A stretch of DNA of 64,000 bases from Hyphomicrobiales bacterium (lineage in GTDB: Bacteria > Pseudomonadota > Alphaproteobacteria > Rhizobiales > Beijerinckiaceae), in NCBI GenBank assembly GCA_003963405.1, contig RXIY01000035.1, positions 1 to 64,000 on the forward strand, in the 5' to 3' direction. The position numbers and the translations under genes are program-made. The notes beneath the pieces were generated by a model. It searched no databases and was not told the DNA's origin. It was given only the letters and a program-made list of their open reading frames with translations. Shown one piece after another: positions 1 through 64,000 of the stretch. Position 1 is the first letter of the stretch. Each line of letters begins with the position of its first letter.

Positions 1-531
1 ATCGCCTCACCATCGCCCCCGCGCTCCTTTGCTTCCAGGGAGCAAATTACGTGAGGCAACGGCTCAGCATTCAGGAACATTTCTGACGAGGCAATGCGGA
101 CTCTCATGCTGATTGTCGCGCGGCAAATGCCGGGAGGACGTGTGACCGACCCTCTTACGGGCTGAAAGACGCCGCCTTTAGAGATGGGTCCCGTCCACTC
201 GAACGTCGAACCCGCAGCAAACGGGATTATGGTCGCGAGGTCCGTCGATACCGGATGCTCGAACCGGATAAAAGTCGAGCCGGTGCGATGCCGGCCGTGC
301 ACGATGACGTTCAGCCCCGGCCGATACAACACCGTAATGCCGGCTTCTCCGCCGGCAACGATTCCGCACGTCCCATCAGCCAGCCAGACCGGCGGCAACG
401 TCGAGGATCGCTGGAAACTTGGGTGGTTGACCGTCCCCATAAAAGCAAGAGGGCTTTGCCGGGAAGGGCGAGCCCGGGAGACGACAAGAGAGAGCGTCCC
501 GGGCCGATGCCAATAATCCCGGAGATGATCG
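1..531. other. No supportable gene; leader of the helicase gene
   Basis: I see no convincing coding region here; the short ORFs on both strands lack recognisable motifs. An 8-bp perfect inverted repeat (GCCCGGGA at 472-479, TCCCGGGC at 497-504) forms a possible hairpin 27 bases before the start codon at 532. It is not followed by a T-run, so it is more likely a leader structure than a terminator. Confidence 0.4.
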
Positions 532-3500
532 ATGAGCCCGAGCTTCGCCGCTGTCTGCAGCAAGGCAACCCAAGCCGAATTTTCATTCGCAACCGACGAC
601 AAGCCACACGCGCTGATGATGGCGGCGCAAGCGCTGGTCAATCTGCTCGCCAAGGGCCAGCCGATCAATGTCGTCGGCCTGCGCGCGGCGATGGAAAGCG
701 CGTTCGGCGCGAGCGACGCCGAGGGAGCATGGCGGTGGAAGGATGCTTACGAGGCATTGGAGGCGGCGCAGGTCCTGTTCCTGCGCCGCTATGGCCCTGC
801 GATAATTGCGCGCGCGAACAAGGAACCCGCGCGGGTCCTGGCGATGCTCTCGAAGATCGGAGCGCTGCTGCCGAGCGAGACGCGGCGCTCGGAAGAAAGC
901 CACGCGCTGCAGCAATTCTCGACCCCGCTGGAATTCGCCTATGTCACGAGCCTCGCGGCAGGGCTCGGCGCCGGCGACATTGTGCTCGAACCCTCCGCCG
1001 GCATGGGGATGATCGCAATCCACGCCGAGCTCGCCGGCGCCAAGGTCATCCTTAATGAATGGGCCGAGACCAGGGCCGATCTCCTGAAGCTGCTATTTTC
1101 CGGAGCGCCGCTCAGCCGTTTTGACGGCGCGCAGCTTCACGATCGCCTCGACGCGAGTGTCACGCCGAGCGTCGTGCTGATGAATCCGCCCTTCTCCTCG
1201 TCGCCGCTGATCGAGGGTCGGCACGCTGCGGCGACATTCGAGCATGTTCGGGCGAGCCTCGCGAGGCTTCGAACTGGCGGCCGGCTTGTCGCGATCACCG
1301 GCGAGACCTTTGCGCCGACCTCGAATAGCTGGCGCGCAAGCTTCGAGCGTTTGCAGGGACAAGGGCGGCTTGTCTTCACCGCCTCGCTCGCGCGCGGATT
1401 TTTCGCACGACATGGAACGAGCGTCGAAAGCAGGCTGACGGTTTTCGACAAGACCCCGGCTGAAAACCCAAAACAGTTTCCCAGCGGATTCGGCCCGATC
1501 GCCGGCCTTCCCGAGCTGCTCGCGCTCGTGCAGCGGGAAGTTCCGCCGCGCGCGCCCTTCGCTGCGGACGTGCCAGTCTACGGCGAGACATCGGTCCTCG
1601 GCGCGGCCGTCGATTCGATCGCGCCGATCGCTACATCTCGCCGCGCGGCCCCGCTTCTCGCGTTCACGGAGCCGCCGCGCCCTGCCCCGCGCAACAACGC
1701 GGACGTTGCTCCGGTCCACGCCCGGCGCTCCGCTTCGCCGGTCGAGATCGTCGAGCTCGCCTATGAGCTTCGCCAATGGAATGCGCCCGACGGCGACGCG
1801 CTCAGCGCCGGGCTCTACGAACCCTATGCCGTGCAATCGATCGTGATTCATGGCGCGAAGCCCCATCCGACGACGCTCGTGCAATCCGCCGCCATGGCGT
1901 CGGTCGCGCCGCCAAAACCTTCCTATCGGCCGCATCTCCCGAAAAGCGTCGTCGAGTCGGGGCTCCTCTCCGAGGCGCAGCTCGAGAGCGTCATCTACGC
2001 CGGCGAAGCCCATAGCAGCCTTCTCGCCGGCTCTTTCCTCGTCGATGAAAGTTTCGACACGGTCTCTGCCGCTCCGGACGACCCCGAAAAGGTGGTGCGC
2101 TTCCGTCGGGGCTATTATCTCGGCGACGGCACCGGCGCCGGCAAAGGCCGTCAGGTCGCGGGCGTCGTCCTCGACAATTGGCTCAAAGGCCGCCGCAAAG
2201 CGCTGTGGATCTCCAAATCCGACAAGCTGCTCGAAGATGCCCAGCGCGACTGGGCGGCGCTCGGCCAGGAGAAGCTGCAGATCGTCCCGCAGTCCCGCTT
2301 CAAGCAGGGCGCGCCGATCCGGCTGTCCGAGGGGATTCTCTTCACGACCTATTCGACGCTCCGCTCCGATGAACGCCAAGGCCGCGACGGCGCGCTGAAA
2401 GCCTCGCGCCTGTCCCAGATCATCGACTGGCTGGGCGTAGATTTCGACGGCGTGATCGTCTTCGACGAGGCGCACGCCCTCGCCAACGCCGTGGGCGACA
2501 AGGGCGAGCGCGGCGAGAAGACCGCCTCGCAGCAGGGCCGCGCGGGCCTCAGGCTGCAAAACGCCCTGCCCGACGCCCGTGTCCTCTATGTCTCGGCGAC
2601 TGGGGCGACGACGGTCGCCAATCTTGCCTATGCGACGCGTCTCGGCCTCTGGGGCTCGACCGACATGCCCTTCGCGACACGCCAGGACTTTGTCGCGGCG
2701 ATGGAGGCCGGCGGGATCGCCGCCATGGAGGTGCTGGCGCGCGATCTGAAAGCGCTGGGCCTCTACGCCTCGCGCGCCCTCTCCTATGCCGGAGTCGAAG
2801 TCGAGATGCTGGAGCACCAGCTTTCGGTAGAGCAGATCCGCATCTATGACGCCTACGCCGGCGCCTTCGAGATCATCCACAACAACCTGACCGCGGCGCT
2901 GGAAGCCGCGAATATCACCGGCGAAGGCGGCCGAGCCTATAACCGCAACGCCAAGAGCGCCGCGCGCTCGGCCTTCGAGTCCAATAAACAGCGCTTCTTC
3001 AATCACCTGATCACGGCGATGAAGGTCCCGAGCCTGATCGCCTCGATCGAACGGGATTTGGAAGCCGGCCACGCCGCCGTCATTCAGATCGTCTCGACCA
3101 GCGAAGCGCTGATGGAGCGCCGCCTAGCCGAAATACCCACTTCGGAATGGGGCGATCTTTCCTGCGACATCACTCCGCGTGAATATGTTCTCGACTATCT
3201 CGCCCACTCCTTCCCGACGCAGCTCTTCGAGGTCTATTCCGACGATAACGGCGATCTGCACTCTCGGCCGGTGATCGACGAGCACGGCAATCCCATCCAA
3301 TCACGCGAAGCCGTGGAGCGCCGGGATCGTCTGATCGAGCATCTCGCCGCCCTGCCCGCCGTGCAGGGCGCGCTCGACCAGATCGTTCAGCGCTTTGGGA
3401 CCGAGATGGTCGCCGAGGTCACTGGCCGCTCGCGGCGGATCGTCCGCAAGACCAACGCCGATGGCTCGGACCGGCTTTGCGTCGAGAACCGTCCGGCTTC

Positions 3501-5001
3501 CGCCAATCTCGGCGAGACGCAGGCCTTCATGGACGATGAGAAGCGCATTCTCGTCTTTTCCGACGCCGGCGGCACGGGGCGGTCCTATCACGCCGAGCGC
3601 AGCGCGAAGAACCAGCGGCTGCGCGTCCATTACCTGCTGGAGCCCGGCTGGAAGGCTGACAACGCCATCCAGGGCCTTGGGCGCACCAACCGTACCAATC
3701 AGGCGCAGCCGCCCTTGTTCCGTCCCGTCGCGACCGACGTGAAGGGCGAGAAGCGGTTTCTCTCGACGATCGCCCGCCGGCTCGACACGCTCGGCGCCAT
3801 CACGCGGGGCCAGCGCCAGACCGGCGGTCAGGGCCTGTTCCGGCCCGAGGACAATCTCGAATCGCCCTACGGCCGCGCGGCGCTGCGCCGGCTCTATCAG
3901 CTGGTCTATGCCGGCAAGGTCGAAGGCTGTTCGTTGACGCGCTTTATGGAAGCGACGGGCCTCGATCTCACCGACCAGGACGGCAGCCTCAAGGAGGAGC
4001 TGCCGCCGATCTCGACCTTCCTGAACCGCATCCTCGCCCTGCCGATCGCGCTGCAGAACCTCCTCTTCGAGGTGTTCGAGGGGCTGATGGAAGCGCAGAT
4101 CGAGGCGGCGATCCAGGCCGGCGTCTTTGACGTCGGCGTCGAGACGCTGGTGGCCGAAAGCCTTGTCGTTACGAACCGCCAAACGATCGCCGTGCATGGC
4201 AAGAGCGGCGCGGAGACGCAGCTTCTGACGATCCTGCGCAAGGACAAGACGCGGATCACGACGCTGGGCGAGGCGCTCGACTATGCGACCGCCTCGCAAA
4301 AATCGCGATTGATGATCAACGACCAGTCGGGCCGCGCCGCCGTCAAATTGTCCGCGACGGCGCTGATGCAGGACGACGGCTCGGTTCAGCCGCGGGTTCG
4401 TCTGCTGCGTCCGACCCATGCCGATGTGGTCGCCGTCGAGGCCTTGGAGCGCTCGCATTGGCGCGATGCGAGCTCGGAAGAATTCCGGCGGGCGTGGGAG
4501 GCCGAGGTCGCATCCTTTCCGGAACTGACCGAGAGCACGTTTCATATTGTGACCGGCCTGTTGCTGCCGGTCTGGAACCGGCTCCCCGACGAAGCAGCGC
4601 GAGTCTATCGGTTGCAGACCGATGATGGCGAACGCGTCATCGGCCGGCTCGTCTCGCCGGCGAGCGCCGCCGTCCTACTCGAAGCGACGGGCGCCGGGGC
4701 CCCTGTCCTTGCGCCAGCAGCGGCCCTTGTCGCGGTGATGCAGGACGGCGCGGGGCTAGTGCTCGCTGAGGGGTTGGTGCTCAAACGCTCGCTCGTGATG
4801 AACCGGCATCGGCTCGAACTCGCGGGCTTTAGCGACACGATGGTCGACCGATTGAAGGCGCAGGGCCTTGTTTCCGAAATCGTCGCCTGGAAGCTGCGGC
4901 TCTTCGTGCCGCTCGGCGACGACGTTGCAAAGATCGTCGAGAAGCTCCTGGCGCTCTATCCCCTGCTCCGCGTCGCGCCTGCGACCCGCGTGAATTCTTG
5001 A
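532..5001 (+). CDS. Strawberry-notch-like helicase with N-terminal methyltransferase domain
   Basis: Large 1489-residue protein. Residues about 130-280 look like an adenine-type DNA methyltransferase: an SAM-binding motif (LEPSAGMG, 152-159) and a catalytic NPPF tetrad (218-221). From about 450 it becomes a strawberry-notch-type SF2 helicase, with Walker A GDGTGAGKGRQ (531-541), DEAH box (645-648) and a C-terminal helicase motif QGLGRTNR (1047-1054). GGAG at 521-524 sits 7 bases before this ATG and fixes the start. Such proteins are common on alphaproteobacterial plasmids, usually beside a toprim protein as here (18-bp gap). The true substrate is unknown. Roles in plasmid DNA processing, anti-restriction or phage defence are all inference. 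All expected motifs are intact. Confidence 0.9.
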   Translation: MSPSFAAVCSKATQAEFSFATDDKPHALMMAAQALVNLLAKGQPINVVGLRAAMESAFGASDAEGAWRWKDAYEALEAAQVLFLRRYGPAIIARANKEPARVLAMLSKIGALLPSETRRSEESHALQQFSTPLEFAYVTSLAAGLGAGDIVLEPSAGMGMIAIHAELAGAKVILNEWAETRADLLKLLFSGAPLSRFDGAQLHDRLDASVTPSVVLMNPPFSSSPLIEGRHAAATFEHVRASLARLRTGGRLVAITGETFAPTSNSWRASFERLQGQGRLVFTASLARGFFARHGTSVESRLTVFDKTPAENPKQFPSGFGPIAGLPELLALVQREVPPRAPFAADVPVYGETSVLGAAVDSIAPIATSRRAAPLLAFTEPPRPAPRNNADVAPVHARRSASPVEIVELAYELRQWNAPDGDALSAGLYEPYAVQSIVIHGAKPHPTTLVQSAAMASVAPPKPSYRPHLPKSVVESGLLSEAQLESVIYAGEAHSSLLAGSFLVDESFDTVSAAPDDPEKVVRFRRGYYLGDGTGAGKGRQVAGVVLDNWLKGRRKALWISKSDKLLEDAQRDWAALGQEKLQIVPQSRFKQGAPIRLSEGILFTTYSTLRSDERQGRDGALKASRLSQIIDWLGVDFDGVIVFDEAHALANAVGDKGERGEKTASQQGRAGLRLQNALPDARVLYVSATGATTVANLAYATRLGLWGSTDMPFATRQDFVAAMEAGGIAAMEVLARDLKALGLYASRALSYAGVEVEMLEHQLSVEQIRIYDAYAGAFEIIHNNLTAALEAANITGEGGRAYNRNAKSAARSAFESNKQRFFNHLITAMKVPSLIASIERDLEAGHAAVIQIVSTSEALMERRLAEIPTSEWGDLSCDITPREYVLDYLAHSFPTQLFEVYSDDNGDLHSRPVIDEHGNPIQSREAVERRDRLIEHLAALPAVQGALDQIVQRFGTEMVAEVTGRSRRIVRKTNADGSDRLCVENRPASANLGETQAFMDDEKRILVFSDAGGTGRSYHAERSAKNQRLRVHYLLEPGWKADNAIQGLGRTNRTNQAQPPLFRPVATDVKGEKRFLSTIARRLDTLGAITRGQRQTGGQGLFRPEDNLESPYGRAALRRLYQLVYAGKVEGCSLTRFMEATGLDLTDQDGSLKEELPPISTFLNRILALPIALQNLLFEVFEGLMEAQIEAAIQAGVFDVGVETLVAESLVVTNRQTIAVHGKSGAETQLLTILRKDKTRITTLGEALDYATASQKSRLMINDQSGRAAVKLSATALMQDDGSVQPRVRLLRPTHADVVAVEALERSHWRDASSEEFRRAWEAEVASFPELTESTFHIVTGLLLPVWNRLPDEAARVYRLQTDDGERVIGRLVSPASAAVLLEATGAGAPVLAPAAALVAVMQDGAGLVLAEGLVLKRSLVMNRHRLELAGFSDTMVDRLKAQGLVSEIVAWKLRLFVPLGDDVAKIVEKLLALYPLLRVAPATRVNS

Positions 5002-5019
5002 GAACAGTGGGAGGCGGCG

Positions 5020-6018
5020 ATGGAAAGCCCAACTCGGACTCTGTCCAGCGGCCTCGCCGAGCATGTCGAGGACGTCTGCAGGCATTATCTCTCGAACGGT
5101 CGTCGGTGCGGCAATTACTGGATCGTCGGCGACGTGAACAACCACGTCGGCCGAAGCCTCTATGTGCGGCTCAAGGGCCCTCTCTCTGGTAAGGGAGCGC
5201 GGGGCAAATGGGCTGATGGCGCGACAGGCGAATATGGCGACCTTCTTGATCTCATCCGCGCGCGAGAGGGGCTCGCGTCTTTTCGCGATACGTTCGACGA
5301 GGCGCGGCGCTTTTTGGGGGCGCCGCGGGCAAGAACTTCGGAGCGACGAGAGAGACATTCGAGCGAGCGTGACACCGTTGCGCTCGCTCGAGAGATTTGG
5401 GCGGCGTCGCGCCCGATCGACGGTACCCCAGCGGAGGCCTATCTCCGCGCGCGGAAAATCGCCGCCGATCTTCACAATGCGCCGCTGCGCTATCACTCGG
5501 CGCTGCTTTATCGCGATCCCAAATATCCGCCCCGAAAATTACCAGCGCTTGTCGCCGCCGTCACCGACAACAGCGGCGAGATCATGGGAATTCACCGGAC
5601 GTTTCTCGATCTGACCCGTAACGACAAGGCAAACGTCGTTTCGCCGCGACGTTCGCTCGGCGCCATACTCGGCCATGGCGTGCGTTTCGGCGCCATCGAT
5701 GACATCGCCATCATCGGCGAAGGAATTGAAACGGTCCTCTCGCTCAACAGCGTTTTTCCCGGCCTTCCGGCGGTCGCGGCGCTTTCCGCCGCGCATCTTG
5801 CTGCTTGGCGTCCGCCATCGAATTTACGACGGCTTGTCATTGCCGCCGACAATGACGAGCCAGGCCGAAGTGCTGCGCAGAAACTGTCTGCGCGAATAAA
5901 AAAGCCTCTCATCGACGCGACGACGATTCTTCCGCTCGACGCTGATTTTAATGGCGAGCTGCGTAAGACCTCGCGCGAAAGCATGCACGACCGGGTTACA
6001 CGGCTGATTTGGGGCTGA
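5020..6018 (+). CDS. Toprim domain (primase-like) protein
   Basis: 332 residues. The C-terminal half carries toprim signatures: the acidic GEGIET motif (233-238, E234 the likely metal-binding glutamate) and the DND motif (277-279) after hydrophobic strands. The N-terminal part (1-110) resembles the zinc-ribbon/DUF7146-type regions of plasmid and phage primases, but no clear cysteine ribbon is visible. GGGAGG (5008-5013) precedes the ATG by 6 bases. The gene follows the helicase by 18 bp and is almost certainly co-transcribed with it, suggesting a joint role in plasmid DNA replication or transfer-strand synthesis. Primase activity is inferred from the family. Confidence 0.85.
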   Translation: MESPTRTLSSGLAEHVEDVCRHYLSNGRRCGNYWIVGDVNNHVGRSLYVRLKGPLSGKGARGKWADGATGEYGDLLDLIRAREGLASFRDTFDEARRFLGAPRARTSERRERHSSERDTVALAREIWAASRPIDGTPAEAYLRARKIAADLHNAPLRYHSALLYRDPKYPPRKLPALVAAVTDNSGEIMGIHRTFLDLTRNDKANVVSPRRSLGAILGHGVRFGAIDDIAIIGEGIETVLSLNSVFPGLPAVAALSAAHLAAWRPPSNLRRLVIAADNDEPGRSAAQKLSARIKKPLIDATTILPLDADFNGELRKTSRESMHDRVTRLIWG

Positions 6019-6132
6019 ACGCCAAGTTGTCGTCGCGCCGCCGTTGAACGAGGCCGCCTTCTATGTCTTGAGTTTTTGCGAGGCACCCTCGGTACGATCT
6101 ATAAACGAACCAAATGGATATTTATGCTCCGT

Positions 6133-6145
6133 TTATGAGACATAA
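6133..6145. promoter_or_regulatory. Palindrome, candidate HipB operator
   Basis: TTATG-AGA-CATAA is a perfect 13-bp dyad 85 bases before the hipB start. A second half-site TTTATG lies at 6121-6126 and an inverted CATAAA at 6181-6186. The repeated half-sites in an otherwise GC-rich region suggest autoregulation by the HipB-like protein. This is inference from position and symmetry. Confidence 0.45.
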
Positions 6146-6229
6146 CCGAGGCCTCACGCTTGCGCAATTGAGTTCTGAGCCATAAATAAAGCTTCAAGCG
6201 ATCTGTGGTCTATTAATAGGGCGCTAGCG

Positions 6230-6568
6230 ATGTCCAAGCCGATAACTCGACCCTATTCCCGTTACAGCCACGACGCGGTCGTGATGCTGGGTCAGCTGAT
6301 CCGCCGCGCCCGCATCGAACGGAGAATGACGACGACCGAACTGGCCGAGCGCGCCGGGCTGTCTCGCGGTCTCGTGCAAAGGATCGAGAAGGGAGATCCA
6401 GGTTGCGGGATCGGCGCCGTGTTCGAGGCCGCGGCTATCGTCGGCGTGCGCCTCTTCGACGCCGATCAGACCGCGCTGACGAACGCGATCGGAGCCAACA
6501 CGGCAATACTCACGCTTCTGCCCAAGGCGGTGCGCGTTTCCAAGGTCGAGGCCAAGGATGACTTCTGA
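6230..6568 (+). CDS. hipB: HipB-like antitoxin, XRE-family HTH repressor
   Basis: 112-residue helix-turn-helix protein. Residues about 18-75 form an XRE-type domain (QLIRRARIERRMTTTELAER, then GLSRGLVQRIEKG). The C-terminal tail is short. It overlaps hipA by 11 bases, the usual antitoxin-first order, so the two are translationally coupled. HipB proteins bind and neutralise HipA and repress their own operon; the dyads at 6121-6186 would be the target. The start has only a weak AGGG about 8 bases upstream. Confidence 0.85.
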   Translation: MSKPITRPYSRYSHDAVVMLGQLIRRARIERRMTTTELAERAGLSRGLVQRIEKGDPGCGIGAVFEAAAIVGVRLFDADQTALTNAIGANTAILTLLPKAVRVSKVEAKDDF

Positions 6569-7838
6569 CGCCACACCGAAGGAAGCGTTCGTCTGGGTCT
6601 GGCTGCCCGGCGAGATCGAACCGGTCGTCGCCGGCAGGCTCGCCGCCGCGGGCGAACGGCTGCTGTTCAATTACGGGCGCAGCTTTCTCGCCAGGAAGAA
6701 CGCAGTCCCGCTTTATGAACCCGAACTGCCGCTGCGAGCCGGCGTGCTGCCGCTTCTCAATGGATTGCGGATGCCGAGCTGCATCCGAGACGCGGCGCCC
6801 GATGCGTGGGGACGGCGGGTCATCCTCAATCGGAGGCTCGGCGCGAAAGGCCCCGGGATCGACGTTGCTTCCCTCGACGAGTTTACCTACCTCCTTGAAT
6901 CTGGTTCCGACCGGATCGGCGCCCTGGATTTTCAGACGTCCGCCACCCGTTATGTCGCCCGTGAGGCGGCGCCTGCCTCGCTCGACGAGCTATTGACCGC
7001 CGCCGCGAGCATCGAAGCGGGCATCCCTCTAACCCCGGAGCTCGATCAGGCGCTGTTACATGGCAGCTCCATCGGCGGCGCCCGTCCTAAGGCGATGATC
7101 GCGTCCGCAGATCGGAAATACGTTGCGAAGTTCTCTTCGCAAAGCGATCTCTACAGCGTCGTCAAAGCTGAATATGTGGCCATGCGCCTTGCGGCCGAGA
7201 GCGGTCTGGATGTGGCGCGGGTGACCTTGCAGCGGGCAGCCGGCAAGGACGTTCTGCTTGTCGAGCGTTTCGATCGGGAGAAGGCCGCGGAGGGTTGGCG
7301 CCGTCGCGCGATGGTCTCCGCTTTGACGCTGCTCGAGCTCGACGAAATGATGGCCCGCTACGCCAGCTATGACGACCTGGCGACCGTGATCCGCCACCGC
7401 TTTGTAGCTCCGAAGGAAACCCTCAGAGAGCTGTTCGGCCGCATGCTGTTCAACGTCTTGTGCGGCAACACTGACGATCACGCTAGAAATCATTCGGCCT
7501 TCTGGGACGGCGAAAAGCTGGCGCTCACGCCGGCCTATGACGTCTGCCCCCAGGCGCGGGCCGGCGGCGAAGCCACCCAGGCGATGCTGATCGCCGGCGG
7601 CGAGCGGCTGAGTCGGATCAGCCTGTGCCTCGAAGCCGCCCCGCTGTTTTTGCTTTCGCACGAAAAGGCGTTGTCTCTGGCGCGGCATCAGATCACGACC
7701 ATTCGTGATCGGTGGGCGAAGGTCTGCGCCGAAGCCGCCCTCAGCGACGTGGGTCGAAGCCTGCTGTGGCGAAGGCAATTCCTGCATCCGTTCGCTTTCG
7801 AAGGCGCCCCACCCTCGCTCGCAGCGCTGCTGGCGTAA
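6558..7838 (+). CDS. hipA: HipA-like serine/threonine kinase toxin
   Basis: 426 residues, typical HipA length. The N-terminal HipA_N region is followed by the kinase domain, with a Gly-rich SIGGARPKA segment (171-179) and catalytic loop NTDDHARN (304-311, D306 the likely catalytic aspartate). The metal-binding aspartate of YDVCP is D328. In the characterised family member the kinase phosphorylates glutamyl-tRNA synthetase, halts translation and induces persistence. Here it probably acts as a plasmid addiction module with the upstream antitoxin. All key residues are present, so it appears functional. Confidence 0.9.
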   Translation: MTSDATPKEAFVWVWLPGEIEPVVAGRLAAAGERLLFNYGRSFLARKNAVPLYEPELPLRAGVLPLLNGLRMPSCIRDAAPDAWGRRVILNRRLGAKGPGIDVASLDEFTYLLESGSDRIGALDFQTSATRYVAREAAPASLDELLTAAASIEAGIPLTPELDQALLHGSSIGGARPKAMIASADRKYVAKFSSQSDLYSVVKAEYVAMRLAAESGLDVARVTLQRAAGKDVLLVERFDREKAAEGWRRRAMVSALTLLELDEMMARYASYDDLATVIRHRFVAPKETLRELFGRMLFNVLCGNTDDHARNHSAFWDGEKLALTPAYDVCPQARAGGEATQAMLIAGGERLSRISLCLEAAPLFLLSHEKALSLARHQITTIRDRWAKVCAEAALSDVGRSLLWRRQFLHPFAFEGAPPSLAALLA

Positions 7839-7995
7839 GATACCGACGCTTTACGGAGCGCCGCAATGAAGACTCGACGACATTCGAGGGCGGTCTCATC
7901 GTAAGCGGCTGTCTCTTCTCGCGAGAGGGCCGCGCGCCGGCCTGAAAGAGCAGCGATGACGCCACAAGCGGCTCGCTTGCCGCAACGCTCCCCGC

Positions 7996-8165
7996 CGACT
8001 TCTTTCCCCTGCCCTATGCTTGCGCTTCGGGCATTCCTCGCGACCCAAAGAAGTCGCCGGGCAGCGTTCTTCGCTTTGCTTCGACCCTTCGGGTGCGGCG
8101 CGAACCGCCCGTGGCTTGAGATCGCTGTCAGGCCGCGATCGGCGCGGCCTCAAGCGAAAGACCTC
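7996..8165 (+). ncRNA. Structured leader upstream of the DUF2493 gene
   Basis: CGACTTCTTT (7996-8005) pairs perfectly with AAAGAAGTCG (8047-8056), closing a loop that contains a further GCCC/GGGC pair. Just before the start codon, GCTTGAG (8114-8120) pairs with CTCAAGC (8149-8155). Within it, two mutually exclusive pairings are possible: ATCGC/GCGAT (8121-8125 with 8135-8139) or GGCCGCG/CGCGGCC (8131-8137 with 8143-8149). Alternative folds beside an ATG without a clear ribosome-binding site suggest post-transcriptional control. I do not recognise a named family. Confidence 0.45.
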
Positions 8166-8169
8166 CGTT

Positions 8170-9120
8170 ATGAACGATGAATTCGCCTCTCGGTCCTTCG
8201 AGACCATTGCTCCTGACCATGAAGCTTCATCTCCTTCTTCGCACCTTCTGGATGAACTGGTTTCGCACGGCTATCGCCCCCTCGACGACGAACCTGATCC
8301 GCGCCCCCTGCCCTCTTCTGACGCCGCGACCCTCGCCCTCGAGTCCGCCGTTGAAGCCCTGTCGAACCTCTTTCTCGACACCCGTCTCGAGGCCGATCTT
8401 CCCGATCTCCTCTGGTCCTTCGTCAATCTCTTTCATCGCAAGGCGCAACGCATCGACCGCGAGCTCGACGACAACGAAACCGCGCAGCGGCGTTCGCAGG
8501 CCGAACAGGATGGCTCGGAAATCCGCTCAGTTGAACTTGAGCGGCTGATCGCGCAAGGGCTCACACTCACCGAACGACGCAACGCCTTCGAATTCCTCCG
8601 CGACCATCTTGCGGAGCTCTACGCGACCGAGACCGGTTCGTCTTGGCGTCCACGCTCGGGATCGCAGGTTAATCACCGCGCCCTGACGGCGGCGATGATC
8701 GACAGCCGGGATTTCCTGAACGCCAAAAAGGTCGCCGAGATGCAGGTGCTTTTGCCACCCGGCCCTCGCATCGCGTTCGCCGGCGGCGCTGATTTCAACG
8801 ATCATCAACGGATCTGGGATACGCTCGACAAAGTCCGGGCGAAGCACCCTGGTATGGTCCTTCTCCACGGCGCGGGTCCGAAGGGCGCAGAGCGCATCGC
8901 GGCCTGTTGGGGGGACAACCGTAAGGTTGCTCAGGTTGCCTTCAAACCAGAGTGGACCCGGCACAAGAACGCCGCGCCCTTCAAGCGCAACGACGCCATG
9001 CTGGAAGCGCTGCCCATCGGAGTCATCGTCTTTCCGGGATCGGGGATCGTCGAGAACCTCGCGGACAAGGCCCGGAAGATGGGAATTCCGGTGTGGCGAT
9101 TCGTGAAAGACAGCGCTTGA
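8170..9120 (+). CDS. DUF2493 (SLOG/YspA-like) protein
   Basis: 316 residues from the ATG at 8170; an in-frame TTG at 8020 would run through the structured leader and is unlikely. The N-terminal 200 residues are acidic and helical. The C-terminal 120 (from about 200) form a DUF2493/SLOG Rossmann-like domain: the strand IAFAGGADFND, then HGAGPKGAERIAACWG and IGVIVFPGSGIVENLADKA, typical of nucleotide or nucleotide-sugar binding SLOG folds. The family is common on alphaproteobacterial plasmids, and its function is not established. No other gene shares its transcript before the parS sites. Confidence 0.8.
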   Translation: MNDEFASRSFETIAPDHEASSPSSHLLDELVSHGYRPLDDEPDPRPLPSSDAATLALESAVEALSNLFLDTRLEADLPDLLWSFVNLFHRKAQRIDRELDDNETAQRRSQAEQDGSEIRSVELERLIAQGLTLTERRNAFEFLRDHLAELYATETGSSWRPRSGSQVNHRALTAAMIDSRDFLNAKKVAEMQVLLPPGPRIAFAGGADFNDHQRIWDTLDKVRAKHPGMVLLHGAGPKGAERIAACWGDNRKVAQVAFKPEWTRHKNAAPFKRNDAMLEALPIGVIVFPGSGIVENLADKARKMGIPVWRFVKDSA

Positions 9121-9174
9121 GCGCTGTTGACCTCATTCCGATTTGGGACCGCCGCGGGCGACGAGAATTTCCTC

Positions 9175-9190
9175 GTTCTCAGCTGAGAAC
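9175..9190. promoter_or_regulatory. parS: parS centromere site 1
   Basis: GTTCTCAGCTGAGAAC is a perfect 16-bp palindrome that fits the repABC partition-site consensus GTTNNCNGCNGNNAAC at every fixed position. It lies between the DUF2493 gene and repA, where RepB would bind for partition and possibly for control of the repABC promoter. Confidence 0.9.
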
Positions 9191-9212
9191 TGGCTCCGCG
9201 CCGGCGATAAAA

Positions 9213-9228
9213 GTTCTCAGCTGAGAAC
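9213..9228. promoter_or_regulatory. parS: parS centromere site 2
   Basis: Second identical copy of the 16-bp palindrome, 38 bp after the first (start to start). Paired parS copies upstream of repA would help load a RepB nucleoprotein complex. Confidence 0.9.
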
Positions 9229-9265
9229 ACGCGCGCGCGTTAACTTTTTGGCAACGGAAAATTCC

Positions 9266-9294
9266 TTGACGCGCTTTGCCGACTCGCACAATTT
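9266..9294 (+). promoter_or_regulatory. Putative repABC promoter
   Basis: TTGACG (9266-9271) and CAATTT (9289-9294) are separated by 17 bp, 36 bases before repA. The -35 is good and the -10 weak, as expected for a promoter autorepressed by RepA. Its place just after the parS pair fits the repABC layout. Confidence 0.45.
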
Positions 9295-9329
9295 ACGCTC
9301 AGTGATCGAAAATATGGAGTTGACCGTTT

Positions 9330-10553
9330 ATGCCGGCACTCGCCGAAAATGACGCCAGTAGCCGCACAGGGAAGAGAGTGCGCTCATTAACGCGCCTTGT
9401 CGAGGCGGACGCGCAGGTGCTGGGGGCGCAGCTTCAGCAGCTGCGAACGCGCGCTTTTCCTCCCGCCGCAGAAAAAGAGCTTAGGAAGTTCACTTCTGGA
9501 GAAGCGGCAAAACTCATTGGCGTAAGCGATGGCTATCTTCGGCACTTGGCGCTTGCAGGTGAGGGGCCCGACCCCGAAAAAACGTCTGCAGGCCGGCGAA
9601 TGTACTCCTTGGAACAAATTCACGAGATTCGGAGACACTTGGCGAAAACAAAGCCCAGTTACCTACCGTGCCGCCGAGAAGGCGAGCATCTTCAAGTGAT
9701 CGCCGTCACCAACTTCAAGGGCGGTTCAGGCAAGACAACCACAGCAGCTCACCTCGCCCAATATCTTGCACTTCGAGGATACCGCGTGCTCGCGGTAGAC
9801 TTGGATCCGCAGGCATCCTTGTCTGCTCTCTTTGGGCTTCAGCCTGAATTCGATGTCGAAGAAAATCAGACGCTTTATGGCGCTATCCGGTACGATGATC
9901 GTAGGCGGCCGTTGGCCGACATCGTCCGAAAGACATATTTTTCCGGACTCGATATCGTGGCTGGCAACTTGGAGCTTCAAGAGTTCGAACACGACACTCC
10001 GAAGATCCTTGCTGAGAAGCGTCGAAACATTGACAAGATGTTCTTTTCCAGAATCGCCGTAGCCCTAGAAACGGTTACCAGCGATTATGACGTCGTTGTT
10101 ATCGATTGCCCGCCTTCTCTCGGATTCCTAACACTGTCCGCCCTATGCGCCGCGCGCAGTGTGCTAGTCACGATCCATCCGCAAATGCTCGATGTTGCCT
10201 CCATGTCGCAATTTTTGCACATGACTGCGGCGCTCCTCGATGTGGTGGAGCAGGCAGGCGGCGACGCGGACTATGATTTTTTTCGTTACGTAGTGACGCG
10301 CTACGAGCCGAGCGACGGGCCGCAGGGGCAAATCGTTGGCTTGATGCGAAGTCTTTTTGGAGAGCGTGTCCTAACGAACTCCACCCTCAAATCGACCGCG
10401 GTATCCGACGCCGGGTTGACCAAGCAAACACTATACGAAGTCGGGCGGGAAAACTTTACGCGCGCGACTTATGACCGGGCGATCGAATCGCTTGACAACG
10501 TCAACGGCGAGATCGAAGGCCTCATACGCGAAGCATGGGGGAGGGCGTCATGA
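9330..10553 (+). CDS. repA: RepA, ParA-type plasmid partition ATPase
   Basis: 407 residues. An N-terminal helical/HTH region (about 40-110, EAAKLIGVSDGYLRHLA) precedes a ParA domain with deviant Walker A KGGSGKTT (130-137, signature K130 and catalytic K135). An aspartate switch lies in VLAVDLDPQAS, and VVIDCPPSLG is the Walker B-like strand. RepA hydrolyses ATP to segregate plasmid copies with RepB and represses the repABC operon. The stop overlaps the repB start (ATGA), so the two are coupled. Length and order are standard for repABC plasmids. Confidence 0.95.
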   Translation: MPALAENDASSRTGKRVRSLTRLVEADAQVLGAQLQQLRTRAFPPAAEKELRKFTSGEAAKLIGVSDGYLRHLALAGEGPDPEKTSAGRRMYSLEQIHEIRRHLAKTKPSYLPCRREGEHLQVIAVTNFKGGSGKTTTAAHLAQYLALRGYRVLAVDLDPQASLSALFGLQPEFDVEENQTLYGAIRYDDRRRPLADIVRKTYFSGLDIVAGNLELQEFEHDTPKILAEKRRNIDKMFFSRIAVALETVTSDYDVVVIDCPPSLGFLTLSALCAARSVLVTIHPQMLDVASMSQFLHMTAALLDVVEQAGGDADYDFFRYVVTRYEPSDGPQGQIVGLMRSLFGERVLTNSTLKSTAVSDAGLTKQTLYEVGRENFTRATYDRAIESLDNVNGEIEGLIREAWGRAS

Positions 10554-11533
10554 TGAAGCGCAAAGAGGCTCTCAAGGAAATGCTGGCACCGATTACGGAA
10601 CGTCCGGCTTCTGACCCCTATGCTTCCAAGACGCCTGTAATGGCCGGGTCGCTGAAGTCGATGGGGCTTTCCCTGCGGAGCTTGTCCGATGAGGCTGCAG
10701 AAGCCGAGAGTTTGCGTGAACGCATAGAAACTGGCGACGTCGTCATCGATATCGACCCGCAATTTATTGTTGCATCTTTCATTTCCGACCGCCTTTCAGA
10801 AGGCGGAGCCGTAGGCGTTGCCGACCTCGAAGTTAGCATTGCGGAAAACGGTCAGCAGATCCCCATCCTCGTTAGGCCGGTTTCGAATCAGGAAGGACGT
10901 TATCAGGTCGCATATGGGCACAGAAGGCTCGAGGCCTGTCGCCGCCTTGGTCGCCCCGTAAAAGCAATTGTGCGTCGTCTTACCGATCAGGAACTCGTTA
11001 CTGCGCAAGGCAAGGAGAACCTTGAGCGGGAGGACCTATCATTCATTGAGCGCGCCCTTTTTGCGGCACGTCTCGAAGATCGGGGGTTCGATCGATCCAT
11101 CTTGATGGCCGCCCTTGGCGTTCACAAAGGCAATCTCTCGACAATGATAGCAGTAGTGAGGGCAATCCCCGAGGTGCTGATCGTAGCAATTGGACCAGCC
11201 CCAAAAATTGGACGTCCGCGTTGGGAACAATTAGCGGACTTACTCCGAAGCGGGCTAGGCGACTGGAAGGAATTAATTGGCTCGCCAGAGTTTAGCGCCG
11301 CGCCGAGCGATGTGCGTTTCGCTCGTGTGCTTAGGGCACTGTCTCCAGAGCAGAGGTCGGATACTAAGCGCTTCGTCAATGATGCAAACGGGCAGCCGGT
11401 CGCCGAGTTCGAGCAGACCAGAGACCGCGTGCGAGTGACGATTGACAACAAGTCGACGGCCTCGTTCGGCGCGTATCTCGTTGAGCAATTACCGGAAATC
11501 TATGCGTCGTTTCGGCGGCGCATGGCTGAGTGA
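10550..11533 (+). CDS. repB: RepB, ParB-type partition protein
   Basis: 327 residues from the ATG at 10550, which overlaps the repA stop and follows a strong GGGGGAGGG (10537-10545); an in-frame ATG at 10535 lies inside that ribosome-binding site. The ParB N-terminal domain has the arginine box GHRR (123-126) within a QIPILVRPV...GHRRLEA context. An HTH region follows near 170-215. It binds the parS palindromes at 9175 and 9213 and stimulates RepA. The C-terminal part would dimerise. Confidence 0.93.
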   Translation: MMKRKEALKEMLAPITERPASDPYASKTPVMAGSLKSMGLSLRSLSDEAAEAESLRERIETGDVVIDIDPQFIVASFISDRLSEGGAVGVADLEVSIAENGQQIPILVRPVSNQEGRYQVAYGHRRLEACRRLGRPVKAIVRRLTDQELVTAQGKENLEREDLSFIERALFAARLEDRGFDRSILMAALGVHKGNLSTMIAVVRAIPEVLIVAIGPAPKIGRPRWEQLADLLRSGLGDWKELIGSPEFSAAPSDVRFARVLRALSPEQRSDTKRFVNDANGQPVAEFEQTRDRVRVTIDNKSTASFGAYLVEQLPEIYASFRRRMAE

Positions 11534-11573
11534 ACCGCGTTAATTTGAATCCTCTAACGGAGGACTATTAGGC

Positions 11574-11613
11574 AAAAGAAAAAGGCCCTCGAAACGTCTC
11601 CGCCTCGAAAGCC
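11574..11613 (-). terminator. Rho-independent terminator of the ctRNA
   Basis: Read on the minus strand, GGCTTTCGA pairs with TCGAGGGCC (9 bp including two G-U pairs) around a 12-nt loop and is followed by TTTTTCTTTT. This is a classic intrinsic terminator. The same stem in the sense direction could be the repC attenuator. Confidence 0.8.
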
Positions 11614-11630
11614 TCTCTCGTATGTTTGGC
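11575..11630 (-). ncRNA. incA: Counter-transcribed antisense RNA (incA/ctRNA) of repC
   Basis: The repB-repC gap carries a minus-strand unit: -35 TTGACA (plus 11660-11665), 17-bp spacer, -10 TTCTCT (plus 11637-11642), predicted start near 11630, and a terminator at 11574-11613. The product of about 55 nt matches the size of known repABC ctRNAs, which bind the repB-repC leader and lower RepC translation, setting copy number and incompatibility. The exact ends are estimates. Confidence 0.75.
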
Positions 11631-11719
11631 GACTACAGAGAATCACTTTCGAGAATCGCTGTCAAGAGTCAACGTCGTTTCGACGGGCAAGCTTCTGTTG
11701 CCTGAAGTCAGGCATCCCA

Positions 11720-13051
11720 ATGACGCAATTGCAACCAACGACGCCCTTTGGGCGGCGATCGCTGTCGCTCGCCATGGTGGCGAGCCAGGCGGCGACGAAA
11801 GAATTCACATCACGCCCGGACGCGTCAGAAACCGTCGTCCATAAATGGCGACTGTTTCGGGCGCTGACGGAGGCAAAAGCACCGCTTGGCGTCACCGACC
11901 GGGCGCTATCGGTTTTGCACGCGCTGCTGAGCTTCCATCAGGAGACGGCGATGATGCTGGAGAAGGATTCCAATCGCTCGGAAACTGAGGCGGCTCCTGG
12001 GATGATCGTCTTTCCGTCGAACAAGGAGCTGTCAATTCGCGCGCACGGGATGGCGCCGGCGACGCTGCGGCGGCATATCGCCGTTCTGGTCGAGGCCGGG
12101 CTAATCATTCGGCGCGACTCGCCCAATGGCAAACGTTTCGCGCGGCGCGGGCAGGGGGGCGAGATTGCGGACGCCTTCGGCTTCGATCTCACCCCGCTCG
12201 TCGCCCGCGCTGCCGAGATCGAGAATCTCGCCGAGGAGATCCGCGCCGAAAACCGCGCCATGGCGCTGCTGCGCGAAAAAATCACTCTGGCGCGGCGGGA
12301 CATCGCCAAGATGATCGAGACGGCCATGGAAGAGGGCGTTCCAGGCGATTGGGAGGGCCGCCACGGCGATTACCAGGCGCTCGCCAGTCGCAAAGCGCGC
12401 AAGATGACGCGGACAGACCTAGAGGCCTTGGCGACGGAACTTGGCGCTCTCGCGGCCGAGATTAATACTTCATTGGAAAATCACGTAAAACGCCAAAATA
12501 TGACTGCCAATGAGTCTCAGACTGAGCGGCATATACAGAATCAAACCACAAACATTTCTGATCTTGAACCTAGCCTTCGAGAAGGCAGGGGCGCAGCGTC
12601 CGGAGTGAACAACGGAGGTTCGGGGGCTCCATCAGCGCCAGAGCCTGAAATCAATGCAACCGAACCCTCCAGATTGGACGTCAACCCGCAACCGCCGCGA
12701 AGCTATCCACTCGGAATGGTCCTCGACGCCTGCCCAGATATCCTGGACTTTGCGCTAAGCGGGATTTCTTCCTGGCGGGATCTGATCACGACGGCGGGGA
12801 CAGTGCGATCCGCTTTGGGCGTTTCGCCCGACGCCTGGTCGCAGGCGCTCGAGGTCTTGGGTGAGCACGACGCCGCGGTGGTCATCGCCGCAATTCTGCA
12901 GCGCGGCGATGAAATCAAATCCGCGGGCGGCTATTTGCGCGTTCTGACCGCGAAAGCGAGGGCAGGGGAGTTTTCGCTGGGGCCTGTGCTGATGGCGCTG
13001 CTGCGCGGTAAGGCCGCAAAAGCAGCGCGCGAGCGGAAACGAGCGGGATGA
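11720..13051 (+). CDS. repC: RepC replication initiator
   Basis: 443 residues, normal for RepC. The start region (TPFGRRSLSLAMV) and the winged-helix segment (about 95-150, LSIRAHGMAPATLRRHIAVLVEAGLIIRRDSPNGKRF) are characteristic. A variable Asn/Gln-rich linker (about 250-320) precedes the conserved C-terminus. RepC initiates replication at an origin inside its own gene. The ATG at 11720 lies about 90 bp beyond the antisense RNA; no strong Shine-Dalgarno is visible, consistent with tight translational control. Confidence 0.95.
   Translation: MTQLQPTTPFGRRSLSLAMVASQAATKEFTSRPDASETVVHKWRLFRALTEAKAPLGVTDRALSVLHALLSFHQETAMMLEKDSNRSETEAAPGMIVFPSNKELSIRAHGMAPATLRRHIAVLVEAGLIIRRDSPNGKRFARRGQGGEIADAFGFDLTPLVARAAEIENLAEEIRAENRAMALLREKITLARRDIAKMIETAMEEGVPGDWEGRHGDYQALASRKARKMTRTDLEALATELGALAAEINTSLENHVKRQNMTANESQTERHIQNQTTNISDLEPSLREGRGAASGVNNGGSGAPSAPEPEINATEPSRLDVNPQPPRSYPLGMVLDACPDILDFALSGISSWRDLITTAGTVRSALGVSPDAWSQALEVLGEHDAAVVIAAILQRGDEIKSAGGYLRVLTAKARAGEFSLGPVLMALLRGKAAKAARERKRAG
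12460..12570. other. oriV: Probable oriV, AT-rich segment within repC
   Basis: A locally AT-rich block (for example ATTAATACTTCATTGGAAAA and ACATTTCTGATC) interrupts the GC-rich repC frame and encodes the variable linker. In studied repABC plasmids the origin lies in an AT-rich stretch in the middle of repC. The assignment is by analogy. Confidence 0.5.
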
Positions 13052-13099
13052 TGCTTGTCGCGCAAAGTTCGAGGCCACGATCTATGTGGGCGCACGCCG

Positions 13100-13456
13100 T
13101 CACCGGGCGACATAGCCGCGACGTTCCTTCAAGCGCCGCTGCCGGACCAGAGCCTCCATCGCTTGCGCCATGTCGTCGAAAACAGTGCTGCGCAGCCGGC
13201 CGGCGCGGCCGATCCGTCCCCATTCCGCAACCAAACACCATCGCCCGAACAAATCAGGCGCGATACCGAGGCGGTAGAACCGGTGCATGTTCTTGGCCGG
13301 GTCTATGCGCTGCAAAACGATGGCGTCCACGATCGCGAGTCTGAGTCCCGGCGGAGCGTCAGTCAAGACACGGCGCCCCGGAAAAGCAGAGGCGCCGTCA
13401 CGAGCGCTTACTGCGGGCGGTGAGGGCTGGCTTGATCGCCGGCTCAATTCAGTCAC
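13100..13456 (-). CDS. WGR domain protein
   Basis: Up to 118 residues. From about residue 43 it matches a WGR domain: VLQRIDPAKNMHRFYRL, then the hallmark EWGRIGRAGR, then ALVRQRRLKERRGY. Stand-alone WGR proteins of about 80 residues are frequent near integrases and replication genes on alphaproteobacterial plasmids; the domain is thought to bind nucleic acid. The first 40 residues look non-conserved. A GTG at plus 13330 (minus-strand codon 43) is an alternative start, though without a strong ribosome-binding site. It is downstream of the integrase on the same strand. Confidence 0.7.
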   Translation of the reverse strand: MTELSRRSSQPSPPAVSARDGASAFPGRRVLTDAPPGLRLAIVDAIVLQRIDPAKNMHRFYRLGIAPDLFGRWCLVAEWGRIGRAGRLRSTVFDDMAQAMEALVRQRRLKERRGYVAR

Positions 13457-13511
13457 TGGCTGAATTCTGGGGTGGCGGACGCCTGAGACCCATGTTTGAC
13501 AGGGTGCGGTT

Positions 13512-14555
13512 TCACAACCCCGCCGCCTTGGTGAGATTGACCTTGAAGCGATCGCGTTTGCGCTGATAGCGGCGGGTCATTTCGGCGGAGGCGTGGCCAA
13601 GGTGCCGTTGCACATGGCCTTCCTCGATCTGCGCCGAGGAGGCGAGCCCGGCGCGCAAGGAATGACCGGAGAAGGCGCGTCGCCGTTCGCCTTCCGGCAG
13701 ATCGCCGCGCAGCCCGGCAGCGAGCGCGGTCTTCTGGACGAGGCGGGCTACATGCTTGTCCGAGAGCCGCTCGGCGGAGACGCCGCCGTTCTTGCGGACG
13801 AGGGGCCGGAACACCGGACCCCGCGTGATCCGCCCGAGGCTGAGCCAGGTTTCGAGGATGGCGACGGGGCAGGTGAGGGGAGAGGAGCCGCGGCCGATCT
13901 CCACCTCGCGCCATCCGGTCTTGCCGTTGAGGGTCAAAAGCAGGCCGCCGCCGTTCTGGTCGGCTCCGACGATCTCGATCCACCCGGTCCCGTCCTCGGT
14001 CTGGTCGGAGCTGCAGTCGAGGCCGACGATCTCGGAGCGGCGCAGGCCGCCGGCGAAGCCGATGGCGAGAATGGCCTTGTCGCGCAGGCCTCGTAAATCA
14101 TTGTCGAGGACGGCGAGCATGGCCAGCAGCTCGTCGGCGTAGATCGCCTCTTTCTGCGCCGGCGGGCGGGCATGGGCGCGGCGGATGCCGGCCAGCACCG
14201 TAGCGATATGGGGATCGGCCGTGTCGAGCGGGAAGCCGAGCTGGCGATAGCGCCAGCAGATCCCGGAGAGACGGCGCTCCAGCGACGAAACAGACAACGG
14301 CGGCCGGCCCGGCCCGCCCTCGACGCAGGCGGCGAGATAGAGGCCGACGGTCTGCGGGTCCGGGGGCAGGGGGTCGAGGCCCTGCCGGCGCAGCCAGGAG
14401 GCAAACTGTCGCCAGTCAGCGTCATACGCCTTCTGCGTGTTCTCCGAGCGGGCGTTGCGGGCGTAGTCGCGGGCTTTTTCGGAGAGCGCCGCGAGATGGG
14501 GGGCAGGCTCGGCCAGCGCCCTGCCGCCGGTCCTGTCCTTGTCCGCTTCAGCCAT
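13512..14555 (-). CDS. Tyrosine recombinase/integrase
   Basis: 347 residues from the ATG at 14555, which has AGGA 6 bases upstream; the frame stays open to 14738 but that extension lacks conserved sequence. An N-terminal SAM-like core-binding domain (ENTQKAYDADWRQFASWLRRQG) precedes the catalytic domain with R172 (GLRRSEI), H298-x-x-R301 (HSLR), H321 (LGH) and nucleophile Y330. All five catalytic positions are present. Just upstream lies a palindrome with the architecture of a recombinase core site (14671-14705). A plasmid multimer-resolution or cassette-integration role is likely. Confidence 0.9.
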   Translation of the reverse strand: MAEADKDRTGGRALAEPAPHLAALSEKARDYARNARSENTQKAYDADWRQFASWLRRQGLDPLPPDPQTVGLYLAACVEGGPGRPPLSVSSLERRLSGICWRYRQLGFPLDTADPHIATVLAGIRRAHARPPAQKEAIYADELLAMLAVLDNDLRGLRDKAILAIGFAGGLRRSEIVGLDCSSDQTEDGTGWIEIVGADQNGGGLLLTLNGKTGWREVEIGRGSSPLTCPVAILETWLSLGRITRGPVFRPLVRKNGGVSAERLSDKHVARLVQKTALAAGLRGDLPEGERRRAFSGHSLRAGLASSAQIEEGHVQRHLGHASAEMTRRYQRKRDRFKVNLTKAAGL

Positions 14556-14595
14556 TTTTGTCCTCGCTTGCGCCGCCGCGGGGCGGGTCTGGGGC

Positions 14596-14640
14596 TCGAA
14601 AATCCGACGCCTCGGCGGGCTTTGGGAGGTCGAAAATCCG
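14596..14640. repeat. Direct repeats beside the integrase
   Basis: TCGAAAATCCG occurs at 14596-14606 and again at 14630-14640, in the same orientation 34 bp apart, between the integrase start and the palindromic core. They could be arm-type or accessory binding sites for the recombinase. Confidence 0.45.
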
Positions 14641-14670
14641 GCTTTTCGCCCGGAACTCCGGGCCCATCGA

Positions 14671-14705
14671 TTCACGTCCGATAAGCGCACATTATCGGAC
14701 ATGAA
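14671..14705. repeat. Lox-like palindrome, candidate recombinase core site
   Basis: TTCACGTCCGATAA (14671-14684), spacer GCGCACA (14685-14691), TTATCGGACATGAA (14692-14705). The 14-bp arms are inverted repeats with a single mismatch around a 7-bp asymmetric spacer. This matches the design of tyrosine-recombinase crossover sites such as loxP or dif, and it lies 116 bp upstream of the integrase start. No second copy was noticed in the window. Confidence 0.65.
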
Positions 14706-14779
14706 GACCATAAGACAAGCCCGGCGGATTCTGAGCAAAACCCGATGACAAAGCGCCGCTTTCAGCTAGGATTCTTCCG

Positions 14780-15844
14780 ATGCAAGCGCTTGATTCGCTC
14801 TTCACGGCCGCGCCCGGTTCGCCCGCCAAGCGGCCGCCGCGGGCGCGCCGCGGCGAGGTGCCGCCGGCGACACAGGTGGTTGAAATTCAACCGCTTCCGC
14901 GCTGGGCGCGAACTGGAAGCGACGATCAGACGACGGCGGCCTTTCGCGCCGGCGCCGGCCTCGCGCTGTTCGACCAGATCCTGCGCGGCGGCGCACCAGT
15001 CGCCGATGTTTCGAGGGCCGCAAAGGACCTGGGCGAGCCGGTCTATACGGGTTGTTTGCGTCAACGGCTCGCGCTACGCGCCGCCGATTTCTGCGCGACG
15101 CTTTGCCGGCTGCGCGAGGATGCGGCCGCCCTGCGCGACGCCGAACATCTTGCGGGCGGCAGCGAGACCAGCCCCGCTGGCCAGCGGCATCGCGTGTTCC
15201 GCCTTTACGTGTCGCTGCCGGCGCGCCTCGACTCGGCGCTCTCGCGCGCGGCGGGGCAACTCGGATTGGATGAGGCGATCGACGCGGGCGCCCTTGCGGA
15301 AGTGGCGACCACGGCGCCCGATCCCCTCCTCTCGGCGGCACGGGCCAGCGCCGCGGCGATGAGACTTTGCGCGCCCTCGACAGACGCTGAAATCTTCGCC
15401 TTCGTCGTCGCCGATCTTGCTCTGGCAAACCAACTTCGCTGGGCGCGGCCTGTCCCTCTGCTCGCCGTCGCCATGGCGCATCCCTCGCTCAGGCGCGGGG
15501 CATGGGCAAGGGAAGGGGGAAGCCGGCCTAGACCGTCGGACGCGGACTGGCCGGCGGCAGTCGCCTTCGCCTATGGGCTCGCGGTCGTCGAGGCGCATGC
15601 GCTCGCTGTCGACCTGGCGCGACGCGCGCAAATGCTCGTTTCCGTCGCGCCGATGTTGCGCGCGAAAGGAGCAGGCCGCGTCGTGGAGATGCTGTTTGCC
15701 GACGACGCCGTCACGCCCGCCGCCGCCGCATCCCGCGTCGGCCTCTCCGATCGCGCCGCGCGGCGGCTCTTCGACCGGCTCGTCGCGCTTGGCGCCATCC
15801 GCGAACTCTCCGGGCGCGAGACCTTCAGGATGTACGGCCTATGA
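14780..15844 (+). CDS. DUF1403 family protein
   Basis: 354 residues, mostly helical. It resembles the DUF1403 family of alphaproteobacterial plasmids, usually encoded just before a ScpB-like gene, as here. The last 70 residues (VVEMLFADDAVTPAAAASRVGLSDRAARRLFDRLVALGAIRELSGR) look like a winged-helix DNA-binding domain. It overlaps scpB by ATGA, so the two are co-translated. The divergent promoter region shared with the integrase contains the lox-like palindrome. The biochemical function is unknown; DNA binding in plasmid maintenance is inferred. Confidence 0.75.
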   Translation: MQALDSLFTAAPGSPAKRPPRARRGEVPPATQVVEIQPLPRWARTGSDDQTTAAFRAGAGLALFDQILRGGAPVADVSRAAKDLGEPVYTGCLRQRLALRAADFCATLCRLREDAAALRDAEHLAGGSETSPAGQRHRVFRLYVSLPARLDSALSRAAGQLGLDEAIDAGALAEVATTAPDPLLSAARASAAAMRLCAPSTDAEIFAFVVADLALANQLRWARPVPLLAVAMAHPSLRRGAWAREGGSRPRPSDADWPAAVAFAYGLAVVEAHALAVDLARRAQMLVSVAPMLRAKGAGRVVEMLFADDAVTPAAAASRVGLSDRAARRLFDRLVALGAIRELSGRETFRMYGL

Positions 15845-16542
15845 GCCGCGTCACCGCCGCCCGTCTCGACCGCGATCTCTCCGACCTGCCGGAGGGCATG
15901 CGCTGGCGCGAATGGATGCTGCGCGCCGAAGCGGCGATCTTCGCATCTGCAAAGCCCGTCTCCCGCGAGACGCTCGCCCGGCTCGTCGGCGACGCCTGCC
16001 GGCTCGATGCGCTCCTCGCCGATATCAACGAAGAGCTCAAAGGGCGGCCTTACGAAATCGTCTTCGTCGCCGGAGGCTGGCAGTTTCGGACGCGCCCGCG
16101 TCATGCTGAGACGCTGCGCGCGCTGGCCGGGGCAAAGGATGCAGGGCCGCCGTCTTTCACTAAGCTCGAAATGCTGGCGCTCTCGGCCATTGCCTATCAG
16201 CAGCCGGTCACCCGCGCCGAGCTCTCGCGTCTCGCTGGCCACGACATCAGCCGCGACATTCTCGGCCAGCTGAAAAGCCTCGGCGTCATCGCCCCTGGGC
16301 CCCGGGCGCCCATGCCCGGTGCGCCGATCGCCTGGGTGACGACGGCGCGCTTTCTCGAAATGTTTTCGCTCGGCAGCCTGCGCGATCTGCCGGAGCTCGA
16401 CACGATCGAGGACGCCGGCGCCCTGGGGCGAGAAATTGACGATACCGTCGAAGCCGCGCTCGACGACGCGCTCGGGCTGGCGGAGGAGGAAAGTGCGGAA
16501 GATAGTGCGTTGGACGAAACGAAGCTCGAGGCTTGGCGCTAG
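15841..16542 (+). CDS. scpB: ScpB-like chromosome segregation protein
   Basis: 233 residues with two winged-helix regions typical of the SMC-Scp complex subunit ScpB (about 25-95 and 105-185; SAIAYQQPVTRAELSRLAGHDISRDILGQLKSLGVI). The C-terminus is acidic. No SMC or ScpA gene is in the window, so it either borrows the chromosomal condensin or works with DUF1403. Fragments of a second scpB flank the mer module (17950-18285 and 21665-22037), so this region was duplicated and broken. Confidence 0.85.
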   Translation: MSRVTAARLDRDLSDLPEGMRWREWMLRAEAAIFASAKPVSRETLARLVGDACRLDALLADINEELKGRPYEIVFVAGGWQFRTRPRHAETLRALAGAKDAGPPSFTKLEMLALSAIAYQQPVTRAELSRLAGHDISRDILGQLKSLGVIAPGPRAPMPGAPIAWVTTARFLEMFSLGSLRDLPELDTIEDAGALGREIDDTVEAALDDALGLAEEESAEDSALDETKLEAWR

Positions 16543-16643
16543 CCGACCGCGTCGGTTGGATTCCATGCCGTGAGTGTCCCATTGAGTAGCGACCGATCTC
16601 GCCTAGCTCTTGAAAAGCGCTAGAGCAAACGAAGCGCTAATGG

Positions 16644-17681
16644 ATGCCTGGAATGAACAAGGATCAACTGATCAGGACCGCCCGAGCGCTCGTCGCGCGA
16701 GGGAAAGGCATATTGGCGGCCGACGAAAGCGCGTCGACCATTGCGAAGCGTTTTTCGGCCTTTCAGATCGACTCGTCTCCTCAAACTCGCCGCGACTACA
16801 GAGAGCTGCTCTTCCGCTCAAAGGGCGCGATTGAGCAAAGTATCTCTGGGGTCATACTCTTTGACGAAACGATCCGCCAGCAAGCGAGCGATGGCGTCGA
16901 ACTTGTGAAATTGATCGAGGCGGCTGGCGCTCTCCCGGGCATCAAAGTCGACATCGGCGCTAAGTTGCTTGCCCATTACCCTGGGGAAACCATCACTGAA
17001 GGTCTCGATGGATTGCGCGAGCGTCTGAGCGACTACCGCGATCTGGGCGCGCGTTTCACGAAGTGGCGCGCCGTCATTGGCATCGATGCCCATATCCCAA
17101 CCCCATATGCGGTCGACGCCAACGCATCGGCATTGGCGCGCTATAGCGCATTGTGCCAGGAGGCCGACCTCGTCCCCATCGTCGAGCCAGAGGTTTTGAT
17201 GGACGGGGATCACGATCTCGACCGTTGTGCAGGGGTTACGGAATTCGTCTTGAAGCGCGTATTCCTGGCCCTTTCTGAAGCGCAGGTGCTTCTCGAGGGG
17301 ATGATCCTTAAACCGAACATGGTCGTGCCAGGAAAGCGATGCCCGCGGCAGGCGGCTCCTGAGGAGGTCGCACGAGCGACGATACGCGTGTTGAACCGCT
17401 CCGTGCCGGTCGCGGTCCCTGGGATAGCTTTTCTTTCCGGCGGCCAATCCGATGTCGACGCCACAGCCAACCTCAACGCCATCAATCGCATCGGCGGCCC
17501 ATGGGCTCTGACTTTCAGCTACGGCCGTGCATTGCAGGCGGCACCGTTAAAGGTGTGGGCTGGACACGGAGAAAACGCGCCTGCGGCTAGCGCCGCCTTC
17601 ACTCATAGGGCTTTTATGAACGGCTTAGCCGCACAGGGACGGTGGTCAAAGGATTTAGAACCACCGCCGCAGGATTCCTAG
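16644..17681 (+). CDS. Class I fructose-bisphosphate aldolase
   Basis: 345 residues, the usual length. The N-terminal GKGILAADES signature and the Schiff-base lysine K223 in MILKPNM are intact, as is the FLSGGQSDVDAT substrate loop. The enzyme cleaves fructose-1,6-bisphosphate to dihydroxyacetone phosphate and glyceraldehyde-3-phosphate, or acts in reverse in the Calvin cycle. It stands alone between scpB and an scpB fragment, with no other carbon-metabolism gene, so it looks like transferred cargo. The first ATG is used; another at 16653 is possible. Confidence 0.93.
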   Translation: MPGMNKDQLIRTARALVARGKGILAADESASTIAKRFSAFQIDSSPQTRRDYRELLFRSKGAIEQSISGVILFDETIRQQASDGVELVKLIEAAGALPGIKVDIGAKLLAHYPGETITEGLDGLRERLSDYRDLGARFTKWRAVIGIDAHIPTPYAVDANASALARYSALCQEADLVPIVEPEVLMDGDHDLDRCAGVTEFVLKRVFLALSEAQVLLEGMILKPNMVVPGKRCPRQAAPEEVARATIRVLNRSVPVAVPGIAFLSGGQSDVDATANLNAINRIGGPWALTFSYGRALQAAPLKVWAGHGENAPAASAAFTHRAFMNGLAAQGRWSKDLEPPPQDS

Positions 17682-17949
17682 CTGGCGGACGCCAGGTGGT
17701 AATTTCTGACGGTCCCGTAGGCGCCTGGGGAACAGAGCGGTTAATCCAGAACCCTCACGATCGATGGAAGGCCATGGCGGGCGGCTGCAACCCGTAGGGT
17801 AGAAAGGGCGCTGGCGCGAGCCGCGAAGGCCTGGAGATTTCCAGGCAGGTTTCCCGTAAGTTTTCTACCGCTCGTAGGACGTTCCGGCCCTCTATTGAGA
17901 AGCAGCGCCAAGGCCTGGGGAATTTGTGCGGCGGCGCGCAAGCCCTAGC

Positions 17950-18285
17950 AGCCTCACTCGCGCCGGGCTCTCGCGCCTCGCCGGCCACGACATCAGCCGC
18001 GACATTCTCCGGCACTTGAAGAGCCTCGGCGTCATCGCGCCCGGGCCGCGCGCCCCGGAGCCCGGCGCGCCGATCGCCTGGGTGACGACGCCACGCTTCC
18101 TGCAAGTCTTCGCGCTCGGCAGCCTGCGCGATCTCCCCGACCTCGACACTCTCGATGGCCCCCGCGTCCGGGAGGCAGAGGACGACGGCGTCGAAGCCGC
18201 GCTCGACGACGTGCTCGGGCCGGGCGATGAGGAGGGCGCGGAGGCGGAAGGTGACGCGTTCGACGAGGCTGAGGTTGATGGCTGA
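17950..18285 (+). pseudogene. scpB 3' fragment
   Basis: The reading frame from about 17950 matches ScpB residues 123 to the end (TRAGLSRLAGHDISRDILRHLKSLGVIAPGPRAP), closely resembling the intact copy at 15841. The N-terminal half is missing and the upstream bases do not continue the homology. It marks the left border of the mer module. Confidence 0.8.
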
Positions 18286-18368
18286 GGAAATCGGCTACTA
18301 CGACTGACCGAAGATCTTTATTTTTTGCAAAAGCGACTATTGATTTTGCCCATCGCAGGGTTCGCCCC

Positions 18369-18782
18369 TCAATGCCTCTCATCAAAGAGAGCATCGACAA
18401 TCGCACAATCAGGTGCGCGGCGTCCGCTGCATTGCGCCGCCATGTCCTCCATCACGCGTTTGAGGCGCTTCAAATCCGTGATCTTTCGGCGAATCTCTAC
18501 CACGTGATGCAGCGTCAGCTCGCGAACTTGCGGGCAGGTGTAGGCGTCGTCATCGACGAGACGCAGCAGACCGCGGATTTCATCGAGGCTGAAACCAAGT
18601 TGCCGGCTGCGCCGCACGAAACTCAAGCGTCTGAGATGCTCTGCGCCGTAAACGCGGTAGCCGTTCGCGCTGCGGCCCGGCGCCGGCATGACGCCAATTT
18701 TTTCATAGTAGCGGATCGTCTCGATGTTGACGCCGCTTTGCTTCGACAATTCGCCAATCGAAAGCCAATCCTTTGGCTTCAT
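18369..18782 (-). CDS. merR: MerR, mercury-responsive regulator
   Basis: 137 residues. The N-terminal MerR winged HTH (SIGELSKQSGVNIETIRYYEKIG) is followed by a coiled coil and the three Hg(II)-binding cysteines C83, C118 and C126. The spacing is almost that of Tn501/Tn21 MerR (82/117/126). It is transcribed away from the mer genes with its start 26 bases from the shared promoter at 18808-18838. It would repress without Hg(II) and underwind the 19-bp spacer to activate with Hg(II). Confidence 0.92.
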   Translation of the reverse strand: MKPKDWLSIGELSKQSGVNIETIRYYEKIGVMPAPGRSANGYRVYGAEHLRRLSFVRRSRQLGFSLDEIRGLLRLVDDDAYTCPQVRELTLHHVVEIRRKITDLKRLKRVMEDMAAQCSGRRAPDCAIVDALFDERH

Positions 18783-18807
18783 GTTGGGGCCTCGGCCAAA
18801 TATCCTC

Positions 18808-18838
18808 TTGACCCTGTAGTGGCTACAGGGCGTAGGGT
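18808..18838 (+). promoter_or_regulatory. mer promoter-operator
   Basis: -35 TTGACC (18808-18813), a 19-bp spacer and -10 TAGGGT (18833-18838). Inside the spacer the dyad CCCTGTAG-TGG-CTACAGGG (18812-18830) is perfect. An over-long spacer with a central dyad is the hallmark of MerR-activated promoters. Confidence 0.85.
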
Positions 18839-18892
18839 CTCATTAATCCAGGCGCATGGGGCTGGCAAGCAAGATGGTGGGAGGCGTCGGCG

Positions 18893-19006
18893 ATGTCTGA
18901 CCGCGAGGGTCTGGGCCTCATCCAGATGGCGATTACGCCGATGGGGCTTGCGGCGGCGGGCAGCGCGCTGCTTTTCCTTTTCATGCGCTGGGTTCGCGCG
19001 GAGTGA
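18893..19006 (+). CDS. 37-aa membrane protein, first gene of the mer operon
   Basis: A short ORF with GGGAGG at 18879-18884, 8 bases before its ATG, starting 55 bases after the mer promoter and ending 10 bases before merT. It encodes 37 residues with one clear transmembrane segment (about 14-33, ITPMGLAAAGSALLFLFMRW) flanked by charged ends. It has no cysteines, so it is not MerE, MerF or MerT. Position and ribosome-binding site support translation; the function is unknown, perhaps an accessory to the MerT transporter. Confidence 0.6.
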   Translation: MSDREGLGLIQMAITPMGLAAAGSALLFLFMRWVRAE

Positions 19007-19016
19007 CGAGGGAACC

Positions 19017-19427
19017 ATGTCCGAATACACAATCTCTTGTAAGAAAGCGTGCGGGGGATCGGCGTCCCCCCAAAGGGCGACGGACGGCGCCGCCGGTCGC
19101 AAGGCGCTGGCCGCTGGCGGCGTGGCGGCGATCTTGGCGTCCGCCTGCTGCCTTGGCCCGCTCCTACTGGTGAGCCTCGGCTTCAGCGGCGCTTGGCTCG
19201 GCAGTTTCAAGGCGTTCGAACCGTTCCGGCCGCTGTTCCTGAGCGTGGGCTTCGTCGCGCTCGTCTTGGCCTGGCGGCGCATCTATCGACCACCCGCGGC
19301 CTGCAAGCCCGGCGAGGTCTGCGCTGCGTCGCGGATGACAGTAGCCTACAAAGCGACTTTCTGGGGTGTCGCGGCGCTGGTCGGAGGCTCGGCTGTTTTC
19401 CCCTATGTGTTGCCGCTGTTCTACTGA
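19017..19427 (+). CDS. merT: MerT mercuric transport protein
   Basis: 136 residues with three hydrophobic segments. The first carries the vicinal cysteine pair in SACCLGPLL, and the cytoplasmic loop carries CKPGEVC; both are typical of MerT and hand Hg(II) to MerA. The start with GAGGGAA just upstream fits. The N-terminus is longer than Tn21 MerT by about 15 residues, with an additional KKACGG. It is co-transcribed with merP (15-bp gap). Confidence 0.9.
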   Translation: MSEYTISCKKACGGSASPQRATDGAAGRKALAAGGVAAILASACCLGPLLLVSLGFSGAWLGSFKAFEPFRPLFLSVGFVALVLAWRRIYRPPAACKPGEVCAASRMTVAYKATFWGVAALVGGSAVFPYVLPLFY

Positions 19428-19442
19428 AGGGAGATGCCAAAC

Positions 19443-19721
19443 ATGAAAAGACTCGCCGCGATGATCGTTTTCGCTGCTGTTCTCAACGCTCCCGCGTTCG
19501 CCGCTCCAAAGACGGTCACTTTGTCTGTCTCCGGCATGACCTGCGCCGCCTGCCCGATCACGGTCAAGAAGGCGTTGACGAAAGTTGAGGGCGTGCAAAG
19601 CGCCGAGGTGAGCTACGAGAAAAAAGAGGCCTCCGTGACCTACGACGACGCAAAGACAAACGTCGAAGCGCTCACCAAGGCGACCGAAGGGGCCGGGTAT
19701 CCTTCGCAAGTGAAGCAGTAA
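19443..19721 (+). CDS. merP: MerP periplasmic mercury-binding protein
   Basis: 92 residues from the ATG at 19443, 9 bases after AAGGGAG; the in-frame ATG at 19434 abuts that site. A signal peptide (MKRLAAMIVFAAVLNAPAFA) precedes an HMA fold with the metal motif GMTCAAC. It collects Hg(II) in the periplasm and passes it to MerT. Confidence 0.92.
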   Translation: MKRLAAMIVFAAVLNAPAFAAPKTVTLSVSGMTCAACPITVKKALTKVEGVQSAEVSYEKKEASVTYDDAKTNVEALTKATEGAGYPSQVKQ

Positions 19722-21554
<1,833 letters not shown>

Positions 21555-21664
21555 GTGTCATGTTGGCATGGTACGGTCACTCGACCGGTCGATGATCTCT
21601 GTTGAAGCCGAAAAATCGTAGCGCTGGTTTCAAATGACACCGAAACTGTGCTGAAACTGATTTG

Positions 21665-22037
21665 CCCTGGACCGCGACCTTTCCGACTTGCCGGAGGGGA
21701 TGCGGTGGCTAATGGATGCTGCGCGCCGCAGGCGGCGATCTTCGCCTCTGCAAAACATGTTCCCCGCGAGACGCTCGCCCGTCTTGTTGGCGACGATTGC
21801 CGGCTCGACGCGCTCGTCGCCGACATCAACGAAGAGCTAAAAAGGCGCCCTTACGAGATCGCCTTCGTCGCCGGGGGCTGGCAGTTTCGGCGCGCCCGTG
21901 CCATGCCGAGACGCTGCGCGTGCTGGCCGGGGCAAAGGCGCGGGGCTGCCGTCAATTCACCAGGCTCGAAATGCTGGTGCTCGCGGCCATCGCCTATCAG
22001 CAGCCGGTCACTCGCGCCGAGCTATCCCGCCTGGCCG
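21665..22037 (+). pseudogene. scpB 5' fragment, frameshifted
   Basis: Translating across frames recovers ScpB residues 9-133: LDRDLSDLPEGMRW, then AAIFASAKHVPRETLARLVGD, YEIAFVAGGWQFR, AETLRVLAGAK and AIAYQQPVTRAELSRLAG, with at least two frame changes. It ends at nearly the position where the 17950 fragment begins, so the two halves are complementary but lie in reversed order around the mer genes. Confidence 0.8.
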
Positions 22038-22262
22038 GCCAGCGCACGACGCTCGACATTCTCAACCCGCAGCAGAAATTGCTCAACGCCCGCATCGGCC
22101 TGATCATCGCACAGCGCGAGCGCGTCGTCCTCTCCTACGCGGTGGTCGCGGCCATTTAACGACTGTAGGCTGAAACGCTGGCGCTTGGCGAAGCGCGCTA
22201 CGATCCCGCCGTTCATTTCGATCAGGTAAAGGGACTGTGGGGTGGGATCAAGACGCCGGACA
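22038..22262 (+). pseudogene. TolC-family 3' fragment with in-frame stops
   Basis: Directly fused to the scpB remnant, the frame reads RTTLDILNPQQKLLNARIGL, AQRERVVLSYAVVAAI, stop, RL, stop, AETLALGEARYDPAVHFDQVKGLWGGIKTPDR. This is the typical C-terminus of TolC-type outer-membrane efflux proteins, with two stop codons (22157 and 22166) in the conserved GRLSA segment. It is a dead remnant, different from the intact TolC at 49952. Confidence 0.75.
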
Positions 22263-22369
22263 GGGGCCCTGGAACAAGATTGCGCGCCAGATCCTCTGCC
22301 CCTGGGGCGAGGGCGCATGCATCCCATCGACTTGACTCGTCGCCGAGTCCGTGTCTCTCTCTTGGCTGA

Positions 22370-22536
22370 TGGTTCCCTTAGGGGATCAAAAGGGAACTCG
22401 GTGCGCGCAAGATAGCGCAATGCCGAGGCTGCCCCCGCAACTGTAAGCGGCGAGCCTTAGAGCCATAAAGTCACTGGGGGAAACTCCCTGGGAAGGCGGC
22501 TCAAGGCGATGACCTGCGAGCCAGGAGACCTGCCAT
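22370..22536 (+). promoter_or_regulatory. Cobalamin (AdoCbl) riboswitch
   Basis: The core elements are present in order: GGTTCCC entry, a variable stem, CTGCCCCCGCAACTG (22429-22443) with TAAGCGG, a P7/P8-like section containing AGCC and TCACTGGGGG, and the B12 box GCGAGCCAGGAGACCTGCC (22516-22534). It precedes btuB by about 130 bases and should switch off the operon when adenosylcobalamin is plentiful. Confidence 0.93.
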
Positions 22537-22669
22537 CAATCGTGGTCACGCGCGGAAGCGTCGGGCGGGGTGCACCGAGGCGGTCGAAAACTGTCGCAGA
22601 GCGCAGAAGCGCAAGTGACAGCCACAGACCTTTCGCAGTGACGGCCCACGTTGCTGCGAGTTTCTGCTC

Positions 22670-24772
22670 ATGCAGTCCCATTGCCTATCTGGTGCCGACA
22701 AGGGCGTTCTGACGCGCGCGTCGCGTTGTGCTCCACTTATTCCCTGGCTCTTGCCCCTGACGTTCTCATCTGCTGTCGCCCAGCAGTCGCTGCCGCCGAT
22801 CGAAGTTGGACAAAACGAGGCCTCTCTAACCCACGGGGACGGCGCCACAGGCGACACCCAGGAGTCGCCTGAAGAAGAGGTCGTCGTCACGCCCGACCGC
22901 GTTAAGGAATCCGTGTGGCGGACGGCCAGCTCCATTTCAGTGGTGACGTCCGCACAGATTAATAAATGGGCCTCGCTCGGGCTGGCCAATGCACTCCGTG
23001 GCGTCCCAAGCCTGGACCTGTATGAGTCCGGAGGGCCTGGAACCCAAACATCGGTGTTCTTGCGGGGCGCGACCCCAGGACAAACGCTTGTCCTGATCGA
23101 CGGCATTCGCGTCGGTGACGCCTCATCGACAGACGGCTCGATGGATCTCGGCATGCTGGCCGCAACGGATATCGACCGGATTGAGGTCCTTCGAGGGCCG
23201 CAATCGGCGCTCTACGGCTCGGACGCCATGGGGGGCGTCATCAATATCATTACCCGCAAAGGAGAAGGAAAGCCGCGCGGTTCGGTGCTGCTCGAAGGCG
23301 GAGCCTATGGGACGGGGCATACGCGCGCGACCGTCTCGGGGAGCGAAGACCGCTTCTCCTACGCCTTCTCTGCCGACGCTCTCCATACGGAAGCATTCCC
23401 GCGTTACGGCTACCGCATCAACAGGCCCTTGACGATCGGCGACGGCCTTACCCCGCTGCCGCCCCTTCCGCCGAACGACCCCACGAACCGCATCGGCGCG
23501 ACGGCGCGTTTGGCTTATCAACTCACCGACGCACTTTCGATCGAGGGCGGGTTCACGGGCTATGGCAACGCGATACGCTTCGATAATCCATACGCCTTCG
23601 TGGCGGCCGACGTGTTCAATATCGCCAACCATAGCCATGCTACCTTTGCCCAGGGATATGCGCGCGCCGACGCGGATCTCTTCGACCGCATTCTGCACAA
23701 CCGGCTGACGATTTATGGCAATGAGACGAACCGCGACGTCTGGCAGACCGAATCCTGCTTCGACGCGAGTTTAAACGCCCTTACCTGCCGCAATGGCTTT
23801 CTCGGTAAGCGGCGCGGCGTGGAATATCAGGGCGATTTCAAGCTCGGCGCCCTTGGCCTCGCTACTTTCGGCGCGTCTAATTGGACGGAATCCGCCCATG
23901 CTTCGCAGGATCCGATTCCTTTGGATCCGACCACTCCCGTCGACTTCGTCCAGACGACCCGCTCCGGCTTCGCCCAGCACCAAGTTACACTTTTCGATCG
24001 CCTCGACCTCAGCTATGGGGGCCGTATCGACTCGGTGCAGAATGGCCCGACCTTTGACACCTGGCGCACGACGGCCGCGCTCCGGTTGGACGAGATCGGC
24101 GCAAAGTTTCGCGGGTCGGCCGGAACCGGCGCAAAGGTCGCATCCCTCTATCAGCGGTTCAGCCAATATGGCGACCCAAACCTGAAGCCAGAACGCAGCA
24201 CCGGTTACGACATTGGTTTTGATCAAAAATTGTTCGCCGACAGGGGCCTGGCTTCGGTCAGCTTCTTCGACAACCGGTTCCAGAATCTGATCGACTTCGC
24301 CTCTGTTCCGAGCTGCACCATCACGCAGATTTTCGGGTGCTATTATAACATCGGGCGCGCGGAGACGAAGGGCGTTGAGTTTGCCGGGGAAGCTGAGGTG
24401 ATTCCCCAGCAGGTCAGAGTTCGCGTCAGCTACACCCACCTTGTCGCAGTGAACCGCGTCACGGAGCGCACGCTTTACCGCCGCCCGCCCGACAAGGGCA
24501 TGGCGTCTCTGATTTACACCGGAATCCCTGGCCTGGAACTCGAGACGCGCCTCTTGGCCGCGAACAAGACGCCCGACTATGACTTCATCAATGGCAAGAG
24601 GGTCGCTCTCCCTGCCTATGCGAGAGTCGACCTTTACGCCAACTACAGCTTCGACGAGCGTTTTTCCATCTTCGGCCGCGTCGAGAATGTGACGAATACG
24701 CACTACCAAGAAGTCTATAACTACGGGACGCCCGGCCGTTCGTTTTACGGCGGCATGAAGTTTAATTGGTAA
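22670..24772 (+). CDS. btuB: BtuB-type TonB-dependent cobalamin receptor
   Basis: 700 residues. Signal peptide in the first 40 residues, a TonB-box-like EEEVVVTPDRV near 70-80, a plug domain (VFLRGATPGQTLVLIDGIRV; RIEVLRGPQSALYGSDAMGGVINIITRKG) and a beta-barrel ending in aromatic FNW. Together with the riboswitch upstream and cobamide genes downstream, it is the outer-membrane vitamin B12 or corrinoid importer. The N-terminus is uncertain; a later in-frame start is possible. Confidence 0.92.
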   Translation: MQSHCLSGADKGVLTRASRCAPLIPWLLPLTFSSAVAQQSLPPIEVGQNEASLTHGDGATGDTQESPEEEVVVTPDRVKESVWRTASSISVVTSAQINKWASLGLANALRGVPSLDLYESGGPGTQTSVFLRGATPGQTLVLIDGIRVGDASSTDGSMDLGMLAATDIDRIEVLRGPQSALYGSDAMGGVINIITRKGEGKPRGSVLLEGGAYGTGHTRATVSGSEDRFSYAFSADALHTEAFPRYGYRINRPLTIGDGLTPLPPLPPNDPTNRIGATARLAYQLTDALSIEGGFTGYGNAIRFDNPYAFVAADVFNIANHSHATFAQGYARADADLFDRILHNRLTIYGNETNRDVWQTESCFDASLNALTCRNGFLGKRRGVEYQGDFKLGALGLATFGASNWTESAHASQDPIPLDPTTPVDFVQTTRSGFAQHQVTLFDRLDLSYGGRIDSVQNGPTFDTWRTTAALRLDEIGAKFRGSAGTGAKVASLYQRFSQYGDPNLKPERSTGYDIGFDQKLFADRGLASVSFFDNRFQNLIDFASVPSCTITQIFGCYYNIGRAETKGVEFAGEAEVIPQQVRVRVSYTHLVAVNRVTERTLYRRPPDKGMASLIYTGIPGLELETRLLAANKTPDYDFINGKRVALPAYARVDLYANYSFDERFSIFGRVENVTNTHYQEVYNYGTPGRSFYGGMKFNW

Positions 24773-24784
24773 GGGAGGAAGCCA

Positions 24785-25375
24785 ATGACAGTTGCGCCGC
24801 ATGAGGTCACGCCCAAACGAACCTATGAGCCGGATGGAACGCCTCTGGATGTGTTTCCGCTGCCGACGGATCAGACGAGCCTCGAAGAGCTGCTGCGCGA
24901 TCTTTTTCAGAACCATTGGCAAGAGATCGCCTTCGGCATTCTCATTCAGGGCGCCGCCTGGGAGATGAAAGCAGACCGCGCGCCGACGCGGATCGGCACG
25001 CTCGACGGCTATCTTACGGTCGCCTTCGGCGTCCCGCATTTTCACATCTGCATCGGCGAGCATAAGGGCCCGCGAAGCCGGCCGACGCCGCCGGAAGTGG
25101 CGCGCCATCGGCGCACCGCGCGCGCTGAGATTTACCGCCGGATCGGGCGCTCTTGCGCGCCAATGTCCTGGGGCGTGCAACTCTTCAATGGCGCGGGCGA
25201 GCAGCAAATAACGGTGTTGCTGCCCAACCCGTTCCTCCATCCCGACACTGACAAAATCCTCAAGGAGCCCGACTGGTCCCGCCTCGCCTTGTGGGACAAG
25301 CTGCGGTCGCGATGGTTCGGCCTTCACGAGCCCGATCCGGTCGACCGCTCGGCAAGCCGTTTCGCACATGCCTGA
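24785..25375 (+). CDS. Conserved protein of cobalamin-regulated operons, unknown function
   Basis: 196 residues, no signal peptide or membrane segment. Conserved-looking stretches are NHWQEIAFGILIQGAAWEM, IGTLDGYLTVAFG, HFHICIGEHKG and GVQLFNGAGEQQITVLLPNPFL; the HFH and GEHKG histidines could bind metal. I recall similar proteins (DUF7676-like) beside B12 riboswitches in alphaproteobacteria. It starts 12 bp after btuB behind GGGAGG. A corrinoid-handling role is inferred from context only. Confidence 0.75.
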   Translation: MTVAPHEVTPKRTYEPDGTPLDVFPLPTDQTSLEELLRDLFQNHWQEIAFGILIQGAAWEMKADRAPTRIGTLDGYLTVAFGVPHFHICIGEHKGPRSRPTPPEVARHRRTARAEIYRRIGRSCAPMSWGVQLFNGAGEQQITVLLPNPFLHPDTDKILKEPDWSRLALWDKLRSRWFGLHEPDPVDRSASRFAHA

Positions 25376-25517
25376 CAATCTTGACCACGCCCCAACGATC
25401 GACCAGCTAGCGATCGTCGGCTTCTATCCTCCTCGTCGACGCGACCAGATCGAAGACGAGCGGAGCCGGTGGCGAATGAATGCAAGCGCCGCCGTCATCA
25501 CCCCCAGGAGACTTAGC

Positions 25518-26072
25518 ATGACAGCAATTGATATGGATTCTCTTCGTTCGCGAACGGCGATCGGGCTTATCGCGCTGCCCGTGGCCAGCATTCTGTTCAC
25601 GCTCGGCTTCGCCTGCGCTGTTCCGCTTGCCGCTTTTGCGGCGATAGCCGCCACGTCATCTAACCGCCGCGACGCGCTTGCCGCGATTGGCGCCGCGTGG
25701 CTCGCCAATCAGGCGTGGGGTTTCGTCTTTAGGCACTATCCGATGGATTGGCAGACATTCGCCTGGGGTGGCGCGCTCGGGGTCATCGCCGTCCTCTCCT
25801 GCGAAGCGGCAGGAGCGGCAACGAGACAACTCACGGGCGTCGTGGGCGCCTGCGCTGCGTTTTTGGCGGCCTTCCTCGTCTACGAAGGATCGTTGATCGC
25901 AATCGATCTTGTTGCCGACCAAAACGCGGAGGATTTCTCGGCGACGACGGTCCTGAGGATCTTTTTGATCAACGCTTGCGCTTTCGGCGGGCTCTGGGCG
26001 CTGAAGATTTTGTTCAAGGGCATGTCCTTTGCCCGCAAGGTCTCCGAGACGCTCGCGTCACGTCAAATTTAA
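25518..26072 (+). CDS. Small integral membrane protein of the cobalamin operon
   Basis: 184 residues from the ATG at 25518, with CAGGAG 7 bases upstream; an earlier in-frame ATG at 25368 overlaps the preceding gene and lacks such a site. About five hydrophobic segments (for example TAIGLIALPVASILFTLGFA, GGALGVIAVLSCEAAGAA, VGACAAFLAAFLVYEGSLIA). It matches no transporter family I recognise. Its place between btuB and cbiZ suggests inner-membrane corrinoid or cobalt transport, since no BtuCD or ECF genes are present in the operon. Confidence 0.7.
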   Translation: MTAIDMDSLRSRTAIGLIALPVASILFTLGFACAVPLAAFAAIAATSSNRRDALAAIGAAWLANQAWGFVFRHYPMDWQTFAWGGALGVIAVLSCEAAGAATRQLTGVVGACAAFLAAFLVYEGSLIAIDLVADQNAEDFSATTVLRIFLINACAFGGLWALKILFKGMSFARKVSETLASRQI

Positions 26073-26138
26073 CCCGAGACGCGAAAGACGCCTGGCCGCC
26101 AACCGGCCGGGCGTTCTGATGATGCGGACCAAAAGACG

Positions 26139-26810
26139 ATGCCACCGCTTTTCCGACTCGACCTGGAACCGCCGTTTCTCGTCGTGCGCTTTAAGGAGCC
26201 TCAAAAAATGCTGGGGTGGTCAACTGCCAAGCCCGGTTTCAGCTCCGCGACGAAAGTCGTGTGGCTCGAAGTCCACGACGACGATCTCCCAATCGATGTC
26301 GACCCCGCAACATTCTTGAAACATAAACTTTCGTCGCGCGGTCTTTCGGAGGCGGCGGCCTTCATGACGTCGCGCGAAATTCGACGTCATCACCTGGCTC
26401 AGTCTCGCATCGGCGCGGTCGTGGCGAGCTGCGTGACGACGGTGGGTCTGTCGAACGGAGAAATGGTTGGCGCCCCGCGCAAACAAAAAGTGTCCCACGC
26501 GGGAACGATCAACACGCTCGTTCACGTCTCGCACCCGCTTTCAACCGGCGCCCTTGTCGAAGTCATATCCATCGCGACACAGGCGCGCACGGTTGCGATC
26601 TTGCAAACAAATGATCTCCGGGATGGACCGCCCATAAGCGGAACGGGAACGGATTGCATCATCGTCGCAGCGCCGGACGGCGAAGCGCTCGACGATTGCG
26701 CCGGTCTGCACACGGATTCGGGAGAGGCGATCGGCGCAGCCGTCTACCAAGCGACGCACGCGGGCGCGATGGCGTGGTACGCTGACATCGCGCCGAAGGA
26801 ACAACGATGA
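26139..26810 (+). CDS. cbiZ: CbiZ adenosylcobinamide amidohydrolase
   Basis: 223 residues. Diagnostic segments: VGLSNGEMVGAP, HAGTINTLVHVSHPLSTGALVEVISIATQART, SGTGTDCIIVAAP and AGLHTDSGEAIGAAVY. CbiZ removes the aminopropanol side chain from adenosylcobinamide (and from adenosylpseudocobalamin in bacteria) to give adenosylcobyric acid, allowing salvage and remodelling of foreign corrinoids. The stop overlaps the next start (ATGA). The initiation codon has only weak ribosome-binding sequence. Confidence 0.9.
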   Translation: MPPLFRLDLEPPFLVVRFKEPQKMLGWSTAKPGFSSATKVVWLEVHDDDLPIDVDPATFLKHKLSSRGLSEAAAFMTSREIRRHHLAQSRIGAVVASCVTTVGLSNGEMVGAPRKQKVSHAGTINTLVHVSHPLSTGALVEVISIATQARTVAILQTNDLRDGPPISGTGTDCIIVAAPDGEALDDCAGLHTDSGEAIGAAVYQATHAGAMAWYADIAPKEQR

Positions 26811-27355
26811 AGCAGGACGTAAAGATGAGGACAAAGCTCTACACAAAGAAAGGAGACCGGGGCGCCACGAGTCTTTATTCGGGTCGCAGAGCGGCGAAGT
26901 TCGATCCCAGGGTCGCGGCGATCGGGGACCTCGACGAACTCTCTGCAGCCGTCGGAATGGCTCGTGTCGGCTATCCTCCAGCGAATGAGGCGCTGCGTTC
27001 TGTTCAACGGGCGCTTTACGTGATCGGCGCCATCGTCAGCGCCGAAGATCGGCCGACCGGAATGGACTTTGGCGAGGGTGAAGTGGAGGCTCTCGAATTC
27101 GAAATTGACCGGATAGAGGCGGAGCTCCCTGAATTGGGAGAGTTTATCATTCCCGGCGAAGCCGAGCCAAGTTGCCGCCTGCATATGGCGCGCGCAATTT
27201 CGCGCCGCGCCGAGCGCCGCGTCGCCGCGCTGGCTGACCCAGCTCCTCCGGACGCAATTCTCGCCTATCTCAATCGATTGAGCGACTTTCTGTTTGTTCT
27301 GGCGCGTCAGGCCGATCAATCGCTGGGACGATCTGAAACGCCCTTGCGGATCTAG
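26807..27355 (+). CDS. PduO-type cob(I)alamin adenosyltransferase
   Basis: 182 residues. N-terminal KLYTKKGDRGATSLYSG is the ATP-binding signature, and RAISRRAERRV is the conserved arginine-rich helix of PduO/MMAB enzymes. It transfers 5'-deoxyadenosyl from ATP to cob(I)inamide or cobalamin, giving the substrate form CbiZ and coenzyme users need. It overlaps cbiZ by ATGA. An ATG at 26825 is an alternative start. Confidence 0.93.
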   Translation: MKQDVKMRTKLYTKKGDRGATSLYSGRRAAKFDPRVAAIGDLDELSAAVGMARVGYPPANEALRSVQRALYVIGAIVSAEDRPTGMDFGEGEVEALEFEIDRIEAELPELGEFIIPGEAEPSCRLHMARAISRRAERRVAALADPAPPDAILAYLNRLSDFLFVLARQADQSLGRSETPLRI

Positions 27356-27411
27356 GTTTCGCGGTCGGCGGCGGCACGAAACATATTCCCGAGTTTGATA
27401 TGGGAAAGCAG

Positions 27412-27775
27412 GATCATCCTCACACACATGCGCCACGCGCATGCGTCACAGTCTGGCTTCGCCTTCGCCGTCAGCATGGCGCTCAACCTGGCGCTCGTCG
27501 CGGAGAATTGGCGTTCGGCTTCCTATCCAATTCGCTCGCCCTGATTTCTCACGGCGCGCATAATTTCTCCGGTGTGGTTGGTCTCTTGTTGGCTTGGGGC
27601 GGTTCCTGGCTGGCGTCACGACAGCCAAGCCCCTCCCGTACTTATGGCTATCGCCGCGCTTCCGTACTGGCGGCGCTCGGCAATACGGCGCTGCCGTTTA
27701 TGGCGACAGGCGCCGTCATTATAGAAGCGGCGCAACGGCTCACGGATCAAATGGCGCCTCAAATGCCTGTCCGTT
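27412..27775 (+). pseudogene. Truncated, frameshifted CDF metal efflux gene
   Basis: His-rich start (HAHASQSGFAFAVSMALNLALVAE) then, in another frame, LAFGFLSNSLALISHGAHNFSGVVGLLLAWGGSWLASRQ and TYGYRRASVLAALGNTALPFMATGAVIIEAAQRL. This is the first half of a cation-diffusion-facilitator (ZitB/CzcD) protein, with a frame change near 27510 and the C-terminal half lost. Confidence 0.8.
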
Positions 27776-28209
27776 GCCGACAGCCTCAACGAGGCGGGCG
27801 ATAAGTAGCTGACCTTTGCGCGCTTTCAGCATCCATGGAGATTGGTATGCATGGGAGATTACGAGCGTCGGATCAAACAGCCGGAGATGCTACTCTGCGC
27901 TGAGACAGCCCGACGTTGTGTTGAGCACTGTTGGCGTCAGACCAGGTCCCCGTGCGAAACGTCAATGCCTTGCCATAGAAGCCCTGCATCAGATCGTTGA
28001 CCTTGCCTCACGACGGGCTGGCATCGTTGAGCTTGAAGACGAGCCAACAAATCCTTCGCGCCGGCGCTCGGGAAAATTTCGGAAACGCTGCTCCCGACGC
28101 GGTTTTACGTCCCGACCGCGAAAGCACCCATCTAGTCGCGTCGCAAAGCAAACTGGGAACCATCATCAGATCGTGGCGTTTGAAACAGAATCCCCGAAGG
28201 AGAACCTCT
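27776..28209. other. No supportable gene
   Basis: Long ORFs cross this stretch in two frames, but none has a recognisable motif or ribosome-binding site, and one runs on through the DUF305 gene. It is probably debris beside the truncated CDF gene. Confidence 0.4.
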
Positions 28210-28590
28210 ATGAAGCTTCCGCCCTTACTCGTGCCAGCCCTAGTCGCCGTCGCGCTCATTTCGCCCGCTACGGCGCAACAGGCCCAAACAAGCCCGGGTG
28301 GCTCCATGTCTGGCATGCAGAATATGAGCATGACGCCTGCTCAGAAAGAATTTCACCAGGCCATGCAGAACATGAACGCGGAAATGATGCAGGGCATGAT
28401 GGACTCAGACCCTGGCAGATCTTGGATGAAACAGATGATCGCCCATCACCAGGGGGCGGTAGATATGTCAGAAATCATTCTCAAGTATTCCAAGGACTCC
28501 GATGTCGTTAAGGAAGCGCGTAAGACGAAGGAAGAGAACGAGAGAGGTATTAGAGAGCTTCAAGCCAAGCTTCGAAAAGAAGAGAAGTAA
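28210..28590 (+). CDS. DUF305 secreted metal-associated protein
   Basis: 126 residues from the ATG at 28210 (AAGGAG about 10 bases upstream). A signal peptide of about 22 residues ends in ATAQ. A Met-rich segment (SGMQNMSMTP, MQNMNAEMMQGMM) precedes the DUF305 core with MIAHHQGAVDMSE. Related proteins (CopM type) bind copper in the periplasm. It opens the copper island and is followed by the multicopper oxidase. Confidence 0.88.
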   Translation: MKLPPLLVPALVAVALISPATAQQAQTSPGGSMSGMQNMSMTPAQKEFHQAMQNMNAEMMQGMMDSDPGRSWMKQMIAHHQGAVDMSEIILKYSKDSDVVKEARKTKEENERGIRELQAKLRKEEK

Positions 28591-28951
28591 TTAGGTAGGA
28601 CTTCCTTCTTGCCGCTGGCCTGCTCCTCGTGGCCACCACCCAGGCCTTGGCGTCGCGCCCGTAGTTGGTCAAACAGTTGTGTTTGAGCGGGAAGCACAAC
28701 AAAGGCGCCGCCCGGGTTAGCTCATCCATATGAACCGCGATAAAGCTCCGCTGAAGCGGACACCTGCCAGGTTGCAAGATTAACCCACGGATGGTGTTAT
28801 GCGTCTTGGCGGTAATAAGGCCTTTCAGCTCGTTCGATTGGCTGGCGCTCGGGCCAAAAATCCAGGGGGAGGTCAACCTTGCGGATGCCTGTTAATCGAA
28901 ACAAGGGCCTTGGCGGCCGTTCGTGACAAAAAAAACTCCTTTGGGGCCTCG
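28591..28951. other. Spacer before the multicopper oxidase; no gene seen
   Basis: The multicopper-oxidase frame stays open back to 28799, but that extension shows no signal sequence or family similarity, and no other convincing frame exists. I see no clear promoter. Confidence 0.35.
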
Positions 28952-30799
28952 ATGATTGTCCTGCCTTATGATTACTTCCTAATCGCCTGGTTCGCGATCG
29001 TGCTCGCCTCGGCCGCGTATGTGGCCTATGATCAGTTTTCTGGCAATCCCGAGCCGACGGTGATGAAGTGGGCCTTCATCCTTGTCACGCTCTATATGGG
29101 ACCCTTCGGTCTCCTGCTTTATATCCTAGCAGACAAGGAGCCGCGACCTGGAGAGCACGAGCATTTTACTTCGCCGCTTTGGAAGCAAGCGATCGGTAGC
29201 ACCATCCATTGCGTCGCTGGCGACGCCACCGGCATTATCCTAGCAGCAGCGACGACAGCGCTGCTTGGATTGCCGATGTGGATAGATTTCATCGTCGAAT
29301 ACTTCGCTGGATTTTCGCTCGGCCTCCTCATATTCCAGTCCCTCTTCATGAAGCGCGTGATGGGTGGCTCCTATTGGCAGAATGTGAAGAGGAGTTTCAT
29401 GCCTGAATTCATCAGCATGAACGCTATGATGGCTGGTATGGCGCCTACGATGGCGTTCCTCATGATGGGACGCGATATGCGGGCGATGGATCCTCTAGAG
29501 CTCGCGTTCTGGGGTGTGATGTCGTTAGGCGTAATCGTCGGGTTCATGACGTCCTATCCACCTAACTTCTGGATGGTTCTTAACAGTCTCAAACACGGCC
29601 TCATGACAGAACGGCCTGTGAGAAGCGCGGAAGACCGCCAGGATGGAAAAGGCGACCAGCAGCCTTGGAGCCACGGCGGCGGGCATGGGATGAAGAGCGA
29701 GGCGACAGGGCCCCAGCTTGCCGCATTGGCGGGTGTGACGGGGTTGCTACTTATCGCGGGCATGGTCTGGCCTGGCTTTTATGTGAACCTGCGACTGAGC
29801 GCCCGCGATGTCGGCGGCGCGATTATGCCGCCGGGGATGATCAATACATTCGATCTGCCAGCCGCAGCCATGCGCGAAATGGCGGCGGTGAAGCCGCGGC
29901 ATGTTAGTTATCAAGCACCAAAAGCGGCACGCGGCGATCAAGTGCTGCAGCCGCGGCTGGAGAATGGCGTGAAGGTGTTCGATATCGACGCCTCTGTGAT
30001 TGGGTGGAACATCCTGCCTGACGTAACCGTGCAGGCCTACGCATACAATCGCCAGATACCCGGGCCACGGCTAGAGTTGACGGAAGGCGATCATGTCAGG
30101 ATCAACTTCCACAACGCCCTGCCCGAAAGCACTACGGTGCATTGGCATGGACTAATCATCCCCAACGAGATGGATGGCGCGGCAAAGGTTACACAGCCGC
30201 CGGTTCCGCCAGGCGGTTCCTATAGCTACGAATACACGATAGGACAGCACGGGACTTTCTTTTATCACAGCCACGATCACCCCGACCGCCAGCAAGCGCT
30301 CGGTCTCTACGGGGCGCTTATCATTCGCCCGAAAAATCCGGCTGAGGAAGTGAAGTCAGACCTCGACTACACAATTCAGCTACAGGAGTGGCTGAAACGC
30401 GAGTGGCTCACGTACCCGGCAATGCTGATGGAGGGCGAGTTGCCGAATTATTTCACGATCAACGGTAAGGCTTTTCCCGCCACTGACATCCTTCCGATGA
30501 AAATCGGTCAGACGATAAAGCTGAGATTTATCGGGACCAATAACAACTTCGTTCATCCAATGCATGTCCACGGCGGACCTTTCGACGTCGTCGCGGTGGA
30601 CGGCGTCACCTTACCCAAGAGCGCGCGATACCAGGCGGACACGGTCAATGTCGGCCCCGGCCAGAGATACGAAGTGATCTGGACCGCCCGAAAATCAGGG
30701 AAATGGCTAGTGCATTGTCATATTCCGCATCACATCTCCAATAACAATGTCGAGCAGGACGGCGGCGGCGGACTCATGCTGGTCCTCAACGTTCAGTAA
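28952..30799 (+). CDS. DUF4396 membrane domain fused to multicopper oxidase
   Basis: 615 residues from the ATG at 28952. Residues 1-245 have several membrane segments and match DUF4396 (YFLIAWFAIVLASAAY; FMPEFISMNAMMAGM). A His/Gly linker (SHGGGHGM) and another membrane segment lead to a periplasmic cupredoxin region with all copper motifs: HWHG, HSHDH, HPMHVHG and HCHIPHH. The enzyme should oxidise Cu(I) or phenolic substrate at the type 1 site and reduce O2 at the trinuclear centre. The fusion of a membrane module with a laccase-type oxidase is unusual; DUF4396 and multicopper oxidase genes are normally separate. Confidence 0.88.
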   Translation: MIVLPYDYFLIAWFAIVLASAAYVAYDQFSGNPEPTVMKWAFILVTLYMGPFGLLLYILADKEPRPGEHEHFTSPLWKQAIGSTIHCVAGDATGIILAAATTALLGLPMWIDFIVEYFAGFSLGLLIFQSLFMKRVMGGSYWQNVKRSFMPEFISMNAMMAGMAPTMAFLMMGRDMRAMDPLELAFWGVMSLGVIVGFMTSYPPNFWMVLNSLKHGLMTERPVRSAEDRQDGKGDQQPWSHGGGHGMKSEATGPQLAALAGVTGLLLIAGMVWPGFYVNLRLSARDVGGAIMPPGMINTFDLPAAAMREMAAVKPRHVSYQAPKAARGDQVLQPRLENGVKVFDIDASVIGWNILPDVTVQAYAYNRQIPGPRLELTEGDHVRINFHNALPESTTVHWHGLIIPNEMDGAAKVTQPPVPPGGSYSYEYTIGQHGTFFYHSHDHPDRQQALGLYGALIIRPKNPAEEVKSDLDYTIQLQEWLKREWLTYPAMLMEGELPNYFTINGKAFPATDILPMKIGQTIKLRFIGTNNNFVHPMHVHGGPFDVVAVDGVTLPKSARYQADTVNVGPGQRYEVIWTARKSGKWLVHCHIPHHISNNNVEQDGGGGLMLVLNVQ

Positions 30800-30817
30800 C
30801 AGGGAAAAACAGTTGTT

Positions 30818-30839
30818 GGAGGCTGGTTGGCCAGCCTCC
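30818..30839 (+). terminator. Hairpin after the multicopper oxidase gene
   Basis: GGAGGCTGG and CCAGCCTCC form a perfect 9-bp stem with a 4-base loop, 19 bases after the stop codon. There is no T-run, so termination may need Rho or the hairpin may stabilise the mRNA end. Confidence 0.5.
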
Positions 30840-31358
30840 GGGGACGGAAAGCCGGCAGTTTCCTCGCAGCGTAGAGCGATGCGCTTTGAGGCGCTTTAGC
30901 TTACCACTAAGGATCTCGATCTGGGCCCTCGCTTTGTAGAGTCGCCGGAAAGAACGCGGGCTTTGGTTTCGTCGTCCATAGGGAATAGCAGGGGCAATTC
31001 CCATGCTCTCAACTTCGCGTCGGTCCGACGGCTCTTCAATACGACGGCGCGCTATGAAACACAGATAGTCGATTGCTCAGCAAAAAGCAGCACGAATCCG
31101 TTCACACGGCCTCGCGACGGGGAACCAACAGCAGCCAGACAACAGCGCGGCCGTTCTTTTGCGATCGCGGGAGCGGCAGTATGCGCTTTGCCTACCCCAT
31201 TGTGCATTGCAAAGCCCGCCCCAGTGTCGTGAACTGCTACACTAGGCCCACAATAATCACTGCAGAGACGGAATAAGCCGGCTCTCCTTGTTCTCACCGG
31301 CGAGCGCGATAGGTGCAATTCAAGAAGAATCGGCAGCTCTCGGCAAAGGAGCAGTTCA
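30840..31358. other. Non-coding stretch; nothing recognised
   Basis: No ORF with a plausible start or conserved motif. The last bases carry the ribosome-binding site of the His-rich gene. Confidence 0.35.
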
Positions 31359-31613
31359 ATGCTGCGCAAACTCGCTCTTGTTACGGCGTTGGCGGTGACG
31401 GTGTCATTGCCGGCGACGGTGGCGTTCGCTGGACATGGCGACTGGGACCACGGACACCACGGGGGGTGGCGTCACGGCGGTTGGGATCACCATGGTGGCT
31501 GGGGCCACGGCGATTGGGACCACCATGGTCGATGGGGCCATGGCGATTGGAACAATCACGGTGATTGGGACCACCATGGTGGCTGGGGCCATGGTGATTG
31601 GGACGACCATTGA
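31359..31613 (+). CDS. His/Gly/Trp/Asp-rich repeat protein, secreted
   Basis: 84 residues with AAGGAG 7 bases before the ATG. A signal peptide (about 1-24, ending VAFA) is followed by a mature part made only of G, H, W, D, N and R in degenerate GHGDWDHHGGW units of about 11 residues (33-nt DNA repeats). The dense histidines suggest divalent-metal (Cu, Ni or Zn) binding in the periplasm. There are no cysteines. Its place in the copper island supports that, but the function is inferred. Confidence 0.75.
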   Translation: MLRKLALVTALAVTVSLPATVAFAGHGDWDHGHHGGWRHGGWDHHGGWGHGDWDHHGRWGHGDWNNHGDWDHHGGWGHGDWDDH

Positions 31614-31862
31614 CATCGACGCAGCCGAATCCAGCCCAAGGGGGAGCTACGGGAGCCCGATGAGGATCAATAGGGGCTGCATCGTTTTTGGAGAATGGCT
31701 CGCGCTGCAAAGCGCGAGCGGTGCAATGAGGGGCGACAAAACCGAGCGTCATTTCGAGTCGAGCGCCCGCGTGATGTCCTCTCTCAGGATCACACAAGGG
31801 TGAGAGATAGCCAGTCATGGGTCGAACAATGAAACCTCCCCTGGGTTATCTCGAGGTTCTAT
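31614..31862. other. No gene recognised
   Basis: The spacer between the repeat protein and the truncated DUF326 gene shows no supportable frame. Confidence 0.3.
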
Positions 31863-32097
31863 AGATTGCTGGGACGTATGCTTGGCGACTGGCGCGACAT
31901 CGACCCGCCGCATCGGGTCCAATGAAGAACTTATTAGATCCATGCTGGAGTCATACGCTGTGGCCTGCTGCCTTTGCGCCGATGAATGCGAAAAGCACGC
32001 CCCTCAGCACGAGCATTACAGGGTCTGTGCAGAAGCCTGCCGGCGCTGCGAGCAAGCCTGCAAAGACGCGCTTCGTTCCCTTGGCGCCACGCATTGA
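31863..32097 (+). pseudogene. Four-helix-bundle copper protein (DUF326), 5' truncated
   Basis: The frame reads DCWDVCLATGATSTRRIGS, then ACCLCADECEKHAPQHEHYRVCAEACRRCEQACKDAL. This is the last two-thirds of a Cys-rich four-helix-bundle copper-storage (Csp-like/DUF326) protein. The normal N-terminal Cys helices are missing, a stop lies just upstream, and no good start codon is present (a TTG at 31882 is the first candidate). It could still make a short Cys-rich peptide, but truncation is the simpler reading. Confidence 0.65.
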
Positions 32098-32209
32098 TAA
32101 AATGGCGGGTCGATGGATCGACCCGCTATGCACTTTGCCCGCCTTCCGAAGCCCGGGGGAGCTACGCAAAATAAGAAAGGGGTCAAGCGGAATTTCGGCC
32201 AGCGCGCAG

Positions 32210-32428
32210 TTAACGGCAGTTCCAGACCCAACCTTTTCCTAAGTCCCAGTCCCAGCAAACGTTGTGGACGTGGCGGCCTTCCTGCTGGCTCCAATCGCGA
32301 TGGCCATGCCGCCAGTGCCCGCCAATGTGTTGCATCGCACTATGTTCTCGGTGCTCCTCGCTCTGCGCTATTACCGGACCGGTAAAGAGCAAAACCGAGA
32401 CGAAACTCGACCACATGATTTTTTTCAT
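32210..32428 (-). CDS. Small secreted HRDW/VCW protein, copy C
   Basis: 72 residues from the ATG at plus 32428, which has GAGGG about 6 bases upstream; the frame is open to 32485. A signal peptide (MKKIMWSSFVSVLLFTGPVIAQ) gives a mature chain of about 50 residues with the pattern GGHWRHGHRDW, then VCWDWDLGKGWVWNC. It is about 70% identical over the mature part to the copy at 47464 and more distant from that at 45690. Two conserved cysteines and many His/Trp suggest metal binding; the function is unknown. Confidence 0.8.
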   Translation of the reverse strand: MKKIMWSSFVSVLLFTGPVIAQSEEHREHSAMQHIGGHWRHGHRDWSQQEGRHVHNVCWDWDLGKGWVWNCR

Positions 32429-32737
32429 CTTTTCCCTCATTTTTTCTGAGTGCGGATCACAAAAGAATAAACTTGGGACAGTCAAAAACGCAACGGCTCA
32501 GATTGACGCATGTCAAAACTGACGCAGCTTGGCTTTATCGTCACCGCGAGGATGGAAAGGAAGGGAACGGTCATTAAAAAGAGGGCGACCCGACTTTCGT
32601 CGCCGCGTCAATGCGAAACTCCCCCTGAAGCGTCTGGCGGCGCGGGTTCAAACTGCTCACCGGCGTTTTCGACCATTACAATTGCTAATCGACCATAGCG
32701 GAAGGCGGTCGCTGGCCCCCAAGTCATAACACGGCCT
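32429..32737. other. No gene recognised
   Basis: Small frames on both strands lack support. It holds the leader of the secreted protein on the minus strand and the 3' flank of the next minus-strand gene. Confidence 0.3.
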
Positions 32738-33556
32738 TCACGACGGAGCAGTGAGATCGCGCGGCGGAAGGAAGAGTCGCGGCTCAGGCTTGTGGTCATA
32801 GTGCTGCTCGAATCCAGCGTAGACCTTAGCAAGGAACCCGTCGCACTCCGACCGCGACAGTTTCGTTTTGAGCATAAGAGCATCAACGATTTGGGTAAGC
32901 TCATCGCGCAAACACCCTAGGCGAGAAGCGGTCGCGTTTTGGAGATCTACCAAAAGAGAGAGGCGCAAGCGGCAGGTTTCATCGGGCGTGAGAGCACGAA
33001 TATCGAATGATTTATGAATATATGATTCCGCCAAGCATTGGGCCGCATGCAAGTTGTTCTCGTCCCCTGTTTTACTCGCTGAGCCCAAGAACAGCCGCTC
33101 CGCTACTCGCGGGGCCAACGCCCGCATTGCGTGCATGGCGTCGATATCGGCGGGCGCGAGTGGGTCGTTGACGTAGTAGGTGAATCCCTTGGGGATCTCA
33201 AATCTGACGTCCGCGCCCCACAGGTCGACCGTGGCGCTTTCGGGCAGGCGGCGCAGCGAAATTCCGAGTGTTCGAAGGCCGGCCGTAGCCGATATCAGCG
33301 CAATGCCTGCAGCGCGCACGGCCGTCCGCCGGCGCCCAGATAAATCAACGACGAACTCGGATTTGCGTAAGCGGCGCATCTGCGCCCGCATTTCTTTCTC
33401 TGCACGAGCCCGTGCCAACTCTCGTCGACCAGCTCGGCGTTGAGCTTCAATATCGCGCTCGCGAGCTTCAACGGACGCGACGTCCACCGGCTCAGTGGGA
33501 GAGACCTTGAGCTTGAGCTTACGGCGCGTGTGAGCGATATATCTGCCCATGCTCAA
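32738..33556 (-). CDS. Hypothetical protein, basic coiled-coil N-terminus
   Basis: 272 residues. Residues 25-75 are a highly charged helix (EARERDIEAQRRAGRRELARARAEKEMRAQMRRLRK), probably a coiled coil. A hydrophobic stretch follows (TAVRAAGIALISATAGLRTLG), then a globular C-terminal domain with no motif I know. It lies between a TonB receptor and a small secreted protein on the same strand but is separated from both, so co-transcription is uncertain. Codon use fits a real gene. A second in-frame start lies two codons in (MSMGR). Confidence 0.6.
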   Translation of the reverse strand: MSMGRYIAHTRRKLKLKVSPTEPVDVASVEARERDIEAQRRAGRRELARARAEKEMRAQMRRLRKSEFVVDLSGRRRTAVRAAGIALISATAGLRTLGISLRRLPESATVDLWGADVRFEIPKGFTYYVNDPLAPADIDAMHAMRALAPRVAERLFLGSASKTGDENNLHAAQCLAESYIHKSFDIRALTPDETCRLRLSLLVDLQNATASRLGCLRDELTQIVDALMLKTKLSRSECDGFLAKVYAGFEQHYDHKPEPRLFLPPRDLTAPS

Positions 33557-33695
33557 GTGTCCCTGATCTGGCGTGAGGCAATGGCGTGCAGGTCTTAGTT
33601 CATAGTTTCCCGCGAAGCCAAATGGAGATCACTGGCAAAATCTTGAAACTTTACCCCTTGCGGCGGGTCCGGCTATCCCACATCCAAATGAGCCC

Positions 33696-36191
33696 TCACT
33701 CCCAAAATTTCACGAGTTTGAATGGCTCCGTCAGGTCTGGGAGCTTGGCGTCGAAGTCGATGGGGCCGCCAAATGTTAATCGCCAGTTCACCGGCTCAAT
33801 CGGATGGCCAATGACGTTCATCACTCCGACTCCGCAATTTGCGGCCGTGACGGGAAGATTTACGAGACCGTTGCAGGCTCGAAAAAGGAGGTCAGTCGGT
33901 ATCAATGAGCCGTATGCATAGGCGATTGATTGCGAGCGGGAGTTGAACATGTTGAAAATATCGAGCTGAAGTTTCCAGCCCTCTTTCCAGCGATAGCCGA
34001 GTCGAGCGTTCACCGTCCCAATAGCGGGGCTCTTGAAATAGCCATCCTCCGTTAACGAGCGAGGACCAATATAGCGATATTTTAGAGCGCCGAACCACCC
34101 CGTCGCCTCGCCCAATTCCAAAGTTGTCGTTGCGATGATCGGCGCGGCGTTGATCAGAAAATTGCCCGGCGCATTGCCAAGGAAAGTGCCCCAAGGCAAC
34201 GCGGTTGGCTGAATGAGCTGTTGGTATAAAAGCGCTTGGTCTTTATCAAAACCGAGGAAGCGCGCGTTGGTCATGGTCAGGTCGCCCTCGAAGCTCAACC
34301 ATGACAACGGACGATAGTGGTTTGTGAACTCGATGCCGATGCGGCGGCTCGGCGGGCCGAAAACCGTGTTACCCGTGTCGCCTGAGAAGACATTCTCGGA
34401 TCGAAGTTGGATCCAGAAGAGCGTAAGGGCGGACTCGAGCTTATCAATCGCCTTGGTCTTGACGCCAACTTCGGCGGCGGTCGAGGGTGAAAGCAGCGGG
34501 CGCTTGGCGACCCATACGTAGCTCAGATCGTCATTGATTTCATTTGTTGAGAAATTTTGCACGGTGCCGCGCGCATCTGTCGAGTGGAAGCCGCGCCCGA
34601 AGTTCAAGTAAAAATCAGTTTTATCATCGAAGGGGTTGAGGATGACGGAGGCCTTCGGGCTGATCAGTTGCGCGCTGCTGTTTCCGCTGTTGTAAGGCGC
34701 GGTATAAAGTTTAATCGGCTGCAACGGGCTATCGTTGAGATAGCCGACAATCGGCGCGTCGGCAGGCGTTTGGTAGCCGCCAACGCTCGCCCAATAATAA
34801 TCATAGCGTGCGCCGGCGATCGTGGTCAGCCAAGGCGCCCATTTCGTCTTCACATCCGAGAGGAGGCTTAAACTCCCTTCAGTCACAAGATCATTGCGCA
34901 GATGGTCGTAAACCGCGCGACGATAGCTGTCCCCTAAACCGACGCGAATGTCATCCCAGCGCGTCTGATAGCCAAAGCGCAATTCTGAGGGATTATCGGC
35001 GAGATTGAACTGGATGCCGTGGATGCCATTCGAGCCTAATATTGTCCTGCGGTCGAATTGACGGAATTGATCCCCCAGGATTGGATTCGTGAGAAAATAA
35101 GTGAAGTTGCTATACATTTGCAACGTCGAGTGGATGGCGTAGGCGTCGACGTGAGAGTAATGGTTATCACTCTTCTGGTCCCAATGTGCCGACAAGCTGA
35201 AGCGCGTTGAATTGGCGCCGTCGGTTGGGTCGATAGCTCCCCAACGGGAGATCAAACCTTGATCCAATGCGCGCAGCGGAATTTGGTCGGTGGAGTTCCA
35301 TCGGTTGGCGTAGGCCATGCCGGTGACGCCAAAACCATCGACTTCCGTGCCGCGCGAATATCTAAGAACCGCGTTTATCTTACGCGCGTCATTAGGAACA
35401 ACCCAAGGACCGTTGTAGAATTGCCCTTCGGCGGCGCCGAGAATATTGCCGCCCATGAACTCCCAGGATTTCATGCCAAATTGGCGAGCAAAACCAAACT
35501 CGCCCGCCGTTGTCGTGAAGACTCCCTGAGGCACTCTGGTCAGATACTGCATGCGCAGCGTGCCGGCGTTTGAGAAATCACCGTCCTCGACATTGTAGGG
35601 GCCTTTTCGGGCGTCGATCGAGGCCAGCAACTCCGGCATGATGAAATTGGCGTCGGCCCAGCCTTGACCATGGCCGTGAGTGCGAGCGTTGATGGGCATA
35701 CCGTCGATATACAAAGCGAGATCTGTGCCGTGGTCGAGGTCGAAGCCTCGCAAATAGTACTGGTTCGCTTTGCCTTCGCCGCTGTGCTGCGTGACCGCGA
35801 GGCCAGGAACGATTTCGAGCGCCTCGCCAGGCCGGTAGAAGGGGATCGTGTTGACCTGCCCGCCGGTGAAGAACCGCTCGCTGGAGGAGGGCATTTGCTT
35901 CGGGCCGACTGGATAGTCGATCTTCGGACCGAGCGCGGTATCCTGCTGCGCCGACGAGTCGAAGCCGTCATTGGCCATCTCGACGACTGGGCTAACGGTA
36001 GGCGGTCCTGAAACTTGAGCCAACGCCCGAACGGGCCGCACCGCGCGCGGCGCTTGTCGATTGGCCGTTCGCTTTATGCTTTGCCCGCCAACGTTGATCG
36101 TGGGTAGCCTCGCCTGGGCGGAGACCTCACTAGCGACAAGCGCCGCGATGAGCGTGATGGCGCAGCTTTTAACAGATTGATTCCACGGCAT
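33696..36191 (-). CDS. TonB-dependent receptor
   Basis: 831 residues from the ATG at plus 36191, where a signal peptide begins (SVKSCAITLIAALVASEVSAQA); the frame is open 13 codons further. Plug domain: QYYLRGFDLDHGTDLALYID and an unusual His-containing NARTHGHGQGWADANF, then a 22-strand-type barrel ending in FKLVKFWE. No FecI/FecR genes are adjacent. In a copper island it may import a metal chelate; the HGHGQGWAD plug motif is shared by a broad receptor group, so the substrate is not known. Confidence 0.88.
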   Translation of the reverse strand: MPWNQSVKSCAITLIAALVASEVSAQARLPTINVGGQSIKRTANRQAPRAVRPVRALAQVSGPPTVSPVVEMANDGFDSSAQQDTALGPKIDYPVGPKQMPSSSERFFTGGQVNTIPFYRPGEALEIVPGLAVTQHSGEGKANQYYLRGFDLDHGTDLALYIDGMPINARTHGHGQGWADANFIMPELLASIDARKGPYNVEDGDFSNAGTLRMQYLTRVPQGVFTTTAGEFGFARQFGMKSWEFMGGNILGAAEGQFYNGPWVVPNDARKINAVLRYSRGTEVDGFGVTGMAYANRWNSTDQIPLRALDQGLISRWGAIDPTDGANSTRFSLSAHWDQKSDNHYSHVDAYAIHSTLQMYSNFTYFLTNPILGDQFRQFDRRTILGSNGIHGIQFNLADNPSELRFGYQTRWDDIRVGLGDSYRRAVYDHLRNDLVTEGSLSLLSDVKTKWAPWLTTIAGARYDYYWASVGGYQTPADAPIVGYLNDSPLQPIKLYTAPYNSGNSSAQLISPKASVILNPFDDKTDFYLNFGRGFHSTDARGTVQNFSTNEINDDLSYVWVAKRPLLSPSTAAEVGVKTKAIDKLESALTLFWIQLRSENVFSGDTGNTVFGPPSRRIGIEFTNHYRPLSWLSFEGDLTMTNARFLGFDKDQALLYQQLIQPTALPWGTFLGNAPGNFLINAAPIIATTTLELGEATGWFGALKYRYIGPRSLTEDGYFKSPAIGTVNARLGYRWKEGWKLQLDIFNMFNSRSQSIAYAYGSLIPTDLLFRACNGLVNLPVTAANCGVGVMNVIGHPIEPVNWRLTFGGPIDFDAKLPDLTEPFKLVKFWE

Positions 36192-36576
36192 TTTTGCTCT
36201 CGCCCCGGCTTGTAGCCGCCAGATGGGCAAAAACTTAACGCCTGGCGCGCAAAGCGCTACCCCAAAGTATGATGAACGCGAAATTTATACATACTGTGTC
36301 TGTCACGCCACAGTAGGCGACGATCACAATAAGGGGCGAGGCGGGCTTAGTTTTCGTCAGCTGGCTATAGCGTACGCCGCGCTCTCGGGAGACTTCCTTT
36401 CGAAAGCGCTTAATACCGCCCGGCCCGCCACGAAGGAAGACAATTTCCATACATGTTCAATGCGAATAGGCACCGCCATTCTCGTCCAGGCTACGAACGT
36501 CGGCGCGAGAACCTGCGGCTTTCCACAGCCAACTGCGAGACTCGGTTTCAAAAGGAAGGGAGCAGCTTGCTGGTCT
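36192..36576. other. No gene; probable promoter region of the receptor
   Basis: The segment before the TonB receptor is AT-richer near 36265-36300, as expected for a promoter, but I cannot assign boxes with confidence. No ORF is supported. Confidence 0.3.
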
Positions 36577-36765
36577 TTACCGCCCCTCAAAATAGAGGAT
36601 GACCAAGCCGATCACAATGATAGCGAGAGTAACATACCAGCTCGAAGAGGCGGGTTGAGGCTCTTTTTCGCGCTGAACTTCTCCAAGCCGAATCCCGCAT
36701 TTGGGGCAGCTAGTAGATAGCTCGTTAACCTCAGCTTTGCAGCCAGGACAGACCAAGCGGGACAT
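36577..36765 (-). CDS. Zinc-ribbon membrane protein
   Basis: 62 residues. An N-terminal zinc ribbon CPGCKAEVNELSTSCPKCG (two CxxC pairs) is followed by a charged linker and one C-terminal transmembrane helix (WYVTLAIIVIGLVILYF). Proteins with this layout are common and mostly uncharacterised. On the minus strand GGGAGG precedes the start by 5-6 bases. Confidence 0.75.
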   Translation of the reverse strand: MSRLVCPGCKAEVNELSTSCPKCGIRLGEVQREKEPQPASSSWYVTLAIIVIGLVILYFEGR

Positions 36766-36872
36766 GCCTCACCTCCCTGACGATTTAGGTGCGCCTATCA
36801 CCCCTCAACTTAAGGGCGCGCATTGGGTTCCGTTAAGCCCCTCCGATGCTTAAGAGATGGTCACGGACATCT

Positions 36873-38168
36873 TCATAGAACGCGTGAGATAGCGTGGATA
36901 CCCTTCAGCCCGGTTCCAAAGCGGGCGATGGCGTCGCGGTGCGTCTCCAATTCGCCATAAGGCAAGTAACGCACTTTCAAATCGCGCACGCGGCTGAACG
37001 CGGGTCTTTGGAGCTGCATTCGAACTTCATTCTCGCGCGCATCAGGGGCCACCAGAAAGAGATTGTCTGTCTCGTGCATCTCGCTGAGCGCGAGATCAAG
37101 CATGCGTACGATGCCCGAATAGATCGAAGTCGTATGTTCGACTTCAAAAGCGGCGCTCACACGCGCTTGGCTCGAGTTGATCCAGAGCACATCGATCAGA
37201 CGGATAGAGTCGGCGCCCGGCAAGCGTTCAAGCGGTTCTGGAAGGCGGTTCAGGCAACCAGAACTTAGCGATTTACCGTCATGTATGCGGCCCCGGTCGT
37301 TCGCCGCGATCCAGACTTCGTAACCGAGCGCCAGGCCAAGATCCCTGAGCCATGCCTGGACTTCGGTATGAGTGCGGTCGTTTGCCTTATCCGCAGCGAG
37401 TGGCCCCTCAAATTTCTTTGCGTTTTCTCGCGCCTTCGATAAATCCGCAAGCCATTCCTCGCGCGCCGAACCGGAGTCGCAGACGGGAGGCGCTGAAAAC
37501 CGGCCAATTCCTATGTCGAACAGGAAGCCGGCGATTGCGCCGAGGTCATTCGACAGGACGTCGCGATACGTCTGGTTCAAGCGTAAAACGCCGAGCCGCA
37601 TTGCGAGATATTGATCCCAGCGGCCAAGCTTTACCTTGGAGCCTGTGACTGCATTGAAGCCTCTCACGATGGCTGTGTTAAACGGCGGCATGATCGTGGG
37701 GTGCAAGAAGTAGAGGAGGTTTGCGACGGCCGGTCCCAAGCCTTTGATTTCAAGGCGGTCAATGGTTTCGATTCCGGCGAGGATCTCCCTCTCAGTTTCG
37801 CAACAGCAGCAATGATGAAGCAAACGGGCAAAGGCCCGTTTGTTTTCCTCGTTTTCGTAGATGTCAGGGATCCGAAGCTTTGGCTTCCACAAAAAGGCGT
37901 GATCAGCGCCTTTGAAAATCTGTCGCTGCTCGGCGATTGACCCCACGATCGTCTCCAGCGAGGAGCCTTTGTAAACGTTGCCAAAGCTTCCGGCCTCAAT
38001 GTCGCTGACAACCAACGAAATGCCGCGCTTGATCGACCGGAAATTCTTGAGGCGTTCCTCCCAGAGAAACCAAGATCTGTACGTGGCGCAAGGATCGTCT
38101 CGCCAACGTGCAATCAAATCCCGGAGTAGGTCCGACAGGGTAATTCCTCCAGGGTATGAAAATGGCAT
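36873..38168 (-). CDS. Helix-hairpin-helix plus nuclease-like protein, unknown
   Basis: 431 residues. Residues about 133-160 look like a helix-hairpin-helix element (LEIKGLGPAVANLLYFL), as in base-excision glycosylases. Residues 265-360 resemble a PD-(D/E)xK nuclease fold: E269 in HTEVQAWL, D326 in IRLIDVLWI, then FEVEHTTSIYSG with E342/E344. This arrangement suggests a DNA-cleaving or DNA-binding protein, perhaps a restriction or defence enzyme acting without a visible methyltransferase partner. There is no close family I can name. An IS element is inserted 91 bp upstream of its start. Confidence 0.6.
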   Translation of the reverse strand: MPFSYPGGITLSDLLRDLIARWRDDPCATYRSWFLWEERLKNFRSIKRGISLVVSDIEAGSFGNVYKGSSLETIVGSIAEQRQIFKGADHAFLWKPKLRIPDIYENEENKRAFARLLHHCCCCETEREILAGIETIDRLEIKGLGPAVANLLYFLHPTIMPPFNTAIVRGFNAVTGSKVKLGRWDQYLAMRLGVLRLNQTYRDVLSNDLGAIAGFLFDIGIGRFSAPPVCDSGSAREEWLADLSKARENAKKFEGPLAADKANDRTHTEVQAWLRDLGLALGYEVWIAANDRGRIHDGKSLSSGCLNRLPEPLERLPGADSIRLIDVLWINSSQARVSAAFEVEHTTSIYSGIVRMLDLALSEMHETDNLFLVAPDARENEVRMQLQRPAFSRVRDLKVRYLPYGELETHRDAIARFGTGLKGIHAISRVL

Positions 38169-38259
38169 TCTCGCAGACTATTTGCTGACGCGCAACATGC
38201 GACTGACATGAACCGATCTGTTGCGAGACCGGGCGCGCGCCATACTGACAGCGCCAAGC

Positions 38260-39538
38260 GGACACCTCGAAAAACCTCGCCGATTTGCCGGCGTCGTGAT
38301 TCAATCGTCGGGCGGCGCGGAGGGAATGGCGATGAGTCGGCAGCCCGGGCTTTTTGATCTGGACGAGCGGTATCGGAAATTGTCGGAGGTCGGCGATCCG
38401 TTGATGCGGCTCAAAGAGCTCATTGACTTCGAAGTCTTCCGCCCGGCGCTCGCCACGGCGGTGAAGCGCTCCAACGGCGCCAAGGGCGGGCGTCCAGCGT
38501 ATGACGCCGTGCTGATGTTCAAGATTTTGATCCTCCAGACGCTCTACACACTCGGCGACGATGCGACGGAGTTCCAGATCCGCGACCGCTTCTCCTTCAT
38601 GCGCTTTCTCGGGCTCGAGCTGCATCACGCCGTGCCCGACGCCAAGACGATCTGGCTGTTTCGCGAGCAACTCGCGAAGGCCGGCGCGATCGACGCGCTG
38701 TTCGAAAGCTTCGACGCGCATCTGAAGACGCAAGGCTTTCTCGCCATGTCGGGGCAGATCGTGGACGCGACCCTCGTCGCCGCGCCGCGTCAGCGCAACA
38801 CCGACGACGAGAAAAAGGCGATCAAGGAGGGGCGCATTCCGGACGACTGGAAGGCGAAGCCGAAAAAGCTGGCGCAGAAGGATCGCGACGCGCGCTGGAC
38901 GTTGAAACGCGCCAAGGCGCGGCCGGCGAAGGACGGCGAGAAGGCCAAAGTGGAAATCGCGATCCCAGTGTTCGGCTACAAGAACCACGTCTCGATAGAC
39001 CGCGCCCATGGGCTCATCCGGCGCTTCGCGGTGACGAACGCCGCGGCGCACGACGGCGCGCGGCTCCCCGAGGTTCTCGACAAGAGCAACACGGCGAGCG
39101 CCGTTTGGGCGGACACGGCTTATCGTTCGCACGCCAACGAAAAGCACATGGAGAGATGCGGCTTCGTTTCGAAGGTCCACTTCCGGCGGCGCAGGGGAGC
39201 GCCGCTGACGACGGCGCAGGCGAAGGCCAACGCAGCGAGATCGAAAGTGCGCTCGGCGGTGGAGACGGTCTTCGCCGCGCAGAAGCATCGCTTCGGATTG
39301 TTCGTGCGAACCATCGGCGCGACGCGCGCCAGGGTGAAGATCGGCCTCGCCAACATCGCCTACAACGTCACGCGCTTTATCTGGCTCTCGACCCGGCCCG
39401 TTGCGGCATGAACGCCGAGGCCGCCGCGACACGCGGCCGCCTTACAGACGCAGCATAGGCTGCATTCCCCCCGTCAAAGCGCCAGGCGCGCCGTTCTCAC
39501 GTCGCCGCAGCCGCTGAAGACGGTTTTTCGAGGCGTCC
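38260..39538 (+). mobile_element. Complete IS5-family insertion sequence
   Basis: Terminal inverted repeats GGACACCTCGAAAAACC (38260-38276) and GGTTTTTCGAGGCGTCC (39522-39538) match at 16 of 17 positions. Both ends are flanked by AAGC (38256-38259 and 39539-39542), a 4-bp target duplication. The 1279-bp element carries one intact transposase gene, so insertion looks recent. Confidence 0.88.
38332..39411 (+). CDS. IS5-family transposase
   Basis: 359 residues from the ATG at 38332, 7 bases after GGAGGG. DDE residues: D145 (GQIVDATL), D261 (WADTAYRS) and E311 (SAVETVF). The N-terminal region (QPGLFDLDERY) and the central VAAPRQRN are typical of the family. It is intact and likely active. Confidence 0.92.
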   Translation: MSRQPGLFDLDERYRKLSEVGDPLMRLKELIDFEVFRPALATAVKRSNGAKGGRPAYDAVLMFKILILQTLYTLGDDATEFQIRDRFSFMRFLGLELHHAVPDAKTIWLFREQLAKAGAIDALFESFDAHLKTQGFLAMSGQIVDATLVAAPRQRNTDDEKKAIKEGRIPDDWKAKPKKLAQKDRDARWTLKRAKARPAKDGEKAKVEIAIPVFGYKNHVSIDRAHGLIRRFAVTNAAAHDGARLPEVLDKSNTASAVWADTAYRSHANEKHMERCGFVSKVHFRRRRGAPLTTAQAKANAARSKVRSAVETVFAAQKHRFGLFVRTIGATRARVKIGLANIAYNVTRFIWLSTRPVAA

Positions 39539-39849
39539 AAGCGTTTTTAGAAGGCCGAAAACCTCACTTTTGTTGCGCAGGCCTCTCGCCAATTGCATAG
39601 GCGGTCGAACCTAGGCTCAGGCGGGCGAGTGCTGCACGAAGGACAGCCTCGCAAGCGCGCTAACGGCGCGGCGGAAAAGGACAGAATGGCCCGCGTCTCA
39701 GCCGACGCGTTGCGTTTAATGGTCGTCAGTGTTTGCACCGAATCTGCAAAGCTTCCGCCTGAGCGCCGCAAGCAGGCCACCTGTCCCGCGCGCTGGAGGC
39801 CTTGATCTAAATGGCCTATGATTAAGTCCCGCGTTCCCAGATTGGGAGT
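39539..39849. other. No gene recognised
   Basis: Sequence between the IS element and the DUF2933 gene; the only ORF here has no plausible ribosome-binding site or motif. Confidence 0.35.
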
Positions 39850-40083
39850 ATGACGCGTCCGGAGCAGCCAAAAATGCGATTTTCACTTCCGCGAACCCCC
39901 CTCCTGCTTCTCTACGGACTGGCAGCCGCATTTCTTGTTTATTGGCATTGGCGGCACATTCTTGACGCTCTCCCATTTTTAGTCGTCCTCGCATGCCCGC
40001 TGATGCATCTCTTCATGCACCATGGACACGGCCATCGCCACGACGCGCCGCCTGAAAATCACAGAGAAACGAAAATTGACTAG
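39850..40083 (+). CDS. DUF2933 small membrane protein
   Basis: 77 residues with two hydrophobic segments (TPLLLLYGLAAAFLVYWHW; ILDALPFLVVLACPLMHLFMHH) ending in the His-rich tail HHGHGHRHD. The CPLMHLFMH motif is the DUF2933 hallmark. It lies 21 bp before the copper ATPase and is probably its partner. A second paralogue is at 57877. Confidence 0.82.
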   Translation: MTRPEQPKMRFSLPRTPLLLLYGLAAAFLVYWHWRHILDALPFLVVLACPLMHLFMHHGHGHRHDAPPENHRETKID

Positions 40084-40104
40084 GTTGAGCTGAGCGGGGA
40101 AGTC

Positions 40105-42396
40105 ATGGGGCACGAGCATCATCACCATCGTCATCACTCAGACCCCGCCGAGCATAAGACGCATTCTGATCTGCGACCTTCGCATGCCTCTTCCAGCCAA
40201 TCTGGCAAGGGTGACCAGAGCCCCACGCCTGCCGGAGAAGGCGCCATCTACACTTGTCCCATGCATCCGCAAATTCGCCAGGTCGGCCCCGGAAACTGCC
40301 CGATCTGCGGGATGACGCTCGAGCCCGTCATAGCCGCCGTAGAAGAGGGACGAAGCGCCGAGCTCATAGATATGACGCAGCGGTTCTGGGTTGGGTTGGC
40401 GTTGACGATTCCTGTCTTCCTGCTCGAGATGGGCGGCCACTTCTTCAATCTTCATGATTATATTTCGCCCGAAGAGTCCGGGTGGGTGCAGTTTGCCTTG
40501 GCGACACCGGTGGTCTTGTGGGCCGGTTGGCCATTTTTCGTCAGAGGCGCCAAGTCACTGCTCACTCGGCGCCTCAATATGTTCACCCTCATCGCCATGG
40601 GCACGGGCGTCGCGTGGACCTACAGCGTTATCGCAGCTTTTGTGCCCGCAATCTTTCCAGCGACGTTTCGCAGCGCCGAGGGCGCGGTTCCTCTCTATTT
40701 CGAGGCGGCGGCCGTCATCACCGTGCTCGTGCTCCTTGGACAAGTTCTTGAATTGCGCGCCCGCGAACAGACCGGGGGCGCTATCCGCGCTTTGCTTAAC
40801 CTTGCGCCCGTCACAGCGAAGCGTGTTCGCGACGACGGCTCTGACGAGGAGGTCGCGCTGGATCAGGTCAGCGTGGGCGACCGCCTGCGTGTGCGTCCTG
40901 GAGAGAAGGTGCCGGTCGACGGGGCTCTTGTCGAGGGCCGAAGCTCGGTGGACGAGTCCATGGTGACGGGCGAGTCCATGCCGGTGACCAAGAGCGTTGG
41001 CGACACTGTCATCGGCGGCACGCTCAACCAGACTGGCGGCTTCATCATGAGAGCAGACAAGGTTGGCAGCGACACGATGCTTTCCCGCATCGTCGACATG
41101 GTCGCTTCCGCCCAGAGAAGCCGCGCGCCAATCCAGCGCCTCGCTGATCAGGTCTCCGGCTGGTTCGTCCCTCTTGTCATCCTCGTCGCGCTGTTTGCGT
41201 TTGGCGCCTGGTCGATCTGGGGGCCGGAGCCCCGCATGAGCTATGGGCTGATCGCAGCCGTCTCGGTTCTCATCATCGCCTGTCCCTGCGCCCTTGGCCT
41301 CGCGACTCCGATGTCGATCATGGTAGGCGTGGGGCGCGGCGCGCAATTGGGCGTCCTGATCAAGAACGCCGAGGCGCTCGAGCGGCTCGAGAAGATCGAC
41401 ACGCTCGTTATCGACAAGACCGGCACGCTGACAGAGGGCCGGCCTCGCGTAACGGCCATCCGGCCGGTCGCGGAAATAACAGAAAACGAACTTCTAAGAG
41501 TCGCGGCGAGCCTGGAGCGCGCAAGCGAGCATCCGCTTGCGCACGCGATCGTCAAGGCGGCCTCAGACCGTGACTTGAGCCTTTCAGAGGCGACGGACTT
41601 TAATTCGCCGGTCGGAAAGGGGGTGACAGGCCGGATCGGCGAGTCGGCGGTCGTCATTGGCAATCGGCGCTTCCTGGAGGAACTTGCGATCGACGCGGGA
41701 GCGCTCGACGCCGTCGCCGAAGGGCTAAGGGAGGATGGCGCGACGGCAATTTTCGTCGCCGTGGATGGCCGCCCGGCAGGCGTCATCGCGATCGCTGATC
41801 CGATCAAGGAGACGACCCGGGATGCGCTGCAGGCGCTGGTCGATGAAGGAATCTCGGTCGTCATGCTCACGGGCGACAATTGGACATCGGCGCGAGCTGT
41901 CGCGAGGCGCCTGGGCATTTCGGAGGTCGAGGCGGAAATCCTCCCGCAGGATAAGAGCCAGGTTGTCACCCGGCTGCGTCAATCTGGACGGGTCGTCGCG
42001 ATGGCTGGAGATGGCGTGAATGACGCGCCGGCGTTAGCCGCGGCCGATGTGGGCATTGCCATGGGCACAGGCACCGACGTGGCGATCGAGAGCGCCGGCG
42101 TCACCTTGCTTAAGGGGGATTTGCGCGGCATCGTGCGAGGGCGTCGCCTATCGAGGGCGACCATGCGGAACATTAGAGAAAACCTGTTCTTCGCTTTTAT
42201 CTACAATGCAGCCGGCGTGCCTGTCGCGGCAGGCGGGCTATACCAGGTCTTCGGCATTTTGCTGTCGCCGACAATTGCTGCGGCGGCCATGGCGTTGTCC
42301 TCCGTTAGCGTCGTCTTGAATTCACTGAGGCTCAGGCGGGCTCGGATCGAGCCCAAGCGTCTACCAATCATGCCGCCGTTCCCAGGCATCACCTGA
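40105..42396 (+). CDS. copA: Copper-translocating P1B-type ATPase
   Basis: 763 residues. A His-rich start (HEHHHHRHH), a heavy-metal-binding YHS-like domain (YTCPMHP...GNCPICGM, about 49-75) instead of an HMA domain, eight expected membrane helices, the metal site CPC (393-395), phosphorylation site D437 in DKTGTLTEG, and hinge GDGVNDAP from 635. It exports Cu(I) (or Ag) from the cytoplasm. GGGGAAG lies upstream of the ATG. DUF2933 precedes it. Confidence 0.95.
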
Positions 42397-42410
42397 GGAT
42401 GGTTGAAATC

Positions 42411-42860
42411 CTATGGGTCTTGTTCGACGCGTCGGAGGCTGTCGAACGCGCCGAGGAACGGTAGGAGCCCTTCAAGAGCGATGCCCGCAAGCATCCCGAC
42501 GAAAAACAACACGGCCTGAGGATCGAGAAGTCCCAGGTTGAACACCGCTGGTCGGGGACAGACGCCCGAGAGGCCCCAGCCGAGCCCAAAAATCGTTGCG
42601 CCCACGAGCATCTGTCGGTCAACCGCCCGAATTGAGGACGGCTGCGCCGAACAGCCAGTTAGAGGTATTTCCTTCTTTTCCACCATCTGAAATGCAAAAA
42701 ACCCCACCAACACGGCGCCTCCCATCACCAGGGCGAGCGAAGGGTCCCAAAGGCCGAAAATATCAAGAAAACTCAGCACCTTACCTGGATCTGTCATGCC
42801 GCTGACGTAAAGACCCAGACCGAACACGGCGCCGAGGACGAAAGTAAGAAGGATACGCAT
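42411..42860 (-). CDS. YeeE/YedE-like DUF6691 protein
   Basis: 149 residues with four hydrophobic segments; conserved GLYVSGMTDPGKVLSFLD and GLGWGLSGVCPRPAVF, the second with the cysteine of the YeeE transport pore. Usually encoded with the YeeE protein just upstream, as here (12-bp gap). The pair imports sulfur compounds such as thiosulfate, or related species, in studied relatives. It is convergent with the copper ATPase. Confidence 0.85.
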   Translation of the reverse strand: MRILLTFVLGAVFGLGLYVSGMTDPGKVLSFLDIFGLWDPSLALVMGGAVLVGFFAFQMVEKKEIPLTGCSAQPSSIRAVDRQMLVGATIFGLGWGLSGVCPRPAVFNLGLLDPQAVLFFVGMLAGIALEGLLPFLGAFDSLRRVEQDP

Positions 42861-42872
42861 TTTCTCGGTCCT

Positions 42873-43302
42873 TTACCCGATCACGTGCCGAACGACGAAA
42901 ACGGTCGTCATCGCTGATCCCATAAAAGTGCACGTCGCGACCAATGATCGCAGCGAGAGGCGGGACAGGCCGCACTCCATGTCCGCTCGTGCAACCGCCG
43001 CCGAGGCGCGAACCGAAGCCAACCAGAAAGCCAGCAAACCCGGTCAAGGGGTAAGCGATCTGGAAAGCTGGTCGCGCTGGCGTTTCGAAGAACCCGATCA
43101 GAAGAGCCGACGCGAAGAGGCCAAAGAGGAAGACGATCCGCCAATCAACGTCACCCGGGCGCGGTGGAAACAGCCCCGAGAGGATGCCGCTGATTCCTGC
43201 GACTCGGCCAATGAGAAGCGCCGTCAGCCCTGCAGATCCCCCGATCAGCGCGCCGCCTGCGAGCGCGCTCAAGGGCGAAAAATGCGTCCAGTCGATTTGC
43301 AC
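42873..43302 (-). pseudogene. YeeE/YedE family membrane protein, frameshifted
   Basis: Starts at GTG 43302 with AAGGA upstream. The frame follows the family to GGGCTSGHGV, then shifts: the expected GTGTGC has contracted to GTGC (near 42974), removing two bases. In the other frame the natural end is recovered (GLSRLSLRSLVATCTFM, then VFVVRHVIG, stop at 42873-42875). As it stands the protein loses its last two helices. It could be a recent mutation or a sequencing error. Confidence 0.8.
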
Positions 43303-43449
43303 GTGATTTCCTTCAACAAAAGCAATAGCTTACAGCCCCGCTCGCGGCCCTTCCAGTTATTTTAAGCGCGGAGTTGCTGAGAAGCTATATACAAACACTA
43401 TAAACTATATAATAGTAGTGGTCTAAGGAAGACAGAACAAGGTCGCTTC

Positions 43450-44760
43450 ATGATCCCGTTTCCCCGCCTCGCCGCGTTCCTTCTGGCCGCCGCAACTCTG
43501 AGCACTCACGCCGAGGCCACCGAGGGCTATTTCTTGGAAGGCTATGGCGCGCGCGAAAAAGGCGTTGGCGGCGCCGGCGCCGCAGACTCGCGTGATCCTC
43601 TCGCGTTGTCGATCAATCCAGCCGGCCTCGTGGACGTGAATGATCAATATACGCTTGGCCTCACCGCCTTTTCGCCCGACCGAGGCTATTGGGCCTCAGG
43701 CCCGGGTTTTGTCGCGCCGGGCTTTGTCCAAAGCGGACGTGCCCTCTTTCCCATTCCGAACGGGGGTTATAGCCAGCGCTTCAACCAAACGTCAGCGTGG
43801 GGCGTCGCCGTATATGGCAACGGCGGCATGAACACGACCTACTCGCCGAACTATGTGAGCGAGTTTTTTGGCAGTCCGATGTGCGGCAAGACTGGCGTAT
43901 TCTGTGGCCGCAATGCTGGCGTCGACCTAAATCAGGCCTACATTACCGCTGGCTACGCCCAACGTTTCGGAAATCTTTCCCTAGGTTTTGCGCCGGTGTT
44001 GGCCGTGCAAATCTTCAAAGCAAGAGGCTTGGAGGTCTTCGCGCCTTTTTCGATGGCGCCAGAACAACTCACCAACCATACCTACAACTGGTCTGTGGGG
44101 GCGGGGGTCCGCGCGGGCCTGCAATACCGCGTCACCGACAGTCTTAGGGTCGGCGTCGCCGGCTCCTCGCCCATCTGGATGTCGCCCTTTGAGAATTACA
44201 AAGGCTTGTTCGCCAATCGAGGCGACTTCGACATTCCCGCAAATATCACGGCGGGCGTTGCCTATGATATCCTGCCGACCTTCACCCTGCTGGCCGACTG
44301 GAAGCATATTTTCTATTCTCAGGTTCCCTCCGTCGGCAATTGGTCGACGGAACAATTGCCGCTTGGCGCCATCGGCGGTCCGGGATTTGGCTGGCGCGAC
44401 ATCAACGTGATCAAAGTCGGCGCGGAATATCGCGGGTTCGAGAAGCTCACTCTTCGACTAGGCTACAGCTACAACAACAATCCCATCAACCCGCGTGACG
44501 TCACGCTGAATATTCTTGCGCCCGCTGTGACGAAGCATCACATCAGTGGCGGCCTCAGTTATTTTGTGACGCCTTCGTCGTCGATTGATCTGGCCGTAGT
44601 CGTTTCGCCGCAGGCTACGGTGTCGGGTGTCGAGCGCACGCCGCTTGGACCCAATCCCATGCGGACGATCACGCTTTACCTCAACTCGTTCGAAGTCACG
44701 GCAGGATGGACGCACCGCTTCGATGCGGCGTCAACAACTCCTGTCACCGCAAGATTCTAA
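43450..44760 (+). CDS. OmpP1/FadL-type outer-membrane transporter
   Basis: 436 residues. A signal peptide (about 1-22) precedes the FadL-family start EGYFLEGYGAREKGVGGAGAADSRDPLALSINPAGL, which forms the N-terminal hatch, followed by a 14-stranded barrel ending in an aromatic residue (VTARF). These porins take up hydrophobic molecules such as fatty acids or aromatics. CTATATA repeats (43385-43391 and 43405-43411) lie in the divergent promoter shared with yeeE. Confidence 0.88.
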   Translation: MIPFPRLAAFLLAAATLSTHAEATEGYFLEGYGAREKGVGGAGAADSRDPLALSINPAGLVDVNDQYTLGLTAFSPDRGYWASGPGFVAPGFVQSGRALFPIPNGGYSQRFNQTSAWGVAVYGNGGMNTTYSPNYVSEFFGSPMCGKTGVFCGRNAGVDLNQAYITAGYAQRFGNLSLGFAPVLAVQIFKARGLEVFAPFSMAPEQLTNHTYNWSVGAGVRAGLQYRVTDSLRVGVAGSSPIWMSPFENYKGLFANRGDFDIPANITAGVAYDILPTFTLLADWKHIFYSQVPSVGNWSTEQLPLGAIGGPGFGWRDINVIKVGAEYRGFEKLTLRLGYSYNNNPINPRDVTLNILAPAVTKHHISGGLSYFVTPSSSIDLAVVVSPQATVSGVERTPLGPNPMRTITLYLNSFEVTAGWTHRFDAASTTPVTARF

Positions 44761-44874
44761 CCTCTCCCCCAGTTTGGCCTGACGCCTTCGGGATCAAGTC
44801 CCTTGTCCAAGGTTCCACCAATCAGCCTCGTCGGGCACTCAGCCTCATCACTGTGAAAAAGGAGAAAATACCGG

Positions 44875-45369
44875 ATGTCCGTCACTGAGCTCGTCAACAC
44901 CGCCAAGTCGATCTTCTCATCCAACCCGGATCGAGCCCAAGCGAGATTCAGAGCGCATCATGACCTTACAGGACCGACGGAAGTAACTGTCAAGGTAGGC
45001 TCAGGCCACCGTTTTTCAGTCGACGAACCTGAAGCCTTGGGCGGCGGCAACTCGGCAGCCAATCCTGTGGAGTACGCCTTGGCTTCGCTCGGTTCCTGCC
45101 AGGCGATCAGCTACAGGGTTTGGGCTTCGCAACTTGGACTCGAGCTCGAAAAGGTCGAGGTGGAAATCGAGGGTGATATCGACCTGCGGGGGTTCTTTGG
45201 CGTCGATGAAACTGTTCGACCCGGTCTCAACGCCGTTCGCATGCGAGTGCGCTTAACGGGACCTGAACCCGATGCTCGGTATGAGGAACTTGCAGCGGCC
45301 GTCGACGCCCATTGCCCGGTGCTCGATCTCTTTCGCAACCCAGTCTCCGTTGAGCGAGAATTGGCGTAG
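44875..45369 (+). CDS. OsmC/Ohr-family peroxiredoxin-like protein
   Basis: 164 residues. Two redox cysteines are placed as in the family (SLGSCQAISYR and DAHCPVLDL). OsmC proteins reduce organic hydroperoxides; some members are linked to sulfur metabolism. AAAAAGGAG 10 bases before the ATG supports the start. It is not obviously co-transcribed with the FadL gene. Confidence 0.9.
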   Translation: MSVTELVNTAKSIFSSNPDRAQARFRAHHDLTGPTEVTVKVGSGHRFSVDEPEALGGGNSAANPVEYALASLGSCQAISYRVWASQLGLELEKVEVEIEGDIDLRGFFGVDETVRPGLNAVRMRVRLTGPEPDARYEELAAAVDAHCPVLDLFRNPVSVERELA

Positions 45370-45689
45370 CTCTCCAGGGTCAGCCACCACCCTTGCCGGT
45401 CGGCCCACGTCCCCCTGCGAGTTTGGAGCGGTAGGGCCTTAAGTCTGCCGCAGGCAATCGAGCGAGCCGCATTTCTCAGACCTGCCTCGCGCGGGTTTGG
45501 GAGGTCGTCCCGGTGCGCCTGATAAGTGAGCTTGGCCAAGGAATCCGCCTGCACGGCCTCCCGTTTTCTCCTTCGACGCGCGCCCTAGATCATTTCAATA
45601 CCCGGTCGCCCTTGGTCTGTCTGTAACGCAGCGCCGGCCATCGGCCTGGGGCGGACAAAGCGGGAAAACCACCAGGCAAAGGCAATCAG
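45370..45689. other. No gene recognised
   Basis: Spacer upstream of the small secreted protein, with no supported frame or clear promoter. Confidence 0.3.
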
Positions 45690-45911
45690 ATGCGCAAGCT
45701 CGCTTTCCTAACCGCAGCAGCGTTGCTACTTGCTGCTCCCGTGGCTCAGGCCCAGCATGCCGGCCCGTTCCCCGGCAGTGGGAATTTGCAGAATTACGGT
45801 GGGCATTGGCGATATCAGCACCGCGATTGGAGCCGTCCTTGGGGTCCGCCTAACCCCGGCGTATGCTGGGAGTGGAATTCTTACATGGGCCAATGGGAGT
45901 GGCAGTGCTAG
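45690..45911 (+). CDS. Small secreted HRDW/VCW protein, copy A
   Basis: 73 residues. A signal peptide (MRKLAFLTAAALLLAAPVAQAQ) and a mature region GGHWRYQHRDWSRPWG, then VCWEWNSYMGQWEWQC. It shares the GGH-R-HRDWS and VCW-W-G-W-W-C framework with the copies at 32210 and 47464 but has fewer histidines and a Pro/Gly-rich middle. Two cysteines may form a disulfide. Unknown function. Confidence 0.75.
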   Translation: MRKLAFLTAAALLLAAPVAQAQHAGPFPGSGNLQNYGGHWRYQHRDWSRPWGPPNPGVCWEWNSYMGQWEWQC

Positions 45912-46319
45912 GAAACCCCCAAAGCTGCCGAGCGGGTGGGAGCCATCGGGCTCGCCGTTGATCTTGTAGACGAGGCGCGGCTTCGCGCCCGCTCTCTCCG
46001 CGACCCCCCAGGCCATCAGCGCCCGAAGCTCGGTCGCGCGTCAATCCGATTGATCTTGGCGCGTTTGCCGCGGCGATCGACCAACAGGCTACGGGACCGA
46101 TCTGCGGCGGGATACCGTGCCCGGTCGGTGTGCCATGTATCGCGCTTCGTCGCAGACGACGACGGTGTTGACGCCGTCGGTGATCAGCCTAACCCGGAGC
46201 GCCAGAAGCGCACCAACATCGCCGCAACCCACCACTTCAGTGCGATCTTGTGAGCCAGTCGCATATACAAGCCGACTGCCTCCTTCGACCGACTTTTTGC
46301 ACCTAAACGCAGAATCTCT
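45912..46319. other. Unassigned stretch beside an IS element
   Basis: Several overlapping ORFs, none with recognisable domains; probably degraded DNA interrupted by the IS. Confidence 0.35.
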
Positions 46320-47257
46320 AAGAGTCTGTCCGGAAAGATCATGCAGGATTGCATAATCTTCGCAGCATGAAGCGGATAGATGCGAGGCGGAGGAAGGCGA
46401 GGCCTCTGCGCGAGAGGCATTCCCAATCCTTCGCGAGCCGTCGACATCTGCCGAGCCAAGCGAATGTCCTCTCGACGACCCAGCGTTTGGGAAGAACAAC
46501 AAAGCCTTTGACGTGGTCGGAACGTTTCACGATCTCGACGTTCACACGCGCGAGGACTTTCTTCATTGCGCCTCGAAACTCCGGGCCCTGGTAGCCGCCA
46601 TCGGCATAGAGCTTGAGCAAAAAGGGGAAGGCGCCGAACAGGGTCGCCATGACCAATGCGCCGCCATCGCGATCCTGGACGTCCGCCGCGTGAACGAGCG
46701 CGTGCATCAGGAAACCTTGCGTATCGACGAGAATATGGCGCTTCTTGCCTTTGATTTTCTTCCCCGCGTCGTAGCCGGCGGGGTCGCTCGCCGAGCCCCC
46801 TTTTCAGCGCTCTTGACGCTCTGGCTGTCGATAATCGCGGCGGTCGGGCTTGCCTCGCGCCCTTCCTTCTCCCGGCAAGCGAGATAAAGCGCTTCGTGAA
46901 TGCGCATGAGCGTGCCATCCCAATCCCACAAGTCGAAATAGTCGTAGACGGTCGATCGCGGGGGCAAATCCTTCGGGATCGCCCGCCATTGGCAGCCGGT
47001 GCTCGGCACGTAAAGCAAAGCGTTGACGATCTCCCGCAAGTTCACCGAGCGTTTGTTGCCCCCGCGCTTGGCCGGAGGAATGAGGGGCTCCACGTGAGCC
47101 CATTCTTCGTCCGTTAAATCGCTGGGGTAACGCAACTTGCTGCGATCGTAGCGACCGCGATTTTCATCCGTCCACATCGGCGACCTGTCATCGAATCAGA
47201 TCGCTCTTTGAATCACAACGCATTCATGCGATTCAATGTTTTTCCGGACAGGCTCTA
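46320..47257 (-). mobile_element. IS5-family (IS427-like) insertion sequence
   Basis: Ends TAGAGTCTGTCCGGAAA (46320-46336) and its near-inverse TTTCCGGACAGGCTCTA (47241-47257) differ at one position over 17 bp. TA is shared at both borders, so the exact target duplication (2-3 bp) cannot be fixed. The transposase is on the minus strand in two overlapping frames. Confidence 0.82.
46339..47177 (-). CDS. IS5-family transposase in two frames (putative -1 frameshift)
   Basis: The first frame (47177-46707) encodes 156 residues (YPSDLTDEEWAHVEPLIPP; IIDSQSVKSAEKG). The second frame (stop at 46339) completes the protein: HALVHAADVQDRDGG, LYADGGYQGP and PKRWVVERTFAWL with the DDE residues. The switch lies at AAAAGGGGG (46796-46804). 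In frame it reads A-AAG-GGG, a canonical X-XXY-YYZ slippery heptamer, and slipping -1 restores the family sequence KGGSASDP. So it is either programmed frameshifting, common in this IS group, or a one-base loss. Confidence 0.85.
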
Positions 47258-47463
47258 ACACTCAGACTTCGGCCGGCTACCGCGATTGGCGCGCCTCGTT
47301 TTCTATTGAAGCAGCAGGGGCGGGCACAAGCGCCAGGGCGATTTTCTTGGATGGCTTCACGATGAAACCGGCCAGGCTCCTTCAAAACCTGTGGTATAGT
47401 CGCCACTTACTGATCAGGGTGAGCTGATTAAGCGCGCCCAAAGCCTGAAAAAAGGGGGAGAAC

Positions 47464-47685
47464 GTGCGTAAACTTTCGCTTTCGATCGCCGCCTTGCTGT
47501 TCGCGGCCTCCGGCCCTGCTATGGCGCAAAGTGACGAAAATCGCGAACATAGCGCGATGCAGCATATCGGTGGCCACTATCGGCATATGCACCGCGACTG
47601 GAGCGGGCAGGAGGGACGCCACACGCACAGTGTCTGCTGGAACTGGGACCCTGGGCATGGCTGGGTGTGGAGCTGCAACCGGTGA
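47464..47685 (+). CDS. Small secreted HRDW/VCW protein, copy B
   Basis: 73 residues from a GTG with GGGGGAG about 4 bases upstream. A signal peptide (RKLSLSIAALLFAASGPAMAQ) precedes a mature part HSAMQHIGGHYRHMHRDW, then VCWNWDPGHGWVWSC. Nearly the same as copy C at 32210 (EHSAMQHIGGH and GWVW shared). Seven histidines and two cysteines in about 50 residues suggest metal binding. Confidence 0.8.
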   Translation: MRKLSLSIAALLFAASGPAMAQSDENREHSAMQHIGGHYRHMHRDWSGQEGRHTHSVCWNWDPGHGWVWSCNR

Positions 47686-47864
47686 TGGCCCGCGGTTGCT
47701 CGTGAGAGAGGGTCGCTCCGCCGGTCTTGGCCGCCTCGCCGCGTGTTGGGCCGTAGTATATCGCCGCCAGAGCCAGAAGCCGACGCCTGGTGGCCCTTAG
47801 CCAGAGCCCGCAGAGCCTTTGCAATAAGACCGCCAACGCCTGCCACCCCGAGCGGCTGGCGAGT

Positions 47865-48353
47865 TCATCGCCGCTGGGGGTGCGCTTGTGGACAGTGCGA
47901 GTCACCCGGGCACTCAGGCAATTTTTCCAAGGCCATGTCCCATACGGCCCCGTGGTCGCCTGCGGTGTCACATCGGCAAGAAATTTTATCGCACAGCTTC
48001 GCGATATGGCGGTCATATCGCTTGCGTCGGTCCTCCTCGCTGAACCCCCAGCGATGGGAGCGGGCCCGCGCCTTTGCCTTGTAGGCAGAGACGACGTGTG
48101 TGACTTTATCATCGAGCTTCTCCGCCGGCCGGGCGATGAGGGCGGCTAGCTGATCCAGCGCGCCTTCGGCGAGACTGTCGATAAGGTCGACTTCGGCCTC
48201 GCCGCTGGCCTCCAAATAGAGTTTCACGCCCGTCTTGATCGCGGCGGACCATCGCGGCCGCAGTGAGGGAAAAATCGCGGGCAAAGCAACGGTCAATCCA
48301 AGCCCGAGGGCGATCGGCAGGTTGCTCTTAAAGAGGTCTTCGACTGCGGCCAC
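47865..48353 (-). CDS. DUF5132-like protein
   Basis: 162 residues from a GTG at plus 48353 with GGAGGA just upstream; the frame is open to 48404. The N-terminal VEDLFKSNLPIALGLGLTVALPAIFPSLRPRWSAAIKTGVKLYLEA resembles DUF5132 proteins: a short amphipathic start, one hydrophobic segment, then a basic helix. The rest is charged and unrelated to anything I know. It is isolated between a small secreted protein and IS debris. Confidence 0.6.
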   Translation of the reverse strand: MAAVEDLFKSNLPIALGLGLTVALPAIFPSLRPRWSAAIKTGVKLYLEASGEAEVDLIDSLAEGALDQLAALIARPAEKLDDKVTHVVSAYKAKARARSHRWGFSEEDRRKRYDRHIAKLCDKISCRCDTAGDHGAVWDMALEKLPECPGDSHCPQAHPQRR

Positions 48354-48510
48354 GGCTTCCTCCTCCACTACGAACGGACATATAGACCGCGGTCCGGGCC
48401 GCAACGGTTCGTCGTGTGTATCTCTGCGCCTGGGGCGCGCCCGAGCTTAGTGTTCTGCATAGGGAGGACGCGCCTTATGTAACCGCCTGCGCGCTTGCCT
48501 AGAGTATCCG

Positions 48511-48830
48511 TTATGCGCAAGGGGCGTTTTCGGCCCAGGGACGGTTATGGCGCAAGAGGGCGTTGGCAAGGACGACGAGCTTTCGCATGACGGCGGTGAT
48601 GGCGACCTTGGCGGGCTTCCCGGCCTCGATGAGCTTTTGGTAGAGCGCTCGACTGTCCTTGTTGAACCTGGAGGCAACGAGCGCTGGCATATAAAGGGCC
48701 TGGCGAAGGGACGCCCGGCCACCGCGAATATAGGCGTGGCCTTTCCATGAGCCTGACTGTCTTTGCACGGGCGCGAGGCCAGCGAGGCTTGCGGCCTGTT
48801 TGCCTTCGAGGCTCCCAAGCTCTGGCATTT
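48511..48830 (-). pseudogene. IS110-family transposase 3' fragment
   Basis: The minus frame reads LGSLEGKQAASLAGLAPVQRQSG, GGRASLRQALYMPALVASRFN and KVAITAVMRKLVVLANALLRHN, the C-terminal transposase_20 part of IS110 elements. The N-terminal RuvC-like half is missing. Confidence 0.82.
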
Positions 48831-48836
48831 CGATCA

Positions 48837-48990
48837 GCAAAGCGAAAGCGGTAACTCCCCGCTCAGCCTCGCCGTCATCCGCCACGCCGCCCTCAACATC
48901 CTCACAACCGACCAATCCAAAGGCTCCCTGCGCCGAAAACGCCTCAGAGCCTGCATCGGCCCAAATTTCCGAGGCGGCCTATTCGCGGCT
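48837..48990 (+). pseudogene. ISAs1-like transposase 3' fragment
   Basis: The plus frame reads SESGNSPLSLAVIRHAALNILTTDQSKGSLRRKRLRACI, the usual C-terminal end of ISAs1-type transposases. It abuts the IS110 remnant head to head, so two insertions collided here. Confidence 0.6.
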
Positions 48991-49071
48991 TTAGGATTTC
49001 GCCTGAGACGCGGCGGTAAAGCTCTTTCAGGCAGCGGCGCGCTGTGCTATCGGTCGCCGCAGGGATCAACT

Positions 49072-49398
49072 ATGCAGCGAAGCTGGCTCCGCCTTCTCAT
49101 TTCGGCCTTGGTGATTCTCGCGGCTCTGACCGCGGGGAGGGCGAATGTCGTCGCGCCGCCCGCCTCTCAGCCATGCGCCGAGATGGCCATGTTCCACGGC
49201 GGCCGCAACGCCGATGGCGACCACGCCGCCGTGCCGCGACATTGCGACTCGCTCATCTGCGGCGCAATTCAATTGACGCCCCCCATTTTCGATGCGGCAG
49301 GCCTCGCGACGCAAATGGGCCGCGCGCCACAGCCGCACGACGACGTGATTCGTCTCGGCGTCACCGGTTCTCCTGACCTTCGGCCCCCCATCTCCTAA
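49072..49398 (+). CDS. Small secreted protein of the copper efflux locus, type 1
   Basis: 108 residues with a signal peptide (about 1-24). The mature part has three cysteines (QPCAEMAMFHGG, HCDSLIC), several Met/His, and ends in GSPDLRPPIS. The C-terminal RPPI motif is shared with the 110-residue protein at 51373 (PPNLRPPIV), so the two are distant paralogues flanking the TolC gene. A periplasmic copper-related role is inferred from place and Met/His/Cys content. Confidence 0.65.
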   Translation: MQRSWLRLLISALVILAALTAGRANVVAPPASQPCAEMAMFHGGRNADGDHAAVPRHCDSLICGAIQLTPPIFDAAGLATQMGRAPQPHDDVIRLGVTGSPDLRPPIS

Positions 49399-49553
49399 AC
49401 GCCATGCAAGCCGGGCTCACGCACGGCAACCCGGGCCTTTTGTCTTCGGCGGCGTCGTGACCCGACGCCCAAGGACCGTTGTCGCGCGCTCCCGCAAGAC
49501 GAGCAAGGCCGCTCCTTCAACGGCGCTTTCGACAGGAAGCGGGAGAGATTCTC

Positions 49554-49955
49554 ATGAGCACTTTCATTTCGCGAGGACTCGCTGGGTCCTTGCTCGTCCT
49601 GGGGCTTTTCGCGGCGCCGACAGCGGCGCGAGCCGCAATCGGCGACTACGAGTTTAAGCTTGTCAGTGAGCAGGCCAAAAAGGGACAGACCGTCGTCGAC
49701 GTCCGGCTGATCCACAAGCCTCATGCGAAACCAGTTCCTGACGCCGTCGTCTTCGCCATGCGTCTCGACATGGCGCCAGACGACATGGAGGCAATGACCG
49801 GCGCGATCGAGCAGGTCGAAAGCTCGGAGCCTGGCGTCTACCGGTTCAGGGTCGCGCTGACTGACGAGGGGCGTTGGCGTATCTCGCTCGCGGCGAAGGT
49901 CCAGGGGGAGGCTGAGACGCTGCAAGGCCGCTTGGTGCTGAAGGCGACGCCATGA
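49554..49955 (+). CDS. FixH/YtkA-like periplasmic protein
   Basis: 133 residues from the ATG at 49554, with GGAGAG upstream; the longer frame to 49479 lacks support. A signal peptide ending in ARAA precedes a beta-rich YtkA-like domain (VDVRLIHKPHAKPVPDAVVFAMRLDMAPDDMEAM; YRFRVALTDEGRWRISLAA). Such proteins are often the first gene of CusCBA-type operons and may bind copper through their Met residues. ATGA overlap with tolC. Confidence 0.82.
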   Translation: MSTFISRGLAGSLLVLGLFAAPTAARAAIGDYEFKLVSEQAKKGQTVVDVRLIHKPHAKPVPDAVVFAMRLDMAPDDMEAMTGAIEQVESSEPGVYRFRVALTDEGRWRISLAAKVQGEAETLQGRLVLKATP

Positions 49956-51202
49956 CGTTGCGCCGGCTGGGCTTATCGCTGTTGGTCTTGGCCGCCGCGG
50001 CGGCGCCGGCGGGCGCCGGCGAGCGGGCGGCCGCGCCGGGCGCAAACGTCGAAAGCGTCGTGGGATTTGCAAAGCGGCTGAGCCCGGAGCTGGCGGCGTC
50101 GATCCTTGACGCGGATGCGGCGGCGCATCGCGTGGGCGCGGCCGGCGTCCAGCCGGACCCCACCTTCACCCTCCAGGCCTGGGACGTGAACAGCAAAGGC
50201 GTAGGCCAGCCCTGGATCGGCCAGCGCTGGATCGGGCTCGAGCAAACCGTCCGCTTGTGGGGAAAGACCGATCTGGAGAAAGGCGTCGCCGCGGCGGAGG
50301 CCGATGCGGCTCGGCATGGGAGTCATGCCGTCGAGCTCGATCTTGTCGCCCGCGTCAAGACGGTTTACGCGCAATACAACGCGGCGCATCGCGCCGTCGA
50401 GCTTGCAATATCGCTTCGGCAGCGGCTCGAGGAGGTTGCCGAGCTTTTACGCCTGCGTTACGGCGCAAGCTCGGTTAACCAACAGGAGGTTATCAAGGCC
50501 GAGCTCGAGGCGGCCAACGCCGCGGCCGACGTGGTGCGCCGCGAGGGCGAGGAAAAGTCTGCGGTCGCCCGGTTGAACGCTTTGATCGGTCGCCAAGCGC
50601 AGGCGCCGCTCGCCGCGCCAAAAGGCTTCCCGGCTTTGAAGGCTCGGCTGACGCTCGCGAGCGTGCAGGAGATGGCGCGATCTTACAACCCGCAGCTCGC
50701 CGCTACGCATGCGCGAGTGCGTTCGGCCACAGGAACGAAAGAGCTAACGGATCTCAATTACTACCCCGACGTCACTGTCGGAGCGACCTATGTGCAGCGG
50801 CCCGTGGGCCAGGACAGCGGCCAATTCCTGATCGGCTTCAAAGTGCCCCTGCAATACGAGGCGAAGGACGCCGAGCAACGCGCTGCGAGCGCCAGCCTCG
50901 GCGCAGCGGAGGCGCGCAATGACGCGCTTCGTATTCGCCTCGACGGCGAGGTCGCCGAAGCCTGGTTTCGCCTGGAGGCGATCCGTAAGGCGTTGAAGAT
51001 TTTCGAGCATCGGCAGCTCCCGCCCGCGCGTCTATCTGTTGAAACCGCCCAAAAGGGATTCGACGCCGGCGCCGCCGACCTCGCGACGCTCCTCGAAACT
51101 GAACGGCGTCTACGCGCGGTTGAATTGGAGCTCCTCGCGCTCAGAGTCGAGGAGCAGAGCAGATTCGCCGACCTCGAGCGCTTAGCCGGAGGCTCGCTGT
51201 GA
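49952..51202 (+). CDS. cusC: TolC-family outer-membrane efflux protein (CusC-like)
   Basis: 416 residues. A signal peptide (about 1-22) without a lipobox, then two outer-membrane-efflux repeats with long alpha-helical stretches (KELTDLNYYPDVTVGATYVQ; PARLSVETAQKGFDAGAADLATLLETERRLR). It forms the outer-membrane channel of the copper RND pump encoded downstream. Translationally coupled to the FixH-like gene. Confidence 0.88.
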   Translation: MTLRRLGLSLLVLAAAAAPAGAGERAAAPGANVESVVGFAKRLSPELAASILDADAAAHRVGAAGVQPDPTFTLQAWDVNSKGVGQPWIGQRWIGLEQTVRLWGKTDLEKGVAAAEADAARHGSHAVELDLVARVKTVYAQYNAAHRAVELAISLRQRLEEVAELLRLRYGASSVNQQEVIKAELEAANAAADVVRREGEEKSAVARLNALIGRQAQAPLAAPKGFPALKARLTLASVQEMARSYNPQLAATHARVRSATGTKELTDLNYYPDVTVGATYVQRPVGQDSGQFLIGFKVPLQYEAKDAEQRAASASLGAAEARNDALRIRLDGEVAEAWFRLEAIRKALKIFEHRQLPPARLSVETAQKGFDAGAADLATLLETERRLRAVELELLALRVEEQSRFADLERLAGGSL

Positions 51203-51372
51203 CGCGCTTGTCGCTTCGCGCCCAGGGGTTTGAGTACGTCGCGAACGCCCGCGCCTCATGCGCCAATCTCCCCAGAAAAAGCATGGCCCCGTAAAAATCG
51301 ACCTCTGCATGGCGCTGCCTTGAAGGAGAGGGCGCCTCGGCCTAGGTTGATGATCGATCCGCGAGTGACAAG

Positions 51373-51705
51373 ATGGTTCATTGGATCCGCGCACTAATTG
51401 CCGTGTCCGCGTTGGTGGCGTTCTTCGCGGGTGGCGGCCTGTGGTCGGGGAAACCCACCCATGGATGTGATGGCATGGGCATGGAGATGGTCGACTCCAC
51501 GGCCATGGCAGGCGAGGGAAATGACGGCGGGATCATGCCAGGCTGCCCTGCGCTGACATGCGCATCGACACAGTTTTTTCCGCCTCCGCAAACTGATTTT
51601 GCTCTGCCGGTAGTGATCGAGCTCATTTCATCGGCGACGCCGCGAGACGATCTCGAGCGCAGCGGAACCTCCAGACCGCCGAACCTTCGGCCGCCGATTG
51701 TCTGA
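51373..51705 (+). CDS. Small secreted protein of the copper efflux locus, type 2
   Basis: 110 residues with a hydrophobic signal (about 1-26). The mature chain is Met/Cys-rich (HGCDGMGMEMVDSTAMAG; GCPALTCAS) and ends in PPNLRPPIV, the same motif as the protein at 49072. The Met-rich segment resembles periplasmic Cu(I)-binding sequences. Unknown function. Confidence 0.65.
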   Translation: MVHWIRALIAVSALVAFFAGGGLWSGKPTHGCDGMGMEMVDSTAMAGEGNDGGIMPGCPALTCASTQFFPPPQTDFALPVVIELISSATPRDDLERSGTSRPPNLRPPIV

Positions 51706-52263
51706 CCGCGCATTTCGGCGACGCGTCGGCGGGCGCTCCGTCTCCGCCGGCGCGCGCTTCGCGCCGTGAATGGCGCTGCGCCGATCGAAATCGCGACTGG
51801 ACAAGCCAGAAATATTACGCCGCCGCTTGCGGATTCGCTTCTGCGTTAGAATACGCGCAGTTGAACGCTCGTGTTTTGCCTATTCAGCAATGATAATTAC
51901 TTATGCTCCCATCATTTTATTTGCTTGCAGCGGTCAGTGTTTAAATTTACAGAGGTAAAATACCCTGGCTGATCTGGCGACGCGCCGAAAGACGATGACG
52001 ATTTCAAGGCGACCCCGAGGCGACCCGCAAACGCCGATCGAAGGCGAAACGGTTGTTTGAGCGGAGCTCGCCTCGACCAGCGCGCCCCTGGGCTGAGTCG
52101 GGCCAATCCGGTTTTCTGGACCGCATGCCCCTTTGGTTGCAGCGTTCCAAGCCGAGCGTCGATTTCCCGCGGCGGCCGCGGTGGAACTTAAGCTTCTGCG
52201 GGCTGAGATTATCGAGATGAGAGAGCTTGCTACATATCCTGTCGCACGAGCGGGAGTTATAAA
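51706..52263. other. Long intergenic region before cusB
   Basis: No gene is supported. An AT-rich block near 51885-51960 stands out from the GC-rich surroundings and may hold the cusBA promoter; I could not assign boxes reliably. GGGAG lies 8 bases before the cusB start. Confidence 0.4.
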
Positions 52264-53670
52264 ATGACGCGGCGCGGCATGGTTTTCCTCAGTGTTTTGA
52301 CGGCCGCCGCCGCCGGCGTCGCTTGGCTGCTCGAAGGACGGTTCAGCTGGGTTGCGCCACCCTCAATGCACGCGCCGCCAGCTCAGTCGAACCGACCGTC
52401 TGCGACCAACCCGATCATTTACTATCGCGACCCCGATAATCGCCCATTTTACTCCTCCACCCCCCGAAAAGCGGCGAACGGGAAAGAATTTGTGGCTGTG
52501 CGCGCCAGCGAAGACGTGAGTTTCGAAGACAAACCGGCTCCGACGCCTTCGAAGACCGGCGAAGCGAGACGCGTCCGCTACTACCGCAATCCCATGGGCC
52601 TGCCCGACACCTCGCCCGTTCCCAAGAAGGACCCAATGGGCATGGATTACGTCCCTGTTTTCGAGGATGAGGGCGAGGACAATTCGACCGTGACGGTCAG
52701 CCCCGGAAAACTGCAAAAGACGGGCGTCCGCTCTGAGCCTGTCGAACGTCGGACGATGAGCGTTCCCGTCCGCGCCGCAGGTCGGATCGAATTCGATCCA
52801 CGCCGCGTTTCAGTCGTTTCCCTGCGTTTTGAAGCCTTCATCGAATCGGTCGGGAAATTCGCGGAAGGCGATTACGTCCATAAGGGCGAGCCGCTCATGC
52901 GCGTTTATGGCCCCGATCTTTCGAGCGCGGCGGCGGAGTATGTCGCCGTGCTCAACTCGGGGCGCGGCGGCCGGGAGCGCCTCGAGGGGGCCAAGCGCCG
53001 CCTCGCCAATCTTGGCCTCGACGAGAACGCCATCGCTGCGATCGCACGGTCGCGGCGCGTTCCGCGCGTCATTCTCTGGCCGGCGCCGCAAGACGGCCAC
53101 ATCTTCGAGCGGTCGGCGCTCAATGGCATGCGCGCGGCGCCGGGCGACGCGTTGTTTCGCATCGTGGATCATTCGTTGGTCTGGGTTCTGGCTGACTTTC
53201 CGGAACGAGACGTCGCTATGATTGCGCCCGGACAAAAGGCGGAGGTTCGGGCAAGGGCTTATCCCGATCGCGCCTTCAAAGGCGAGGTCGCGCTCATCTA
53301 TCCGCATCTCAACGCTGAAACGCGCACGGCGCGCGTGAGGATCGAATTGCCGAATCCCGAAGGATTGCTGCGCGGCGACATGTACGCCGATGTCGAAATC
53401 GCCGCCGCCGGAAACGAAAAGGTCTTGACCGCTCCCGAGAGCGCCATCATCGACACCGGCAAGCGGCAAGTGGCGATCGTCGACAAGGGCGAGGGCCGTT
53501 TCGAGCCGCGCGAGGTGAAGATTGGCCGGCGCGGAGACGGCCTCGTCGAGATCGAGGCGGGGCTCGGCGAGAAGGACCGGGTCGTCACGACCGCCAATTT
53601 CCTCATCGACGCCGAAAGCAATCTCAAAGCCGCCTTGCGGGCCCTCGACCAAGGGGAGGGCGGCAAGTGA
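52264..53670 (+). CDS. cusB: CusB-type RND adaptor with two metal-binding domains
   Basis: 468 residues. One N-terminal membrane anchor, then two heavy-metal-binding YHS-like repeats (YYRDPDNRPFYSSTPRKAANGKEF and YYRNPMGLPDTSPVPKKDPMGMDYVPV), where most CusB proteins have one. A standard barrel-sandwich and beta-barrel membrane-fusion region follows (PVRAAGRIEFDPRR; DGHIFERSALNGMRAAPGDALF). It links CusA to CusC and may deliver metal. It overlaps cusA (GTGA). Confidence 0.92.
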   Translation: MTRRGMVFLSVLTAAAAGVAWLLEGRFSWVAPPSMHAPPAQSNRPSATNPIIYYRDPDNRPFYSSTPRKAANGKEFVAVRASEDVSFEDKPAPTPSKTGEARRVRYYRNPMGLPDTSPVPKKDPMGMDYVPVFEDEGEDNSTVTVSPGKLQKTGVRSEPVERRTMSVPVRAAGRIEFDPRRVSVVSLRFEAFIESVGKFAEGDYVHKGEPLMRVYGPDLSSAAAEYVAVLNSGRGGRERLEGAKRRLANLGLDENAIAAIARSRRVPRVILWPAPQDGHIFERSALNGMRAAPGDALFRIVDHSLVWVLADFPERDVAMIAPGQKAEVRARAYPDRAFKGEVALIYPHLNAETRTARVRIELPNPEGLLRGDMYADVEIAAAGNEKVLTAPESAIIDTGKRQVAIVDKGEGRFEPREVKIGRRGDGLVEIEAGLGEKDRVVTTANFLIDAESNLKAALRALDQGEGGK

Positions 53671-56600
53671 TCGGCAAGCTCATCGCCTGGTCCGCGCGCA
53701 ATCTGGTCTTGATCTTCATCGGAACGACCTTCGTTGTCGCTGCGGGCGTCTACGCTTTACGCACTTTGCCGCTCGACGCCATTCCCGACCTCTCCGACGT
53801 GCAGGCGATTGTCTACACGGAATATCCTGGGCAGGCGCCGCAGGTTGTCGAGGATCAGGTCACGTATCCGTTAACGAGTTCGATGCTGACGGTGCCGCGC
53901 TCGAAGGTGGTGCGGGGATTTTCGTTCTTTGGCGTGTCCTTCGTTTACGTCATTTTCGAGGACGGGGTCGACATCTATTGGGCGCGTTCGCGCGTGCTCG
54001 AATATTTGAGCGCCGCAAGCCGAAAATTGCCCTCGGGCGTCAATCCTGTTCTGGGTCCCGACGCGACGGGCGTCGGCTGGGTCTATCAATATGCGCTGAT
54101 CGCCAAAGAAATGACCCTCGCCGAACTGCGTTCCATCCAGGACTGGACGGTGCGCTACGGACTCGCCAAGGCCGAAGGCGTCGCCGAGGTCGCGAGCGTT
54201 GGTGGTTTTGTCAAGCAATATAACGTCGTCGTCGATCCAAATCGGCTGCGGGCGCTGGGCGTTCCGCTGTCGAAAATTCGGGACGCCATCCGCGCCAGCA
54301 ACGCCGACGTCGGCGGCCGCACGGTCGAGCTATCCGAATTCGAATTTATCGTGCGCGGGCGCGGTTATCTGCGCGACGGTGCGGACCTCGAGCGGCTCGT
54401 CTTGCGGGCGGAAGGCGGAACGCCGCTGCTCTTGAAGGACGTGGCGCGCGTCGAACTCGGCCCCGACGAGCGGCGCGGCATCACCGAGCTCAACGGCGAA
54501 GGCGAGGTCGCGAGCGGGATCGCGATTCAACGCTACGGCGCCAACGCCCTCACTGTGATCGACAACATTAAGGCGGCGCTGGCGCAAATGGCCCCGGCGC
54601 TGCCCAAAGGCGTGGACATCGTTCCCGTCTACGACCGCTCACAGCTCATCCATGCGGCGATCGAGACCTTAAAGGGCACGCTCGTTGAAGAGAGCGTCAT
54701 CGTCGCTCTGGTGTGCATCGTGTTTCTTTTGCATGTGCGTAGCGCGCTCGTTGCAATTATCATGCTGCCGGTCGGCGTTCTGATGGCTTTCGCCGCGATG
54801 AAGGCGCTCGGACTGGGCTCCAATATTATGAGCCTCGGCGGCATCGCCATCGCCATCGGCGCGATGGTCGACGCCGCCATCGTGATGATCGAGAATGCGC
54901 ACAAGCACCTCGAACGAGCGCCGAAAGGCGGGTCCCGCGTCTACGTGCTTATCGAGGCGGCTAGCGAGGTGGGGCCGGCGCTGTTTTTCAGCCTGCTCGT
55001 CATCACCGTTTCGTTCCTGCCAATCTTCACGCTCGAGGCTCAGGAAGGAAGGCTGTTCAGCCCTCTTGCCTACACCAAGACATTCGCCATGGCGGCGGCG
55101 GCGCTTCTTTCGGTGACGCTGGTGCCGGCGTTGATGATAATCTTCGTGCGCGGGACAATCATTCCAGAGGCGAGAAACCCGATCAATCGCGGCCTGATCT
55201 GGATTTATCGGCCCATCATCAGCCTCGTCCTTAGGGCCAAGGTCCCAACCATCTTGTTGGCGGCGGCAATTTTGGCCGTAACGGTCGTTCCCGCGCGCCA
55301 GCTCGGGGCCGAGTTCATGCCCGCGCTCAACGAGGGCGCCCTTCTCTACATGCCGACAACATTGCCTGGCCTTTCCGTCACCAAGGCCGCTGCGCTGCTG
55401 CAAACGCAGGACCGCATCATCAGAACGTTTCCCGAGGTAGAGTCCGTCTATGGCAAGGCCGGACGCGCGTCGACGGCGACCGACCCCGCGCCGCTCGAAA
55501 TGTTTGAAACGGTCGTCAATCTGAAGCCTAAAGAGCAGTGGCGGCGCGGGATGACAGTCGACAAGTTGATCACAGAGATGGACGCCGCGCTTCAGTTTCC
55601 GGGCGTCTCAAACGCCTGGACCATGCCGATCAGAAACAGAATCGACATGCTCGCGACCGGGATCAGGACCCCGATCGGGGTCAAGATCTTCGGACGCGAT
55701 CTCACGCAGATGGAAGGGCTCGCGCGCCAGGTCGAGGCCGTTCTGAGGCGCGTGCCCGGAACCTCGAGCGCCTATGCCGAACGCGTCATCGGCGGCTACT
55801 ATCTCGATATCATTCCCGACCGCGTCATGCTCGCGCGCTACGGACTCATGATCGGAGATTTGCAGGAAGTGATCGCGACGGCGCTCGGCGGCGCCACCGT
55901 CACGACAACGGTCGAAGGACGCGAACGCTATGGGGTGACCATTCGCTACCCGCGCGATTTTCGTTCTAACCCCCGGGCGATCGCAAGCGAAGTGCTCGTT
56001 CCGCTGGCGACTGGCGGGACCGTGCCGCTCGGCGAAGTCGCCAAGGTCGATCTCGTTCGCGGGCCGACGACGATTCGCACCGAAAACGGCCAGCTCGCCG
56101 TCTACATCTTCGTCGACGTCCGCGATCGCGATATCGGCGGCTATGTTTCGGAGGCGCGCAAAGCGGTCGCCGACAGCATTGATTTCCCCTCGGGATCGTA
56201 CGTCGTCTGGAGCGGCCAATATGAATATATGGAGCGGGCGCAAGCGCGGATGCGGATCGTCGTGCCGGTGACGCTGCTTATCATCTTCCTGCTCCTCTAT
56301 TTGAATTTCCGACGCCTGACGGAAACGCTCATCGTCATGGCGTCGCTGCCCTTTGCTCTCGTGGGCGGCGTCTGGTTGATGTGGTTCTTGAACTTCAACA
56401 TCTCCGTCGCCGTCGCTGTCGGGTTTATCGCCCTCGCCGGAGTCGCGGCGGAAACCGGCGTGGTGATGCTGATTTACCTCGATCACGCCATGGAGGAAAT
56501 CAAAGAGGAACGTGAAGCCGAAGGCGCCCTATTCACGCGCGCTGATCTTCATGAATCGATCATGCTTGGCGCCGTTGAGCGGGTGCGGCCGAAGATGATG

Positions 56601-56828
56601 ACCGTCGTCGCCATCATGGCTGGCCTTGTGCCGATTCTTTGGAGCACGGGCGCAGGATCAGAAGTGATGCAGCGCATCGCCGTCCCAATGATCGGCGGCA
56701 TGGCGTCATCGACCATTTTGACGCTCGTCGTTATCCCGGCGGTCTACGCGCTCATCAAGGGCTTCGGCCTGCCGCGAGGGGCGGGTGTCGAAAGGCAAGC
56801 AACCTACGTCAAGTCGGCGGCGAAATAG
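53667..56828 (+). CDS. cusA: CusA-type heavy-metal RND transporter
   Basis: 1053 residues, the family's usual length, from a GTG with GGGGAGGG upstream. Twelve expected membrane helices; the helix-4 proton-relay aspartate is D402 ([13 protein letters not shown]). [23 protein letters not shown] is the signature of the Cu(I)/Ag(I) (HME) group, with Met residues that carry the ion. Expels Cu(I) or Ag(I) across the outer membrane with CusB and CusC. Confidence 0.95.
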   Translation: [1053 protein letters not shown]

Positions 56829-56853
56829 AGCTCTAACAAGGAGAAGAACCATC

Positions 56854-57213
56854 ATGACAAACGCGCGTTTTCACGCTTCCAAGATCTCGGCGTTCGCAGC
56901 TGCGACGATCTCCGCCTGTTTCGCGGCGACAAACGTCGGCGCGTTGGAAGCGGGACGCAAGATCGTCGTCGCGCAGGCGGTCGAGAAAGCCTCCGGCGAG
57001 GGCGTCATCAAGGGCGTCAATGCGGATGAGCGAAAGATCCAGATCGCTCACGGTGCCATTCCGGCGCTGACATGGCCGGCGATGACAATGGCTTTTGGCG
57101 TCGCGCCTAATATCGACCTCTCGGGTCTCGCAACCGGAGCCAAAGTGAAGTTCACCTTGAGCCGCGACGCCAAGGGTCTCTACGTCATCGAGGAGATTCG
57201 CCGCGTGGAGTGA
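56854..57213 (+). CDS. cusF: CusF-like periplasmic copper chaperone
   Basis: 119 residues from the ATG at 56854 with AAGGAG upstream. A signal peptide, then a CusF OB-fold. The Cu(I) ligands H66, W74, M77 and M79 have exactly the spacing of E. coli CusF H36, W44, M47, M49 (motif HGAIPALTWPAMTM). It hands Cu(I) to CusBA. Confidence 0.92.
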   Translation: MTNARFHASKISAFAAATISACFAATNVGALEAGRKIVVAQAVEKASGEGVIKGVNADERKIQIAHGAIPALTWPAMTMAFGVAPNIDLSGLATGAKVKFTLSRDAKGLYVIEEIRRVE

Positions 57214-57331
57214 AGCGAGCTCCCAAACTCTACAGACCGGAAATGCCGCGACCGCGCTTATCAAACTCAGTCCAAGCGGGCCACGCAAGCTTTAACAAAC
57301 GAGTCCGTTGTCGTGCTTATCGGAGAATGAC

Positions 57332-57772
57332 ATGTGGAAATCAAAAACTGGTTTAGCGATTATCCTCGCCCTTGGCCTCATGACGCCGCTCACGGCCTTG
57401 GCCCAGGAGATCACCGCATGGCGCTCGCCAACTTGCGGCTGCTGTCAGCTATGGGCGAAACGCCTCGAAGCGGCGGGGATGAAGGTCACCCTCCTTGAGT
57501 CGAATGATCTCCCGAACATCAAAAAGCAGCACGGCGTGGCGCCCCAGCTGGAGTCGTGCCACACCGCGGTTGTTGAGGGCTATACGATCGAGGGGCATGT
57601 GCCGCCGAGGGAGATTGCCCGTCTCTTGGCCGAGCGGCCGGACGCCATCGGGCTGAGCGTTCCGGGCATGCCGGCCGGTTCGCCAGGCATGGAGCGTGAT
57701 GAAACCAAACCCTACGACGTGGTGCTGATGAAGCGCAACGGAACGACTGAAGTTTTCGCGCACTATCCGTGA
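57332..57772 (+). CDS. DUF411 periplasmic metal-binding protein
   Basis: 146 residues from the ATG at 57332. A signal peptide ends in LAQ. Domain motif SPTCGCCQLWAKRLEAAGM with the CGCC pair; then GVAPQLESCHTAVVEGYTIEGHVP, standard for DUF411. Members are found with copper resistance operons and bind copper. Confidence 0.9.
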   Translation: MWKSKTGLAIILALGLMTPLTALAQEITAWRSPTCGCCQLWAKRLEAAGMKVTLLESNDLPNIKKQHGVAPQLESCHTAVVEGYTIEGHVPPREIARLLAERPDAIGLSVPGMPAGSPGMERDETKPYDVVLMKRNGTTEVFAHYP

Positions 57773-57876
57773 AAACGTCAGAGGCGCTGCCGATCGGAAT
57801 TCCGAGTCTATCGTTGGCGCTGAAACAAACTTAAAGATAACAGCGCCAGCGTCTCGACGTCAACGTGGAGAATCTC

Positions 57877-58161
57877 ATGCGACATGAACATCAAATACAA
57901 AATGTCAGCTCCGATCATCCAAAGGCCGGATTTTTCACGGACCGTGGGAAGATCGTTCTGATCGGCTTTCTCGCGATTGTCGGCTTCTATCTCCTGACGG
58001 AGCACACCGCGCATCTCTTCGGGGTTCTTCCCTACCTGCTCTTATTCGCCTGCCCGCTCATGCATATCTTCATGCACGGAGGGCATGGGAGCCACGGCGG
58101 TCATCAGTCAGAAAGGAATGAGGACGCGGTTTCACGCGACGAACCCCCGCACCAGCGCTAA
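57877..58161 (+). CDS. DUF2933 small membrane protein, second copy
   Basis: 94 residues from the ATG at 57877, six bases after GTGGAG; the GTG inside that site is an alternative start. Two membrane segments (IVLIGFLAIVGFYLLTEHT; LPYLLLFACPLMHIFMHGGHG) and a His/Gly tail GSHGGHQ. A paralogue of the 39850 protein, which sits before the copper ATPase. Confidence 0.82.
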   Translation: MRHEHQIQNVSSDHPKAGFFTDRGKIVLIGFLAIVGFYLLTEHTAHLFGVLPYLLLFACPLMHIFMHGGHGSHGGHQSERNEDAVSRDEPPHQR

Positions 58162-58182
58162 CAGCCCCTCGGGAGAGATCTT

Positions 58183-58845
58183 ATGCACGACGACAACCCG
58201 GCCTATGGTCTTTGGTCGCTCGTCATTCTCAATTCGGCGGTCTTTATTTTCTTCACCTTCACCTTTTTCAACCCGCAAACGAAACGCGACTGGCGGTCTT
58301 TCAGCGCCTTCAGCGCCTTCTTGGTCGCGCTCTTCGCCGAAATGTATGGCTTTCCGCTGACGATTTATTTTCTCTCGGGTTGGCTGCAAAGCCGCTGGCC
58401 AGACGTAAACTGGTTCTCCCACGACGCCGGACATCTCCTGGAGATGACGCTGGGGTGGAAAGCGAACCCGCATTTTGGGCCGTTTCACATTGCAAGCATT
58501 GCGCTCATCGGCGGCGGCTTCATTTTGATTTCGGCGGGCTGGAGCGTGCTTTACGAAGCGCAGCGCCGGCGTCGGCTCGCGACCACGGGCGTCTATGCCT
58601 ATGTCCGTCACCCCCAATATGTCGGCTTCGTCCTCGTCATGTTCGGATTCCTTCTGCAGTGGCCGACCCTGCTGACGCTGGCGATGTTTCCGGTTCTCGT
58701 CTTCATGTATGCGCAACTCGCTCGGGCGGAGGAGCGGGAGTCTCTCGCCGCGTTCGGACCAGCGTATGAAAAATACATGTCCGATGTTCCGGCGTTCGTT
58801 CCGCGGATCGGAGCGAGTCGCGGCCGCAAAACGGGTAAAGTCTGA
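58183..58845 (+). CDS. Isoprenylcysteine/phospholipid methyltransferase-like membrane protein
   Basis: 220 residues with several membrane segments. C-terminal GVYAYVRHPQYVGFVLVMFGFLLQWPT, then EERESLAAFGPAYEKYM, the SAM-binding signature of the PEMT/ICMT family. Such genes recur at the end of copper/silver efflux clusters beside DUF2933. Its substrate is unknown. It follows DUF2933 by 21 bp. Confidence 0.85.
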   Translation: MHDDNPAYGLWSLVILNSAVFIFFTFTFFNPQTKRDWRSFSAFSAFLVALFAEMYGFPLTIYFLSGWLQSRWPDVNWFSHDAGHLLEMTLGWKANPHFGPFHIASIALIGGGFILISAGWSVLYEAQRRRRLATTGVYAYVRHPQYVGFVLVMFGFLLQWPTLLTLAMFPVLVFMYAQLARAEERESLAAFGPAYEKYMSDVPAFVPRIGASRGRKTGKV

Positions 58846-58856
58846 AAGGAACGGCA

Positions 58857-60221
58857 ATGGACCTAGTGTTATCCTTCTTAGGCGCGGCCGGCACGGTGAC
58901 TGGGTCGAAGTATCTCGTCGAAAGCAGCGAACACGAAATCTTGGTTGATTGCGGCCTGTTTCAAGGCTTCAAGGCTCTACGCCTGCGCAATTGGGACAGA
59001 CTTCCCATTGACCCTCGAAACGTCGACGCAGTGGTGCTGACCCACGCCCACCTCGATCACTCGGGTTATTTGCCGCTGTTTGTCAGGCAGGGATTCGCCG
59101 GTCCTGTTCTTTGCTCAGCGGCGACCGTGGATCTGTGCGGGATCCTGCTGCCGGATTCGGGGCATCTCCAGGAAAAAGACGCCGAATATGCGAATCGGCA
59201 TGGATTTTCAAAACATAAGCCCGCCTTGCCGCTTTATACCGAGAAAGACGCGGAGGCGTCGCTGGAACGCTTGGCGGCGATCGCCTTTGATCACCCCTAT
59301 CCAACGCCCGGCGGCGGGACCCTTCGCCTTCGACGCGCGGGGCATATCTTGGGCGCCGCGATTGCGCAATTAGACTGGTTTGGCAAGACTATCGTCTTCT
59401 CCGGCGACTTGGGGCGATACGATGATCCTCTGATGGTCTCGCCCGCCTCGGTCGATCGCGCCGACTATCTCGTCGTCGAATCGACCTATGGCAACCGCCG
59501 GCACAGCAGCGAAAATCCGCAAGAGCTACTGGCCGACATTGTCGAGGCTACTGCAAAGCGCGGCGGAACTGTCGTGATCCCCTCCTTTGCCGTCGGGCGC
59601 GCGCAAAGTCTCCTTTTTCATTTCTATTGGCTGAGAGAGGGAGGACGATTGCGCAACGTCCCGATTTTTCTCGATAGCCCCATGGCGGTGGACGCCAGCG
59701 AAATCTTCTGCGCGCATTTCGAGGACCATCGGCTCGACAAGCAGGAATGCCGCGGCGCCTGCGCTGTCGCCCATTACGTTCGAACCGCCGAAGAGTCGAA
59801 GGCGCTGATGGCGAATCCGATGCCGAAAGTGATTATTTCGGCAAGCGGCATGGCGACCGGCGGCCGTATCTTGCACCACCTCAAACACTATGCTCCCTAC
59901 GCGAAGAATACGATTTTGTTTACGGGCTTTCAGGCAGGCGGCACGCGCGGCGCCGCGATTGTCGCGGGGGCGACGGAGGTCAAAATCCATGGCGATTATG
60001 TTCCGATCCGCGCAGAGGTGAAAAACCTCGAAATGTTGTCGGGCCACGCCGACGCCGACGAAATCTTGCGATGGCTGCGGGGCTTCTCGGCGCCGCCGCG
60101 CATGACCTTCGTCACCCACGGAGAACCGGCCGCATCGGACGCTTTGCGCCATCGTATCGAGGAGGAGCTCGGCTGGCCGTGCTTGGTTCCCGACCATGGC
60201 CAGCGGGCTCAATTATCATGA
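58857..60221 (+). CDS. MBL-fold beta-CASP RNase-like protein
   Basis: 454 residues. Metal-binding motif THAHLDHSG (H63, H65, D67, H68) and the beta-CASP region (VIPSFAVGRAQSLLF; IISASGMATGGRILHHLKHY; SGHADADEI). Such enzymes process RNA. It overlaps the next gene by ATGA, and the three genes from here to 62640 are translationally linked. Confidence 0.9.
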   Translation: MDLVLSFLGAAGTVTGSKYLVESSEHEILVDCGLFQGFKALRLRNWDRLPIDPRNVDAVVLTHAHLDHSGYLPLFVRQGFAGPVLCSAATVDLCGILLPDSGHLQEKDAEYANRHGFSKHKPALPLYTEKDAEASLERLAAIAFDHPYPTPGGGTLRLRRAGHILGAAIAQLDWFGKTIVFSGDLGRYDDPLMVSPASVDRADYLVVESTYGNRRHSSENPQELLADIVEATAKRGGTVVIPSFAVGRAQSLLFHFYWLREGGRLRNVPIFLDSPMAVDASEIFCAHFEDHRLDKQECRGACAVAHYVRTAEESKALMANPMPKVIISASGMATGGRILHHLKHYAPYAKNTILFTGFQAGGTRGAAIVAGATEVKIHGDYVPIRAEVKNLEMLSGHADADEILRWLRGFSAPPRMTFVTHGEPAASDALRHRIEEELGWPCLVPDHGQRAQLS

Positions 60222-61759
60222 ACGCCAGCCATTGCGCCAATAATACGCGGCAGCCGGCGCCGACCAACAGCTTGCGCGCTCGGCGTCTCGGCGTCGACAC
60301 GCAATATGAAGCCATCGTCTTCATGCGCAAGGACTGCCCGGTTTGCCGATCGGAAGGCTTCACGGCCCATACCCGTATCCTGTTGCGCGCGGGCGGCCGA
60401 GAGATTATTGCGACGCTCTATCAAATCACCGGCGACCTCATCTCGCACGAGGAAGCGGCGCTCTCCGAAGCTGCTTGGCAGAGGCTGGGGCTTCGCGACG
60501 GCGACCGGATTACGGTCAAGCACTCGCCCCCTCTTGATTCCTTGAGGGCCGTTCGCCGCCGAATTTATGGCAACGGCCTCGAGCGAGCGTCATTTCAGTC
60601 CATCGTCCGGGACGTGGTCGATGGGCGCTACTCGGACCTCCATCTTGCTTCTTTCATCACCGCCTGCTCCGCCCGGCCCCTGGAGCGCGCGGAGATTCTC
60701 GCGCTCACGCAGGCCATGGTGAATGTTGGGGACCGGCTTAAATGGGACACAAATTTGGTGGTCGATAAGCATTGCGTCGGCGGTCTCCCCGGCAATCGCA
60801 CCACTCCCATCGTTGTTGCGATCGTCGCCTCGCTCGGTCTGACGATGCCGAAGACCTCGTCGCGGGCCATCACCTCGCCAGCAGGCACCGCCGATGTGAT
60901 GGAAACGATCGCCCCGATTGATCTCGACGCGGACGCGATCCGTCGGGTTGTCGAGCAGGAAGGCGGATGCGTCGTTTGGGGCGGCGCGGTCAGGCTGAGT
61001 CCAGCAGACGATATCCTCATCCGGGTCGAGCGGGCGCTCGATCTCGATGCCGAGGGGCAACTGATCGCCTCGGTGCTCTCAAAGAAAATTGCGGCAGGCG
61101 CAACTCATCTGGTGCTCGACATTCCGGTCGGGGCGACTGCAAAGGTGCGGGGGCGCGAGGCCGCCGAGAACCTAGCCAAAGGCCTTCTCAGCGTCGCTGA
61201 ACATTTTGGATTGAAGGCCCAAGTCGTGCTCTCGGATGGATCGCAACCTGTCGGAAAAGGCGTCGGTCCCGCGCTTGAAGCGCGCGATGTCTTGGCCGTG
61301 CTGCGATGCAACGCTGAGGCGCCGCCGGATTTGCGTCGGCGCGCGATTACGCTCGCCGGCGCCGTGCTCGAATTGGCGGCTGCGTCGCCGCCAGGTCAAG
61401 GCGAAGTCTTAGCTACAAAGGCGCTCGACGATGGTCGCGCCTGGGCCAAGTTTCAACGCATTTGCGATGCCCAAGGCGGGATGCGGACGCCGCCGTCCTC
61501 GAAACATCGGCGACCGCTTCTCGCGCCGCGCTCGGGTTGGTTAGGAGTAATCGACAATCGACGGATCGCTCGGCTCGCGAAGCTTGCCGGGGCTCCCGAC
61601 GCAAAAGCGGCTGGAGTTGAACTCCATGCAAAGCTCGGAGACGTGGTTGTCGCGGGACAACCCCTCTGCACCGTTCACGCCGAGGCGCCGGGCGAGCTTG
61701 CCTATGCGCTCGAATACGCCGTGGCAAATCCCGATATTTTGGTGGTCGAAGACCAATGA
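60218..61759 (+). CDS. Thymidine/AMP phosphorylase family protein
   Basis: 513 residues from the ATG at 60218. An N-terminal double-psi beta-barrel of about 100 residues, as in AMP phosphorylases, then the phosphorylase domain with DKHCVGGLPGNRTTP, SPAGTADVMETIAP and a C-terminal IDNRRIARLAKLAGAP segment. This long type cleaves AMP (or thymidine) with phosphate to base and ribose-1,5-bisphosphate or deoxyribose-1-phosphate. It overlaps the PRPP gene. Confidence 0.88.
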   Translation: MNASHCANNTRQPAPTNSLRARRLGVDTQYEAIVFMRKDCPVCRSEGFTAHTRILLRAGGREIIATLYQITGDLISHEEAALSEAAWQRLGLRDGDRITVKHSPPLDSLRAVRRRIYGNGLERASFQSIVRDVVDGRYSDLHLASFITACSARPLERAEILALTQAMVNVGDRLKWDTNLVVDKHCVGGLPGNRTTPIVVAIVASLGLTMPKTSSRAITSPAGTADVMETIAPIDLDADAIRRVVEQEGGCVVWGGAVRLSPADDILIRVERALDLDAEGQLIASVLSKKIAAGATHLVLDIPVGATAKVRGREAAENLAKGLLSVAEHFGLKAQVVLSDGSQPVGKGVGPALEARDVLAVLRCNAEAPPDLRRRAITLAGAVLELAAASPPGQGEVLATKALDDGRAWAKFQRICDAQGGMRTPPSSKHRRPLLAPRSGWLGVIDNRRIARLAKLAGAPDAKAAGVELHAKLGDVVVAGQPLCTVHAEAPGELAYALEYAVANPDILVVEDQ

Positions 61760-62640
61760 GCGCGCCCCTTATGATTGCAACGCCGGGCAACGAGCGCATG
61801 GCCGCGAAACTGGGTCCTTGCCTCGCTGCAGAGATTGGCCATTTGGAATTCCGGAAATTCCCAGATGGAGAAACCTATCTCCGTTTTGCGACGGACCCGG
61901 CGGGACGTCGCCTCTCTCTGCTTTGCACGCTTGTCGATCCAGATTCAAAAATATTGCCGCTCATTTTCGCCGCCGCCACTGCGCGTGAGCTCGGCGCGAT
62001 CGAGGTTGGCCTGATCGCCCCTTACCTCGCCTATATGCGGCAAGATCGAAGATTCAACCCAGGCGAAGCCGTAACCTCCCGCCTGGTGGCGCGGCTGCTA
62101 TCAGAAGCCTTCGATTGGCTCGTGACCGTTGATCCACACTTACACCGCTATAGCTCGTTGGGCGAAATCTACACGATTCCGACGTGCGTCGTGCATGCTG
62201 CGTCTTCGATCTCGAGCTGGATCAGAACTCATGTCGAAAATCCAATCATCATCGGGCCGGATAGCGAAAGCGAGCAATGGGTGTCCGAGGTCGCAAAAGA
62301 GGCAGACGCGCCCTATACGGTGTTGGAGAAAGTGCGTCATGGCGATCGCGACGTTAAGATCTCTATCGAAAACAGCGACCGTTTGCCGGGCCGCACGCCG
62401 GTCCTCGTCGATGACATTATTTCAAGCGGACGGACGATGCTCGAAGCCGCGCGGTTGGTTTCGAGAGAGGGAGCGCGCCCCGTCTGCGTCGCCGTTCATG
62501 GCGTCTTCGCAGACCGATCCGATGAGCTGCTCGAGCAAGCCGGCGCCCGCGTAATTACCTGCAACTGCATTTTGCATCGCACGAATGAAATTGACATGGC
62601 GGAGGCGCTAGCGGACGCGGTTCGGGCAATGTCGAGGTGA
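61756..62640 (+). CDS. Ribose-phosphate pyrophosphokinase-like protein
   Basis: 294 residues. ATP-loop-like YMRQDRRFNPGEAVTS, ribose-5-P/PRPP motif VLVDDIISSGRTM (216-228, D219/D220). Normal PRPP synthetases make PRPP from ribose-5-phosphate and ATP. In this cluster it may act with the phosphorylase in ribose-1,5-bisphosphate metabolism, a role inferred from gene order. Confidence 0.88.
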   Translation: MSAPLMIATPGNERMAAKLGPCLAAEIGHLEFRKFPDGETYLRFATDPAGRRLSLLCTLVDPDSKILPLIFAAATARELGAIEVGLIAPYLAYMRQDRRFNPGEAVTSRLVARLLSEAFDWLVTVDPHLHRYSSLGEIYTIPTCVVHAASSISSWIRTHVENPIIIGPDSESEQWVSEVAKEADAPYTVLEKVRHGDRDVKISIENSDRLPGRTPVLVDDIISSGRTMLEAARLVSREGARPVCVAVHGVFADRSDELLEQAGARVITCNCILHRTNEIDMAEALADAVRAMSR

Positions 62641-62776
62641 AATCACAAGTTCGCCTCGAGCCCAGCCGCGCCAAGCGCCTCCAGTTAACCCGCGCCAACT
62701 TCATGATCCTATAATCGGAAAGTGTGGAATTACTTACTTCGTTCCGCCCCCTGACGGTTAGCTTAGGACATCGCCT

Positions 62777-64000
62777 ATGGATTCCATCGTCGAAGAGCAT
62801 TTGGTCGCCTTTTTCACGAGCCTTGCAATTGGGCTTTTAATTGGCGTTGAACGCGAGCGTTCCGGTTCGGCGATAGGATTGAGAACGACGGCTCTGGCCG
62901 CATTGTTTGGCGCTATGTCCGCCCTGGTCGGTCAAAGCGCCCTGGCCCCCTGGTTTCTCCCTGCAGCCTTATTGGCCGTGACGGCGGTTACGGTTTTAGG
63001 ATCAACCGGGACCGATGAGCGAGATCCTCATACCGGCGCCACGACGCGAGTATCGATTCTGCTCTCCTTCACGCTCGGGGCGATGGTCTGGCTAGGCCAT
63101 GGCGCGTATGCAGTCATGCTGGCCATTACGGCTTCTGCGCTGCTTCATTTCAAAGCTGAGTTGCACGGGATCAGCGCCCGGATTACATCTCGGGATCTTG
63201 TATCTGTCCTGCAGTTCGCCGCGCTTAGTTTTATCGTGCTCCCTCTGCTGCCGAAGGTCGGTTATGGACCTTACGGCGCCCTCAATCCGCACCATGTCTG
63301 GCTGATGGTGGTTCTGGTTTCTGGCCTAAGCTTGGCAGGGTATTTGGCCATGCGCATTGCCGGAGATCGCTTCGGCCCCCCTCTGCTGGGTTTACTCGGG
63401 GGCCTGGTCTCAAGCACCGCTACGACCCTCGTCTATGCCCGGCATGCGCGTCAAACCCCTGCTATGATGCCAACGTCGGCGTTTATTATTCTCATGGCGA
63501 ATTTGGTGGTGTCTGTTCGGCTGGGAGCAATTGCCTATGCAGCGGCTCCAACCCTTATGGCGACCCTATGGCCGATTTTGGCCGGCAATTTGTTCGCAGG
63601 CGGTCTGGCTGCGCTAGTCAGTTGGCTTCGTGGTAAGGAGAACGGTCCACTCCCCCCGCCGGATGTAACCAATCCAACCGAGCTGCGCGTCGCGCTCACT
63701 TTCGGGGCGATATATGCGGGCATCCTACTCTTGGTTTCGTGGCTATCCGACTGGGCGGGCGCTCGCGGGCTTTACTTGGCTGCCGCCGTATCGGGGTTGA
63801 CGGACCTCGACGCGATCTCATTATCGGCCATGAGGTTATTTGCAACGAATAAACTCAGCGCCGAGGCGGCGGCCTACGCCATTGGCCTAGCAATCCTTTC
63901 CAACCTTTGCTTCAAGACAGGGCTCCTGACGTGGGTTGCGGGCTACAGCTTCTTTCGGCGTTGCCTCCCGGGTTTAGCCGCAATCGGAATTGGTATTTTG
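62777..64000 (+). CDS. MgtC/DUF4010 membrane protein, cut by the window end
   Basis: The open frame from the ATG at 62777 runs 408 codons to the window edge with no stop. The N-terminal segment (SLAIGLLIGVERERSGSAIGLRTTALAALFGA) is the MgtC/SapB signature. Many further hydrophobic segments match DUF4010 (LLGLLGGLVSSTATTLVYARHAR; AAAVSGLTDLDAISLSAMRLFA). Substrate unknown. The 3' end lies outside the window. Confidence 0.9.
   Translation, partial: MDSIVEEHLVAFFTSLAIGLLIGVERERSGSAIGLRTTALAALFGAMSALVGQSALAPWFLPAALLAVTAVTVLGSTGTDERDPHTGATTRVSILLSFTLGAMVWLGHGAYAVMLAITASALLHFKAELHGISARITSRDLVSVLQFAALSFIVLPLLPKVGYGPYGALNPHHVWLMVVLVSGLSLAGYLAMRIAGDRFGPPLLGLLGGLVSSTATTLVYARHARQTPAMMPTSAFIILMANLVVSVRLGAIAYAAAPTLMATLWPILAGNLFAGGLAALVSWLRGKENGPLPPPDVTNPTELRVALTFGAIYAGILLLVSWLSDWAGARGLYLAAAVSGLTDLDAISLSAMRLFATNKLSAEAAAYAIGLAILSNLCFKTGLLTWVAGYSFFRRCLPGLAAIGIGIL

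Follow-up and report, generated by a model that had tools for sequence, protein, structure and literature searches.

The window analysed here, a 64,000-nucleotide stretch of one contig, holds three small reading frames of one protein family, which we divide into groups A to D, together with copper genes and a plasmid replication block. Its relevant features are as follows.

9330-13051, plus strand: repABC-like plasmid replication block (RepA and RepB named by eye)
28799-30799, plus strand: multicopper-oxidase-type protein (TIGR01480, E 1.8e-42, below cut-off; PF07732 over cut-off at 30011-30337)
31882-32097, plus strand: small DUF326 (Csp-like) protein, next to and convergent with 32210 (Pfam PF03860 over cut-off, E 1.2e-5)
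32210-32428, minus strand: group A member, 72 residues; putative signal peptide and a 51-residue His/Trp-rich mature part with two Cys
33696-36230, minus strand: TonB-dependent receptor (Pfam PF00593 and PF07715 over cut-off)
40105-42396, plus strand: copper-type P-type ATPase (TIGR01511 over cut-off at 40522-42336)
45690-45911, plus strand: group B member, 73 residues; His-poor branch, two Cys
46339-47177, minus strand: IS5-type transposase pieces between the two plus-strand members (named by eye)
47464-47685, plus strand: group A member, 73 residues; GTG start after a G-rich ribosome-binding-like stretch
49554-57213, plus strand: FixH-like/TolC/RND adaptor/CusA/CusF efflux block (CusA: TIGR00914 over cut-off; CusF-like gene at 56854-57213: NF007348, E 9.1e-17, below cut-off; the first three named by eye after similar annotated plasmid genes)
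57332-57772, plus strand: DUF411 protein (PF04214 over cut-off at 57548-57691)

The three family genes have the positions and lengths given in a preliminary description of this DNA, and by sequence comparison their similarity far exceeds chance. In a search of the window's own genome with the 47464 protein as query, the 32210 protein matched at E 2.2e-29 with 71% identity and the 45690 protein at E 4.6e-10 with 41% identity, in keeping with the earlier view of a close pair and a divergent third copy. Their alignment reproduced the framework proposed at that stage (GGH-R-HRDWS, then VCW-W-G-W-W-C) as GGH-x-R-x2-HRDWS...VCW-x-W...W-x-W-x-C, with 23 columns invariant in all three, including GGH, R, HRDWS, VCW-x-W and W-x-W-x-C. 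The count of three paralogues was too low, as the same genome (4.64 Mb, 122 contigs) carries six family places, the additional ones being C5, C42 and C56, the last a shortened match. On the tree, 47464 paired with a copy in another genome (G010; 79% identity, versus 71% to 32210); 32210 grouped with copies of G002, G188 and G213 (78% identity to the G002 copy), and 45690 fell in a separate branch. Because the two group A copies of the window group with copies of other genomes and 45690 lies elsewhere, no local triplication is apparent, and the earlier idea of a triplication within a copper island was not upheld. In G307, the gap between the two members that correspond to 45690 and 47464 is shorter than in the window. 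No family member lies inside the window's own efflux block (49554-57213). Within the repABC-like block, RepC shares 72% identity with its annotated counterpart on a Methylocystis rosea plasmid, which makes the window contig most likely plasmid DNA.

A three-row profile matched 21 of 298 genomes of the taxonomic family, 20 of them in the window's genus and one outside it (G269, genus g56; E 4.6e-7). With a 29-row profile, 26 of the 39 genomes of the genus matched, at 97 places, whereas in the class the window's own genome was the sole match among 385 (15-19 candidates were scored per genome in the scans of the 298 and 385 genomes). When one genome for each species in GTDB release 220 was scanned with a pattern, 13 loci were recovered, 12 titled Methylocystis and one Methylocystaceae. 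By these scans, the family appears nearly confined to the methanotroph genus Methylocystis. No copper gene was recognised by eye in the 10.6 kb contig of the G269 outlier; its protein as query found, outside the genus, only itself and four weak matches (E 0.007-0.009) that we judged to be chance. A scan of viral contigs gave one relative. Five Methylocystis plasmids bear copies, with no listed feature under any match in their incomplete gene table, and in the 11 near-complete genomes 22 of 47 copies lie outside the largest contig, that is, in roughly 13% of the DNA (the size of one contig, G010:C6, being estimated).

Searches of Pfam, NCBIfam, PHROG and the PDB returned no credible relative. 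Six of 29 members matched DUF6705, at best with E 0.011 and short of the cut-off where shown, and NOVBLXIJ_fam NF052406 was matched over residues 5-31 only (E 0.0098); these matches were judged to reflect chance or the signal peptide, and a PDB profile search to E 10 gave two nanobody chains aligned through signal peptides. No description of the family was found in titles and abstract openings among the matches listed from the open-licence PMC literature, and the portion consulted of a Methylocystis genome paper mentions copper resistance proteins but not this family (PMC7716213). As far as the libraries and literature searched show, the family is undescribed, as had been supposed, and it goes unnamed in both those libraries and the plasmid gene table.

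Selection by motif among the fetched loci gave 67 distinct coding sequences (A 19, B 22, C 12, D 10, other 4). Every one of the 67 contains exactly two Cys beyond residue 21, together with [RH]D[WY], an invariance that is partly built in because the selecting motif itself requires two Cys and R[HY]x[HKFR][RH]D[WY]; W-x-W-x-C is present in 66 and GGH in 51. A motif-free check by profile alone yielded 50 distinct ORFs, 48 of them whole and the others fragments of a broken copy; all 48 whole ORFs contain the Cys pair and [RH]D[WY], and 47 contain W-x-W-x-C. Two further group B copies, missed by the motif, bear RNW and RYW in place of RDW, so that the Asp is not strictly invariant, although R40, R44, D45, W46, C58 and C71 are invariant columns in the 29-row alignment. 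Judged from these sequences, Arg, Trp/Tyr and both Cys are kept throughout the family and His is not. The conserved Cys of the preliminary description thus stand, whereas its conserved His fail in group B, which has 0-6 His in the mature part (mean 1.95 in 22 sequences), compared with means of 7.5 in A, 9.2 in C and 6.0 in D. The mature part spans 42-57 residues with 0-3 Met, and 11 (C, D), 12 (A) or 12-13 (B) residues separate the two Cys. The earlier assignment of the family as exported is supported by an export-signal-like N-terminus, recognised by eye, with an A-x-[AS] cleavage-like site in 62 of the 67 sequences. A tree built from 66 proteins placed groups B, C and D each on one side of a branch and separated A, C and 'other' from B and D; many forks are open because of the few columns.

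The mature part is under purifying selection, with median pairwise dN/dS of 0.13 in A, 0.23 in B, 0.09 in C and 0.34 in D (restricted to pairs with dS 0.1-2, which number 55 in group A), so the codon-level constraint proposed as a check is present. Signal-part medians were 0.52, 0.45, 0.27 and 0.34, respectively; the mature part is better kept than the signal part in A, B and C, and the two are alike in D.

Linkage to copper genes, another check proposed at the outset, was far above chance. Omitting one weak place (G010:C6:971449) left 96 copies, of which, all groups together, 36 lie no more than 10 kb from a Cu-ATPase gene (TIGR01511 over cut-off), against an expected 1.71 computed from rounded genome sizes and an estimated length for contig G010:C6; the largest value in 200,000 simulations was 10. 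Such a copy is present in 18 of the 26 member-bearing genomes. Adding CusA-type RND markers (34 places chosen by bit-score class) raised the count to 46 of 96, with 2.17 expected, a test that is partly circular because six partial CusA places were included for lying on contigs with members; the Cu-ATPase count repeats it without the CusA-type set. The preliminary description had taken homologues without metal-gene linkage to speak against a metal role, and this applies to part of the family, because 50 of the 96 copies, among them 24 of the 30 in group B, have none of the compared Cu-ATPase and CusA-type genes within 10 kb on the same contig. Linked copies numbered 17 of 29 in A, 6 of 30 in B, 18 of 21 in C (three unlinked) and 5 of 16 in D, where two motif-less places were entered as B without His counts and 2 of the 94 others were re-labelled by eye. 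Groups A, C and D together were linked more often than B (Fisher p 3e-4), and mean His was 7.2 in linked versus 4.5 in unlinked copies (46 and 48 sequences; p 1.5e-5), p values that are optimistic because the copies are related by descent and linked cases are not independent.

Gene order was regular in group C, where for 17 of 21 copies cusA is the gene immediately before, on the same strand. A 36 bp gap separates cusA from the copy in the annotated plasmids pGW6_1, pGW6_2 and BRCS1 unnamed1. A Cu-ATPase gene lies downstream of the copy in all three, preceded in two of them by genes for a copper-binding protein and for DUF411, among which small hypothetical genes are interspersed. Group A copies adjoin cusF at four loci (L117, L118, L098, L126) and lie upstream of fixH-cusCBA at four (L119, L122, L124, L127), and four group D copies at three loci (L114, L115, L116) follow DUF2933 and ICMT genes at the end of a cus block. 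Group B surroundings varied (for example a hydrogenase-like operon, proB and a patatin-like gene, named by eye), and the largest contig carries 10 of the 17 group B copies that the near-complete genomes contain.

The export-signal-like N-terminus, the conserved mature part of about 50 residues, the cusCBA/cusF/copA linkage and the purifying selection lead us to favour, with somewhat better than even confidence, the view that the A and C proteins (32210 and 47464 in the window) are Sec-exported periplasmic accessories that handle copper for Cus/Cop efflux. Metal binding by the family is predicted. For group B (45690), which keeps the Arg-Trp-Cys frame with few His, a weaker or different role with metal is probable. 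In methanotrophs, copper determines which methane monooxygenase is used, and to our knowledge the small copper proteins of their envelope are poorly known. The family is a candidate periplasmic copper handler in this setting: near genus-restricted, multi-copy, partly plasmid-borne and with one branch fixed after cusA.

How such an accessory might work is suggested by its two halves. Features of the sequence point to export of the A and C proteins by Sec, after which the flexible His-rich N-terminal half could bind Cu ions appearing in the periplasm. The C-terminal half has the pattern C-W-x-W, 4-6 residues, W-x-W-x-C, and may fold as a Trp-paired beta-hairpin with a surface of aromatic, Cys and His residues that could serve Cu(I) binding or docking; once loaded, the protein would buffer copper or hand it on to CusF/CusB, which would export it. 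The models from two AlphaFold runs (14 rows each) were poor (pLDDT 52, pTM 0.27-0.28), with an N-terminal half without confidence and a predicted C-terminal hairpin at residues 33-41/45-49 in A and 36-41/44-49 in C (pLDDT about 58-69). A C-terminal hairpin is likely, and the sequence, together with the weak models, suggests that it may be Trp-zipper-like. Tryptophan zipper peptides have the pattern W-x-W, turn, W-x-W, an arrangement the family shares; unlike them, it is natural, has two flanking Cys and has a weakly predicted fold. The concept of designed tryptophan zipper beta-hairpins is taken from the consulted part of PMC7915549. Going by strand limits rather than coordinates, the two Cys would lie on opposite hairpin faces, and they may serve as a disulfide, in a dimer or as ligands. 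In this family, metal binding by a Trp/His/Cys mini-protein could be studied on a natural example.

SilE/PcoE and CusF are best read as working parallels for such a role, with the family probably belonging to neither. SilE and PcoE bear repeated HxxM/MxxH motifs and take on a fold once several metal ions are bound, and we know of no Cys pair or Trp hairpin-like segment in SilE. At least one HxxM/MxxH motif was found in only 20 of our 67 sequences, which does not make the family SilE/PcoE-type. Like SilE and PcoE, which the consulted parts of two sources present as small exported proteins with proposed Ag/Cu buffering (sponge) roles (PMC7558416; PMC8686694), the family is a small exported protein beside an RND/P-type-ATPase efflux cluster; unlike them, it lacks a family match and has the Cys pair and the Trp hairpin-like segment. 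The low pLDDT of the N-terminal half is compatible with, not proof of, the disorder described for SilE in the consulted part of PMC10656224. According to the same part, CusF and SilF hold Cu(I)/Ag(I) partly through His and a Trp near the metal, the CusF site comprising His, Trp, Met and Met on a five-stranded barrel (PMC10656224). The family resembles CusF/SilF in gene position within the cus operon, but a separate CusF-like gene is also present (56854-57213) and no CusF model was among the matches of 29 members at E 0.1. As regards a CusF-type metal site, most members have too few Met, and the weak models show one hairpin. Nor did DUF326 (Csp) match any of the 29 members at E 0.1, and CxxC or CxxxC was found in none of the 67 sequences, which have two Cys only, unlike Cys-rich Csp. 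SmbP is a small metal-binding protein of the envelope; its gene adjoins a family member on a M. rosea plasmid as a separate gene, and its NCBIfam model had no match among the 29 members at E 0.1.

A less probable explanation, to which we give perhaps one chance in several, is an envelope or redox protein unrelated to metal, with the linkage reflecting shared carriage on mobile plasmids or islands. The family-wide residues are indeed Arg, Trp/Tyr and Cys rather than His, group B is mostly unlinked and 22 of 47 copies in near-complete genomes lie off the largest contig, but the place of group C directly after cusA is too exact for co-carriage alone. In G022 and G307, copies borne on the main contigs likewise have CusA or Cu-ATPase genes next to them, and when 39 other RND genes, hand-picked among the matches listed, were compared, only 4 of the 96 copies had one of them within 10 kb. 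Also weighing against the accessory reading are the 50 of 96 unlinked copies, the linkage of D in 5 of 16 copies, the lack of family-wide His and the poor AlphaFold models.

We consider it improbable that the His/Trp/Cys protein instead leaves the cell, binds copper and is recognised by a TonB-dependent receptor, as a non-modified counterpart of methanobactin, whose precursor is encoded beside its modification enzymes MbnB and MbnC. Copper is central to methanotrophs, and some group A copies lie near receptor genes: 32210 is 1.3 kb from the TonB-dependent receptor in the window, and the C5 copy of the same genome (L048) and its G322 counterpart (L107) are about 40 bp from a receptor 46% similar to it. 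The L121 copy lies near a split receptor gene, Plug-domain matches lie about 1.4 kb away in G188 and G213 (among the matches listed) and the L098 copy is near a receptor by a weak 27% similarity. However, the linkage that was tested is mostly to efflux genes, group C copies are located within the cus operon and no release signal is known. Slimmer still is the chance of the fuller version, in which the His-rich branch is a released, unmodified copper carrier with a natural Trp-zipper hairpin and a dedicated TonB receptor, spread within Methylocystis on repABC plasmids; if true, it would be a second, ribosomally made copper route beside methanobactin.

The consulted part of PMC9973294 describes CutF-like proteins as small, exported and encoded beside copper genes, and defines the class by a PP motif in the last 15 residues. 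The family shares the first traits (a signal peptide, by eye and site pattern, and fewer than 150 residues), but a PP motif in the last 15 residues occurs in none of the 67 sequences, group C genes come after cusA, conservation extends over the mature part and no copper gene was recognised next to many of the copies. It is therefore very unlikely that translation of the nascent exported protein senses periplasmic copper and controls a downstream gene.

That the frames are unexpressed or due to chance is scarcely credible given purifying selection, ribosome-binding-like stretches and the absence of an internal stop in 93 of 97 places, even though 4 of 97 have one, a home-made hexamer gene caller missed two of the three window genes and the incomplete plasmid gene table lists nothing under the matches. 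The caller favoured the opposite strand at 32210 and 45690, a choice that also counts against the accessory reading. When upstream sequences were compared by eye, group by group, no common operator was seen; ribosome-binding-like stretches lay ahead of the starts.

The 81.6-kb contig that holds the window is probably plasmid DNA. The RepC protein of a repABC-like block in the window is 72% identical to RepC of an M. rosea plasmid, and the three family members of the window recur in unchanged order on G307:C2, a contig from another genome of the same genus. Three features of the window are considered here:

9330-13051, repABC-like block
31359-31613, His/Gly/Trp/Asp repeat protein (GHGDWDHHGGW), signal-peptide-like
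46339-47177, IS5-type transposase between members 45690 and 47464, named by eye

The spacing between members 45690 and 47464 is about 1,550 bp in the window versus about 620 bp in G307:C2, and because the gap is shorter there, the transposase insertion looks recent. Separately, an IS5-like element splits the TonB receptor gene copy of G307:C2 (locus L121, 7375-10512). A relative with 34% identity was found on one 54.7 kb IMG/VR contig (L164) in a scan of the viral collection; this contig may be a mislabelled plasmid.

The repeat protein is a candidate for a further metal sponge; a Pfam search with it returned no match. Among the exported family members themselves, some group C and B proteins (L030, L031, L123 and L130) carry His directly after the likely signal cleavage site (for example, AMA-HDPQ and ALA-HDAA), so that cleavage there would leave an N-terminal His.

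Group B copies at L119 8315-8536 and L123 6689-6910 adjoin an operon identified by eye as encoding an alternative ATP synthase, and a similar operon lies on the window's own contig, outside the window (L051). Elsewhere, a polyphosphate kinase 2 gene (L049 2173-2946; L088 3714-4490) is found close to copper efflux genes and family members.
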